The notes under the pieces: model-generated | What the model was told of the DNA's origin: nothing | Database searches by the model: none | Seen by the model: only the letters and a program-made list of their open reading frames with translations | Program-made: the position numbers and the translations under genes | Assembly: GCA_025617745.1 (NCBI GenBank) | Contig: CM046855.1 | Coordinates: 19,437,880-19,501,879 of the forward strand | Direction: 5' to 3' | Length of the DNA: 64,000 nucleotides | Source of the DNA: Heliocidaris erythrogramma | Lineage: Eukaryota; Echinodermata; Echinoidea; Camarodonta; Echinometridae | Shown here: in pieces, positions 1 through 64,000 of the stretch | Layout: every line of letters starts with the position of its first letter | How positions within the stretch are numbered: the first letter of the stretch is position 1

Positions 1-1262
1 CAAATCTAAATGAACTGTTGAATTCTAAAGAATCCAAATTAACCCTAGGCCTACCTAAATCTCACGTTAGTCGTTATATCTCACTTTTTATCTTCATGTT
101 TGACTTGGTGAAAAACTGTTTTAACGTTGAGTTAGATTTAAGACTAAGACTAAGTAAGAGTAAGACTATTAATGTGAGATCAAACTTATTACTATATAAA
201 AAAGTTAGGCCTACTAAAGTAGGCCTACCGGTACCGTAATTAATAATATTTATAATAGAGATAGTAGGGCCTAAGTTAGTAGGCCTAGTAGTAGTACAGT
301 CCTACTACTGCCTAGGCTAGCTCTATAATTAAAGCCATGGTATTAAGAATAAGAGCTACCCTGGAATATTGGAACTCTGTATCACTGTATGGACCCAATC
401 TTCAAAAAAGGATGAAAATGTAACGTTGGATCTAGGCCTACTAGTACTTAAGTCTGAGAAAGTAAACAGTGTCAGTGAGCGACTAACTTACTACTAGGCC
501 TACTACTAGTAGGGCCTACTAGTACTAGGCCTACTACTAGTAGTACTAGTAGTAGTAGGTACGAGTAGACTCCCTACCCCACCTCCGTCACCTAGCTTAC
601 CCCAAATGGTTAAAAGTTTTGAGGTTTCCAACTCGATCTCTCATAGGCCTAGTAGGCCTACATAGGCCTAGTAGTACAGAGAAGGCAAAGATCAGAGTTG
701 ATTACACCTAAAAAAGTATAAGATCCCAAGAGGACTTGAATTGATTCGATTGATCTAGGCTAAACCACTTATTTTAGACCAATGGCAGTAGCAGAACCAG
801 GCAGAGGCCACATAAATATAGTATGAAATTTGGATGAAGGCTAAGTTTATACAGAATGCCTTTAATCTCATACTAGGCCTAGGCCTAGTACATACTTTAG
901 GAGTAGGCCTAGGCCTATTACTAATTGGAATGCTCTGCCCGAGAGAGACAAAGTTCTTGAGCTTTACCCCTCCAGGCCTAGGGCCTACACCAAAGTAAAA
1001 CCAAGTTAACAAGTAGATCTAGAACCAGGTCTACCTTAAGTACTGTCAGTAGGCCTATAGGCCCTAAATCTAAGAAATACTACCTCAACTGAGTAGTGTT
1101 AAGATCTAACTTTAGGCTAAGATTTAGGGTCTATCTTATTCTTAGTCTTAGATCACTCATAGTCTAGGCTAAGTCTTATTCATGCATAATTAATCTTAAT
1201 CTTATATGAAATTTTAAAAAGTTAACTTAAAGTTAGAGGGGCTAACTATTGTCTATTTAAGG
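1..1262. other. Non-coding, TAGGCCTA/CTAGTA-rich sequence
   Basis: I see no convincing gene here. The stretch is full of short overlapping words such as TAGGCCTA, CTAGTAG and TTAGTCTTAG, densest between about 200 and 700 and again at 870-1,050. Open frames are short and of repeat composition. The words resemble low-complexity sequence I associate with sea urchin genomes, which is the main hint to the source organism. Confidence 0.5.
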
Positions 1263-2352
1263 CAGTGGCGGATCCAGGGGGGGGGCACAGCCGACCCGTG
1301 CCCCCCCCCCTTTTTGGAAGAGAAGTATGAATTTTTACCATAGACGATCGGTCATTTTCTCGATTGTCCCCCCCCCCCCCCTTTTTTTATAGTGAAGACC
1401 TTTTTTTTTTTTTTTTTTGGCTTGTCAGGGAATTATGGAGGGAAACTGGAACCCATAACCCCTGACTGAGCGATTTTTTGAAGGTTTTTGAAGGTTCGGA
1501 GAAATTTTTTTTTGTCCCTACCCCCCCCCCCCCCCCCCCCAGATGACTGTATTTGTCATTTAAACGCAGTTATTTAATGAGTTAAATACATGTGCATTGT
1601 ATGTATGCATTCCATTTTTTTTTTTTCAGGCTTTAAAGGCCTAAATTTTGTACCCCTTTTCTGTCATTCATGGTAGCTTTATGCGGTCGTTCATTTCAGT
1701 ACCCCCACACACCTCTCTTTCATTTCATTTCAGATTCATGTCATTGTATTTCTTTAGTTCTCACATTCAGACCATTAAATACTCACCATAGACCTAGTAT
1801 TATTCCCCCCCCCCCCCCCCCCCCCCCCCCACTCGGAGGTTGAAGAGACAGCATGCGTGTTCCCAAAATCTCTGGTAGAGGGGTACTTTTTTGGCGACAC
1901 AATCCGGCCCGTGAATTGTAAATAAAGGGGGTGTATTTTATCTTTCACCCGGAGATTTCATTAAAAAAGGGGGTGTTTTTCTTTCTCTCTCTCTCTCTCT
2001 CTCTTCGACACCTGAGAAAATAAAAAAGGGGGTTATGAAATATCTGGAAAAATTGATCAAATCCCAGGATCAAATTCCTGAAATTCCTGAAATTCCTGCT
2101 AGTTTTGATAGCTCATTCAGCCAGGATTATAATTATTTCATTTTGAAAAGTAGAAACACTGGCCCCCACCTGAGATAGGGGGGTACATTGAGCAGTGTTC
2201 TGAATTTAGGGGGGTCTCCAAGGCAGGAAAAGCCCGCGATAGGGGGGTTCAGAAATTTTGGCAGCCCTGAGATAAGGGGGTGCTTTCAAAGGGAGGGAAC
2301 AAGAATACGCGTACCCTAAATAATACTGAGTTGGGGGGGGGGGGGGGGTATT
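1263..2352. repeat. Composite of G/C-run repeat pieces, hAT-like end at 1263
   Basis: The stretch opens with CAGTGGCGGATCCAGGGGGG, the same end as the complete element at 6,702-6,882. Runs of C or G (10 or more) follow near 1,300, 1,370, 1,520, 1,806 and 2,335, with repeated AAAGGGGGT and ATAGGGGGGTWC words between 1,920 and 2,290. No matching right end CCGCCACTG is visible, so I read it as one broken element or several stacked ones. A CT microsatellite lies at about 1,983-2,003. Confidence 0.5.
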
Positions 2353-3095
2353 ATTTTAGACTTATACTTTCCCATTTTCATTTTAATCATTTATCATAAA
2401 TTGTGATACATATGGATCTGCATTTATGATATGAGAAGGATGTTAAAGTTAATTCATGGAATCATTGTTATTTCTGTCTATCTGATGCCTCTGTAGTATT
2501 TCATGGTTATTTATGAGTGCAGCAATAGTTCCAGTGTTTAATACTTATTATTGATTTTAGTTATCAGTTTTCGGTGCTTGAAATTATCTTTTATATCAAT
2601 AATGACATAGATCAAAATAACAGTAGAGCACTCTTTGCCTTATGAAGATGACAATAATTAATTACTATTGTGTAAAACATCAATTCCATTGTAATATATC
2701 TTTGCTTTTTTATTTCATGTTCTGTTTCAGTTATATAGGCCTACATTCATATAATATTGCAAATGTTAGAATGAATACATTTGAAAGATGACTTCCATCT
2801 TATTAACCATTGATACATGTTATGCATGAATGTATAGTAGACTTAGCTTCTTATAAAAATAACTCTATTCATGACTCGTGTCATGTCGCTAAAGTTAGTT
2901 CAAATACATCGAACCCCAAATCATATACCTCTGCCGAAATAAGATACTGAACAAACAATATTATAGATAGTAATCTAAATCAAACGTGTATCATGACATT
3001 TCATTCCAATGGAAGTATAATGATAAGTAATGTAATGTAACCTTTTTCCGCTAATTAATTGATTCAAGTGATTTTTTTTAAACATTTGTTGACAG
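2353..3095. other. AT-rich non-coding, probable upstream intron of MADF-BESS gene
   Basis: No coding region recognised. The stretch ends in a T-rich tract and a CAG that fits a splice acceptor for the first visible MADF exon. The start codon of that gene must lie upstream, but I could not identify its exon. Confidence 0.35.
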
Positions 3096-5938
3096 TCTAA
3101 TACAGTGGACCAAGATGAACAGTTAATTCTAGAAGTACAATCTAATGAGGCGTTGTACAACAAGTTATCACCACTCTATAAAGATGCTGATCGGAAGAAG
3201 GACATCTGGAAGGCAATTTCCACGAAACTTGAGATTTCAGGTAATTATTCTAGTTCATTAAGATTGGCACAAATTTCCCTTGCATACTTTGCATACAAAT
3301 ATGGATTTGCTCTTTTCAGAAACATGCTAGGTCCCTTCAAAATTAGCATTAGTTAAAAAAAGCATCCAAAATTTTCGGAAAAACTAACAAGTTACATCAC
3401 ACATAAATAATCAGCATAACAATCATTTTGCAGCAATCTTAATACAGTTTTTAACAGAACAAATTTCTGTTTAATCAAAATTCAATTGGAATTCATCAAA
3501 GTATTTGGTAATCAACTAATTATCACATTAATTGAATGGAGAATAGTTAACTTTAAATAATATTAATACTTATTGTATTCCAATGAAGTAATATCACAAT
3601 AAACACTGTACATTGTTCCTGTACAAATTAAACGAAAGATTCTATAGATTAAGTGTCTTTTTAAATGATATCTTTCTTATTTCTTAGAATGAACACTGAC
3701 CTGTGAGAATATTTAATATGATATTTTAGGGAGCAATGGCAGCCCCTTGTCGTTTGTTAAAATGTAATGATCACATTTAATACATACTAGTATACTTGAA
3801 TACAGTCAATACATTGTGAGGCTGAACTCGTATTTCATTCATGAACAAACGCCAGGAAAGAAGGCAATCTATTTGGCATGTCCAAAGCAGGCATTCATTT
3901 GCCACGGTACTGCACCAGCTGGGGAAGAGAAGTACACCGTCAGTTTATCCCGTACTTGCTGTGCATCCTTTGAACTGTGATTCCCTGTAGATTGCAGATT
4001 CATGAAGGACGGAGGGCAGCTGTACTCTGGATGAGAAATTTCCATGTCAGGAGGTGTTGATGTCCCAGTGATGTTGCTTGTCTTCCGGATGAAGTTGTGC
4101 AGGACGCAGGTTGCCTTAATGACACGATCCACTCGATCAGGATGGAGTTGAATTTTTCGATGGTAGATCTGCCATTTGGATGCCATGATCCCAAAAGCGT
4201 TTTCAACAACTCTTCTTGCTCTAGACAAACGGTAGTTGAAAACTCTTCGTTCAGTGTTAAGTTGACGCCCTGGATATGGTCTCATCAGATAGCTCTTGAG
4301 AGGAAAAGCCTCATCACCTACGATGACATGGGGTAGTTTGCCTAGATGTGATGCTCCCGGAAGGCTGACCGGATCTGGCAGAGATGCCTTGTTGTTGTTG
4401 AGTACTCTCCCAAGTTCACTCGCAGCGAAGATGCCTCCATCACTCTGTGACCCGTAAGCCCCCACATCAATCACAGTAAAGCAGTAGTCGTGATCCACTA
4501 ATGCCAGCAATACCACTGAAAATGTCCCTTTGTAATTGTAGAATGTTGATCCACTTCTGGGGGGAGCTTTCACAACGACATGTTTCCCATCAATCGCACC
4601 TATGCAGTTAGGGAATTGCCATCTTCTGCTGTACCCATCTCTGATATCCTTCCAGTTCTCTGATGTTGGCGCTGACATATACTTTGGCTGCAGGTGCCTC
4701 CAGATTGCGTCACATACTTCGGAAACGATTCCCCCAACAGTGGATATACCCATTCTGTAGCTGTATGCTAGGCTAACAAAGGAGTCTCCTGAGGCCAAAT
4801 ACCTGTTTGAATAAATAATACCTGTAATTAATCATTTCTTATTTTATGTTGAATTTTGCAGAAGAACTGGCCAAAAAGAGATGGACCAATATTCGTGACA
4901 GCTTCATGAGGAATAGAAAGAGAGGAACAAAGAGTAGTGGTGCTGCTGCCAGCCCATCAACAAAAAAGTACAAGTATGCAGATATTATGCAGTTTCTTGT
5001 CCCACACCTGTACACAAGAGAGTAAGTACAGTCTTCTTCATTACAAGCGTAGAATATACTTCACGTAAGAGATGAACATGTAATTTATGTGTATTATTTT
5101 AATTGCCATCTTTTTCTCAATTTCTCAGATTTACCTATTGAAAACTTTGCTGATAGTGTACGATGCTAACATATACTTGGTTTACTGGGGTTTTTTGGGT
5201 TACTTGATTACTGGTTGTTTCGGTTACTTTGTTGGACGGCTTTTTTTTCTTTATACATTCATTTATAATTAAGACTTTACACTTCAAGTCTTCATGTACA
5301 TGTATATATTACTAATTTTCAGGGCATAAACCTAGTGTAAAGTACATGTATGGATTTAGTAAATACCGGTTATCATTTGCACACATTTTCTGACTTTGCG
5401 TGTTCATATTTTAATAAATTTCTAAATGTAAAAATCTTTTATAATTCAACTAAATAACTGAGACCTGGTCAATGATTCTGATTTCATGCACTTGAAAACC
5501 TATTTAACAATTTCCTTTTTTTTTTAAAGGACAGGTACTAATCTACCCAGAGATTACGACGATGTAGGAAGAGAGGAAAACGAAGAAAAGGAGGAAGGGG
5601 AAGGAAAAGAGGATGGAGAAGGAAATGCCAGTACATCATCACTGGAAGAAACAGAGACACCTAATGGCGATAAAGCACCCCAGCCCCATTCCATAAAACA
5701 GCCATGTACAGGAACCCAATTTAAAAAGAAAAACCAAAAAATAAATGAACTTGATATGCTTATGGTTGAGTGCCTCAAACGACACACTGAGAAGAGTGAT
5801 GATGACGAAGTAACCCCTTTTTTGAATTCTGTGGGAGCAACCTTGAAAAAATTCCCCCAACCTCTACTGTCCAAAGTTAAACTCGAAATACACCAAGTTG
5901 TGTATCGAGCGGAAATTTCTCAGTATATCACAGAGTAA
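3096..5938 (+). CDS. MADF-BESS domain protein (three visible exons, 5' exon not found)
   Basis: A spliced gene on the plus strand with exons about 3096-3240, 4862-5021 and 5530-5938; the joins keep one frame (phases 1 and 2, GT/AG borders). The first two exons encode a MADF domain, an Adf-1-type Myb/SANT-like DNA-binding fold: DEQLILEVQSN, then DRKKDIWKAISTKLEIS, then ELAKKRWTNIRDSFMRNRKR. An acidic E/G-rich linker follows. The C-terminus (FLNSVGATLKKFPQPLLSKV and onwards) fits a BESS motif, a protein-protein contact module. About 235 residues are visible. No ATG precedes the MADF start, so an upstream exon is missing from this model. The gene is interleaved with a Harbinger transposase on the other strand; such MADF/SANT proteins are known accessory proteins of PIF/Harbinger elements. 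Whether it is transposon-borne, domesticated or a coincidental host gene is open. Confidence 0.75.
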
Positions 5939-7483
5939 ATTCTGTTTCATTTTTTTTCTTTTTAAGATTTCACCCAAAACCATTTTGTAAGACATTTCCC
6001 CTAATAATTTTATGAGTTCTTGATCATTCTATCCCAATTTTTTTAAAGCATTATCATTATTCATTAATCAGACATACACCTGTACCACCATCCAGATACA
6101 TGTACATGTATTTTATATAATCGTTTTGGAGGATTTTGTGCAAAATGTAAGCAAGTAATTAGCAATAAATCAAAAAGATTCACAATTGATACATTGTAAA
6201 AATATTCTGGGAAGAATCTTAGGTAGGTTTATGACGATAATTGTCACCTTTCTATAATATATCATTCATGTTTATGTAAGTTACATGATGTAGCCTGTGA
6301 TTGTTAGGTAAATTTTTCTCCATGGGGTCATGAGAAAACGTTGCTGTAAGAGATCTCAAGTCTGACGTTGCTATCTTACATCGGTTGAACATCAAATTTT
6401 TATGTTTTATATAATGGGAAGGGATCTTATCAGTATACTGTATATTCACATATTTAGTCACTTGTCATTATTTTAGAGGTCCGTTTAGTTGTTTAAATTT
6501 ACCCCCAAATAAACTGGCGTGATTCAGGCATTTGCGTAAACCTTATTCTACGTGTTAATCAACATGCGTTGTTGCAGTGGTTATAACCGCTTGAATTATA
6601 AATTTAAGTGATGTCACAGTTCATGTACTGGCAAATATATAGATGTTCAAGTGCCCTGTTATACATGAATTACATGACAATTTCAATGATTTATTGTGTA
6701 TCAGTGGCGGTTCCAGGATTTCATGACCGGGGGGCATGAAGGTTTGTCAACTTTTGGATATGGTAGACCCGTATTTTTTTAATTCCCTGACAAGCAACAA
6801 AAAAAAAAAGGGCTTTTTTTTGGGGGGGGGGCGGGGGGCCACGTGCCCCCTGTGCCCCCCCCCCCCCCCGGATCCGCCACTGGTGTACATGTGGGGTGGG
6901 GGAAGGGGGCGGGGTGGTTAATTGTTTAAAAAAAAGTGAAAAGTTTATCATCTAATGTCCATGTAAATAACATTCCAATGAAATTTATGATGCCAACATA
7001 ATAATATATGCTAGAATAGCATATTGTTCATCTAACCATCTTGAAACATGTACGTCTTTTAGTTGGAAGTGATCTTCAAGGATTAAACATTACAAGTGTA
7101 ATTGGTATAATGGGGACATTATGGTCACAGAATATTTTCGTAGTACATGTAGATGCACTATACACTTGATATCAATGGCATGACATGATTTTATGAAATT
7201 TCAACTTCATTTCAACTTCTTCATATTTACTATCTACTTCAGTATCTATTTCATTCTCTAACGATATTACATCTTGTAAAGTCTCTTCATCCGTACCCCC
7301 TTCGATGGTCATCTTTCGTTGTATATATACCTGTAAATTGTGTTAATGACTTGTGTATTTAATTTTATATATAAATAAATCCAAGAATCATTTCATTATT
7401 TCTTGTTATTTGAATTTAACAAACATATATATATATCAAATGTTTGGTAATTTGATAAATTCATGCATTAACATTTAACGAAC

Positions 7484-7538
<55 letters not shown>

Positions 7539-10500
7539 AATGTTTGGTGATATGATAAATGCAAGCATTAAAAACATTCTCGTATTAGCTTTTAAATAAT
7601 AGAAATCTTCTTTTAATTTGTAATTTGTATTGGAATTACACTTAAAAAAGAAAAGTGAACAATCTTTATTGCTCATAGTTTTGATGTAATCCGTAAATGA
7701 AATATAATAAAATATACACATATATTTCCTGTGAAAGAGAAATTAATATTCAACTAACACGAATTGAGATCCAAGTTTTTATTTTTCACGCTTGGATGCG
7801 CACATTCATTTAAATATTAAAATGTTTTACTAAGCAAATTGCAAAAATGCATTAAGTAATCATTCAAACGTTAATAAACAATGAGGAGTATTGAGCTCTG
7901 GATGTCAAAAACTCTACTCTTCTATTAAAGATGATTTTTGATTTCATTGTTTTCATTTGATTTTACATGAATGGGCCCATCAAAGCGTGAAAGTGAAAGA
8001 ATTATTTTATTACACTTATTGATGATTTAGGTCAAAATTTGGAACAATAAAGACTGTCCACTTTTTCTTTTACTGAAGGTGTAATTTTGTATGTTGCTTC
8101 AAATCATTGAAAACTTACCACTATGATAAAAAATAATTATTTGGATAATAAAAACAACCTGAAATGCTTGTGGTTGAGGTGATTGTGGTTATGATGGAGA
8201 TGAGTTACCGATTTATCAAGATCTTTAATAAGTGAATAAAAAATAATAAAATTAAAAGCTAGTCTAGATTTAAAATAATTTATAAATTGAAATACAGAAT
8301 ATAAAATATTGAATATAAAATGAAAAATATTTCAAGCAATATATGAATAAGTATACATTGTGCCCTCCTTTCTTTTCTAACTTGGTAACCTGGTAACCAC
8401 CCCCCCCCCTCCCCCCACCCCTTCCTGAGAGACTTCGGAGGGCTTGCGAAAAACATTTTCACTATCCCCCCCCCCCCACCCTTCCACTGAGCGACATTTC
8501 GAGAAACACAGAAAAAAATTCATTGACGCCAAGGTCCAGTTACGCCACTGATAGGAGGTCACTTTAATAGCACGGTGATATCGGTGTTTCGTTATTCTTT
8601 CTTCCTTATTTATGCTTTATTCCTCTCTGGTCTTACCATATCTGCATTATGGACTCCTGGTGTGAGGCAATACACACCAAACTTTGTTAAACAATTTTTT
8701 ATTACTACCAAAGAAAGCTCTTATTTGCCTTTCTCATTTTCTCTCCCATACTGATCCTCTTTTCTTTGTAAATAAAATTAAAGATCTTTTATCTCCTTCA
8801 GTTAGGCCGGTTTATGTATTCTTATAATAGCAACATGCTTCCTTCCGTTTATAATATGTTTACACAAAATAAATCCTCTCATAAGTACCCAACCCGGCGT
8901 GGTAATGACTATCATCTACCTCTACTGAGAAGCCTTTAAGCTCAAAACACGTTTATTTATACAGCCCCCAGATTTTCGAAAATGACATTAAACTTGCCCC
9001 CTCAATTTCATTTAAGAGGAAATTGAAATTGTCTCTTATACTTCCTTACAATACAAATTAATGTCAGTGCATTGTCAAATCACGTCTTGCCCTTTTTAAT
9101 ACACCTCTCCTTCACATTACTTTCTTTACGCTCAGTATAACTATGGTCACTACCGCTGCATGTAGTATGCACATCGTGCTCTCTCTGTCTCTCTCTGTCT
9201 CTCTGTCCTTTCTTCTGTTCTCTACCGCTCTCCTCTCTTTTTCTTTACTCTTCACATGTGCAGCAATATTTTCTATCCTTGTATTTCTTTCGTCCCTTGC
9301 TTTATTTTCTGTTGTCTATATCTTTAGTTTTTATTATGTTCATTATACTATATACGTGTCGTAACAATTTTTCAAATTAGGGATTTATAATTATATTATT
9401 CTGACACTTTTTGGAAATCTTCTATGTACTATGCAGGGGCATATACAGGATTTCCCAATAGGGGGCGCCAGGAATTATTGATCGCCGTCATGGGGGAGAA
9501 ATTTTTGCTTCTGCAGAAGGGCTGAGGTGCAAAATAGTGCTATATAGTGCTATATTTTTTTTACGACGGCCAATAGGGGGGGGGGGCGCCTGTTGCGCCC
9601 CCTGGATACGCCACTGCTAGGTATATTTATAATTTTTCTAGTCAATATATTTACATTAAAAAATTTGTTTGTCATTACTTCGAGGGATCCACATTCTACG
9701 TGCAAGCTCTGCTTTTCAGTGGATCCCTCCATTTCCACACGTTTAACTTTAAAAATAATAAAATAACTATTATACAAGATATACTTTTTTATTTTATAAC
9801 CTCAAACCAGGTAAAATGTATTATATTATTGAATATTGGATTGTATAATTGATTTTTTTGTCAAAATCAAATTTTCTGTTCTGTTGGAAATGAAATAAAA
9901 ACTGAACCTGAAACTGAGCATATTTAGATTTTTTTTTTGTTAACATTAATCTCTTAATATTATTACCATTGAATTTACCACATTTTTTTTTAAAATTAAC
10001 TTGTGTGTCTTTTACTGGACAAAGTTTTCTAAAAAATGTAGACTACTATGAAAGTTTACTATGGATATTGTGATCAGATCAGCGGATCCGTGAAGGTGAG
10101 CATGCGAGCACAAAAACAGAATGATCCCCTCATCCAATATAGCCAAAACGGATGAAAATAATTATACAAACTTTCCTCATACATGTACTTTGAATTTTTG
10201 TATCACTATTAATTCACTTTTAATTATTTAACTAGAGGTCGATGACTAAAGCGTTGTGTTCCGATATGTTGAATATCCGGAAAGATTATTTCAAACTGTA
10301 ATTTGGAATTTTGAGGGTGTGTGTAGCCTATGTGTGTGTTCGCACGAATAATTCAACGGGAAATGCATATCACCTTTGGTGTGGGGACGCCATTGGCTTA
10401 TCTGGACCTTATAACGTCAGGGGGGGGGGGGGGGTTGAACAAAACATGAGACCTATAAAAGGCCATAATGATCAAAATGTTTCAACGAGAAAATTGACCT

Positions 10501-11092
10501 TGGGTACATGTACCCCATGTGCATGGGCGGGAGAGGTGGGGTCAATAGAGCGCCGTTGACCTTCCTTCTCCCCTTAACCCTTTGCCTACGGGAACCGGGT
10601 GTTCCCTGTATTAAGCCTATGGGCATGAGATAATTCAGTAGTATTCGGGTTAATTTGTAAATTTGATTACTTTGATTTCAATATGAAACTTTATATTATA
10701 GGGCCTTTTGCTACATGTAAAGCGGCATTTAATGAACCCATAGTTTCTGCGATTGATCAAAGCGAGCGAGCAAAAATGAAAAAGAATACAAACCTTATGC
10801 AAAGGGCAAGACGTTCCGTTGGAGGGATTGATTCTCTGTAATTGGTATTGAGTTTCCGAATATCGTCCTTGATGACGTCGAGGATGTACTGAAATTGAAA
10901 CTCGGACATTCTAAAATAATTATAGAATTTGTCTTCGTGGGAATACAATTCCTTGACAAGTGCCTGGTATTCTCCTACATCATTCCTTTTGTGGTTAATT
11001 TCGTGCACCCAGATGCGCTTTTTGCTAGACTGATACCATTTGTACAAACCACACAATACGAGAACGTCGTTGTCAAGGCGTTTGGCCGCCAT
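3869..11092 (-). CDS. PIF/Harbinger (HARBI1-like) DDE transposase, two exons
   Basis: Exon 1 runs from 11092 (ATGG in an AAA context) down to 10794 and ends ERLALCI-AG before GTTTGT. Exon 2 runs from 4802 to 3869, after a CAG acceptor, and begins G-TAT-TTG. Joined, they read ERLALCIRYLASGDSFVSLAY, exactly the conserved HARBI1 junction region, and give 410 residues, usual for the family. The N-terminal part has the KRRIWVHEI-like and FYNYFRMSEFQFQYILDVI helices. The catalytic DDE_Tnp_4 domain shows GAIDGKH (D about residue 171), DVGAYGSQSDGGIF (second acidic cluster about 212-221), VIVGDEAFPL and RRVVENAFGIM (catalytic Glu). No stop or frameshift is seen. The 6-kb intron holds two exons of the MADF-BESS gene, several MITEs and a LINE fragment. 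Intact frames despite this clutter suggest either recent activity or a retained host function. Confidence 0.82.
5939..6701. other. 3' flank of MADF-BESS gene, otherwise empty
   Basis: AT-rich sequence with an AATAAA at 6164-6169 that could serve as the polyadenylation signal, about 225 bases after the stop. Nothing else was recognised. Confidence 0.4.
6702..6882. mobile_element. hAT-like MITE with G/C runs (complete, 181 bp)
   Basis: The ends are CAGTGGCGGTTCCAGG and CCGGATCCGCCACTG, imperfect inverted repeats of about 15 bases. A G run near 6820-6835 and a C run near 6855-6869 sit inside. It has no coding capacity. The terminal CAGTGGCG is hAT-like, but an 8-bp target duplication is not clear at this copy. 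It lies in the Harbinger transposase intron. Confidence 0.7.
6883..8387. other. Non-coding AT-rich intron sequence with an (AT)n microsatellite
   Basis: An (AT)n run occupies about 7485-7536, and TATATATCAAATGTTTGGT is repeated on both sides of it (about 7425 and 7530). No gene, RNA or transposon was recognised. Confidence 0.5.
8388..8550. mobile_element. G/C-run element, hAT-like right end
   Basis: The right end is CCAGTTACGCCACTG, the reverse complement of the CAGTGGCGTAACTGG type of end shared by other elements here. C runs lie at about 8400 and 8467. The left end is not clear, so the start is approximate. Confidence 0.4.
8580..9110 (+). mobile_element. LINE fragment (RT C-terminal tail, CR1/L2/jockey-like), degenerate
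   Basis: Conceptual translation of pieces in one orientation gives SSLVLPYLHYGLLV, HTDPLFFVNKIKDLLS and later SFKRKLKLSLI, which fit the conserved tail after the reverse transcriptase core of CR1/L2/jockey-type LINEs. In-frame stops and frame changes are present. Only the 3' end of the element remains. It lies in the transposase intron. Confidence 0.55.
9434..9616. mobile_element. hAT-like MITE with G run
   Basis: The ends are CAGGGGCATATACAGG and CCTGGATACGCCACTG, imperfect inverted repeats. A G run near 9577-9586 lies just inside the right end. Length is 183 bp. No clear target duplication is visible. Confidence 0.55.
9617..10793. other. Non-coding intron sequence
   Basis: AT-rich, with a G run at about 10421-10433 and no recognised gene. 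GAGGGATCCAC (about 9682) and GTGGATCCCTC (about 9718) form a small inverted pair. Confidence 0.45.
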
Positions 11093-11315
11093 TTTGATTA
11101 ATATGAGTGTGACCATTGTAAAATGTTTTCCACTATTATTTTCATCATCTCCGACATTATCATCATCAAACACGACATCGTTATCCTCCAGAAACGACGT
11201 TTTAGCGGATGTCGTGTGCGGTGTGCACTGTTTTTTTGCCGTTTATCGTGTAGCATGTCGTGCTGTCGTGTCGTTTGTCGTGTGTCGTGTTTGGTGTGAA
11301 TCCGCCTTATCACTA
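11093..11315 (-). promoter_or_regulatory. 5' flank of Harbinger gene with CACGACA-type subterminal repeats
   Basis: Read on the minus strand, GGCGGATTCACACCAAACAC at about 11,312 is followed by many variants of CACGACA, ACACGAC and AAACGACACGACAG up to the transposase start. Arrays of short subterminal motifs next to a terminal inverted repeat are typical transposase-binding regions of Harbinger elements. This may therefore be the 5' end of the transposon; the matching other end was not found in the window. The boundary is an inference. Confidence 0.45.
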
Positions 11316-12088
11316 TGTATCACTGCAAATCATTGAAGCAGTCAGTTTATCACACAACAATTATTTGGCATGCTATCCAATACAGGCAGGAATGATGAAG
11401 ACCTACTTACCTAATCCACTACCTCCATTGCCGTTTGCATAGTTGAAATTATATGATTTTCCATCCATTTTTGCACATCTCTGTAATTAATTCGCCAAGC
11501 ACTGACTCACTCCACGGTACGGCTAACTGACGAGCGCACGTACGTTTAATACGGAGCTGGAGCGAGCGCGAGTGTCTTTATTCTGATCTTGCACGCCAGT
11601 GATCGGGATGCCGTTCCGATAAATATACCGGCTCCACGCACACGTACACAGTACAGATGATGCTTGTTGCATTTAATACTCCAGATCCATTATCACTTTC
11701 TCCACCATTCACAGTGTGCAAGTTCCTATCTACGTACCGGTAACGTTATTCGAGTGTGTTACCAATGCTCCTAGTTGAGTACGAGTGCAACAGATGAAAA
11801 TTGTAAGCGCGCAATATGGTTAGAAAAATTTCGATATTGCTCATGGCAAAGACGTTCGGGTCTTTGCGTAACAATGCGTCTGCTGGATGAGTCAGATATT
11901 GAACCGGCTAAAATCAATGATTTCAAGGCCAACGTTCGGGATCATCCTGGCGGGTTACGACGGGTGCGTGGGGGAGAAGCGCTGGAGTGGTATCCATTCA
12001 TTCTCAAGGAGATGCATGGGCGTGGTCGTTAATGATTAACAGTGGTGGACTGGTTGAGATGTTTGGTGGTGGTGGAGGAGGGGGAGAA
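11316..12088. other. Unassigned, locally CpG-rich sequence
   Basis: The part at 11,500-11,800 is richer in CG than its surroundings (GAGCGCACGTACG, GAGCGAGCGCGAG), which could mark a promoter. An 85-codon open frame at 11,775-12,032 has no recognisable domain and lacks an ATG at its start, so I do not call it a gene. Confidence 0.3.
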
Positions 12089-12294
12089 GGTTCGTATTTC
12101 CGAAAATGAAAAAGGGTTCGTATTTCCGAAAATGAAATAGGGTTCGTATTTCCGAAAATGAAATAGGGTTCGTATTTCCGAAAATGAAATACATGTAGGA
12201 TTCGTATTTCCGAAAATGAAATAGGGTTCGTATTTCCGAAAATGAAATAAGGTTCGTATTTCCGAAAAATGAAATAGGGTTCATAATTCCTGGT
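12089..12294 (+). repeat. 26-bp minisatellite, about 8 units
   Basis: Units read GGTTCGTATTTCCGAAAATG followed by AAATAG, nearly perfect over seven copies with a last variant containing CATAATTCC. The TTCCGAA core is near-palindromic. An array of the same family in the opposite orientation lies at about 16,261-16,492. Confidence 0.85.
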
Positions 12295-12319
12295 AAAAAA
12301 AAGGCGAATTCATCAGGAG

Positions 12320-12583
12320 CAGAGGTGTAGCAACGGGGGGGGGGGGGGGGGGGGGGAGGGCACGCCCCCATCCCTCCCTCATCGGATGGTGAAAAAATAA
12401 GGAAAAAAAAGAAAGAAAATGGAATAGGAAAGAGGACGGTTGGACCCCTTCCGGCAACCCCCCCCCCCCCCCAACCCTCTTCCACCAGCGGCGTCTTAGA
12501 TTAGCTTTAAGATTATTCCAAAAGACTTGTGCCTCCAATGGTGCCAGTGCTCCCACAATGGCTAGACTCTAGCTACGCCACTG
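12320..12583. mobile_element. hAT-like MITE with G/C runs
   Basis: The ends are CAGAGGTGTAGCAACGGGG and CTAGAGT...-type right end with CTAGCTACGCCACTG; the inverted match is imperfect. A G run is at about 12,336-12,357 and a C run at about 12,461-12,473. No clear 8-bp duplication is seen. Confidence 0.5.
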
Positions 12584-12962
12584 TTAAAGGGAAAATTTAG
12601 GGTCACGATAGGATATTATGGTTTTAATTGCCATCTTCAAAAAGCGGATCTCTTTTCGACGAAAAGCACCTCCCCCACCCCCGCAATGAATAAAAAAATG
12701 AAATGGAGACACAAAACTGGGAAGGTTTATAAAAGAGGAGAGGAGAAGAGAAAAGAGAATAAGTGTTTATGTGTGTGTGGGCGTGTTTAGCCGTATGTCC
12801 GAGGACATTTCCGGACAGAGAACAATGGTCCTCGGAAGCCGGACAATAGTCCTCGAACGTCGAACAATGAATTTGTGCCTTCTTCCGTCGACTGTCCGAG
12901 GACGGAGGAACAATAGACTGAGGAACAATACTTGTCCTCGGAAGTAAAGCCATGTAAAGCTG

Positions 12963-12975
12963 GGTGTGTGTGTGG

Positions 12976-13031
<56 letters not shown>

Positions 13032-13034
13032 GTG
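12963..13034. repeat. (GT)n microsatellite
   Basis: Dinucleotide GT run with a few interruptions, directly upstream of a tRNA-like SINE head. Confidence 0.9.
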
Positions 13035-13035
13035 G

Positions 13036-13112
13036 AGGTGTCGTAGTCGAACGGTTTACAGCGCTTGACTGGAAACGCGAAGGTTGGGGGTTTGATCCCT
13101 GGTACGGCACCT
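13036..13112 (+). mobile_element. tRNA-derived SINE head
   Basis: TCGTAGTCGAACGG (A-box-like, about 13,041) and GGTTTGATCCC (B-box-like, about 13,089) are spaced as in an internal RNA polymerase III promoter. The whole piece resembles a tRNA of serine-like layout but does not fold into a clean cloverleaf with paired ends. I therefore call it a SINE or tRNA pseudogene rather than a working tRNA. Confidence 0.55.
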
Positions 13113-15410
13113 ATGGCCTTTTTGTTGTAAAAAAATGATAGCAACTTTCCTTTTTTTTAATTTACGAGCGCGCGAAGCTAGCGACCAAAAATAATTGTGC
13201 CTTTTCGTTGTGAAAAATCATAAAAATAACATATTTCGGCATATAATGACTGAAATATGAGGATATTCGGGCACCTCACTCCCTGAATATGAGGTGTGAG
13301 TTGCCGGAATATCGGCACTTTCAAAATCCGGGGGGGGGGGGGGGGGTTGGCTGCAGCCCTCCCCCCCCCCCCTTCTCGTACGCCTATGCCTATGCCTATA
13401 TTAAGTACACAGTTGCGATTGATTTTAACTTGCGATTGTTTCAAATAAATCGCTTCAACTCCTTATAAGGCGGGGCACTGGTTGATAAAAGCCATTAATT
13501 TAGGTCAGAATGTTTTCTTCTACATGTGCATAATTCCTTATTTCTACTTTTTACGATGAGGATTGTTTTACTCTCAATGTCTTTTAGTGTTTTGTAATTC
13601 GTTATGCTTGTAAAGGTTATTTCAAACTTCAGGTCAGCGGTTGTAACTGTTAAAAACGCAGACTGTGCAGTAAAATGAAGCAACTCATTAGAATCTGTAC
13701 AAATGATTAATGGTTTTACTCATAAATACGAACCTACCATTTTTCATTGACATAATTATATGACCTTCAAAATGTTACGTAACACCATACCCGGGAATAC
13801 ACACACATTTTGTATCAAAAGATACATTACACTCTAAAGAAAAAGTCATAAGGTCGCGCGGCAAGCCCTTTAAAACTATCAGCGGTGTGGGGGGGGGGGG
13901 CGCTAATGGCCCTCCAGTCCTATTTGGATTAAAGGAATGTGAAAGAAAGATGAGTCTCGTCCGGGTCTGAGATACAAAACTGTATTTGGGCAGCCATGTT
14001 CATCGTTAGTCTCATCTCAAAGTTCTTCTTTCTTCATCCTGTCGCTTTCTTCTTTGTTTTCCTTTCGCTTTTTTCTTTTAATCTATTTATTCCCATATGC
14101 ATATACCGATATACGAATTTCAGTGTTGGAAAAAAAATCGGAATTAAGTTTTCTGTTTTCTTTCCTTTTTTTTCTCTCTTTTTTCCCTTCTAACCTCTGA
14201 ATCTTTTCACCTTTTTCTTTTCTCCTTCCTCTTCCCTCTCCCTCCTTTTTGCCCACATAGTGGCGCATATACTGACAGCAATGTTGAATATGAAAGGGGG
14301 AGTGACATCCCAACACCCCACCCCCTTTTAGCAAGGCCCATGATAGGGGTGGGGTAGGAAAATTTATATATTTTATCATAAGTCATAAGCCTGATCATGT
14401 GATCTCACATTGTGCAGTACGCAGTTATCTTTATAAAGTTCATATAATTCCATGTAAGATTCTACATTATTTAAACCCTGCTGTGTATATATCTTGGAAC
14501 TTAATACAATAACTACGTGTATTTGGGGGCCTCGTGTTTGAAACCAAGTGGATGCGGTCACCATGCCCCTCGAAGTGACTTAAAGCCGTCGTTCCACTGT
14601 TTGCTTACTTTATACAAACATAAATTATCGAGTAATCGCAGATAGGTTAACTATATTTTTTTATAATTACAGGGGCCGCATAACTTCTTTGTTTTAAAGT
14701 AGGGGGGGGGGGGCTGACACATCTTTCCCGAAAATCCACCATTATGTTTCTACATTTTCTAAATTTTATGAGCGAGCGAAGAGAGCGAGCAAAGAATTAC
14801 ACCTACAATTTTATTTTGTCAAAGGAATACACGAGAAAAGTTTATGTATCACCTCCTATACTTGATATGTCGGATTTCAGGCACTTTGCAACACGAATAT
14901 GAGTATAGTGCTTGCCTAACAAAGCAACAAGCGCCATATTGCTACCTACATGGAGCCGAGTTGGCCAAACTCTGTAATAGATGGCTCTGAGGGCTAGGGA
15001 TGCAGGACGCCCCCACCTTATTTTTAGTATACACTTTTCATAGTATACTTTTTTAATCACAATTTATGTTGAATGTTGACGAAGTAATTACATCTTAAAG
15101 ATAATAAAGTGTCAATGTTTGGCTCGCTGGAATCCAGCAGCGTGGTGCCCGAACATCCTTATATTTTGGGAAGCGAGATGGTCGGCTATCCTTATCTGTG
15201 GGCGGGAAGGTACTCAAAATGTTATAATTGTTTTTTTTTTTTTTGTGGATTATCTGGTAACAAAATCATTATTCTATAGACAATATCTCCTTTTTTTTTA
15301 CTTGCTCACTAGCGCGTAAGATTTAGAAACGGAATAGTTTGGGACAGGGAACGCCCTTCATCAGGGCGAGTAAAGTGCCCAAATATTCCATATTCGGCAG
15401 TAGGGTTAAG
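13113..15410. other. Non-coding sequence with several G/C runs
   Basis: No gene recognised. G or C runs lie at about 13,331-13,346, 13,362-13,373, 13,888-13,899 and 14,702-14,713, each probably part of a broken hAT-type MITE (for example CAGGGGCCGCATAAC at about 14,670). A CT/T-rich stretch lies at 13,990-14,250. Confidence 0.4.
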
Positions 15411-15588
15411 CAAGGCCGTACGCAGCGGGGGGGGGGGGGGGGGCAGGGGGGGCAGTTGCCCCCCCCCCCCCCGAAATTTCAAAATCATACTTTTTTTAAA
15501 TCGGGTTTTAGACTTCAAGTTATGGGTTCCTTTGAAGGCGATCATCTTGCCCCCCCCCCCCAGGAAAAAATGTCTGCGTACGGCCTTG
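15411..15588. mobile_element. hAT MITE with perfect 8-bp target duplication
   Basis: A 178-bp element with ends CAAGGCCGTACGCAGC and TGCGTACGGCCTTG in inverted orientation. It is flanked by the exact 8-bp direct repeat GGGTTAAG (15,403-15,410 and 15,589-15,596), the hallmark of hAT insertion. G runs follow the left end, and C runs occur in the centre and near the right end. No coding capacity. Confidence 0.88.
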
Positions 15589-16260
15589 GGGTTAAGTAAT
15601 ATTATTCATGGCTCATTATTACATGTTCTATATTTGTCTTTTGATGGCGAAATTGCATTTCCATTACAATTTAAAAAAAAAAAGTTTTATTTCTTTCTAA
15701 CTCGCTTCGCTCACTTGCAAATTGTAGAAACGGGGAGTATGATATTCTGCCAAGAGGCATCAGCTACCCCTTTCAAAAACATTATGTGGCCATGTTCTGC
15801 TTGTAAAGATCTACTTGGAACTTTGGTGTGTCTCATTTTCCAAAGCGGTATATACATTATATAAATAACTTCAAGCCAATTTCGTTGTAGCAAATTTAAT
15901 CCGGAATCCGATCATTCATTTTCTTCAATACATCAGTATGTATTTGTAATCACCGAAGCAATATCATTTTATGAGAAATGAAACATGTATTCCTGAGGCG
16001 TTCGCTCTCTTCGCTCGCTCACAAATATTGGTTATTATAATAGGAACAATAATAATTATAATAATAATAATAATCATAATAATAATAATGATAATATTGA
16101 TAGGAATTACGATAATAATGGCTATTTCTCTGGATTTTATTATAATTGTTATCATCATTGTTATGATTATTGAGTACGAAATTAATATCTTTACACTTGG
16201 CCGTCTTTCCCCTCCTCCCTATCCGAAATACGTATTGACGCCGTATTCTCTGAATTTACA
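15589..16260. other. Non-coding, with an ATA/ATT microsatellite
   Basis: An irregular (ATA)n run occupies about 16,040-16,110. The open frames across it are of microsatellite origin. Nothing else was recognised. Confidence 0.5.
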
Positions 16261-16492
16261 ACCCTTTTTCATTTTCGGAAATACGAACCCTATTTCATTT
16301 TCGGAAATACGAACCTTCGGAATTATGAACCCTTTTTCATTTTCGGAAATACGAACTTTCGGAATTATGAACCCTATTTCATTTTCGGAAAAACGAACCT
16401 TCGGAGTAACGAACCTTCGGAATAACGAACGTTCGGAATTATGAACCTTCGGAAAAACGAACCTTCGGAAATACGAACCTTCGGAAAAACGA
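16261..16492 (-). repeat. TTCGGAA minisatellite, inverted relative to the array at 12,089
   Basis: Units such as ATTTTCGGAAATACGAACC alternate with shorter CTTCGGAATTATGAACC and CTTCGGAAAAACGAACC forms. It is the reverse complement of the 12,089 array family, and unit length becomes shorter toward the right end. Confidence 0.8.
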
Positions 16493-16582
16493 CATGTATA
16501 ACCGTGCAATAGCACTGCGTTATCATCCAGTGACCGCGGTCTCAAACTTCTTTGGGACAACCAAAAAATGAACAGTAGACCC

Positions 16583-16748
16583 GAGGGGCGGATCCAGGAT
16601 TTTGTATATGAGGGGGCAAAGAGCCGGAAGAGTACACAATTAAGGAGGCTTTTTTTTTTATTGTGTACTTAACTTTATGCCGGTTGGGTTTCAAAAGGGG
16701 AGCCGCGGCCGATTTGCCCCCCCCCCCCCCCCCGTGGATCTGCCCCTG
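16583..16748. mobile_element. hAT MITE with near-perfect 8-bp target duplication
   Basis: The ends are GAGGGGCGGATCCAGG and CCGTGGATCTGCCCCTG (inverted). Flanks are GTAGACCC on the left and GTAGACCT on the right, matching in 7 of 8 bases. A long C run (about 16,718-16,733) sits just inside the right end. Confidence 0.78.
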
Positions 16749-17424
16749 GTAGACCTACTCGTGTTCTCACATTTTTCAGAAGAATATAAGTTCAAAAAAT
16801 CAGCAACCAAGGCACCTCCACAAACCTGCACGTATATGCGCAATATGGAAGAATAAGGAGGGGGGGGGGGGGAACTAACACGAATCCTATAACTTTGAAA
16901 TCCAAAGCATTTCTTTTACACGGTCGCAGTGGTTCTAGTTCAATTCTAACAATCATCTTTGCTGCATGACAGGGGCTTTAAAACTCTTTTTAAAAATACC
17001 TGATACAAACAGTAAAATTACTTAACCCCCCCCCCCTAAAAAAAAAAAAACAACAACAACAACAACAACAACCCAAAACCAATAACAACAAACAAACAAA
17101 CAAACTATAAAAAAAAAAGTCTCCGTGACCTTACTTCATCGGAAGACCCTATATGACAATGAGAATCTTTATGGCTATCTAGTTTGACACGTTTTTATAA
17201 AATTAGATATATAGCTATTAATTTAATAGGCCAAGTTTTAACCCATTACCCTATACAGGCTTTGAAGAAGGTGAGATAATTGCAATGAATGATAAACTAT
17301 TTTTAAATTCTGTAGGAAATAGGCCACATGACAATAAAAAACTATTAATTAAAGCTTTAAGAAGAGGAAAAACTCCTCAATTTATCACTCAGCATAAACG
17401 TTGCTTTTTTTGCAAAACAATTTT
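16749..17424. other. Non-coding, low-complexity
   Basis: A G run is at about 16,859-16,871. An A-rich and (CAA)n/(CAAA)n stretch occupies about 17,039-17,106. No gene recognised. Confidence 0.5.
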
Positions 17425-17700
17425 TTGGCGTAGCTACCGTAGCCGTACCGTAGGCAACTACGTGCACACCCCCCCCCCCCCCATGAAAGGGAGAGAGAAA
17501 AGCGGTAAAAAGGAAAGAAAAGACTAAGAAAATAAAAAAGAAGGGGAAAGAAAAGGAAGAGAAAAGAAGACAATTGTACCCCTTCCCGCACACTCCCCCT
17601 AATCAGTGGCCTCGTAAATTGAATTGAATTTTCTGATTAAGACCCGTGCCCCCCCCCCCCGATGTCATGCCTTCAATGGCTGGACTTTAGCTACGCCACT
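17425..17700. mobile_element. Degenerate G/C-run MITE
   Basis: TTTGGCGTAGCTACCG begins the stretch and GACTTTAGCTACGCCACT ends it, an inverted pair of the family seen at 12,320-12,583. C runs lie at about 17,469 and 17,650. The purine-rich interior resembles the interiors at 12,390 and 50,150, so these are copies of one family. Confidence 0.45.
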
Positions 17701-17858
17701 AATCACCAGCGTGCTTCTCTCCATTCATTCATTCATAATTATGATCCATTCATACATTCAATTAAATTATGCTAGAGACCAACGACAAATTGTGCTAAAT
17801 TATGCCAAATTATGTTGGACGTCGACCCATAGAGACGTTTTGAGTGTATGTTTTCTTT

Positions 17859-17962
17859 CAGTGGCGTAGATACGAACACACTTTCTATTGTTAGTGGGGG
17901 AATGAAGATCACCCCCCCCCCCCCCACTAACAATGGATAAAATTATGCGTGTTTACGCCTGT
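17859..17962. mobile_element. Short hAT-like MITE, same family as 37,210-37,312
   Basis: CAGTGGCGTAGATACG at the left, TATTGTTAGTGGGGG and CCCCCACTAACAATGG as inner inverted arms, and CGTGTTTACGCCTGTG at the right. The copy at 37,210-37,312 is the same element in the other orientation and has a perfect 8-bp target duplication. Confidence 0.75.
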
Positions 17963-18316
17963 GTTTGTTTGTTTTTTACTCCAAAATCCAAAATTCTCTG
18001 ACAAGCAAGAAAAAAAAGTGGGCCAAGCGTCACTTTCCGTTTTTTTTTTTTACTTCAAAATTCGTTGCACTTTTGCTGAAATTGTGCTATAATAATTATG
18101 CCAGATTGTGTCATTTTTTTCTAGGCATAATGCTAGATGCGCAAAGGGTCAAAATTATACTAGAAAACATAATTATGCCAACTCTGCATGGGCATGGCAA
18201 CTATGACCCTCATGCAGTCTCAGCTAAGTTTTAGGAAAATTGTACAAGTGATGTGACATATGGCGCCCCATAGTCCATTCCAGGCTATTGCACAGCTAGC
18301 TAGTATATTACACTGT

Positions 18317-18540
18317 GAACACGATGACAAAGAGAGCGGACAATTTATGCAGCTCCTCATTCTACCCTCCACAATAGCTCTAGTAGACAAAATGACATCC
18401 CTTCACTGCTATTCTGTGACACCTGTTCTACATATTTTTACAGGATAGCAATGAATGGATGTTCTTTTGTTAACCAGTGCAATTGTGAAGGGTACAATGA
18501 GGAGCTGCATAAATTGTCCGCTTCTTTGTTCGTCATGTTC
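18317..18540. mobile_element. Foldback element, arms about 60 bp
   Basis: GAACACGATGACAAAGAGAG followed by GCGGACAATTTATGCAGC at the left is mirrored by GCTGCATAAATTGTCCGC and CTTTGTTCGTCATGTTC at the right. The loop of about 110 bases has no coding content. MITE or palindromic insertion of unknown family. Confidence 0.7.
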
Positions 18541-18916
18541 ATAGCGTTATGAGTATGGCTCACACGCGCGGAGCTTGCTATCTAAATAGTCCAGATTCAG
18601 GCCGTTTTTTGTCAACCGCATGGCAACTCTCACTGAACGCGACACCCGCTGATTGCGCTGTAGCCCACTGAACGCGATATCCCCACAAATCGCGTCACCC
18701 GGGTTCCGAATTTCGCCTTACACTACAACGCCCTCAGCGACGGCAGTTGCGTGTATATTATGGACATTGCAATGATACGCACTACGAAGGCAGTCCAGGC
18801 AGTGGACTAGCTATCTAAATGCAATGAAGCTACAAAATAATAAATGCTATCTCCAAAGATCGTGCATGCTCGCGTTCTAGCTCTAGCCCAATGATGAGCC
18901 GCCTAGTTCACACCCT
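18541..18916. other. Unassigned, CpG-containing sequence
   Basis: ACTGAACGCGA occurs twice (about 18,632 and 18,667). No gene recognised. Confidence 0.3.
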
Positions 18917-19070
18917 GTGCCGTTGCATAAAACTTGCTATTATAGTAACTTTGCTATTATAGTAACTTTTCATGGAATACTGGATTTTGATTGGCTCTTG
19001 AGCAACGTTACCATGGTAGTTACCATTGATGGCAAAGTTACTATAATAGTAAGTCTTTATGCAATGGCAC
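18917..19070. mobile_element. MITE, 154 bp, long inverted ends
   Basis: Left GTGCCGTTGCATAAAAC then TTGCTATTATAGTAACTTT; right AAAGTTACTATAATAGTAAG then TTTATGCAATGGCAC. The TATTATAGTAACTT word is additionally doubled at the left arm. No coding capacity. Confidence 0.8.
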
Positions 19071-19184
19071 CCAGGTCTGTCGTAAAAGAGTCTGCGCTGT
19101 AAGACTACAATAGGCCATGTACTATACGCTGTAAAAAATAACTGTAGATTAACAGGTTTTTTGACTTGTAACTGTAGATTAAAT

Positions 19185-19369
19185 AACAGGTTTTTTGACT
19201 TGTAAAATTACAAGTTTTGGCCTTTTTTCTGTTAATACGGTATTTTTCTTGTGAAATGGCAGGAAAATTTGCATAAAATTTGCAATTTTCCTGCCATTTT
19301 ACAAGAAAAATACCGTATTAACAGAAAAACGGCCAAAACTTGTAATTTTACAAGTCAAAAAAACCTGTT
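19185..19369. mobile_element. Near-perfect palindrome, 185 bp
   Basis: AACAGGTTTTTTGACTTG at the left pairs with CAAGTCAAAAAAACCTGTT at the right, and pairing continues almost to the centre (about 19,277) through TACGGTATTTTTCTTG and its complement. An extra partial copy of the left end sits just upstream at 19,151-19,170. A hairpin MITE. Confidence 0.85.
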
Positions 19370-19394
19370 AATCTCCAAATACATTATTGACACG

Positions 19395-19510
19395 ACTTGT
19401 CACCATCCGAAAGACGTGACTCAGTCTCGAACCTGGGTCCGCTGAATCAGTTTATAACTTCCACTGTTAGCTGCATTACAGGCGCACGCCACAACGCCCA
19501 GTTAGGTAGC
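19395..19510 (-). mobile_element. tRNA-derived SINE head
   Basis: On the minus strand GGGCGTTGTGGCGTGCGCC followed by GGTTCGAGACT gives A- and B-box-like segments of a polymerase III promoter. The spacing is long for a tRNA, so a SINE is more likely than a tRNA gene. Confidence 0.45.
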
Positions 19511-19790
19511 TGGATTATGCTCCTCTCAAGACACAATGATTATCTGATATAAGTTTCAAATTAAGGTCTGTGCTTGCAGACTACCAGCCACCGGCCCTAG
19601 GCCTATAGGCTAGGCTAGCCGCGCAGCTGATACCTAACTAGTCCAGTAGAAGTTTTTGAGACCTGCCAGCAGTTCTTTTGCAGTTGATGATTAGGGTGAG
19701 AGTAATGAATACTATAAGCTTATCATTGTACAATTGACATAAGAAATCTCGACTTAACTGTAGAGGGGGTTTAGTCCAGTAGACGGTACC

Positions 19791-21193
19791 ATAAGTAAAA
19801 TAAAAAGATTAATAGGTTGGTGGAGCCAACGAGATCTTACGATGTATGGCAAAGTCAAATTATTGAAAACGTATGTATATTCAAAATTAAATTACGTATC
19901 TTCTCTTATATCTGTTCCATATAGTATCCTTGAAGAAATTGAAAAAATTTCCTTTAATTTCATTTGGGGTGGGAAAGATAGAATAAAAAGGAAAATATTA
20001 TATCAAGATTATTCTGCAGGTGGGCTTAGGGTAACTAACTACGAAACTTTTATTAAGACTCAAAGAATAATGTGGATCAAACGGCTGTTGTATGGTGAAA
20101 AATATTTAGGGTGGAAACTAACATTTGATTACTTTTTTAGATCGATTGGAGGTCGAAGTATTTTTCTTTGCAATTATGACATGAAGAAAATGAATTTAGA
20201 TGGTATACCCAGGTTTTATTTAGATATGTTAAAAGCCTGGCAAGATATAGATGAATGTAGACACTTCGAAAAGAACAAAGTCAATCCGATAATTTTTAAT
20301 AATAAAAGTATTTGTTTTCGAAATAAAATGATCTTTGATGCTGATCTTTTTCATAAAGGAATATTTAAAGCATCAGATATAACCGTTGGAGGTAATTTTA
20401 AACCAATATCTTATTTTTATAACTTAGGTTTTACCACCGACAGCCTGATCATGATTCAAAAAATATTTTCAGTCATTGAACAGGAATGGATACAGAGTGA
20501 TTTTATACATGTGGATACTGAACATTTCCAAATAGATCTGAAGATTTTTGGTCATATACAAAAATTTAGCGATTTAAAGTCCATACGGTTATATAATCAC
20601 TTTATTGAACAGTTTCAAAGAGATTATACATTAAAGATTACGGATGGAAATGTTCAACATGATTTTGGAACTGGGATGTTAAAAGAAATATTTACAAGAC
20701 TGAAAAATGCATTTGTAATTAATAAACGAAGAGAGTTTCAATACAAACTATTGCATGGGGCTTTATATACGAAACAGAGACTCTTTCAATTTGGTTTCGA
20801 GTTGGACAATCTATGTTCTTTTTGTAAACATCAAGTTGAAACATACCAACATTTGTTTTTAGAATGTCCTAAAGTTAAACAATTATGGCAGGACATTAGT
20901 AAAAAGCTAGATCTAAGAGAAATTAATATAAATGATTGGAAATCCATTTTTATGGGACTATCGGGTAAAACTGTACGAATATATTTAATAAATTGTATAA
21001 TTTTTCTTCTAAAACACATAATTTTTTCTTCAAGAAAACAAGGCGAGCTGCCATCTCTACAAAAAACAGTTACTTTCATAAAAGATCACAGAGACGAAGA
21101 ATATAAGATAGCCAACAAAAAGGGGAAATTGGGGGCGCACTTAAGGAAATGGGAACAGATTGATGCGTTTCTTTGATTTTGTTTTTGTTTGGT

Positions 21194-21247
<54 letters not shown>

Positions 21248-22048
21248 GTTTTGTTTTCTTTGTTTGCTTTTTTTATGTACTCCTTACGACGGACAGGCAA
21301 ACCGGAACTGGATGCATGAATGGGTGTTGATAGTTTGGGGGAGGGAGGGGGGGTGCGAGAAGTTGGAGTGAGAATGAGTGAGTTGTGAGTGGTAGGAGAA
21401 TGGGGAGGGGGGAGGGGAATGAGATGAGTGTCTAAGGGTGGGTTCGGGTGGGCTATGTATATCTTCCTCTAATTTTTTTTTTCTCTTTTTTTTTTTTTTT
21501 TTATCTTATAAAGAATCGTTCAAGAAATGATGTATAATTTGAAATTTTTTTGCTAAATGCATGTTCAATGATCGATATATAGTATTTTTTTTTTCTTTCT
21601 AAAAAAGAGTCATTGGTCTGTTATTCCGTGTATTTTGGAGGACCTTATATTGTTTAAAAGTATAATTGGTATTTGTAAACTTTGTTTAGTCCTTCTGTCT
21701 GAATATTATATAATATGATTAAATGTGATATTAATGTATCTTTTTCAAGACGATTACTTGAAACAAAAAGTTCTTTTTATTACTACATGTATGAAGTATT
21801 ACATGATAGAAAATAGTTATATCTATGTCTAACGGTTGATGCATTGTATTTTTTTTCCTTTCATCGAAAAAATAATTGTTTAATCATGTATAATTTCAGA
21901 GAATTCTATATATTTTTATTGATATTAATGTATTTCATTAAGTTTCCTTGTATATGCAAATTATTTTATATGTTACTTATGATTGTTTCTTGAAATGTAA
22001 TTGACCTTGAGAGGAAGCAATAAATATCATTCAAAACAAAAAAAAAAT
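19791..22048 (+). mobile_element. 5'-truncated L1/Tx1-type LINE with poly(A) tail
   Basis: It starts mid-ORF2 (ISKIKRLIGWW, just after the inverted-repeat boundary) and runs through a 3' UTR with T-rich tracts (about 21,196-21,244 and 21,470-21,503) to AATAAA and an A run at about 22,037-22,047. It is inserted into the left arm of the inverted repeat; TACCAT occurs at both borders but also twice in the uninterrupted right arm, so a target duplication cannot be resolved. A 5'-truncated, probably young copy. Confidence 0.8.
19842..21176 (+). CDS. LINE ORF2 C-terminal region (after RT core), L1/Tx1-type
   Basis: 444 open codons without a break. The first part (MYGKVKLLKTYVYSKLNYVS, then FNFIWGGKDRIKRKILYQDY) fits the segment after the reverse transcriptase core of L1/Tx1-clade ORF2. 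The last quarter carries the zf-RVT-type zinc-binding motif CSFCKHQVETYQHLFLECPKV, followed by a basic tail. The RT core and endonuclease are missing by 5' truncation, so this piece cannot act alone. The frame also runs a little upstream of the first ATG in the same element. It is not a host gene. The long uninterrupted frame indicates a recent insertion. Confidence 0.8.
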   Translation: MYGKVKLLKTYVYSKLNYVSSLISVPYSILEEIEKISFNFIWGGKDRIKRKILYQDYSAGGLRVTNYETFIKTQRIMWIKRLLYGEKYLGWKLTFDYFFRSIGGRSIFLCNYDMKKMNLDGIPRFYLDMLKAWQDIDECRHFEKNKVNPIIFNNKSICFRNKMIFDADLFHKGIFKASDITVGGNFKPISYFYNLGFTTDSLIMIQKIFSVIEQEWIQSDFIHVDTEHFQIDLKIFGHIQKFSDLKSIRLYNHFIEQFQRDYTLKITDGNVQHDFGTGMLKEIFTRLKNAFVINKRREFQYKLLHGALYTKQRLFQFGFELDNLCSFCKHQVETYQHLFLECPKVKQLWQDISKKLDLREININDWKSIFMGLSGKTVRIYLINCIIFLLKHIIFSSRKQGELPSLQKTVTFIKDHRDEEYKIANKKGKLGAHLRKWEQIDAFL

Positions 22049-22199
22049 ACCATGTACATGACCTGGAAAAGGTGTTAAGTACAAGGTTTTTTTGTTGATT
22101 CGTATTCTAGATGGGTATTGAGGTAAATTCAGCTTGGTTGCCACCTTGGCAACCTTGAGCAATTTTTTTAATTAGCCTAATTAGCATAATCATCTAATT

Positions 22200-23040
22200 A
22201 GCATATATGCAATATATAATATGTTGCTAATCTTAACCCAGAAAGCCTGAAAATATAAATAATACAACTTTTCTAGGGGTTTCTATGACGAGGAATTCAT
22301 TTATGACATCGGTTTTTATTTTTAAGTAATATAATTGTTGTGAATAGCATAATTAGCATAATTAGCTAATTGGCATATGTACAATATATGGACTTCTTTG
22401 CCATTGTTTATCCAGAAAACCTGAAAACATAAATAATTCAACTTTTCTAGGGTTTTCTATGATGAGGAATTCATTTATGACACCAGTTTTTACTTTTAAG
22501 TAATGCAATTGCCATAAATAGCATAATTAGCATAATTAGCTAATTAGCATAATTGTGTAAAATATATGGACTTCTTTGCCATTGTTTATCCAGAAAACCC
22601 GAAAACATAAATAATTCAACTTTTCTAGGGTTTTCTATGACGAGGAATTCATTTATGACACCAGTTTTTATTTTTAAGTAATGCAATCGTCATAAATAGC
22701 ATAATTAGCATAATTAGCTAATTAGCATAATTATGTACAATATATGGACTTCTTTACCATTGTTTATCCAGAAAACCTGAAAACATAAATAATTCAACTT
22801 TTCTAGGGTTTTCTATGACGAGGAATTCATTTATGAAGCCATTTTTTATTTTTAAGTAATGTAATTGTCGTGAATAGCATAATTAGCATAATGAGCTAAT
22901 TAGCATATGTGCAATATATGGACTTCTTTGCCATTGTTTATCCAGAAAACCTGAAAACATAAATAATTCAATTTTTCTAGGGTTTTCTATGACGAGGAAT
23001 TCATTTATGATGCCATTTTTTATTTTTAAGTAATGCAATT
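22200..23040. repeat. Tandem array, about 178-bp monomer, 4-5 copies
   Basis: TATGGACTTCTTTGCC recurs at about 22,387, 22,565, 22,743 and 22,917 (spacings 178, 178, 174), preceded by a more diverged first copy. Each unit has AGCATAATTAGCATAATTAG, ATCCAGAAAACCTGAAAAC and GACGAGGAATTCATTTATGA. Satellite-like; no coding content. Confidence 0.85.
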
Positions 23041-23363
23041 CCCTGATAGCAGAAAGTGTTAAAAATGATGTGATATTTACGTCGTGGTTTTCGTATTTTT
23101 TACGTCCTGTAATTACGTCAATAAGACTACTTGCACCAACGTAAGACGTCAAGAGGACGTCTTATTTTGACGTCATCTCTACGTCTTGTACACTGTAAAA
23201 ACTAAAGTGCTACTAATAAATGGTGCAGTGCAACATTTTAAAACAGTTTTTAAAGACAACAAATTAGTTTATGAGAAGTTGTTCCATGTAAATGTAGTAT
23301 AATTAGCCTAATTAACATACAGGTTGTAATAAATGAATTTTCATATTTGCATTTATTGATATA
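23041..23363. other. Non-coding link with an ACGTC-rich patch
   Basis: Between about 23,077 and 23,193 the word TACGTC/ACGTCTT/GACGTC recurs at least eight times, some as inverted neighbours. No gene recognised. Confidence 0.4.
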
Positions 23364-24177
23364 CACTAAAGGAAAAAAGAAACTTATAAAAGTTCAAGAG
23401 ATCACCAAATTAAATTCTCTGCATGGAAATGTACCAAATTTGGATATAATGTTGATTCAATGCATGGCTTTAAATGACAGTCAATAACAAAAAGTTTTCT
23501 TCAATGCCACAAAAGAAATGTGCACTGAAGCAAAGGACTCTCTAATCCCCAAGTCACAAAGACAAACTGCAGCCTTGTACACCATATGCATGTCAATGAA
23601 TGAAACAAAAGAATTTCAAAAGGGATTTGCAAGTTCATATCCAAACAGATTAATAGCCAGTATGTCCACCTCTAGCTTGCTGGCAAGCTGTACACCGTCT
23701 TCGCATGCTTCCGATCAGATTCGCGATGGTAGCCTGGGGAACATTGTTCCATTCCTCTTGCAGTGCTCAATGAGCGTCTCCCTATTGATGGGTTGATTGT
23801 CACGCCTTGACACACGTCGACCAAGCTCTTCCCAGAGATGTTCAATTGGGGAAAGGTCTGGTGAACGGGCGAACCATGGCAGAACATCAATATCCTCTTG
23901 CTCGAGGGGTGCAAATCCCTTTTGAAATTCTTTTGCTTCATTCATTGACATGCATATGGTGTACAAGGCTGCAGTTTGTCTTTGTGACTTGGGGATTAGA
24001 GAGTCCTTTGCTTCAGTGCACATTTCTTTTGTGGCATTGAAGAAAACTTTTTGTTATTGACTGTCATTTAAAGCCATGCATTGAATCAACATTATATCCA
24101 AATTTGGTACATTTCCATGCAGAGAATTTAATTTGGTGATCTCTTGAACTTTTATAAGTTTCTTTTTTCCTTTAGTG
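23364..24177 (-). mobile_element. Tc1/mariner-like element, deletion derivative with about 270-bp inverted ends
   Basis: The ends CACTAAAGGAAAAAAGAAAC and its complement are flanked by TA on both sides, the Tc1/mariner target. About 270 bases at the left are an inverted copy of the right end. The minus strand encodes only the C-terminal part of a Tc1-type transposase (DVLPWFARSPDLSPIEHLWE, containing the third catalytic acid, and a tail RCTACQQARGGHT). The first two catalytic aspartates are absent, so it is non-autonomous. Confidence 0.85.
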
Positions 24178-24479
24178 TATATAGTTAATCCAGAAAATTC
24201 TGGGATGACAGATTTAATGTGTATACATTTTTATTATGACCAACCATGTTGACACGAATAATAATTACCCTTATTAGCATAATTAGCATATTAATCAGGC
24301 AATTGCCTAGTGGCCTCTTGAATTTCTCTCTGACAGGACAGAATACGTATAGGTATTCATTTGTAATTTCCCACTGTACCAGTGATAAGAGAATGAACAG
24401 TCATGACAGAGACCAGTAAGTTATTAAATATATAAAGAAAATGTTTGGGTCGACTGAAAGATGGTAATGATAACCATCC
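24178..24479. other. Non-coding inner flank of the large inverted repeat
   Basis: Contains further TTAGCATAATTAGCATATTA words related to the 178-bp array. No gene. Confidence 0.4.
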
Positions 24480-24619
24480 AAGGTTGCAAGGGTGCAAGGT
24501 GGCAACCAAGCTGAATTTACTTCAATGCCCATCTAGAACACAAATCAACAAAAAAACCTTGTACTTAACAACTTTTCCAGGTCATGTACATGGTATATGG
24601 TACCGTCTACTGGACTAAA

Positions 24620-25439
24620 CCCCCTCTACAGTTAAGTCGAGATTTCTTATGTCAATTGTACAATGATAAGCTTATAGTATTCATTACTCTCACCCTAATC
24701 ATCAACTGCAAAAGAACTGCTGGCAAAAGCATTATTTTGCAGACAAGTGGAAAGAAAGTGATCACCACACCCCATTTGAAGGGAAGTGGAACGATGCAGG
24801 AACGAAAATATATCCTTGCATAGTCCTTTTCCGTACTGGCTTTTTGATGAACCTTTTATTTCTACAGAGATATATGACTCAGTTAAGCATTCTGTGAATA
24901 TAAATGAAAAGGGTTTTTTGGCAAGAGAAATTATTCAAACAAAGTGGAGTCAATCACTCCATATATATACAGATGGATCATTTGATCCGAATAGAAATAC
25001 TACAGGGAGTATAGCATTTATATTCCGTTTTTTAAATGCTACAAGCATGTACGTTTAAATGATAATACCTCCATTTATACAGCAGAACTTTTTGCTGTGC
25101 TCATGGCACTTGAGTGGATTGGAGAATATCAGCCTGTACATGTATGTATTTTTATGGATTGCTTAAGTGCCATTCAAGCCATTTCGCAGTTTAATCCTAA
25201 ACTCGTATGTGATATAAGATTAATGTTACTAAATATTCATAATCAGAATTGCAGGGTGGCCTTTGAACGGATTCCTGGACTTTATGGAATCCGCGGAAAT
25301 GAAGAGGCAGACCTACTGGCAAAGCGAGCTAGTAAAAAACAGAATATTGATATAACTTTACCATTAACAATCACACAAGCTAAACACACACTAAAAGCAA
25401 AATTAAAAGGAAAATGGCAAGTACAATGGAATGAGTCTA
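24620..25439 (+). mobile_element. I/Nimb-like LINE fragment: RT tail and RNase H
   Basis: Closely matches 34,590-35,387 of the fuller LINE copy downstream. It encodes RNase H landmarks (LHIYTDGSFD, TAELFAVLMALEW, FMDCLSAIQAIS, GNEEADLLAKRAS) in broken frames and has a short extra insertion at about 24,818. It ends at GAGTCTAA; the same LINE resumes at about 28,495, so about 3 kb of other repeats lie inside it. Confidence 0.8.
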
Positions 25440-25907
25440 AACATAATGGTTAGTAGCGCGCATTTGGGTGTCCGAAAGTCGACACACACGCTTCAACACA
25501 CGAATAGCACCACAAAATGTACCTAAAAAACAGAATATTGATATAACTTTACCATTAACAATCACACAAGCTAAACACACACTAAAAGCAAAATTAAAAG
25601 GAAAATGGCAAGTACAATGGAATGAGTCTAAACATAATGGTTAGTAGCGCGCATTTGGGTGTCCGAAAGTCGACACACACGCTTCAACACACGAATAGCA
25701 CCACAAAATGTACCTAAAAAACAGAATATTGATATAACTTTACCATTAACAATCACACAAGCTAAACACACACTAAAAGCAAAATTAAAAGGAAAATGGC
25801 AAGTACAATGGAATGAGTCTAAACATAATGGTTAGTAGCGCGCATTTGGGTGTCCGAAAGTCGACAAACACGCTTCAACACACGAATAGCACCACAAAAT
25901 GTACCTA
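25334..25907 (+). repeat. 191-bp tandem triplication, LINE-chimeric unit
   Basis: CAGAATATTGATATAAC recurs at 25,340, 25,531 and 25,722 (period exactly 191). About 105 bases of each unit are the end of the LINE RNase H region; the rest (GTTAGTAGCGCGCATTTGGG and onwards to CAAAATGTACCTAA) is unrelated. Copies are almost identical, so the amplification is recent. Confidence 0.9.
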
Positions 25908-26420
25908 AGTTTGCAAAGAATTGGACGTATATATTCATAACTAGTGAATGAATCACTCTGGGGTGATCGGTTTATGAAAATTCATTTCAATAGCTTTCAT
26001 TTGATGTATATATTGTCAGATTTGCTTCAGTATCCAGTGATCATTTTTTCTTGAAAGTTAGTAATGTTCAATATTTTGTCTATGGCAATCTATCAAAAAC
26101 CCACATAAATTATAGACACTGCCACCATTATTCTTCGACTGAAAAAATTCCAAGGGTCAATGATGTCAAGGGTGATTTTTTTCAGAAGCTTGGATAAATT
26201 ACCTATATCCTGATATAAGACATGATGTGATTGGTCCAAAATCCAGTGATCATTTTTTTGCCAAAGTTTTAGATCAATCAAGCAGAATGTTGCAAAAATT
26301 TCTAGTCAAGAGTCACGTGACCAGCGTTCGCCTTCCGGCCGCGCCCAACTACAAAACGAGCTTTTCTTGCGGGAGATGGTGAGATTAAAACAAATTGTGA
26401 AGTGCGTTATATCGCCTGAA
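25908..26420. other. Unassigned sequence
   Basis: CCAGTGATCATTTTTT occurs twice (about 26,034 and 26,241). No gene or known repeat recognised. Confidence 0.3.
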
Positions 26421-26520
26421 ATCTTTTGAATGTGACGACATTACTTCTTGATAATTATTCGTACCAGTGTTAAGGTCCATAATAAATAAAATATCTGATT
26501 TAGGTAATTGTAGATGTCTT

Positions 26521-27079
26521 TTTAAAGGCCAAGTCCACCCTAACAAAAAGTTGATTTGAATAAATAGAGAAAAATCCAACAAGCATAACACTGAAAATTT
26601 CATATGTTATTTTATATGTACATCCTGCTCAGTATGCAAATGAGGGAACTAGTGACGTCACCCACTCACTATTTCTTTTGTATTTTATTGTGTGAAATAT
26701 AGAATATTTTAATTTCTGCAGATTTCACAATTAGGAAGCTCTCATTGAATTGTGTATAGGTTGCAACAATGGCAATTACACATGTTCAGCGAGGAATCAA
26801 ACCTTGTTTCACATTATAACAAGGAAAAATTAAAATATTTCGTATTCCATGTAATAAAATACAAAAGAAATAGTGAGTGGGTGACGTCACTGGTTCCCTC
26901 ATTTGCATACTGAGCTGGATGTGCATATAACTGTTTTGCGAAATTAAGCGAAACTTTAAAATACCATAACTTTCTTATTTTACATCCTATTTTGATGAAA
27001 TTTTCAGTGATTTGTTTGTTTAATTTTACTCTATTTATTCAATTCATATTAATTTCAGGCCGGAGTTACCCTTTAAAGG
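26521..27079. mobile_element. Foldback MITE, copy A (left arm shortened)
   Basis: Starts TTTAAAGGCCAAGTCCACCC and ends CCGGAGTTACCCTTTAAAGG. The arms pair through ATACAAAAGAAATAGTGAG and GTGACGTCAC, with a TGACGTCA in each arm. The left arm lacks a segment that is present in copy B. Confidence 0.75.
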
Positions 27080-27408
27080 AGTGCATTCTGCTGGCGTATA
27101 ATTTATATCATTCGAATCATCCGTTTGGGACCTACCACTATCATTATAGGTGCGTAGATAATGTGATGTGAATAAGCAACTAACGATAACAATGTAAGTG
27201 TGATAGGGAGAGAGAGAGAGAATGCGAGATGAGTGAATGTTCAATTATTGCGGAATGTAGACAGTACCGACAACAAACATAATCTTTGTGCACACAAAAG
27301 AATAAGGAATCTTTTGAATGTGACGACATTACTTCTTGATAATTATTCGTACCAGTGTTAAGGTCAATAATAAATAAAATATCTGATTTAGGTAATTGTA
27401 GATGTCTT

Positions 27409-28022
27409 TTTAAAGGCCTAGTGCACCCTAACAAAAAGTTCATTTGAATAAATAGAGAAAATCCAACAAGCATAACACTGAAAATTTCATCAAAATAGGA
27501 TGTAAAATAAGAAAGTTATGGTATTTTAAAGTTTCGCTTAATTTCGCAAAACAGTTATATGTTCATCCTGCTCAGTATGCAAATGAGGGAACTAGTGACG
27601 TCACCCACTCACTATTTCTTTTGTATTTTATTGTGTGAAATATAGAATATTTTAATTTCTGCAGATTTCACAATTAGGAAGCTCTCATTGAATTGTGTAT
27701 AGGTTGCAACAATGGCAATTACACATGTTCAGCGAGGAATCAAACCTTGTTTCACATTATAACAAGGAAAAATTAAAATATTTCGTATTTCATGTAATAA
27801 AATACAAAAGAAATAGTGAGTGGGTGACGTCACTGGTTCCCTCATTTGCATACTGAGCAGGATGTGCATATAACTGTTTTGCGAAATTAAGCGAAACTTT
27901 AAAATACCATAACTTTCTTATTTTACATCCTATTTTGAAGAAATTTTCAGTGATTTGTTTGTTTAATTTTACTCTATTTTTTCAATTCATATTAATTTCA
28001 GGCCGGAGTTACCCTTTAAAGG
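27409..28022. mobile_element. Foldback MITE, copy B (complete, about 614 bp)
   Basis: Same family as copy A, with arms of roughly 250 bases. GTTTCGCTTAATTTCGCAAA in the left arm and TTTGCGAAATTAAGCGAAAC in the right arm show the pairing. It has no coding capacity. It was duplicated together with its flanks, not by a second insertion. Confidence 0.8.
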
Positions 28023-28251
28023 AGTGCATTCTGTTGGCGTATAATTTATATCATTCGAATCATCCGTTTGGGACCTACCACTATCATTATAGGTGCGTAG
28101 ATAATGTGATGTGAATAAGCAACTAACGATAACAATGTAAGTGTGATAGGGAGAGAGAGAGAGAATGCGAGATGAGTGAATGTTCAATTATTGCGGAATG
28201 TAGACAGTACCGACAACAAACATAATCTTTGTGCACACAAAAGAATAAGGA

Positions 28252-28494
28252 GTGATGTGAGCTTACTATGTCAGAGGGAGGAGAGAAAGACGTGAAATAA
28301 CACTAGCCTAGCTGATCCCTCTGTGCATGATTTCCCCCGCTCACTTGAAATGTTTTAGCCCGCACCGATCTCTCACATAATTATAGTACATGCACACAAG
28401 CCACGTGATGTTCGCTCATGCGTTTCGCCATATACACACGTACGTCGTACATGGAGAGAAGGCAAATGATCGTTTCACCCAAATGACCATGATG
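28252..28494. other. Unassigned end of the insert within the LINE
   Basis: Short CpG-containing sequence with no recognised feature; LINE sequence resumes at about 28,495. Confidence 0.3.
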
Positions 28495-28732
28495 AATAAG
28501 AATTATAATGTAACCTTAAGCCATAAACTTGTGTCAGTGAAGAGATGGCAAGAAGTAGTTATTAATAGACTTCGTTTTGATACCTTTTGGAGCCTCAAAA
28601 GCTATCAATTTAAAGTGGGTAAACACCCGAACGGTCTGTGCGATGAGTGCTTGATATATGATGATGTTGAACATGTATAATAAACTGTCAAAAATATGAA
28701 GAATATGCCATTACTCGCGATTCTTTATGCCC
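28495..28732 (+). mobile_element. I/Nimb-like LINE fragment, 3' coding end
   Basis: Encodes NKNYNVTLSHKLVSVKRWQE and HPNGLCDECLIYDDVEHV. The second string matches 35,433-35,492 of the fuller copy and fits the cysteine-containing C-terminus after RNase H. It continues the fragment that stopped at 25,439 and is cut by the Harbinger element at 28,733. Compared with it, the fuller copy at 35,400 has an internal deletion. Confidence 0.7.
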
Positions 28733-29810
28733 GGTTGACACTTTCACGATTTTTGGTCCCGCACTGCCCCGCATTGAATGCGTGCCAGTGCGTGACAGTG
28801 CGTGCCACTTCAGTGACACGCACTGGCATGCATAGTTCCCGCATAGTTCCCGCATTGTTCACGCATTGTTCACGCATAGTTGACGCATAGTTCACGCATA
28901 GTTCACGACTATTTTACAAGTAGTTTGCGCATTGTGTTAACTATCAAAAAAAAAAAAAAAAAAAAAACAAGGCAGACGCCCGGGCAGACGTCTATTCGCT
29001 CTCGTGTTTTCATTAATTCAGCATAACTATCGTCATTAAGATGTTGAATTCTGAAGAAGCTAATTTAGAAGAGAGAAGGTGTTTATATGTAGCTGCAGGA
29101 GCATTAATAGTTTATCAACAAGAAAGAGATCTTGAAGAAAGACGAGAAGAGGAGAAAAAAGTAAAAAGAAAAAGGAGGACATTGTGGGTGAGAGATTGGC
29201 TGTCAAGACGCCACATCTACGGACATTTTGATCATTTACTGGCAGAGCTGCATAGGGAGGATCAAAAGAGCTATAAGAATTTCTTGAGAATCACTCCTGA
29301 TCTGTTTGAGGAAATGGTTGAAAAGCTAACGCCTCATCTGGAGAAGAAAACAACGTTTATGCGAGAACCACTAGAAGTTGGAATGAAACTAGCCGTCACT
29401 CTCCGTTTCTTGGCAACGCATCACGTGACTGATATGCGCGGTCCTTGCGTGAAAGTGCGCGAAGGATGCGCAACCACTGCGCAAATTATGCGGGACCATG
29501 TCGTGAACTAGTCGTGAAGTGCGTGCCACATTCCCGGGGGTGGGGTACCCACTGTTTTTACGCCACGCACTGGCACGCATTGGCACGACTTGTTTGCGCA
29601 TAGTTTGCGCACAGTTCACGCACTGCTGCAATGCGGGAAGTGCGTGGCAAAATTTTCAACATGTTGAAAAATTTTTTTCGCTCTTCACGCATTGCCGCGC
29701 ATTGCCGCGCATCGTCCCGCCCCTTCCCGCAAGTGTCCACGCATTGGCACGCATGATGCAATTTCAGTGCGTGAACTATGCGGGAACCGAAAATCGTGAA
29801 AGTGTCAACC
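28733..29810 (+). mobile_element. PIF/Harbinger-like element, deletion derivative
   Basis: Terminal inverted repeats of about 31 bases: GGTTGACACTTTCACGAT at the left and ATCGTGAAAGTGTCAACC at the right. Inside both ends are arrays of short motifs (CGCATAGTTCACG, CGCATTGTTCACG, CGCACTGGCACG) typical of transposase-binding subterminal repeats. The middle encodes only the N-terminal part of a Harbinger transposase. TTTATG lies near both borders, but an exact target duplication is not resolved. Confidence 0.8.
29041..29511 (+). pseudogene. N-terminal exon of a Harbinger transposase fused to element end
   Basis: Starts with ATG and reads 156 codons. A coiled, charged leader (ERDLEERREEEKKVKRKRRT) is followed by the HARBI1-type N-terminal segment: WVRDWLSRRHIYGHFDHLL, SYKNFLRITPDLFEEMVEKL, then LAVTLRFLAT. 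Homology stops there, two or three residues past the place where the complete transposase at 3,869-11,092 has its intron. The frame then runs into the right subterminal repeats until a stop. The DDE catalytic domain is absent, so it cannot transpose by itself. A protein could still be made and bind DNA or partners; that is speculation. Confidence 0.72.
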
Positions 29811-30255
29811 TTTTATGTTCCGGGTAAGGTGCGTGCGTGCTGAACGGACGTGTTTTCTATCCGCTGCGCTTAGCCCTTTCGTTTGCATAGCGCGTTTGCA
29901 TTTGAGGACGAAGCGACGAAGCCACTGCATGTGTTTATTTTTTACGTAGGCCCTAGGCCTATACCGTACTAGATATATAGGACTCGGTGTGACTGACTGA
30001 CGAAAACGTGTGGTATGGTGAGATCGACTCTGTCTTTATCTGTTATTTTACAGTTTACACTGTTTTTTGTGGTTTTAATTTTTTTCGATTTTTAACAATT
30101 TATATAGGCCTAGGCCTATGTCATTTGTATGTGTGGTGTGGTTGAGTTAAGAGTAAGACTAAGAGGAAGGTCAATACCGTATATATCGCCGCTGGCGCTG
30201 CGGCGCCTTTGACCTCTGATGTGATGGCAATGACTCTGATAACTCTGTAGAGTCC
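29811..30255. other. Probable 5' untranslated region of the I/Nimb-like LINE
   Basis: CpG-containing sequence (CGCCGCTGGCGCTGCGGCGC at about 30,187) upstream of LINE ORF1. The exact 5' end of the LINE cannot be fixed here. Confidence 0.35.
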
Positions 30256-30260
30256 ATGTC

Positions 30261-31731
30261 ATGGGAACATTTATCACAAAGACAACTGAACAGCCAGATT
30301 CAACAGAAAATCAGAAAAAGAGTGACCAAACTACTCTAGAGAAATTGATTAGTCAGGCTCAAGAACAAGAACCTTCAACAAGTTCAAGATCTTATCGACA
30401 AAGCCAAGTTAAAATAGTACTGTAACTGTCATGAACTGTAAGAGTAACTCTGGCAATAGTCTGAAAAGATCCAAGGCAATAGGGACAGGAATACTACTAG
30501 TAGTAGCGCTGGCAGTGACATTGAAATTGAGCATGGCCAACGGAAAACACCAAAACCAAAAAACAAACGGGCAAAATTTAAAATGAACACTGAACATGCT
30601 CCTTCTCAAGAGTTACAAACTAGGCCTAAATCTAACCCTATAATTGTTTTATTTACATCACCGGACATTAAACTTGCTAAGGTTAATCCTATTAAAATTG
30701 CAAAAGCGCTCAATGATCACGGACAAGGTTTTGTAAAGAACGTTGGCAGAACAAGCCAAGGTGGTATTAGTGTACAGTGTATGACTTCTACACAAGCTCT
30801 AAAAATTAAAGAACATCACTCAACTCGGAGAATGGGTAGTGAAGGGAGAATTTGCTAAATCTGAGACTCGGAGTAGAGGGGTGATATCAGGAGTTTCTTT
30901 TGAAGTTGAAGATAAAGAAATTGTAAGTGAATGTCGGAGATACAGAGTAATGGATGCTAGAAGAATCACGCATAGAAGAGATGGGCAGATTAGGAAAACC
31001 TCATCAGTTGTCTTAACTTTTAATAGCCCACAAATGCCTGCTGAAATTAAATTAGGTTATGAGATCTTTGAAACCAAACCTTATATTCCACCTGTAATCC
31101 GTTGTTACAAATGTCAGCGACTGGGTCATGTTGCGAGTGTATGCCGTAGTTCTACGCGGTGTGTTCGGTGCAGTGGCCCTCACACTTTCGAGGAATGCAC
31201 CCAGAAAGACGGGGTACAGTGTAGTCGTTGTGGAGAAAATCACTCTTCGGCATATGCTGGATGCAACACCTTTAAGACAGAAAAGAAAATTCAGGAGATT
31301 AGAGTAACTCTTAATATTTCGTACGCTGAAGCTGCCAATCTTTGAAACCAAACCTTATATTCCACCTGTAATCCGTTGTTACAAATGTCAGCGACTGGGT
31401 CATGTTGCGAGTGCATGCCGTAGTTCTACGCGGTGTGTTCGGTGCAGTGGCCCTCACACTTTCGAGGAATGCACCCAGAAAGACAGGGTACAGTGTAGTC
31501 GTTGTGGAGAAAATCACTCTTCGGCATATGCTGGATGCAACACCTTTAAAGACAGAAAAGAAAATTCAGGAGATTAGAGTAACTCTTAATATTTCGTACG
31601 CTGAAGCTGCCAAGAATATCCGTCTTAATGTAGACAACAAATTTGAGCAATCACAAATAGTACCGGTAAAGACCGGCATAACACAACAAGGCAAAGCAAG
31701 ACCCAACCACAACAGCAAAACATTAATTTAA
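30261..31731 (+). pseudogene. LINE ORF1 (gag-like, CCHC zinc knuckles), broken
   Basis: It begins MGTFITKTTEQPDSTENQKK and is polar, probably binding its own RNA. After an early stop and at least two frame changes comes PIIVLFTSPDIKLAKVNPIK, an RRM-like or gag-like middle part. Three knuckles follow: CYKCQRLGHVASVC, CVRCSGPHTFEEC and CSRCGENHSSAYAGC. The knuckle block is present twice because of an in-element tandem duplication. A frame in the second copy ends near 31,730. The intact knuckle residues indicate that decay is fairly recent. Confidence 0.78.
31064..31612 (+). repeat. 274-bp tandem duplication inside LINE ORF1
   Basis: ATCTTTGAAACCAAACC starts at 31,064 and 31,338. The two copies are nearly identical, with a one-base difference in length at TTTAAGACAG/TTTAAAGACAG and a few substitutions. 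The duplicated block holds all three zinc knuckles. Confidence 0.9.
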
Positions 31732-32089
31732 TATCACAAGAACAGAGTAGAACTAAACAAACTCCACAAGTCACAAATAAACCAACTCCAAAAAGCATAA
31801 CAAAAGACATGGCAACTCAGACAGAAACAGTGAAAGAAGCAGGATGTCAGACATCTGACTTCATGCAGACTGATCAATCCTTGATAACACTACTTATAGG
31901 GACACTGAAGATTTGGGATTCAAAATCAGGCAAGGAGAGAGAGCAGGAAGTCAAGTTGTTTGTTGAACGCTTATTCCCGGCATTGAAGCGGAAGAAAGGC
32001 AGAGAGAAAAAAACACAAATTCAACTAACAACTGATGACAAAAGAAAAGAATGATGTCTACAAATTTTTATTGTTCATTAAACAGCTTA

Positions 32090-35000
32090 CCTTAATGGTT
32101 GTTATTTTGCAATGGAATGCCCAGTCTTTAGTTGCACATGGCTGTGAATTAAAACATGCTTTTAATAATTTTGATGTTAAACCTGATATAATTTGTTTAC
32201 AAGAGACCTGGTTAAAGGAAGACAAAGAGTTTAATCTTTTTTTTTTTTTGCACTATTTTTGTTAAGAAGGGCATTCCAGTAAATTTCATAAAAGATAAAG
32301 ATACTCAAGTACAGTACCAAATTATCGAAATTTTTTGTAAGAATAAGGAAAGGATGAATATAGTTAATGTATATAACCCATGTTCGAGTGTAAGTGACAC
32401 ACATATATTTGATGATATAGAGCAATATATGAAAGGTAAAACAATAATTTGTGGAGATTTTAATAGTCATAATTCTTTGTGGGGTAGCAAAAATACAGAT
32501 ACAAATGGACGGGCGGTAGAATGTTTCATAGATAAGCACAATTTGGTTTGTCTTAATAATGGAGAGGGAACTAGAATTAATGTCCATCAAGGCTCTACCT
32601 CTTGTCTTGATATTACCTTGGTCCCTTACACTATGGGGACGAACAGTTCTTGGTCCATTATATATGACACATGGGGAAGTGATCACCACCTGATTTTAAT
32701 AGAAATAAACGAGAAATGTCATTACACTCCATATAAATCCTCAAGCAGATGGTCTACTAAAAGGGGAAATTGGGTTAAATTTCAAGAAATGTGTAATATA
32801 GTCTTTACTGAACCAGATAAGTGATCTAACTCCTGAAGAGAGGTATAATAATTTTATGAGTCAATTCAAACCAGCAATTAATCAATCTTTTTCTATTATT
32901 AAAACAAATAAATCATATAAACCTCCATCTTCATGGTGGACTGATGAATGTAAACAAGCTGTGGACAATAGGAAAAAAAGCCTAAAAGCCTTTAAAAAAT
33001 CCTGTCATCCTGACGATCTAATAACATATAAAAGAGCATGTGCCATTGCTCGGAAAGTTATCAAGCAGGCGAAAAATGAGGATTGGAGACAGTTTTGTAA
33101 CTCCATAAATAATCAAACATCCTCAAAGCATATCTGGGAGAAAATTACACGTATTAACAAGACTAAAAAGACAACCAGTATTCCTATTCTGAAACAAGGC
33201 AATCTCGATTTAATAACAGATATAGATAACGTTAACCACCTGGTAAATCATTTTGTCAAGGTAAGCAGTAATGGAAATAATAGTGAGGAATTTTTGAAGA
33301 AGAAAAAAGAAAGTGAGGAGAAGTTTGACATTGTTGAGAATGAGGATTTAATATATAATGATGATTTTACTATGTTTGAATTGAATGATGCTATTGCATC
33401 CTCAAAATGCACAACTCCTGGGAAAGACGAAATAAGTAATTTGTTCATTAAACATCTTCCTGAAAAGGCAAGAAGGTACCTACTTTTGATTTTCAATAGC
33501 ATATGGTCAACTTCTATAAATCCAGTTTCTTGGAAAGAAGCAGTTCTTATTCCGGTACTCAAACCAGGAAAGAACCCTTCTGACCCAAAATCGTATAGAC
33601 CAATTGCTCTTACATGCACTATGTGTAAATTGATGGAACGAATGATCAACAACAGACTTATGTGGTACCTTGAAAAGCATCAGTTATTTAATACACAACA
33701 AAGTGGATTCCGAAAAGGAAGAAATACTAAGGATCACATAATTCAATTACAATCTAGTATCGATAAAGGTTTTGCCAACAAGGAAAGTACCTTGGCAGTA
33801 TTTCTAGATCTGGAAAAAAGCATATGATATGGTATGGCCTACAGGTGTTTTAATTAAATTACAACAACTAGGAATATATGGGCGAATGGTAAAAGTGGAT
33901 TAAAAACTTCCTTTCAGATCGAAAAATACAAGTTCAATTAAATGGAACTTTTTCTGTATTGAAAGAGATCGATAATGGTATACCACAAGGGAGTGTTATC
34001 AGCCCCACCCTTTTTAACATAGCAGTATATGATTTACATACTATTATAACAAACGTTAACATATCACAATATGCAGACGATATAGCAATTTGGAAAACAA
34101 ATATGAATGTAAAGTTCATTACTAATCAGATTCAACAGAATCTAGATAGCGTTGATGTATGGTGCAAGAAATGGGGATTTAAATTGGCGGCTAATAAAAC
34201 AATTGCTGTACTTTTTACAAATAAAAGAAAGCAAGAAATAAAACTCACTATTCATGAGACTCCTATATCTATTACAAATTGTACTAAATTCCTGGGAGTA
34301 ATCTTTGATAGTAAATTAACATGGCAAGATCATATTAAATATATTATAGCAAGGTGTAAGAAGAAACTGAACTTACTAAAGTGCATAAGTGGTATGAAAT
34401 GGGGTGCCAATAGTTGCACTCTGTTACATCTATACAAGATGCTCATAAAACCCATTCTAGAGTATGGCTGTGAGGCCTTTAATTCAGCTTCTAAGACACA
34501 CAAACAAAAGCTTGAAAGTATACAATACCAGGCTACTGGGGCTTTACATGGTACACCCCATAATGCCTTACAAGTTGAATGTGGTGGACCCCCTCTACAG
34601 TTAAGTCGAGATTTCTTATGTCAATTGTACAATGATAAGCTTAGTATTCATTACTCTCACCCTAATCATCAACTGCAAAAGAACTGCTGGCAAAAGCATT
34701 ATTTTGCAGACAAGTGGAAAGAAAGTGATCACCACACCCCATTTGAAGGGAAGTGGAACGATGCAGAAACGAAAATATATCTCTTTTTGATGAACCTTTT
34801 ATTTCTACAGAGATATATGACTCAGTTAAGCATTCTGTGGATATAAATGAAAAGGGTTTTTTGGCAAGAGAAATTATTCAAACAAAGTGGAGTCAATCAC
34901 TCCATATATATACAGATGGATCATTTGATCCGAATAGAAATACTACAGGGAGTAGCATTTATATTCCGTTTTTTAAATGCTCCAAGCATGTACGTTTAAA

Positions 35001-35574
35001 TGATAATACCTCCATTTATACAGCAGAACTTTTTGCTGTGCTCATGGCACTTGAGTGGATTGAAGAATATCAGCCTGTACATGTATGTATTTTTATGGAT
35101 TGCTTAAGTGCCATTCAAGCCATTTCGCAGTTTAATCCTGGGAATAAACTAGTATGTGATATAAGATTAATGTTACTAAATATTCATAATCAGAATTGCA
35201 GGGTGGCCTTTGAATGGATTCCTGGACTTTCTGGAATCTGCGGAAATGAAGAGGCAGACCTACTGGCAAAGCGAGCTAGTAAAAAACAGAATATTGATAT
35301 AACTTTACCATTAACAATCACACAAGCTAAACACACACTAAAAGCAAAATTAAAAGGAAAATGGCAAGTACAATGGAATGAGTCTAAAAATAAGAATTAT
35401 AAACGAATTGAAAGAAATGTAACCTTAAGCCATAACCCGAACGGTCTGTGCGATGAGTGCTTGATATATGATGATGTTGAAAATGTATTAATAAACTGTC
35501 AAAAATATGAAGAAGAAAGGAGTCTATTACTAAAAAGGCTGAATTACACATGGAATCAATTAACACTTATTTAA
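32090..35574 (+). pseudogene. LINE ORF2 (endonuclease, reverse transcriptase, RNase H), broken
   Basis: Endonuclease: VILQWNAQSLVAHG, CLQETWLKED, then IICGDFNSHNSLWGS and WGSDHHLILIEI, carrying the expected Asn, Glu, Asp and His motifs. Reverse transcriptase: SYRPIALTCTMCKLMERMI, QSGFRKGRNTKDHI, FLDLEK (motif A), GIPQGSVISPTLFN and SQYADDIAIW (YADD catalytic box). RNase H: YTDGSFD, TAELFAVLMALEW, FMDCLSAI and GNEEADLLAKRAS. Frame changes occur near 32,230 (a T run), 32,820, 33,815, 33,900 and 34,785, so no full protein can be made. A cysteine/histidine tail PNGLCDECLIYDDV follows. It inserts by target-primed reverse transcription in the family. Confidence 0.85.
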
Positions 35575-35838
35575 AGAAAAGTCAAAACTGATTCATATAG
35601 TTCAATTTATTTTTAACAGTGGAATAAATGTATAATTATATAAAATCGAATTGATTTAGAGGATATGATGTAAACTAATGGAGAGACGAGTCGAATTCTT
35701 ACTACCAAATCACGAATGTGTCTTTGACGAGTTGACTTATTTTTAGGTACAGTAATCTCGGACTTGTATAGCAACTGGCACAAAGGACACTAGTTTGTCA
35801 AAAGTGCCATTATTTCACTACAACAACAACAACAACAG

Positions 35839-36215
35839 CTGATACCTAGTACTCCGATCCGAGCATAGCATAGCCTCCGAGACGTCGACCGTGTATGAGT
35901 CGAGTTATCACAGTTATCTGGTTACAGCTAGTATTACAGACGTAGACACGACTTAGTTACAGCGGCCATCGAACGAACGTACCGGTGCCAAGCCCAAGGC
36001 GTGAACTTCCAGGTATTCAGATGTGGGCGTGTGCATAATAACGGTTCAGTTCACGTAAGTTCCATGATAATGTTAATGATTTAGTTTTGATTCACAAAAT
36101 ATGAAATTTGAACAGTTATTGCCAGAAAATTCTAACGTTATTTCGGTCGAATTCAATTCCGGGGGGGGGGGGGGGACTCAACTATATTATAGAGCCTTTA
36201 CTGCTTTAAAGTTTA
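35839..36215. other. Unassigned sequence with a G run
   Basis: Moderately CpG-rich, with a G run at about 36,162-36,174. No gene recognised. Confidence 0.35.
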
Positions 36216-37368
36216 GAGGCCTTTCACACTCCCTGCTGGACCGCTCCAAGTTAAGTTAGACTGATCTGGAGGAACGGTTCATGAAGAACGCTTTGTTGCT
36301 TTCACAATCCGCGCATTTTTTATGTCTCAAATTGGTCAAGGAGTCAAAGTGGTCTTGTTGCTATGGCAGCTCAGGTAAGCAGGTCAATTTTCGTGCGGAA
36401 ATCAAACCGTATACTACCTGTCTGATGCATTTATCTCTATATCTTTCCAAGGCTTCTTTTTTTCTTTTTATCATCCTATCGTCTTTTCTTTCTTTATAGA
36501 TTTCTTATGTTTTTCTTTGTTTTTATCATTCTATTGTTTGATCTTTCTATCTATCCTTGCTTTCTTTCGTTTTTCTTTGTTTTTCTATCATTTATCTTTC
36601 TAATTCTATCTTTCCTTGTCTTTTGTTTTTCTTTGTTTTCATCCTATCATCTTTTCTTTCTTTAGATTTCTTATGGTTTTCTTTGTTTTTATCATTCTAT
36701 CGTTTTATCTTTCTATCTTTCCTTGTTTTCTTTTGTTTTTCTTTGTTTTAATCATTCTATCATTTTCTCTTCTATCTTTCCTTGTTTTCCTTTGTTTTTC
36801 TTTGTTTTTTTCATTCTGTCATTTTATCTTTCTCTTTCCTTGTTTTCATCATTCTATCATTTTCTCTTCTATCTTTCCTTATGTTTTCTTTCATCTTCTC
36901 TTTCTTTAAATTTTTTGTTTTTCTTTGTTTTTATTAATTCTATCATTTCCTCTTCTATCTTTCCTTGTGTTTTCTTTCTATATCGATGGCCTGCACTTAT
37001 AGGACAATCAAGGAAAATCACACGAGATTTCCCGCGGAACACACACACTCACTTCCAGTTGAAGTACGCTTTAGGATCGCTTTTGCTTTCACACTGCACG
37101 TTGGAGCGGTCTAACTAAGAACCGTTCCTCAAGACCACCTCGCGAGGTGGTCTTCTGGAGCGCTCCAGAAGAACGCTTCCTGGACCACTTGAGCATTCAC
37201 ACTCACCTGCACGGGCGTAGACACGCATAATTATCCATTGTTAGTGGGGGGATGATCTATTCATCATCCCCCCCCCACTAACAATAGAAAGCGTGTTTTG
37301 TCTACGCCACTGCTCACCTGGGAACCGCTCCTGAGGAACGGTTCTTAGAAGTGAGTGTGAAAGGGCTC
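36216..37368. mobile_element. Non-autonomous DNA transposon with palindromic subterminal motifs, 1.15 kb
   Basis: The ends GAGGCCTTTCACACTC and GAGTGTGAAAGGGCTC are inverted. GGAACGGTTC-type motifs recur near both ends (about 36,271, 37,122 and 37,335), and perfect palindromes lie at 37,131-37,154 and 37,153-37,170. The interior is a T-rich, irregular tandem repeat of TCTTTCCTTGTTTTC words (about 36,450-36,980), which produces long but meaningless Phe/Leu-rich frames. A hAT MITE is inserted at 37,210. Harbinger-like by style; the family is not proven. Confidence 0.7.
37210..37312. mobile_element. hAT MITE with perfect 8-bp target duplication
   Basis: CACGGGCGTAGACACGC at the left and TGTCTACGCCACTG at the right. 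The exact 8-bp direct repeat CTCACCTG flanks it (37,202-37,209 and 37,313-37,320). The inner arms CCATTGTTAGTGGGG and CCCCACTAACAATAG can form a hairpin. Same family as 17,859-17,962, opposite orientation. Confidence 0.9.
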
Positions 37369-38060
37369 ATAGTCAATATTGCTGTACACAAGCGCGACCA
37401 CAGGTCTTCCAAACCACCCCTAAACAAGTTTTATCCATTAATTGGTCAAATTTACACCCTATTCAAGGATTTGCTTTCTTGAAGTTTTTACCCCCTAAAC
37501 AAGTGTAAAGCTTCTAAGTTATAGTAGACATTCACCCGACAATCAAACACTCAGGAACCAAAACCAGACAAACGAAGCATCAGAAGGAGTAGCAAAATAA
37601 TTATTAAATTAAACTCTAAAATAGTAACTAAGATGGAGCCTAAATAATGATGTGTACATGATGAAGTCCTGTAGTGCTCTGGTTTATTATTCAGTACTAC
37701 AGACTGCTCTCTGCAGAAAACTCACATATATTTACAGAGTAACCAATGATATAACAGAGAATGGACAAGTCCAATAAAATAGAATAGTCTTACAGGAAAG
37801 GAGAACCAATAGAAAATGACTAGAAAGAAAATAGAAAACAGAACACAGAACACATGTCCTGAATACTTGATGAGGAAAGGACAAAAGAGGCAATGTTTGA
37901 ATGAAGAGAAGAATTTAAGCAATTGAAATGAGGCAGAGTATGGAAAGCTGACTGTGACATTGATAGAACAGAACGTTACAAAATTACACTCTTACACAAG
38001 TATAACCCGTAAAACATTACAAGGTCTGCCTTAGCTGTAGAAGCTCCTTGGCTTATCAAT
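37369..38060. other. Unassigned sequence
   Basis: No gene, RNA or repeat recognised; AT-rich with short A/G-rich patches. Confidence 0.35.
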
Positions 38061-39069
38061 CTGGGGGTCGTTTTCATCAAATCAACTTCATGACAGTCAT
38101 AACTCTTGTCGGCGATCTACGGAAATGTCATGGACTTGACAAACTGTCTCACGAAGACATAATAAACGACAACCCAGTGATATCGATACTCATCGGCTAA
38201 AAACCATAGTCTATATCACAGTCCATTGAATTTATCGTCAATTACCCAAACAGACTTCGAGGCTCAGTTTTCCCTAAACTGTTCCATAACCCTAACCCTA
38301 ACCCTAACCCTAAACATCCTGTTTACATGAAAAGATTTGTTACTTATGGCATCTTAGAATTTATAAAATTGAGAAAACTCAAGGATGCTTTTGCGATGTT
38401 CGAATCTACATTTGTAAATAAGAGGATACCATAATTGACTAATTATGGAAAGAAGACCCAAATTGTGTACACTTTAGATAAAATGATTAAATTAAGATAT
38501 CTTATGACCCAATTCTTAATTTTCATTTATAAAAAAATACATTTAATATCATCTATATCAAAGCATTGCATGAAAAGGGAAAACTATAGGGAAAATACAT
38601 ACATGATAAATTGTCTTCGTTTACATTGGTCTGTATATACAGACGTTTTCAACGCTTTTTCTATGGTAAACCGATGTAGGTGTTTTTAATATTAATCTCA
38701 TATACTTGTTTGGGGGTCAAGAAGTCATAAGAACATATTGTCCGTCTGTAAAATATTATGATAAAAACATTAGTAAAACTATTCGATAAGAGAATGATAA
38801 AGGAATGTGTTTGGAGATCAGGAAATAAATTTTCTCTTAACTTACATTTTTCATTTTTTCGCAGCCCATAGACTTAACTAAAAGCTGGCTTGTGATGGCG
38901 TTCTAAAAAGATATGACAGATTTGGATTACCGACAAGTCACTTGTCAGGGAAGTTGTCGCTGATCTTCGCAAATACGGCTTTGTGAAACAGTTAGCGGAC
39001 GACTTGAGGGACAGCGTCGAGATGTCGCTGATCTTGTCGTTATGACAGTTTGATGAAACGACCCCCTGG
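38061..39069. mobile_element. TIR element of about 1 kb, unknown family
   Basis: CTGGGGGTCGTTTTCATCAA at the left and TTTGATGAAACGACCCCCTGG at the right are inverted; similarity continues inward (CATGACAGTCATAAC against its counterpart). A shorter relative follows at 40,243-40,400, sharing the end GTTTCATCAAACCGTCATAAG and the inner word ACTAAAAGCTGGCTTGTGATG (38,878 and 40,344). No transposase is seen. Confidence 0.65.
38288..38314. repeat. Short interstitial telomere-like repeat
   Basis: About four units of CCCTAA in a row. TTAGGG is the telomere repeat of sea urchins and vertebrates. The patch is far too short to be a chromosome end. Confidence 0.85.
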
Positions 39070-39136
39070 TACTGGCCTACGGAGCTGTACATGGGATCCA
39101 TATACTGTGTGTGGAGGCAGATATCAAAAAAAAAAA

Positions 39137-39410
39137 CTAGATCTAAATATCAATCACCATGTCTCACTGTGAGCCATGCAAACCACCCTCGGGAGTTTGC
39201 TAAAGGGGTTAGCTTCCAGGATCAACTAAGATTGTAAAAATTGAATGAATAAAAAAGAAAAAAAAACACAATTTTTTTTTCTTTTTTATTCATTCAATTT
39301 TTACAATCTTAGTTGATCCTGGACTGCTGGAAGGTAACCCATTTAGGCAAATTCCGAGGGTGGTTTGCATGGCTCACAGTATGTGAGAAATGGTGATATT
39401 TAGATCTAGT
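39137..39410. repeat. Long hairpin, arms about 125 bp
   Basis: ACTAGATCTAAATATCA at the left pairs with TGATATTTAGATCTAGT at the right; pairing runs inward through GAGCCATGCAAACCACCCTC and GATCAACTAAGATTG to an A/T-rich centre at about 39,270. Confidence 0.88.
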
Positions 39411-39539
39411 CTGTCATTATGTTTTCGGGTCGTCCGTCCGTCCGTCCGTCCGTCCCCTTTTCGTTCTCGCGATAATTTCAAAACCGTTTGGCGGATCAGT
39501 TTGTAACTTGGCCCATGTATGCATATGGGAGGGACGATG

Positions 39540-39900
39540 AACTGATTAGATTTTAGGGTCTCAAGGTCAAAGGTCAAAGGTCAGAGGCGTCATTATGTAC
39601 ATAAAAATGGTTAGTTCTTGTGATAACTGATGAACTGTTTGACAGATCAGCTTCCTACTTGGCCCATGTATGCATATGTAAGGGACGATGAACTGATTAG
39701 ATTTTAGGGTCTCAAGGTCAAAGGTCAGAGGCGTCATTATGTACATAAAAATGGTTAGTTCTTGTGATAACTGATGAACTGTTTGACAGATCAGCTTCCT
39801 ACTTGGCCCATGTATGCATATGTGAGGGACGATGAACGGATTAGATTTTAGGGTCTCAAGGTCAAAGTTCAAAGGTCATAGAGGTCATTATATACATGAA
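39540..39900. repeat. About 147-bp tandem repeat, 2.5 copies, with AGGTCAAAGGTCA
   Basis: GATTAGATTTTAGGGTCTCA recurs at about 39,544, 39,695 and 39,838. Each unit ends with AAGGTCAAAGGTCA; the first has a third half-site. The open frames on the minus strand are a by-product of the repeat. Confidence 0.85.
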
Positions 39901-40250
39901 AATGGTTTATGATGTATGGAGTCTAGGCCTACCTATTTTAGAAATTTCAAGGGGACAGTGGTCTATTTGCTATGAAATATCTATTTCCTTGGTGTATTTG
40001 ATGATTGGTAAGTTTTTTATTTGAAAATAAAATGAAATAAATTTCCTGTCTTCTGTGATTTTGAAGTGAAAAGATTTGTAATTTTGATGGACCAATCCTT
40101 TTTAAAGTGTACATGTACGCCATACATTGCCAATCTGGTGATGGCGGAGGCATAAATTCCGACCGCGCGTGGTCGGAGATTCATCTAGTTTGATATTTGC
40201 CTCCACACACAGTATATGGATCCCATGTACAGCTCCGTAGGCCAGTACCA

Positions 40251-41433
40251 GGGCAGCGTTTCATCAAACCGTCATAAGTACAAGTTCGCCGACATCCCAT
40301 TGGAACGCGTGTATTAAGATTTTTTGCAACCCATAGACTAACTAAAAGCTGGCTTGTGATGGCGTTCTAAAAAGATATGACAAGTTTGGAGTACCCACAA
40401 AAAAACAAAAAAAAAATTGTGAAAAGGCTGTTGATATATTCTTTGGTGAAAAATAACCCACTTATGGGGCATTTTGATTTAGAGGAATTTTGGAAAAGTG
40501 AAAGGAAAGGAAAAAGATGATAATGGAATGAAATTAAATTAAACACACAAGACTATTTTTGGTTTTTGTTTTCAGTGTTTAAAATTGAGGTGAAATGAAA
40601 AGAAGCAAAAGGAAGAAAGAGTGATAGAGATCAGGAAAGTTCTGAGCAGGTCACAGAAGTTTGGAGAGTGTAGTTCTGAAAAGAACTGTTTGTATTCCTC
40701 TGAAAGTTAGAGTAGTTCTGAAAGGAGTTCTGAACTATGGTAATCTTTCGGTAAAGGAATATATCTGTCTCGACGCATTTCAAACAGTGCTTTGTTCATC
40801 ATCAGGAGGAAAACTGCACTACGGCGAGTATTTATGCAGGAAAATAATTATTTGAAATTTCACTTCAACTTTGAAACCTCAACTTTGTAGCATAGTAAGA
40901 GTTGAAGAGTCCCTCAATCAGGTAATCTAGCAAATTTAAGAAAATTAAATCTTGCTTAGACTTCAGTTAGAGCAATTTTGTTATCTGTTTTTGACTACTG
41001 CAAGTTCAACAGTCTATGTTACACAATCCCTCATAGGCAAGGCCTATGTCTATGAGTGGAAATTGGGGTGAAATTCACATCAGTCAGCTTCAAAATCAAG
41101 ATTGGCATTCATTTCTTATGTGTGCTTAAGGACCTTTTCAGTTTGTCGAACATTTGACATGGGCATCTTCATCGACATCGACATCAACTTGAAAATGGAT
41201 CCTATTGACATTTGTCTGTTATTTCTCAGGGATTTAATTTCAGAGTTTGTAGAATCAAGATATATGAAAGAAATTCGCATAAATCGTTGGAAAAATGACT
41301 TATTATCTGCTGGAAACCCGATTTACACTCCAGGTGTAGATCAGGGGGTCTAGTCATTGTTATTATATTTATCATCTAACGTTAGTTATTTATAAATATC
41401 TTGCATATGTGTGAGTTGGTCTACAGACTACAA
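40251..41433. other. Unassigned sequence
   Basis: 40,251-40,400 is related to the TIR element at 38,061. Beyond it I see only A-rich and mixed sequence without a supportable gene. Confidence 0.35.
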
Positions 41434-41653
41434 GGCCCAAATTCACAAAGGAGGTTTGGTTTAAACCATGCATGGTTTAAATCCCCTCCTGGTGGTTTTA
41501 AGCGTACGTGCGCACGGAATCCGATACAATCATATATTTTCTTTGAGCGCGCACGCGCACATGGGGAATGTGCGCTTATTTACGCCTATTTCTGTATGCT
41601 TACGGTGGTTTAAACCATGGTTTAGGTTAAAACCTCGTTTGTGAATTCGGGCC
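41434..41653. mobile_element. MITE, 220 bp, inverted ends
   Basis: GGCCCAAATTCACAAAGGAG at the left and TTTGTGAATTCGGGCC at the right. Inner words GGTTTAAACCATG and ACCATGGTTTA repeat as small palindromes near both ends. No coding capacity. Confidence 0.75.
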
Positions 41654-42383
41654 CAAGTGTTCTGAATAAGTCTAATCCTATATATTAATGTCCAAAACCG
41701 TCGCGGAGGGGTACTCAAAGATTATAAGATAGATACCAGAGAAACTATAAATTAACTTCATATATCAATGAATAACAAAAAATACATAATTATTCGTCTT
41801 ATCAATTAAAAAATACATGATATTCATGTACACGTATTGACCTATCATTTGATCGAATATTTCATCAATGTACAACCCTAAAGTTACGCTAAAACATAGT
41901 TTGAATATGATTATTTGCTAACAAAAACATTGTAATATGTTTATCCCATTCAATATAAGTTTAATAAATAAAAATTTTAAACGGTTTAATTTCTAACTAC
42001 ATGTATTTCTTTGCCCCCAAATCCCGTGGATTTTCCACGGGTGCTGCTAGTTATTATTAATTACAGGACACATAGATCTAGGTCTAAACAAAAATGTTCA
42101 AGACCTTAACTTCTGAAGGTCTTTTAAAGCATTCCTTTTTCCTGCCTCTTGATGCCATTCATCAATCTTATGTTTACAGAGAGAGAGAGAGAGAGATTTA
42201 TACATCTATTAGTCGGCTCCATTATTTTTTCTACAAGTCTGTTTACATTTCATTGTAGGAGTGGTTTTGTCCTGACGTTTTAATTTTTAGGATTTCATTC
42301 CTTTTTTTTCCAGAAGAGAAAGAACTGCAGGTGAAAGCGTGACTGAGAGTGACTCTTGAAATACCCCATCCATCATAGCAGAT
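41654..42383. other. 5' flank of the first sulfoquinovosidase-like gene
   Basis: A (GA)n run is at about 42,179-42,196. A T-rich tract ending CCAG at about 42,313 could be a splice acceptor for an untranslated leader ending at the ATG at 42,384. No TATA box could be assigned confidently. Confidence 0.35.
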
Positions 42384-45300
42384 ATGATCATTATGGCTCA
42401 TCTACAAGTAAAGTGGCTGTGCATCAGCGTCATCTTTGCAGTCTCTGCATCCTTTGCTTCGTCTTCCAACTCATTTCACTTTGATCAAAGTGACACCCAC
42501 CTCTCGGTGAGTGCGAACGACGTCCTCATCATTGACCACAAACTGTCCTCACCCTTCCTCTTCATTGGCTTTGGATCAATAACGACTCGTAGTCAGTTTG
42601 GTAACTACAGGATCGCAGACTACGTGGAAAGCAGAACTCCTATGGAAAATTTCTCTGTCGGAGAGCAGAAGACTGGGGAAGGAGGCATTGTGTCAACAAG
42701 GGTAACCTTCAGTTTGGTAGGATGTGATGAACAGGTAAAGTAATGCACAAGTGACAACAAAGCTGTTATTTAATGGGGAAATTGAAAAAAAAATGACAGA
42801 TCAATGGAACCCACATAAAATCATTGCTTTGAAATTGATACAAATTATTTCTGTAATTCTTAATTCGAGAATAATTCTTATAGATAAGAAGGCCTGGTCC
42901 CAAGACATGTTCATGTACCTGTTGAAGTACCTGTTGAAAATAACTAGTTTTAAATACAGTACATGTAGACTCTATATCTATATTAAGTAAAGGCCGGCTT
43001 TACTTTTTAAGTTGTTAAGTAAAAAATGAAGTGGTTGAAGTATTTAACTGAAGTATGCCATTTGTTTTTGCATGTAGAGGTGTCATAGGGGGTGTTGCAA
43101 GAAAGTTGCAATCATTTGCAAATCCCCCAAATCAGTCGCAAGTCTTGCAATATTGATTGCAAGTTCTATTTAAAATACATGTATCATATTTGCAATCATT
43201 TGCAAATGGGGAATTTGCAATTGATTGCAACTTTCTTTCAACACCCCAATAGTCACATACATCTTAAATACTTGACTGGACATGTGAAGGTTATGAGTCC
43301 AATCCCCTCTATGGCACTCATGTCCTTTTTCAAGACATCAGTCTATATTTGCCCCTCTCCACCCAGGTGTACTGAATGGGAACCTGGTAGGAAGGTAACC
43401 CTTGAATGCTGTGGGTAGTGAAACCAGGAGCTTATCTAACTTTAGGGAGTGCCTTGTGTGGTGGGTACGAGCAACTATACAAGAAGCTGATATTCTTGTT
43501 ACAATTGTATTTATTTATCATCTTTTTCATTGGTGCAATACTGCAATTCCTTTGCTGCAGGGAAGTGTTGCTGTAGACTTTGTGTCCTCACCAGATGACA
43601 TGTACGTTGAGTTTGTCGAGGTACCACGTGATGTCAACCGACTATGGATCCGCCTTCATGCTGAAGAGGGGGAGAAGGTGTATGGAGGGGGAGAGCAGTT
43701 TACCTTCTTTGACATGAGGGGGCACACTTTCCCTCTCTGGGTTCAGGAACAGGTAAGTGTGTATTGTCAATCTGGAGAGAATAACCTAGGCAAAGACTGT
43801 CTGTTGTGGACTCACTATAGAGCTATGTGCTTAGCCTTGATGTAACCAATATCTTAATTAGTTTTAAAGATAATAATGGCTGTTATGACTTTTTGACCAC
43901 TCATTTGAACAGTGCATTTGGGGCTAGTGCTTCTTGTTATTCACCTAGAGAATTTACTTCGACAAAGAAGTACAACTGCCACAAATACAGCATATTAAAT
44001 AATATGAAATTTAGTCAGATTTGTGCTCTTTGTCAAACTCTGCTTTTAAGTGTATTATGAAATATTTCGAAAATTATAGGGGAATTAACCTCAAAATATA
44101 AATGTGCTTATATTCAAAGATGTAATCTATTCCTTCTTGTTGTCCTACGTAGTTTTGCATTAAAATATACGAGATGGGTATAAATCAAGATTTTTTTTTC
44201 AGCAAAATTTATCGTCTGCTAGCGATACCTGGGGACTGCCATTTTCTTGATGTGTACATGAAGATATTTTAAATCCGAATGCAAAATTGTCTTTCTTCCT
44301 GATACAAAATCCCATTTGAGATTTAAAATAGTGAACAGATATATACATATATTCTAAAAACAACAATGTGTTTTATATATCTTTGAAAATTACTATTTTA
44401 CTAAATACACATATATTTTCTTGATACTATGACGTAGGCGACAGAGCAAAGAAATTCAAATTTATGGATGATAACTTTCCCCGAGTGTCAGTAGTGACAA
44501 ACTATGCATTCACCCGCTTTGAGATAATGGACTTCAGTAGTCAGAATGCGCATTGTATAAATTATGTTCTGGTCTGCCAGGCAATTTCAAGAAATCGATT
44601 TCTATTTAGCAAAACCAGAGAATTTAAAAAGAAATCTATAAATGTCAAATTTTAGGATATATGTATACACCTGGGGTGGTATTCTGAGTTTTATTTCATC
44701 TTGATTTTAGTGAAAAGATTTTAATTATCATAAGATATTTTAATTTGCAACATTTCTTCGGTGTTTGCGCAGATGAATTCCACGTACGCAGCCACTTTTG
44801 CTCAGTTATTAACCAATGGTGCGCCATAAGCGTACATTTTGTTATGACAATTAAAATTATTTCACTAAAATCAAGATAAAATAAATCTCAGAATACCACA
44901 CATGTTATGTATTTTCCATCATATATGGGGATTTTTTGTAATGAAGAGAAGCAATTTAGCTCGAGGATTAAAAGAAATCTTCCTGACGGGAACGGTTTCC
45001 AGTGGTCCATGTACAACTCCATATCATCAAGAAAATGGCAGCCCCCATGTAAACTGTTAGCAGATGATACCATGTGCCAGAATGTCTTTATTTAAACCCT
45101 TTCTGATATCTTAATTCTAAAGTGATACAGGCCAATGATTAAGAATATATTACACCTTTTAACATAAGTACATTTATATTCTAGTGTTAATTCTCCTTTA
45201 AACATTTAAAACAGATTGTGAATAAAAGTGGATGAATACCAAAGACAAAGTAGAAAGGCTTTAAAGTTGTCACCCTCTAGCCGTGATTGAAATTCTCTTG

Positions 45301-48300
45301 ATTCTCACAATGATTAATTCTCCCATCAAAGTCCAACGTAGGTGTTTCAAAGTAAAGGAAGGTGGGGGGGGGGGGGGGATCTTGGGCCATGGAGTGACAA
45401 AAACTTCTACTTGGCAAACAGTGTATCTTTAAAGAATAACCCTGTAAAGTTTCATATCTGTATCTCATAACGTTTTTTTAGTTATCACTAGTTGATTATT
45501 TAATTAAATATTTGTGATTTGACAATTTTGCATTGTGTACATTACATATCATATGGAGAAATTTACATTTTGGCACAGCGCAGCGATTTTGGACGATGCA
45601 CGGTGCCCGTTGTTCAAAATTTTATCAATTTGGCATCAAAAGATGTGTAAGACTCTAGCCGAAAAAGTCATGACAGCTTGCAGCGCCAAAAAAATTATCC
45701 TTGAAAACATATCGAGGTGCGCAGTTTTATGTAATTGGTAGAGCACAAGGAAAACCCCATACCACAGAAAGAATGTTCTGCTTGCGGGTAATATATCAGT
45801 AGATTTCTGGAGTTACATACTAGGTGGCAATGAACTGTAGGGTTGATACTGCTAGTTTTTAAAATGTGTTGTCCTGCGATTGTTCAAGAAATACACAAGA
45901 AAAATTTAATGAAATACATAAAACTTATAATGATGTATGTGCATGTCTATGCACACAATTATGTTCACCAATTCAGTTGTTCTCTGATAGTTGATGTGTA
46001 ATAGTGTATCACTTCAAGAACTGTCTTTTTTTCTTGTATTCTGCAGGGAGTTGGTAGGAATGGGAGTTCGATGGTAACACTGCTCGCAAACAATCGCGAT
46101 AAGGGTGGTGGCGAGTACTATACCACCTACTGGGCTCAGCCAACCTTCCTCTCATCCAGAAAATATTATGCGCATTTCACTACCACCAGCTACTCTGAGT
46201 TTGATTTCCACTTTGATGAATTCCATGAGGTGTACATTTTAAGCGACTCTCCAGGACAGATCCATTTCTTCACAGGGCCATCCTATGTGAACCTGGTCAC
46301 ACAGTTTACTGGGTTCCAGGGAAGACAACCTCCTATGCCAGAGTGGGTCTACAATGGAGTGGTCCTTGGTCTACAGGGTGGCACAGAAAGGATGCTACAC
46401 TACTTGAAAATGGCACAGGTAATATGCTTACACTAGATATACTGTATCCATTTGATATGACATGTAAGCCACACATGAAACTTCTGCTGTATTTTTGTAG
46501 TTTTTATTTTTTATAGTGGTTTACCCAAATGCTTGTTTGAAATAATAATAATAATATAATATAAATTGAGAGATCTTGTTAGCCTATTTAAAATTGCGAC
46601 AAATTTGTCAGCATATTCACTTAAACTTTACCCTATAACACAAACAAGTAGCTACAAATATTGTACCCCATGTGTTTTTTAGTATCTTATATGCTAAGTG
46701 TCATTTTTATGTGTTAACATCATATTGCCTATGGAGAAAAACATAAGAGTGACTGAAAAGTTCATACTCAACCCTTCCAAAAATGAAAGCTACCTTTCCT
46801 CACAGAATCTCCTGAATTGGAAAGCACTCTAGACGGAGTTCATGGTGTCTCTGTCTTCATACCAGTTTTAAGTAAAGGACAAAGTTTTGTTAATGTTACA
46901 TTTTAATCAAAATACCAACAGTATGCAGCATTACCAAAATTGTTTTCATCTTAAATGTTATTTAAGATGATGACCATTTGAATTGTACATGCAGCTCTTT
47001 TTCATGATAGACTTTATCTTTTTTTTTTTTTAAAGGATAATGGTATCAAGGTCAGTGCTGTTTGGATCCAAGACTGGGCAGGACGGATTAAGACTTCTTT
47101 CGGGAGGCGCATCTTTTGGAACTGGCAATGGGATCCGAAACACTACCCTGGTCTTGATAAAGTCATCGGTGATCTGAAAACGCAGGGTATCCAGGTGTTG
47201 GTCTACACCAACCTTAACCTCAATCAAGAAGGAAACCTCTTTAGGGAAGCTGAAAAACTAGGCTATCTCATCCTGGACAAGGATGGAAATACTTATCGTT
47301 TGGACTATGGAGAGTTCTTTTGTGGGATAGTAGACATCACTAACCCCAATGCTGCACAGTGGTACAAAGACCGTATCATCAAAAAGAATATGATAGAGTT
47401 AGGGATCAGTGGATGGATGGCTGACTTTGGGGAATATCTACCAACAGATGCATATTTCAGCAATGGAAAGTCAGGTATGGAACTCCACAATGAATGGCCA
47501 ACACTGTGGGCTCAAATCAATCGTGAAGGAGTCGAGGAAGCAGGCATGTTGGGCGAAATCCTTTACTGGATGCGGGCAGGTTTCAGTGGAGCGCAGCGGT
47601 ACGGGGTGATGACGTGGGCTGGAGATCAGTTTGTTGATTTTAGCTTGAGCGACGGCATTGCGTCTGTCATTCCAGCTGCTCTGTCGCTTGGCATATCTGG
47701 CTTTGGATTGTTTCATTTCGACATTGGAGGATACACTTCTCTATTCAACTACACGCGAACAGAGGAGTTGATGTTTCGATATGGAGAAATGGCTGCCTTC
47801 ACAACCATGATGCGAACACATGAGGGCAATCGCCCCGATGACAATCTCCAATTTTACTCTAATGAACGTACTCTCTCCCAGCTCGCTTCTCAAACAAAGA
47901 TTTTCTGTGCTTTGAACAGCTACAGGCGTGCAGTCATCAAAGAAAACACTGAACAGGGTATACCTGTCCAGCGTCCTCTGTTCTTGCATTACGATTCTGA
48001 CCCAAGATCGTATAACTTGCAGTATCAGTACATGTTTGGCCCTGATCTGCTAGTTGCACCCGTACACGAGTCTGGAGTAGAAACATGGGACGTCTACCTT
48101 CCTCCTGACAACTGGGTCTTTATGTGGGACGAGACCATTACATCCCTTGGTGGTGAGACCGTCACAGTGGCGGCACCAGTTGGTATTATTCCTGTCTTCT
48201 TTAGAAAGGAGTCCCAGTGGGCTGACTTGTTCAGGGATGTTAGGGATATCAGGAATAAAGTATATTCTGATCTTGATAATGGATACTGCTCTAAAGATAA

Positions 48301-48313
48301 GCCATGTTCATAG
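42384..48313 (+). CDS. Secreted GH31 sulfoquinovosidase-like enzyme, copy 1
   Basis: Four exons: 42384-42734, 43561-43752, 46047-46418 and 47036-48313, all GT/AG and phase 0, giving 730 residues. A signal peptide (KWLCISVIFAVSASFA) opens the protein. An N-terminal GH31 beta-sandwich (YGGGEQFTFFDMRG) is followed by the catalytic barrel. Nucleophile: D435 in GWMADFGEYLP. Acid/base: D502 in TWAGDQ. Sulfonate-recognition residues corresponding to E. coli YihQ Q262, Q288, R301, W304 and Y508 are Q291 (LGLQGGT), Q317 (IQDW), R330 and W333 (SFGRRIFWNW) and Y538 (FDIGGY). Expected reaction: hydrolysis of alpha-sulfoquinovosides such as sulfoquinovosyl glycerol from algal sulfolipid, outside the cell or in the gut lumen. 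YihQ has about 678 residues, so the length fits. It lies 2.9 kb upstream of a paralogue. It ends DNGYCSKDKPCS without an anchor. AATAAA candidates are at 49,198 and 49,432. Assignment to GH31 is near certain; the substrate is inferred. Confidence 0.9.
43088..43247. mobile_element. MITE in intron 1 of the first GH31 gene
   Basis: GGGGGTGTTGCAAGAAAGTT at the left and AACTTTCTTTCAACACCCC at the right. TTGCAATCATTTGCAAAT and related TTGCAA words fill the interior. 160 bp, no coding capacity. Confidence 0.82.
44075..45202. mobile_element. Foldback MITE in intron 2, with a nested MITE
   Basis: TATAGGGGAATTAACCTC at the left and GTGTTAATTCTCCTTTAAA at the right. The arms pair further inward (ACTGCCATTTTCTTGATG with CATCAAGAAAATGGCAGC). 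A related 656-bp copy lies in intron 1 of the neighbouring paralogue at 53,683. A second MITE is inserted at 44,675. Confidence 0.75.
44675..44901. mobile_element. Nested MITE, about 227 bp
   Basis: GGTGGTATTCTGAGTTTTAT at the left and ATAAATCTCAGAATACCAC at the right, with further pairing ATCTTGATTTTAGTGAAA to TTTCACTAAAATCAAGAT. It sits inside the foldback MITE and so is younger than it. Confidence 0.82.
45203..46046. other. Rest of intron 2 of the first GH31 gene
   Basis: Contains a G run at about 45,363-45,378. Nothing else recognised. Confidence 0.5.
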
Positions 48314-49874
48314 ACTAATATTTTCTGTATTGTAAATTTTGTTTTGTACGTTTGTATGAAGAAATTACAAATTTATTGAGTATTGAGGGCTCTATTATAT
48401 TTCTGTCATTCTTTTAAACAGGGTATGAAGAGGTGTTAAGGAGGGGATTCTATAAGGGGTATACAGTATGGTATTCAGTGCATTGTATTTAGTATTGAAT
48501 TATGAGTCATTATGCTGTTACAGTAGGCCTACTTTTTCTTTCTTTCTTTAAAAAAATTGAATATTTTAGTTATAGAACAGGATATTGTGTGGCCTTTTGT
48601 CTCTGAATGAGGAAATTAACATTCACTGTTATATTGATGGAACACCCTCCTTAAACATAAAGTATGAATTGAGTGCAATTATCTTCTGATTCTGATCCAT
48701 GTGTAATATCATTTATTTGTATCATCCTTGCATGTATTTTAAATGCATTGTGTGTGTGATTTAGTCTTTCACAATATGCATGATACATACACAAAGTGTC
48801 ATGGATCATAATAATTGTAAATGATATTATGAAAGAAATTAATGTGCTTATGAACAAGGAATACTTAATATGCATATGGATTGTGATAAGTATATCATGC
48901 AAATGCATGTTTTGTGTGTGATGCATGGGTGTGGGTATGTGTTTTGGCTTGCATGCTCAGTAGCCAGTTGTCATGTTTAAAAGTAATGAAAATTCTTCAC
49001 TTAAAGGTTCTAAAATGAGATGAGTCAGTATCTACATGTATATATAATTGTATGAAAGAAATACAAATGTTACAATCATGTTTACAAGATTTGTACATGG
49101 TCTATACATGCCAATATAAATGTATGATGTGGTATTAATTATTGATATTATTGAATTTAAAATTCAGCTGTTCCTTCTTCAATGCATGGTGATCTGAAAT
49201 AAATTTTCAATGTACATGCACTTCATCCGCAAGAGAATTGTCATTAAGTATATTCTCTATGTGTAGGCCTATTTGCCATGAATAGTAGTGAGCTTTCCAA
49301 GAGTAATTGTGCAGGTCCCTAGTCAATATTTATTTTTTCGCAATAAGATTGATCTTGATTGGTCTTGTTTAAGAAGTTGTGATGGCAGGCTGGTGAAATC
49401 ATAATCACTGTATTTTCTGTATTATTCTCAAAATAAACACTCAAAATATAAGAGAATGCTTGTGATGAATGAGAGAGAGAGAGACAGAGACAGACAGAGA
49501 GGAAGGGGGAAATGAAGAGGAGGATAGAGAGAGGGAGAGAGGAAAAAATTATATTGTTTTTAAGTAGTAGTCATTTGCTAAGGATAGTTCGGGCACTTCG
49601 AGAATATAATGAGTATAAAAACCCTTTATCGATTACTGTGTAGGATTGATTTTGACATTTGACATTTGAAAAGTCGAGAAGGCAGGTAAATGGTGAACTT
49701 GTGGCAAATATAAGAACAAGAAAACAAATCGAAGTTTATAGCACATGTACCTGGACCCTGTCTTATAGAGATTGATTTAAGATCATTTAAGACCACAAAT
49801 CGCAAACTTACAGTCTCCTGATCTATTGATCTCACGTTTTTAATCATCTGCAACTCTTTATAAGACTGGGCCCT
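48314..49874. other. 3' flank of the first GH31 gene
   Basis: AT-rich, with AATAAA at 49,198-49,203 and 49,432-49,437 as polyadenylation candidates and a (GA)n stretch at about 49,470-49,540. No gene recognised. Confidence 0.5.
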
Positions 49875-50905
49875 AGGATGAATGAAAGAGAGAGGTGGGG
49901 GACAGACAGAGAATGAAGAAAGAGAGAGAGAGAGAGTGTGGCAGAGAGAGACAAGAGAGAAAGACAAGAGAGAAAGAGAAAGACGGAGAAAGAAGAAGAT
50001 GGAATATTTTTTTGGACTTGTGCTCCCCCCCCCCCCCCCCGGCAAGAAAATCCTGGATCTGCCCACTGATGCTACAAATGGCATAGATACAGGCAAGACA
50101 GGCAACACCCCCCCCCCCCCCCTTTGCATGGCGAAACAAGAGGGAAGGGAAGAGAAAAGGAGAAAGAAATGGAAGGGGGAAATGAATGTAAATTGAAAAT
50201 GACAAGATCCCCTTCCAGTACCCTACCCCTAATAAGTCACATTTCATCCACCGATTGATGTCGGTGCATCCCCTACATATTATGATGCCAGCCGCCCACT
50301 CGGACCACTGGGACCTTCGCTACACAACTTGCCAACTGTAAATGCATACAGTCACCCGCATTATTGATGTTCGAAATATTTCACTTTCATGTTTCTTTTC
50401 ATGTTTTTTTCGTTTCATGTTTCTTCCCTTTATTCTCTTCTTTGATCTCCGTTTACGCACTTATACCCCAAATTATTTCGAAGGCCATGTAACTATGCGT
50501 CAAACCTTGAGCTAACTGTGTCCTAGACCGAAAATTCTGTCTCTCGTTCGTTAGCTCTCTAATTGCCCATTAATAATACCACTCAGGACATAAGCTGATC
50601 ATGACTGAATACTAGAACAACAGTAGACATCCGTGATTGAATGAAATTAGGCTTTAAAAAGCTCAAAAGAAAAAAAAAATCTCAACATGATTATCACTGG
50701 GTTATGGGGAGTCAAGGTGTCACTTTTTGATGGGGTGGGGCGCACCAAGAAAGGTGCATGGAATGCGCAAAGGCTGATTGGCCATATCCATCAACAGGGT
50801 ATGGGCGGGGAGGGCCGGATCATCTTCATTTTACATTGTCGTCCCTTTTTTCGCCATTCTATGGGGCCGGGGGAGCAGGAGCCTCACATGTAGCTACGCC
50901 ACTGG
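49875..50905. repeat. G/C-run repeat pieces between the two GH31 genes
   Basis: Purine-rich (GA)n sequence is followed by C runs at about 50,026-50,040 and 50,107-50,122. TGTAGCTACGCCACTGG at about 50,889 is the usual right end of the hAT-like family. The interior AGGGAAGGGAAGAGAAAAGG resembles those at 12,390 and 17,480. Exact borders are unclear. Confidence 0.45.
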
Positions 50906-51086
50906 TATTCACAAACTTCTTCTACTAGTATGAAATACAGAGTAAACTTTACTGGCTCTTGGGCTTAGGTCGGATGGAGTCCAAATATTTAGCGTCAGTT
51001 TATTGGGTTGTCGGTATATAGAAGCAGATCAGAGTTCACGCATAATCCATGCCAAAGTTTAGATAAAACACGCCCACTCCGGTCCC

Positions 51087-51233
51087 ACTATATAGTATAA
51101 CTCCATAAAAAACACAGGTCCATGTATAGGCCTCTACTCATTCTCAGGGGTCAGTCGCAGTAAAGACGATCCCTTCTCATCAGCTTCTGATTCTAATCGT
51201 AATTCGACATCGACTAGGTCATAATTGCCAACC
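51087..51233 (+). promoter_or_regulatory. Candidate core promoter of the second GH31 gene
   Basis: CTATATAGTATAAC at about 51,088 could serve as a TATA box, with pyrimidine-rich CTCATTCTCAGGGGTCAGTC (about 51,137-51,156) as a later initiator-like site. The start codon at 51,234 sits in ACCATGG, an ideal context. Inference only. Confidence 0.4.
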
Positions 51234-54200
51234 ATGGCATTTCAACCACTGCATGCCATGACGGTGGTCGTCGTCGTCCTCGTCGTATCGTCTTCGCATG
51301 CTTTCGACATTAATTACAACACGACTCATTTCTCTGTGTCTCTGGATGGAGTCGATCTCATTCATCATTCTCCTGAAGAGCCGTTTCTTTTCGCCGGCAC
51401 TGGCATACCTACCTTCGAAGGCCAGTTTGGAAACTATGATGTCGAGGATTTTGTCGAGGAGCGCGTTGCCCTTATCGACTTTGTTGTCGACAACCAGAAT
51501 CCCAACGAGCTGCATTTTACTTTCAGTCGACAAGATTTGTTGCAGGTCAGAACTCAGCCTAATGAATATATCAGTCCAGTATTTTATTATAGGATTTTTT
51601 ATTATAGGCTGGCCACACGAATTCATTTTATGTGCATTCAAATTCACCGATTCTGCCACCGTAGCTGTGTTTTATCATTCAAATTAGTTTTTTAGCATTC
51701 GATTTCATAAAACTGTCCTTCAAAAACATTTTGTTTGCATTCGAATTAAAACGTGTTTCGTCTTTGGAGAATTTTCATTCAAATTAAAGCGAGACGATTC
51801 GCGATTACGTAATAACGCCTTCCGTGAATTCAAATTCATTTCTTTGCATACAACTTCAAACGCTTTGCAGACAAATTAAACACGTTAATCATGTTAATCT
51901 CACCCAATCTTCATATTTTTTTCCTGTTTTTATTGATTACCCAATCTTCATATAAATCCGCTAGCTTCGTTCCGTGCTATATTCATTTTAAATTATACGG
52001 TATAGTGAGCAGCAAACATTTCACTTTTCAAGTTCAAGTTTCAAGTTTATTTTATTTATTTCAACTCAACTCGACTTAACATCATAGCAGTTTAACAATT
52101 AATTACATAGTAAACCATAAAAATGGATATTCCATACAATACAATACCCAAATATATGATGAAAAGAAAACATATATAACAAATGTGTATTTTATATAGT
52201 TTATCCTTTTGTAAAATTAGAGCTGAGGAAATGGAGGGATCCCACTAAAAAAGTTGCTCCCACTAGGGTTGTATACTAAATCAACACTATTTAGCAACTG
52301 AACGATCATATATAATTTTTCATACCTAGTCATATCACCGACATGTAGAATTAGCAAAGTGTGTGGTGTGGGACATTACATGCTGGGACATCGTTTTATT
52401 TTCATGGTTGTTTATTTGTTCATTTTTTTGTTGTTGAAAATTTATTCGGCGGTCATGATCTCTTTTGGGCCATTTATATTTGTGTACATTATATGTAGTC
52501 TTTCTACCACAGTCATAATCACAATCACCATCCTAACCGTGGGGGTGGGGGGGGGGGGGCATGTCCCCCCTGTCCCCCGCCTGTTGATACCCATGACCCT
52601 TAGGTGGTATGCAAGGAGTTATTTCTTAAACACATCACCGGATATTGATAAAGAATAAAGCTCACTTTTGTTAGATGAGGAAAATGTGCATATACCATAT
52701 GTTTGTAATGATAGGCGAATTTGAATGAAAACTTTGTTATGTTGAATGACCAGATGTGAAATTGAATGATCTGGACGTCCGCTTTGCCAGCGTTGACAAA
52801 TTTGAATGCAAATTGCGCATTTTGTAACCGGTTGTTAAATTGAATGATACAAGTGCAAATTCCATTGACCAAAGAAGTAATTCAAATGAAAGAAGTAATT
52901 CAAATGAACGAAGTGCAATTTTGAATGTCATTCTCAAGCCTACATCGGTATTTCGCGAATTTGAATGACCCATGTATCAAAACGAATGAAAAGCTTACGA
53001 AGTTGGCCGAGAAAACCTATAATACAAATGCTTCCTTGAAAACTAAATATCGGTATTTCTTTTTCTCTTGTTCGTTAAAAATGAGTGTAGCTGGAAATAT
53101 ATAATGAAAAAATGTCTTTGAATCATTAAACTCAAAAGCGTAACTCAAACATATAACATTTTAGAGTTCTTAAATCATTTAGATGTAAAACAATATACAA
53201 ATTGTCGCAGATGTTGTTCGAACATTTAGTGTAACTTGTGATCAGTTACATTGACGATTGTTGACGGTATTCAGATTTTTGCTGTTTAAAGAGGATTATC
53301 CAACTGTTGACGGATACTGATATCTCGCCAAAAGAAGGAATTGCTCAAAGCTCCAAATATGAAATCGAAAGAACCAAAAAGTGACATCTTGACCCTGGAA
53401 TTCTATATTTAGTGGATTTTTGACAGAATTGTGACATGTGTGAATTACATTTTTGAATAATGTCATTCTAATTATTTGAGTGCTTCGAAATGAAGAACAC
53501 TCATATAATGAGTCTCAATTAAAATTCTAATCAAATAAGTAATATTGGGACATGTAAAGATGCTTTGAAAACCTCGGCAAAGCCTATTACACCCCATTTT
53601 CAATTGTTTTTTGGGGGGAAATAGCTATCGTGACGACCTTGCGTATACTTTTCTTCATGCTAAACAAAACAAATAGTGTAAATTTAAAGGGAAATTAACC
53701 TCAGCGTATGAATTAGCTTATTTTGAATGGTGTAGTATATGCCTCTTATTTGATACATGCAATTTCATGTAAAAACACAGGATATAGATATAAATCACTA
53801 TTTTCCAGCCAAGTTATCGTCTGCTAGCAATAATAAGGGGGCTGCCATTACTTTATGTGTACACGAACATATTTTTCATCCCAAGTAAAATTTCCTTCAT
53901 CGTTAACTTGTAATTGATTTTTAGAGGACAAATATATATTAGATAAAGTCACATATTCTGAAATGTAAGTTTAGTTTTATATATTTTTTAAAAGGTCTTA
54001 ATTTGTTCATAAAAAATATACTTCATAAAAAATATACGTCAAGGACGGAGAATTGACGTCAAGGACGGAGACAATCGTAACAATACCAAAACAAAGCGAG
54101 GAATCTGCTTTACAGGATGGCTATTAGAACTCATGGGTCGTCAATTATCTAGGCCCATGGCCAATAACAATCGTAATACAATCAGAACAAAGCGACGTAT

Positions 54201-57200
54201 CTATTGTAAAGGTAGGCTATTATCAATGCATATGGTACCTAATGATCCGTGTCATGCACAAAATGGCAGCCTCCATGGAAAGACGTAGCAGACAATAGGT
54301 GCATCTAGAATATCACGTGGGGTTAATTGTCCTTTAAAGGAAGGAAAAACGAACGTCAATTATAACGCTATACATAAAGGCTATACTATAGCAGGGCGCG
54401 GCAACGGGGGGTGGAGGGGGCTGCAGCCCCCCCCCCCCCCAAAAAAAAAAAGTGTAGTTACCAATATTCGAGCAACCGACATCTCATATTTGGACAGCGA
54501 ATCACTATAGCTACGTTTTACATCCTACGGAGTATAATTATTTTGATGACTATGTTGATGTGTCAAAGATTCTGCTCACTATATATAGGCCTAGGCTAGC
54601 TCTCTTCGCGTTGCTCGCGAAAGTTGATTTTTGTGCAAGAGAGATCAGCTCCCCCCCCCTGCAAAATTTGGCCCATATGCCCATCAAAAACGCAACTAGT
54701 ACTGCGAGTTCTGGAGCATTTGTAATGAATGGCAATCACTTAGCCAGCAGCTCAACATTTCCTGAACAGATCCGTTTTGGCGATAAGACCTCTCGTCAAC
54801 TTTCATGATCTCAAAAACAATAATTTGAATGTTCGAAGCTCCTGCAATACGTGTATAAATGTTCAGAATATAATCCTATATAATTATATCATATAATATT
54901 GTTGTGTATAACATCTTTTCTCCTGCTTTCTGCATTGTCTTTGTTTTTGCATAACACTTTCATAACAAAATCAAAGCAATTTCAAACAGCATCATTTCCT
55001 AAAATGTGGAGAACTTCGCTGATTTTAATAATTTTCATAAGATTTATGTGTAATTTCAAAGTCAGTTCTCTTTATGCTGTCATGACTGCATCCTGGCCTT
55101 TAATGTGCTGTTATCTATTCTCTCTAATATATCATTCTGATAGTTTGATGGGCGGTCTTCCGAATAAAATAAACTTGAAAACTTGAAACTTGAATTACTT
55201 TCAATATTTCAGTTAAGAATCATTTACCTAAACCTTATTCCAGATGCCAGCGAAAATGTATCATTTGACGCTGTTCATGTCCCCCTTTCTATTCTCTCAT
55301 GTCATCAGGGGCGGCGATCACGAGGGGACACGCCCCGCCCAGCCGCCGGAAATTTTCAAGACTGAACAATTTGTGTAGCAAACAATGAGTAAAAGGCTGC
55401 AACGCACTGTTTAGGCTCTGAAGTGCTTTAATATTCAAAATAAGAGTTTTTCGTATTGTAATATCACAGACCTACGTTTTATTTAGGTAGAGATTCCCCT
55501 GTGTTTTACAACAGACAAAGTATACTCCCTTTATAGCACATATTGCAGGGGGTAGCAATTGAGGGGGATGGAGGATTCATCTCCCTGGAATTATTAAAGG
55601 GTTTGCCCCCCCCCCCCCCCCCCCACCGGAAATTAAAAATACTCGAAATAATGAACAGAATTTACTGGGGAATCCGCCAAAATGCAAACCTTTTTCTCCC
55701 ATAACAACCCCCGGTCGTGACAAGAAATCGCTGCCCCTGCATGTCATGCTAATAGTTTGGTGAACAGCACCTCTCTATTATCAGTCAGTCATGGAATTGG
55801 ATATTTTTGACCAAACAAGGATGTCCATGCTTTCAAGATTACAAATCATTAAGAAACGTTCCGTCCTGCATTATTGTTGTTTTAGTTTTCTTTCTCTCCT
55901 CTTCCGTTTCTCCATCCCCTTTCTACAACTTTTACCTTCAACTGTCTCTTCTAATACACTTAGAATTAATTTGGGCTTATAAAATGCATCTGTTTGAAAG
56001 TTGTCCTAAAACCACTTTACATCCAGTCTCTAATTTCGGGTTTTTCTTTTTTCTTTCTTTCTTTCTTTCTTTTTGTACTGACTTTTTATTAAATTTTCGT
56101 TGCATACTTTGTCCATAAACGTTGGAATAAAACATTTAGAACGTTGGAAAACGGGCATCACTGCATTAGGCAGCACCGCGGTGTGGGTCCAGCCATGGGG
56201 AAGGTAGGGGTGGGGTGCAAGGAACTATTAAGTGGGTGAAATACAAGATACCAGCTTCAGATTAGGCAGGGTGAGGCATACGTGGCGGTGGGGGGGGGGG
56301 GGGGGGACGGCAAGAATCTCAGGCAACCATGATCTCATATTATTTTGACAGACGGATGGTATCTTTGTTGATTTGTATAGCTTCTCTCAAATATTTTAAA
56401 GACAAAATTACTATAAAGGGCTATGTATGGATATTCCCAAAATTATGTCACTTAAATAAAGTTTCAAGAGTTTATTTCGCTCGCTTATACACGCTCACAA
56501 AACTGAGAAACTGGGTTGAAATTCGGACAAGAGGCGACAGTCCCAGCGAAATTGTTCAAATAAGCCTATTATGGAGGTTTCGCTTAGGTTAAAAAATGCG
56601 AATCTCTAGTTACCAAACCTACCAAAAGCTTATAAGCTTTTGGTAAGTTTTCAATCTATATTTGTGTTTGCATAGGGAAGAATAAATATTATGTTCAGAA
56701 ATGGCCTATCACGTAAATAGACATTTCAGCCTTATCGAAAAAGATCATGCCGAAAAATTCTAAAAGAATAATAACAGAATAACAATGTCTCGACATATTT
56801 CCCCCTGTTCCTGTAAACATTTCATTTTCCGTAGTCATTATCAGTGACTATAGTGGCTATTCACAAAGCCTGCCAGAAATACAAATAGTACTCTTTTCTT
56901 GTAGGGTATGTGGTTGTTTGTATAAAAAAATTTATTTTAAATAACTGAGGGGTGGTGAATGTATTTGGAAAATTTCAAATTTGAGATGTTATGCACGCAC
57001 ACGAATATCTAACATAACCCATATACCTTGATCAACCCCAATCTTCAGAAAAGAGGTAATGAAAATAGAATGGAATGATAATGACGGATAACGACTATAA
57101 TTATAGCAGTGGCGTAGATACAGGAGACACCGTGGGGGGGGGGGTGGCACGCGCCTCTAGTTTAATGGCCCACATAAAAACACCAACAAAAAATAGGGGA

Positions 57201-60200
57201 AAAGAGGGGGAAAGGAAAGTTAATCTGTGAGTGGCTTTGAAAATGCATTTAGCTGTTTACTCCACAGAGTTATATGACTCTAACAAAGCGGTGTTTCAGA
57301 TGTATCGACTGTTTGTCATGTTTGTATAAAAGTTTGTATAAAATGCGTCTTCTCATTTGATTCAGAGAGAAAACAAACCGAACTCATACACACAGGGTGA
57401 GCATATTTAGTATTCCACCTCATATTCACAATGTAAGCTTTTTTTTATTTGGTGAGGATTGTTACGGGGACAGATAATGTGAAGGTTTCTACTTATTGAT
57501 AATGTGTCTGTTCTCGTGGTCGTTTCATCGTCATTTAGATATATTTTTTCTGTTTTCAATTACATTAGGTTTTGAATAATATGTTTTTGTGTCATTTTTG
57601 ACGCTTTCAGTTGTTACTTGTCCTTGACCATCATCAACGTCATCATCTCTTCTACTTTTATATCCCCTCCCTTTTCCGTCCTTACACTTGTTAATATGAT
57701 TATTATATTTAGATAAATGTGAATTCCTTATATTTGGTTCTAAAGTGCAGCTTAGTAAAATTGATATTAATTGCATCTCATGGTCTGGCCACACAATTTA
57801 TCTGTCACAAACTTGTCGCAATCTTGGTGTTAATGATTGACTCACATAATTATGACAATGTCTAATCAAATTTCAAATATCTGCAGATCAGTTAGGTACC
57901 AATTACGTAATATCGGTTTTATTCAGAGATATTTGTCCAAGTCTGCCACTGAAAAAATAGTGCACGCCTTAATTTCCTCCTGTCTCGACTTTGGCAATGC
58001 CCTTCTGTTCAATTTATCCCAAAATCTGTTGTCCAAGCTCCAGAAGCTTCAAAATGCTGCGGCTCGCATTGTTACTCTGTCCACCAAGCGTATCCATATC
58101 TCGCGTGTCCTAAATCATGGAATAGCCTTCCTGAAGACATCAACAAGTGTATAACATCTGATTCCTTTAAAAATCATGTAAAAACATTTCTGTTTAAATC
58201 TTAATTAATTTCTACATGCACCTTGAGCAATCCACAGAGTGGATTTGGCGCTATATAACATTTATTATTATTATTATTTAATTACGAATAATTATGAACA
58301 GTCAGGAATAATTACACATGATTACGTAATTTTGTTCAGGTGCAATCTTCTACGTTATCTCCACTTTCCTTCCATTCCTAACATTATTTCAAACCAATGT
58401 GTCGAATGATTTTCATCAAGAATAATTGAGAGTGTCATCAAATGCTCTTTTCTTAGGTTGAAGTCCGCTTCGTTAGCGACGATGCTGATTCTTCATACTA
58501 CGGTGAGTTCGTGAGCGTTGCTGATGGTATCAATCGAGTCTGGATGCGCCTTATTGCTGAGGAGGATGAACGCGTGTATGGTGGTGGATCACAGTTCTCT
58601 CATTTTAATATGCGAGGATATAACTTTCCAATTTGGATCCAAGAACAAGTAAGGTCAAAACCTGAGTGCTATTTCTGGAGGTTAAACCATTCGATATGAT
58701 TGATTGCCTACAAATATGCGCTTTCAGATTTTATCGAAAGGAAGGTTTGGATAAGCCCGTGTAAGCAAATAAACCTATAAACGTGGGCGGCGTGAGGGGG
58801 GGGGGGGGGGGGGGGGGGTGAAGAGGCCACGGGCAAAAATTCTTTAACGATTATACCGTAAGCTACTCCTTGAAAACTATTGTTTCGTTGCTATCCCATG
58901 CAGAATTTTCATTATTCCAACTTATAGGACACTATAAGGCCACATCCTTGATAGTGTTTTTTTTTAAATTCACAATAAACTGAGATCTCAGCCTCTTAAT
59001 TTCCTTCGAGATGAAAGCTGAAATCCCTTTGTATCGACTTCTTAGGAAACGAGAATCCAAGATCTCGGCACCTTCACTTCCTTGGTGACGAAAATCCAAG
59101 ATTTTTGCACCTGGACGTTCTTGGTGACGAGAATCCGAGACCTCTGCATCTTGACTTTCTTGGTGACGAGAAGCCGAGATCTCTGCATCTTGACTTCCCT
59201 AGTGACGAGAATCCGAGATCTCTGTATCTTGACTTCCTTGGGTAGGATAAGCCGAGATCTTTGCACCTTGACTTCCTTGGTGACGAGAAGCCGATATCTC
59301 TGCACCTTGACTTCCTTGATGACGAGAAGCCGAGATCTTCGCACCTTCACTTTCTTGGGGACGAAAAGTCAAGATATCGGCACCTTGATTTCCGTGGGGA
59401 CGAGAATCCGAGATCTCTGCACCTTGACTTCCCTAGTGACGAGAATCCGAGATCTCTGTATCTTGACTTCCTTGGGTAGGATAAGCCGAGATCTTTGCAC
59501 CTTGACTTCCTTGGTGTTGAGAAGTCAAGATCTCGGCACCTTGACTTCCTTGGGGGAAGAGAAGCCAGGATCTTGGCACCTTGCCTTCTTTAGAGACGAG
59601 AAGCCGAGATCTCGGTACACGGACTTCCTTGGTGACAAGAAGCCAAGATCTCGACACCTTGACTTCCTTGCGGGACGAGAAGGTGAGATCTCAACATCTT
59701 GACTTACTTTGGGACGAGAAGCCGAGATCTCGACACCTTGACTTCCTTTCGGACGAGAAGCCGATATCTCAGCACCTTGATTTCCTTGGAAAAAAAGAAG
59801 CCGAGAACTCGGCATTTTGGCTTTACTGGTAATGAGAAGCCGAGATTTCACTATCTACGGCCGGATTTCACCGAAACATAAAATGCCGATGTTCCGAATC
59901 TCGGCAACTTACTTACAAACAATACTGACACTCAGACTTGGCAACTTGACAAACTTGAGACGAGAATAAAAGAACCCGAATACTAAGATCTTGAATTTCG
60001 TCAGTTTTGTTAAATCGACGTCCTTTTGACGAGAGGATATTATCCTAGATCTAGACATCTTCTACAGTATCATTATTGTGTGAAGTTCTGTTTGTTTTTC
60101 TTTGTTTCGTTTCGTTTTGTTTTGTTGTTTTGTTGTTTTGTTTTTGTTTCTTTACTGTGGTGCTAACGTCAATCATTTGTATTTCTATGAACAGGGAGTG

Positions 60201-63200
60201 GGACGGGACAAGAATTACGAGATCACTTTCCTAGCCGACCAGCGGGACGGTGGGGGTGGCGATTACTATACCACCTACTGGGCCCAACCAACGTTCCTCT
60301 CCTCTCGCAAGTACTACGTTCACTTCGACACCACCACCTACTCTGAACTCGACTTCCGAGCTGATGACTTCCATGAGATCCAGATCTGGGGGGACTCCCC
60401 GGGCAGGTTCTACTTCTTTAGGGAAGACACCTACATGGAGCTTGTGGAGGACCTGACGGGATTCCTTGGCAGGCAACCAGTGCCTCCTGAATGGGTGTAC
60501 AGTGGCACCATCTTAGGGGTGCAAGGGGGCACCGAGCTCATGCTCGACTACATTCAGATGGCTGAGGTGAGTGAGCAGCACCCATTTTGATAATCCTTTC
60601 CTCCTTAAAATGCATGATGATGTTTACAACTCCATCAGCACTTTGTAGATACTGACATACTTTCCTATGCCATATCAATCAACTTAGAATAACCTTGGCA
60701 AAGGATGGTTTATTGAATGAATAAAGAAAGGGGTATTCAGGGCATAAACTGTGTGCCTATCATGAAACAAAGTCTTAGCTATTCTAAGTTGCTTAACTGT
60801 TAAAAAGCAAGACATTATATGATTATAATTTTCATTTCATTTTCATGTTCACTTCAGGACCATGGAATAAAAGTGAGCGGTGTTTGGATCCAGGATTGGG
60901 TTGGACGCATCACCACGTCTTTCGGGAGGCGTCTGTTCTGGAACTGGGAATGGAACCCCGAGCAGTATCCAAACCTCGATACGGTCATACCAGAACTAAA
61001 ACAACGAGGCATAAGAGTACTCGTCTACGCTAATCCAAATCTCAATAGATTAGGAAGTTTATACCAAGAGGCCGCACAAGGAGATTACCTAATCAAGAAC
61101 AGTTCTGGTGATCCTTACATAGTTGATTACGGTGAATTCTTCTGCGGGATTGTCGATTTCACGAATCCAGACGCGGCTCAATGGTACAAGGACCGTATCA
61201 TCAAACAGAATATGCTGGACTTGGGTGTCAGTGGTTGGATGGCGGATTTCGGAGAGTACCTTCCGATTGATGCAGTGTTTCACAGCGGCGCTAAGGGCAC
61301 AGATATCCACAACCAGTGGCCCGCCATTTGGGCCCAGGTAAACAGAGAAGGGGTGGAGGAAGGTGGCAAACTAGGAGATATCCTGTTCTGGATGCGTGCA
61401 GGCTACACAGGATCACAGAGGTACAGTGTTATGACGTGGGCTGGTGATCAGTTCGTCGACTATGGCCTTGCTGATGGCATTGCATCAGTGATTCCTGGCA
61501 CATTGTCCCTGGGCATGTCCGGTTACGGGATGAACCATTTCGATATCGGAGGCTACACATCTCTCTTCGACGTCACCAGGACTGAAGAACTCTTTTTACG
61601 CTATGCCGAAATGGCAGCCTTCACCACCATGATGCGCACACACGAAGGGAACAGACCCGACGAGAACTGGCAATTCTACTCCAGTTCACATACCATGTAC
61701 GAGTTCGCCCGACACACGGAGATATACGTAGCCCTCAACGACTACGTCAACAGTACCATCCGTGAGAACCACGAGCGTGGCATCCCCGTTCAGCGACCTC
61801 TCTTCCTCCATTACGAGGATGACGACAGTCTGTACAACATCCAGTACCAGTACATGTTTGGTCCCGATCTCCTTGTCGCTCCCGTGATCGAGCAGGGTCA
61901 AGAAACCTGGGAGGTTTACCTTCCTGCAGATGATTGGGTATTCCTTTGGGATGAAAGCATCACTTCGAACGGAAGCGAGACGGTTACAGTTCCTTCTCCT
62001 ATGGGCCACATACCAGTCTTCTTCAGGAGGCAATCTCAGTGGGCCGACACTTTCAGACAGCTAAGAGATATCGAGGCTGGTAAGACCTAGTTTCTAATTT
62101 CCTAATAAACTGCATTGATAGGTACTGTTTTTAACATTTCAGAAAATCTTCTCCTGTGGTTGAAATGTTCAAGAATTGCTGTTTTCAATAACGTATGGGA
62201 AGTTTTTAAGTAAAATATTTGCAAAAAATTGTTTTGTTTCCCCTGGAACCAACATGTATACTTTCTTTAAAACTCCCGTTCACCCAAATCATAAAGAAAT
62301 TGTGACAACGTTTTTCTTTTTTTTACAGTAGGTCTATGACTTTATGTTGTTCAAGTTTTCTTGTTTGTTCGATTGTTTTTGTATTTGTTTTTTGTTTTGT
62401 TCTTTTGTCTGTTTTTGGGGTTTTTTGTTTGTTTTGTTTTGTTGCTATTGTTGTTTTGTTTGTTTGTGTGTGTATGTGTGTGTGTGTTTTGTGTGTTGTT
62501 GTTGTTGTGTTGTCGTTTTTTGTTTTTTTTGTTTGTAATCTCTATAACATATTGAACTTATATTCCATTATTGGGTTTAATACATGGTCACATAGCCCAC
62601 TTACTTCTCCATAGTGAGCAGGTTGCTCAAGTAAGCTATAAAGTGGAATATTGAACATGTACTGAACAACCGTATAAAGAAGAGGGAAGGTATTTCCGGC
62701 TAGTATAGATAATACCAGTATTTTTAATATATCTATATTACTGCATTCTTACTTTATTGAATGTTTTCTTTTGTTTTAGTTAATTGTTCTTATCTCTTGC
62801 TTTAGTCTATTGCATCCAGTGGCTTATCCAAGGATTGTGGAACCCGGGGCAAACAATATAAATGCGCCCCTACATCGTACCTCATCTGATAAAAAAATAC
62901 GAACCACATGCATCCCCTTTAAATCAATGTTACAGCACTGTATACGTAAACATGGTATACAGACATGCCAACTAGTATTCCTCACCCAGTTTCGCTCCTA
63001 TTACACTTGATAAGGGGGTACCAACATCTATGGATGTCTGGAATTAATTTGGAACACAACATTACCATAATGCATCGCACCTGTCTCCTCGAACAACCTT
63101 TGGTTATCCACTCTGGGTTACAAGAACTGTTCTAAATTTTTGCCTGTGATACACAATGCCATACCCCCTTATCAACCGTAAAAGGTAAGGAATACGATTT

Positions 63201-63911
63201 TAGGTTGGCAGCACTGGGTATATGATGCACTTAACCCAGGATTGGTAGCCAAAGTTTGATGAATATACCATTCAAGGGAGGTAGAATGTTTTGCATTGTT
63301 ACCCTTCAAAAAAAAAACACGCAATTCCTTATATGCATTTCACCCTTATAGAATAAAGTCGGAAGAGACCACAGCAACTTAGCGTTTCTTTCAAAATTTG
63401 AACATTGAAAAAATTAATGCTAATCTTTTAACATCTTTCTCTTTTCGGGGATCAAAATTAACAAAAACCTCGAAATACATTCGAGGAATTTAGCAGTGTA
63501 AACGAAAGTTTGGATTTTTTTTCAAATGCTGAACCTTTAAAGATGCTACTTTATGCTACATTGGGGCGCAGAATGATATTTTTACAAGATCATGATAAAC
63601 ACTACCGAGCAAAGCACATAATCATGACAGAGTCTGAAATGGCCTGAAAATGATCGTCTTTTGTGAAATTGCATTTTCCACATTCGGAAACGTTGGTTAT
63701 TTTGATTCCATTTTGATATCATTCTACTTCTTTTTTTTTAATATCTTGCACTCCATCTTCTCTTCGTCTATACTTTCCTATTTTGTTGTCTTCCATCTAT
63801 ACAGTAACGGTCACTCCAACCGAAACCATGACGACGGCAGGAAGTTCTACTTTCATGACATCATACTCTCTTCTCGCCATCTGCCTGGTTGTGATGACGT
63901 CATTGTGGTAG
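51234..63911 (+). CDS. GH31 sulfoquinovosidase-like enzyme, copy 2, candidate GPI-anchored form
   Basis: Exons 51234-51545, 58457-58648, 60195-60566 and 60858-62079, plus a candidate last exon 63805-63911; 734 residues. Signal peptide MTVVVVVLVVSSSHA. Catalytic D422 (GWMADFGEYLP) and D489 (TWAGDQ). The YihQ-like QQRWY residues are Q278 (LGVQGGT), Q304 (IQDW), R317, W320 (SFGRRLFWNW) and Y525 (FDIGGY). Exons 2 and 3 match copy 1 in length (192 and 372 nt), showing tandem duplication. The exon 4 donor (GAGGCTG before GTAAGA) joined to the acceptor at 63,804 reads on as VTVTPTETMTTAGSSTFM then a hydrophobic SLLAICLVVMTSLW stop, the layout of a GPI-anchor signal with a likely site at AGSS. If the intron is not spliced, translation stops at 62,090 after EAGKT, and AATAAA follows at 62,104, giving a soluble form. 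Function is inferred as for copy 1; the last exon is a prediction. Confidence 0.87.
51604..53016. mobile_element. Possible TIR element with ATTCAAAT subterminal words, in intron 1
   Basis: CATTCAAATT and relatives recur at the left (about 51,636, 51,677, 51,829) and in inverted form (GAATTTGAATG, AATTGAATG) at the right (about 52,716-52,965). GGCTGGCCACACGAATTC and GAAGTTGGCCGAG are weakly matching inverted ends. A G run is at about 52,543-52,558. The borders and family are uncertain. Confidence 0.4.
53017..53682. other. Intron 1 sequence, nothing recognised
   Basis: AT-rich sequence without a supportable feature. Confidence 0.5.
53683..54338. mobile_element. Foldback MITE in intron 1, relative of 44,075-45,202
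   Basis: TTTAAAGGGAAATTAACCTC at the left and GGGGTTAATTGTCCTTTAAA at the right. Shares AAGTTATCGTCTGCTAGC and GGCTGCCATT-type words with the copy in the neighbouring gene. AAAATGGCAGCCTCCATGG at about 54,261 is the paired right arm. Confidence 0.78.
54339..55305. other. Intron sequence with a G/C-run piece and a LINE-like tail
   Basis: CAGGGCGCGGCAACGGGG followed by C and A runs (about 54,392-54,451) is a broken hAT-like MITE. AATAAAATAAACTTGAAAAC at about 55,165 resembles a retroposon tail; its inverse TTCAAGTTTATTTTATTT lies at about 52,043. Confidence 0.4.
55306..55739. mobile_element. hAT MITE with perfect 8-bp target duplication
   Basis: CAGGGGCGGCGATCACGAGG at the left and AAATCGCTGCCCCTG at the right, inverted. 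The exact direct repeat CATGTCAT flanks it (55,298-55,305 and 55,740-55,747). A long C run is at about 55,608-55,624. 434 bp, no coding capacity. Confidence 0.9.
55748..57689. other. Intron sequence with G/C-run pieces
   Basis: A G run is at about 56,291-56,306. CAGTGGCGTAGATACAGG at 57,107 is a left hAT-like end followed by a G run, without a visible right end. No gene recognised. Confidence 0.4.
57690..58278 (+). mobile_element. CR1/L2-clade LINE, 3' fragment
   Basis: Encodes KCEFLIFGSKVQLSKIDINC and TCRNLGVND, then RYQLRNIGFIQRYLSKSATE and LQNAAARIVTLSTKRIHISR, then SWNSLPEDINKCITSDSFKN. These are the RT thumb and C-terminal tail typical of CR1/L2-type LINEs. The segment between ISR and SWNSLP is shortened relative to the family. 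TGGCGCTATATAAC and a (TTA)n tail end the element at about 58,278. 5'-truncated, with stops, inside intron 1 of the GH31 gene. Confidence 0.8.
58649..59039. other. Intron 2 of the second GH31 gene, left part
   Basis: A G run is at about 58,796-58,818; otherwise unremarkable. Confidence 0.5.
59040..59850. repeat. 39-bp minisatellite, about 20 units
   Basis: Units read CTTGGTGACGAGAAGCCGAG, ATCTCTGCACCTTGACTTC with variation, including near-palindromic CCGAGATCTCGG. The unit length is a multiple of three and few units carry stops, so several overlapping frames on both strands stay open. It lies wholly in intron 2 of the second GH31 gene. Confidence 0.9.
62091..63804. other. Candidate last intron of the second GH31 gene
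   Basis: AATAAA at 62,104-62,109 follows the read-through stop by 14 bases and could end a short transcript. A G/T-rich microsatellite spans about 62,370-62,545. CCAGTGGCTTATCCAAGG at about 62,817 resembles a broken hAT-like end. A pyrimidine tract precedes the acceptor CTATACAG at 63,804. Confidence 0.5.
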
Positions 63912-64000
63912 CTATCTCTGCATTGATACAAGTTCGTCAAGGGATGATGTACATGTATATTACTTCGTAGACCATGCTGTTTACGCAGTTTTTGTGTGAT

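What the first reader, a model, noticed from the sequence alone, without database searches (positions are those of the whole stretch)
42384..63911. Tandem pair of animal sulfoquinovosidase candidates with the complete sulfonate-recognition set
Both predicted proteins are GH31 enzymes with intact nucleophile and acid/base aspartates. All five residues known in E. coli YihQ to recognise sulfoquinovose (Q262, Q288, R301, W304, Y508) are present. The spacings Q262-Q288 (26), Q288-R301 (13), R301-W304 (3), D405-D472 (67) and D472-Y508 (36) are identical, and Q288 to the nucleophile differs by one. The YihQ numbers are from memory of the published structure. I know of no characterised animal sulfoquinovosidase. 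A grazer on algae, whose plastid membranes are rich in sulfolipid, would profit from a secreted one. The pair could open a host-encoded sulfosugar route.
Basis: partly seen in the sequence, partly recalled or inferred. Interest (0 to 1): 0.88.

Follow-up and report, generated by a model that had tools for sequence, protein, structure and literature searches.

The report
Sea urchin sulfoquinovosidase gene pair
A sea urchin carries two neighbouring genes for what look like secreted enzymes that cut the sulfur-bearing sugar off algal membrane lipids, a step so far characterised only in bacteria, and close relatives of the genes occur in many other invertebrates.

Summary
The window is from a sea urchin (1.06 Gb assembly). 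Two tandem genes, 42384-48313 and 51234-63911, encode GH31 proteins of 730 and 734 aa. Both keep YihQ's Q262, Q288, R301, W304, D405, D472 and Y508, at the spacings claimed.

They are the only two such genes found in the assembly. Relatives in echinoderms, hemichordates, amphioxus, molluscs, a brachiopod and a bryozoan form one clade with full support. 27 of 40 are already named 'sulfoquinovosidase(-like)' in databases; I found no paper on an animal SQase.

Both have hydrophobic, signal-like N-termini. Gene 2 ends in a GPI-like tail, shared by 33 of 43 animal-clade rows and 0 of 72 bacterial rows.

Best reading: secreted (gene 1) and surface-tethered (gene 2) SQases acting on dietary sulfolipid. 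Activity, expression site and the fate of free sulfoquinovose are untested. A host sulfosugar pathway is not supported: YihT has no match. Transfer from bacteria is likely, but the root is unresolved.

The parts
42384..42734 (+). gene 1 exon 1: hydrophobic signal-peptide-like N-terminus and start of the N-terminal domain
   Evidence: N-terminal hydropathy 2.10
43561..43752 (+). gene 1 exon 2 (192 bp, same length as in gene 2)
46047..46418 (+). gene 1 exon 3 (372 bp, same length as in gene 2), holds Q291 (= YihQ Q262)
47036..48313 (+). gene 1 exon 4: Q317, R330, W333 (= Q288, R301, W304), nucleophile D435, acid/base D502, Y538 (= Y508); stop; no C-terminal hydrophobic tail
51234..51545 (+). gene 2 exon 1: hydrophobic signal-peptide-like N-terminus
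   Evidence: N-terminal hydropathy 2.35
58457..58648 (+). gene 2 exon 2 (192 bp)
60195..60566 (+). gene 2 exon 3 (372 bp), holds Q278 (= YihQ Q262)
60858..62079 (+). gene 2 exon 4: Q304, R317, W320, nucleophile D422, acid/base D489, Y525; donor GTAAGA at 62080. Read-through without this splice stops at 62090
63805..63911 (+). gene 2 exon 5: Thr/Ser-rich stretch and C-terminal hydrophobic tail like a GPI-anchor signal (by eye and hydropathy, no predictor run). An acceptor giving an exon from 63841 also keeps the frame
   Evidence: matching tail in Lytechinus pictus P0001; hydropathy 2.11

Best explanation
The pair encodes two animal members of the GH31 sulfoquinovosidase subfamily. Inferred mechanism: after gut lipases strip acyl chains from algal sulfolipid (SQDG to SQMG to sulfoquinovosyl glycerol), the enzyme binds alpha-sulfoquinovoside with its Arg/Trp/Tyr/Gln/Gln pocket holding the C6 sulfonate and ring. 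A retaining double displacement follows, with the nucleophile Asp (D435 in gene 1, D422 in gene 2) and the acid/base Asp (D502, D489), and releases alpha-sulfoquinovose plus glycerol or lysolipid. Gene 2 is probably held on the outer cell surface by a C-terminal GPI-like anchor, in the way of vertebrate brush-border disaccharidases; gene 1 lacks the anchor and is probably soluble and secreted. Shown here: gene structures, residues, subfamily placement, predicted fold (on an orthologue of gene 2), copy number, animal clade and tails. Inferred: sulfoquinovosidase activity, location in the gut, dietary role and the fate of the sugar, which the animal may pass to its microbes.
Against: No activity, expression or localisation data. 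Animal-specific changes lie in otherwise conserved places: S503 to F (38 of 43), W524 to S or Y (42 of 43), Y337 to N (28), L416 to F (30), F453 to W (34), and could alter specificity. 7 of 43 animal-clade rows have lost part of the motif, including Lytechinus P0004 of the gene 1 type (Y508 to F), so the pocket is not under absolute constraint. The root inside the subfamily is unresolved, so the assayed enzymes need not bracket the animal clade. Carnivorous relatives keep the gene. No YihT match. The signal peptide and GPI anchor are judged by hydropathy only, and the tail threshold (1.6) was set after seeing the values.
Confidence: 0.76

Rival explanations
1. The animal clade has shifted to another anionic alpha-glycoside, for example a 6-O-sulfated glucose or glucosamine residue of a host or algal polysaccharide; the sulfonate pocket now reads a sulfate ester.
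For: The recognition residues would also suit a sulfate ester in principle (inference). Animal-specific substitutions near the catalytic residues in sequence, above all S503 to F next to the loop that holds Y508. Members in carnivores and filter feeders (diets recalled).
Against: 36 of 43 animal-clade rows keep all seven residues exactly, and 88 of 92 invariant positions stand in each gene. SQDG and SQMG are present in sea urchin gut.
Confidence: 0.12
2. The proteins are SQases, but they work in the secretory pathway or on the animal's own lipids or glycans, not in digestion.
For: Three animal relatives without the tail end in KDEL-like letters: P0003 KDEL, P0009 HEEL, P0010 ADEL. The family is kept in non-grazers.
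Against: Gene 1 here ends KDKPCS, gene 2 in a hydrophobic tail. I recall no known animal sulfoquinovose conjugate.
Confidence: 0.08
3. Ordinary GH31 alpha-glucosidases or xylosidases with a chance resemblance, or bacterial contamination of the assembly.
For: Some relatives carry the database name 'alpha-glucosidase', and the PRK10426 model itself is printed as alpha-glucosidase.
Against: Seven GT-AG introns, equal lengths of exons 2 and 3 in both copies, placement inside a contig of at least 46 Mb, orthologues in other echinoids for each copy, and a wide gap to any non-SQase GH31.
Confidence: 0.03

Closest known systems
E. coli YihQ sulfoquinovosidase (GH31; PDB 5AED, 5OHT)
   Different: YihQ is encoded among the E. 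coli yih sulfoglycolysis genes and is cytosolic (recalled); the urchin genes have introns, signal-like N-termini and, in gene 2, a C-terminal tail, with no YihT match in the assembly.
E. rectale SftG (6PNR), BmSQase (8R56) and A. tumefaciens SQase (5OHS, 5OHY)
   Same: Same subfamily and fold; SftG and the A. tumefaciens enzyme are assayed, 8R56 is a covalent SQ-aziridine complex by its title.
   Different: The A. tumefaciens enzyme has K/E in place of the two Gln; the urchin pair has the Gln/Gln form. All are bacterial.
Animal proteins named 'sulfoquinovosidase(-like)' in databases (Lytechinus, Diadema, Asterias, Patiria, Ptychodera, Branchiostoma, Patella, Mytilus and others)
   Same: Relatives in one clade with 100 support.
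   Different: The names look like automatic annotation (inference). No paper listed or 70 describes one by its title or the start of its abstract. Some lack Y508 or more.
GH188 NAD-dependent SQases
   Same: Same predicted reaction; eukaryotic GH188 genes are reported in plants and a red alga (passages of PMC10755693).
   Different: Unrelated family with an oxidoreductive mechanism; no animal members are named in the passages read. Not searched for here.
Vertebrate brush-border GH31 enzymes (sucrase-isomaltase, maltase-glucoamylase)
   Different: Different subfamily and substrate; anchored at the other end of the protein (recalled).

Membership tests
GH31 sulfoquinovosidase subfamily | GH31 catalytic domain with paired Asp nucleophile and acid/base | tested here: met
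   D435/D502 and D422/D489 align with YihQ D405/D472; PF01055 matches in both genes
GH31 sulfoquinovosidase subfamily | QQRWY (or KERWY) sulfoquinovose-recognition residues | tested here: met
   QQRWY in both genes with YihQ spacing; not in YicI or four other GH31 proteins of the genome. The role of each residue is recalled from the published structures.
GH31 sulfoquinovosidase subfamily | Closer to SQases than to any other GH31 enzyme in sequence and structure | tested here: met
GH31 sulfoquinovosidase subfamily | Groups with the subfamily apart from other GH31 proteins in a tree | tested here: met
   117 subfamily rows apart from 5 outgroup rows, support 100; 65 rows apart from 2, support 99, with the mixture model. 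Outgroup branches are very long.
GH31 sulfoquinovosidase subfamily | Assayed SQases on both sides of the animal clade (function by bracketing) | tested here: inconclusive
   Bracketed in the LG tree but not in the mixture tree; constrained alternatives not rejected (p 0.659 and 0.444)
GH31 sulfoquinovosidase subfamily | Hydrolyses alpha-sulfoquinovosides and not alpha-glucosides | not testable with these tools
   needs purified enzyme
E. coli-type sulfoglycolysis (sulfo-EMP) in the host | YihT-like sulfofructose-phosphate aldolase in the same genome | tested here: inconclusive
   no match at E 0.001 in G000, without a positive control (could not supply one); the YihS search did not complete
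GH31 alpha-xylosidase / alpha-glucosidase (YicI, MalA types) | Reaches the curated score of those families | tested here: not met
   PRK10658 201 and 226 bits vs cut-off 606; MalA 138 and 148 vs 800

The most novel reading that the evidence does not exclude
An animal family, going back at least to the common ancestor of deuterostomes and lophotrochozoans and probably taken from bacteria, of secreted and cell-surface sulfoquinovosidases: invertebrates cut the headgroup of plant and algal sulfolipid with their own enzyme, the first host-encoded step of sulfoquinovose turnover in any animal, and echinoids have split it into an anchored and a soluble form.
Probability: 0.6. Interest if true: 0.8.

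Novelty: new member of a known kind. Interest (0 to 1): 0.62.

Why it matters
Sulfoquinovose is made on a scale of about 10 billion tons a year (abstract start of PMC10755693 in the listing). [quoted passage not shown] If the animal clade is active, the first step of sulfolipid breakdown in many marine invertebrates may be done by the animal and not only by its microbes. That is testable with chromogenic substrates and would change how sulfur and carbon flow from algae through grazers is drawn.

Tried and rejected
Contamination or processed bacterial insert: rejected because of introns, equal exon lengths in both copies, a contig of at least 46 Mb and orthologues in other echinoids.

Chance motif: rejected with YicI and four own-genome GH31 paralogues as controls (0 of 5).

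Clear proof of horizontal transfer and functional bracketing: I expected the tree to give it. The LG trees nest the animals among bacteria, but the mixture tree puts the root beside the animals plus three bacterial rows. The AU test does not reject that arrangement (p 0.659; the constrained tree was better by 9.9 log units) or all bacteria and the ciliate as one side (p 0.444). A joint origin of the animal and Paramecium genes is not rejected either (p 0.258). So direction and number of transfers stay open.

dN/dS between the two copies: synonymous sites saturated (pS 0.848, pN 0.260), only consistent with constraint.

Host pathway: YihT no match (no control).

Papers: searches of the held open-access library showed no animal SQase paper among the papers listed. 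Searches found none at all; some searches found 81, 69 and 16,444 papers, of which only 20, 20 and 15 were listed, as titles and abstract starts. A listed survey of glycoside hydrolases in animal genomes (PMC6011409, no occurrence of 'sulfoquinovos') was not opened. Two papers I recall as the GH31 subfamily classification and the 2018 SQase structure paper were not held, nor was PMC12780224, so what they say on eukaryotes was not checked.

Distribution: the protein searches list only the best 120 proteins each, so absence of vertebrates, tunicates, arthropods, nematodes, annelids, cnidarians and sponges from the lists does not show absence of the gene.
Full report
What is there. The window lies in an unnamed 1.06 Gb, 26-contig assembly, at C3:19437880-19501879. 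The closest proteins are from sea urchins (Lytechinus pictus 82-83%, Diadema antillarum 78-80% identical to gene 2), so the source is an echinoid. Two genes stand head to tail on the + strand, 2,920 bases apart. Gene 1 has four exons (730 aa). Gene 2 has five (734 aa), with introns of 6,911, 1,546, 291 and 1,725 bases. All introns are GT-AG. Exons 2 and 3 have the same lengths in both genes (192 and 372 bp), and introns 2 and 3 fall in the same alignment columns; intron 1 differs by two columns, in a stretch with gaps. I infer that the copies arose by duplication after the introns were in place. The short fifth exon of gene 2 (63805-63911) was found by splicing; of two acceptors that keep the frame, this one agrees with the tail of the L. 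pictus protein P0001.

YicI and four other GH31 proteins of the same genome do not have the set (0 of 5).

Copy number and spread. A protein search of the whole assembly found these two genes only; the hits outside them are GH31 proteins at 33% identity or less. Three protein searches (best 120 rows each) gave 40 animal rows: sea urchins, starfish, sea cucumbers, a feather star, acorn worms, amphioxus, gastropods, bivalves, a brachiopod and a bryozoan (39 with a named animal source, and P0012, unnamed, which groups with sea cucumbers). They also gave one ciliate, Paramecium. By my count 27 of the 40 are named sulfoquinovosidase or sulfoquinovosidase-like. With the window pair and an unnamed row (P0162) the animal rows form one clade, support 100 (SH-aLRT), in the LG trees (43 rows); with the mixture model on 23 animal rows it is also 100. 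Gene 1 groups with Diadema setosum P0003 and Lytechinus P0004, gene 2 with Diadema antillarum P0002 and Lytechinus P0001, each with support 100. The duplication is thus older than the split of those lineages.

Motif in animals. 36 of 43 rows keep all seven residues; five have F for Y508 (P0004, P0005, P0014, P0084, P0122); P0146 has QMKWDDF and P0147 TERWDDF. These last two are second copies in two whelks and may be on the way to another function. Animal-specific changes at places that are nearly invariant in bacteria include S503 to F (38 of 43), W524 to S or Y (42), Y337 to N (28), L416 to F (30) and F453 to W (34).

Address. A hydropathy scan gives strongly hydrophobic N-termini for both window proteins (2.10 and 2.35). 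A C-terminal hydrophobic tail (15-residue mean of at least 1.6 within the last 40 residues, a threshold set after seeing the values; lowest value counted 1.68) is present in 33 of 43 animal-clade rows and in 0 of 72 bacterial rows, whose highest value is 1.47. Gene 2 has it; gene 1 and its two orthologues do not. Three of the ten tail-less rows end in KDEL, HEEL or ADEL. No dedicated signal or GPI predictor was available.

Function. Three enzymes of the subfamily are assayed SQases with kcat/KM values in the 10^5 per M per s range (PMC11968277 section 5, read whole); 8R56 is an SQase by its PDB title. A bacterial row next to the animal clade, L039, sits beside a DUF4867 gene (275 bits) and a distant relative of the SQ isomerase SftI (198 bits, cut-off 700). 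DUF4867 occurs in sulfoglycolysis clusters, but mostly in other sugar clusters (passages). [quoted passage not shown]

What is not shown. The root within the subfamily is unresolved, so neither bacteria-to-animal transfer nor functional bracketing is proven. The E. coli aldolase YihT has no match in the assembly, without a positive control, and the YihS search did not complete, so what becomes of free sulfoquinovose is unknown. There are no expression or enzyme data.

Relation to the literature. [quoted passage not shown] PMC12890257 (passages) that no pathway is characterised in eukaryotes; PMC12330013 (passages) that the mammalian host does not degrade SQ. PMC10755693 (passages) reports eukaryotic genes for the unrelated GH188 SQases in plants and a red alga. 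My searches of the open library listed no paper on an animal GH31 SQase; only listings were seen for the long ones, and most subscription papers are not in that library.

Verdict. The host-pathway idea is not supported. As a protein family this is a new member of a known kind, already so named in databases; as biology, a host-encoded, secreted and partly membrane-tethered sulfoquinovosidase in animals would be new if the activity is confirmed.

Noticed in passing
window 3869-4831 (-): 320-aa open frame with a DDE_Tnp_4 transposase domain (122 bits); HARBI1-like by recall.
   Followed up: partly
window 30460-35574 (+), with a second RNase H-like piece at 24995-25453 (+): Non-LTR retrotransposon in broken frames: reverse transcriptase and RNase H by Pfam, zinc-knuckle and endonuclease-like stretches by eye.
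   Followed up: partly
window 19764-21176 (+): 470-aa frame with a zf-RVT domain, probably the C-terminal part of another LINE-type element.
   Followed up: partly
window about 59000-59900, second intron of gene 2: Minisatellite-like array that stays open in several frames on both strands.
   Followed up: no
P0146 (Nucella) and P0147 (Babylonia): Second SQase-like copies in two whelks have lost parts of the recognition set (QMKWDDF, TERWDDF) but keep both catalytic Asp: candidates for a changed substrate.
   Followed up: partly
P0003, P0009, P0010 C-termini: Three tail-less animal SQase-like proteins end in KDEL, HEEL and ADEL, which look like ER-retention signals.
   Followed up: no
P0089 (Paramecium sonneborni): A ciliate has a QQRWY SQase-like protein, 64% identical to the bacterial row P0017 over the tree columns; one common origin with the animal genes is not rejected (p 0.258).
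   Followed up: partly
G000 C4:17062359-17065773: A second tandem pair of GH31 genes in the same genome, of another subfamily, about 26% identical to gene 2.
   Followed up: no
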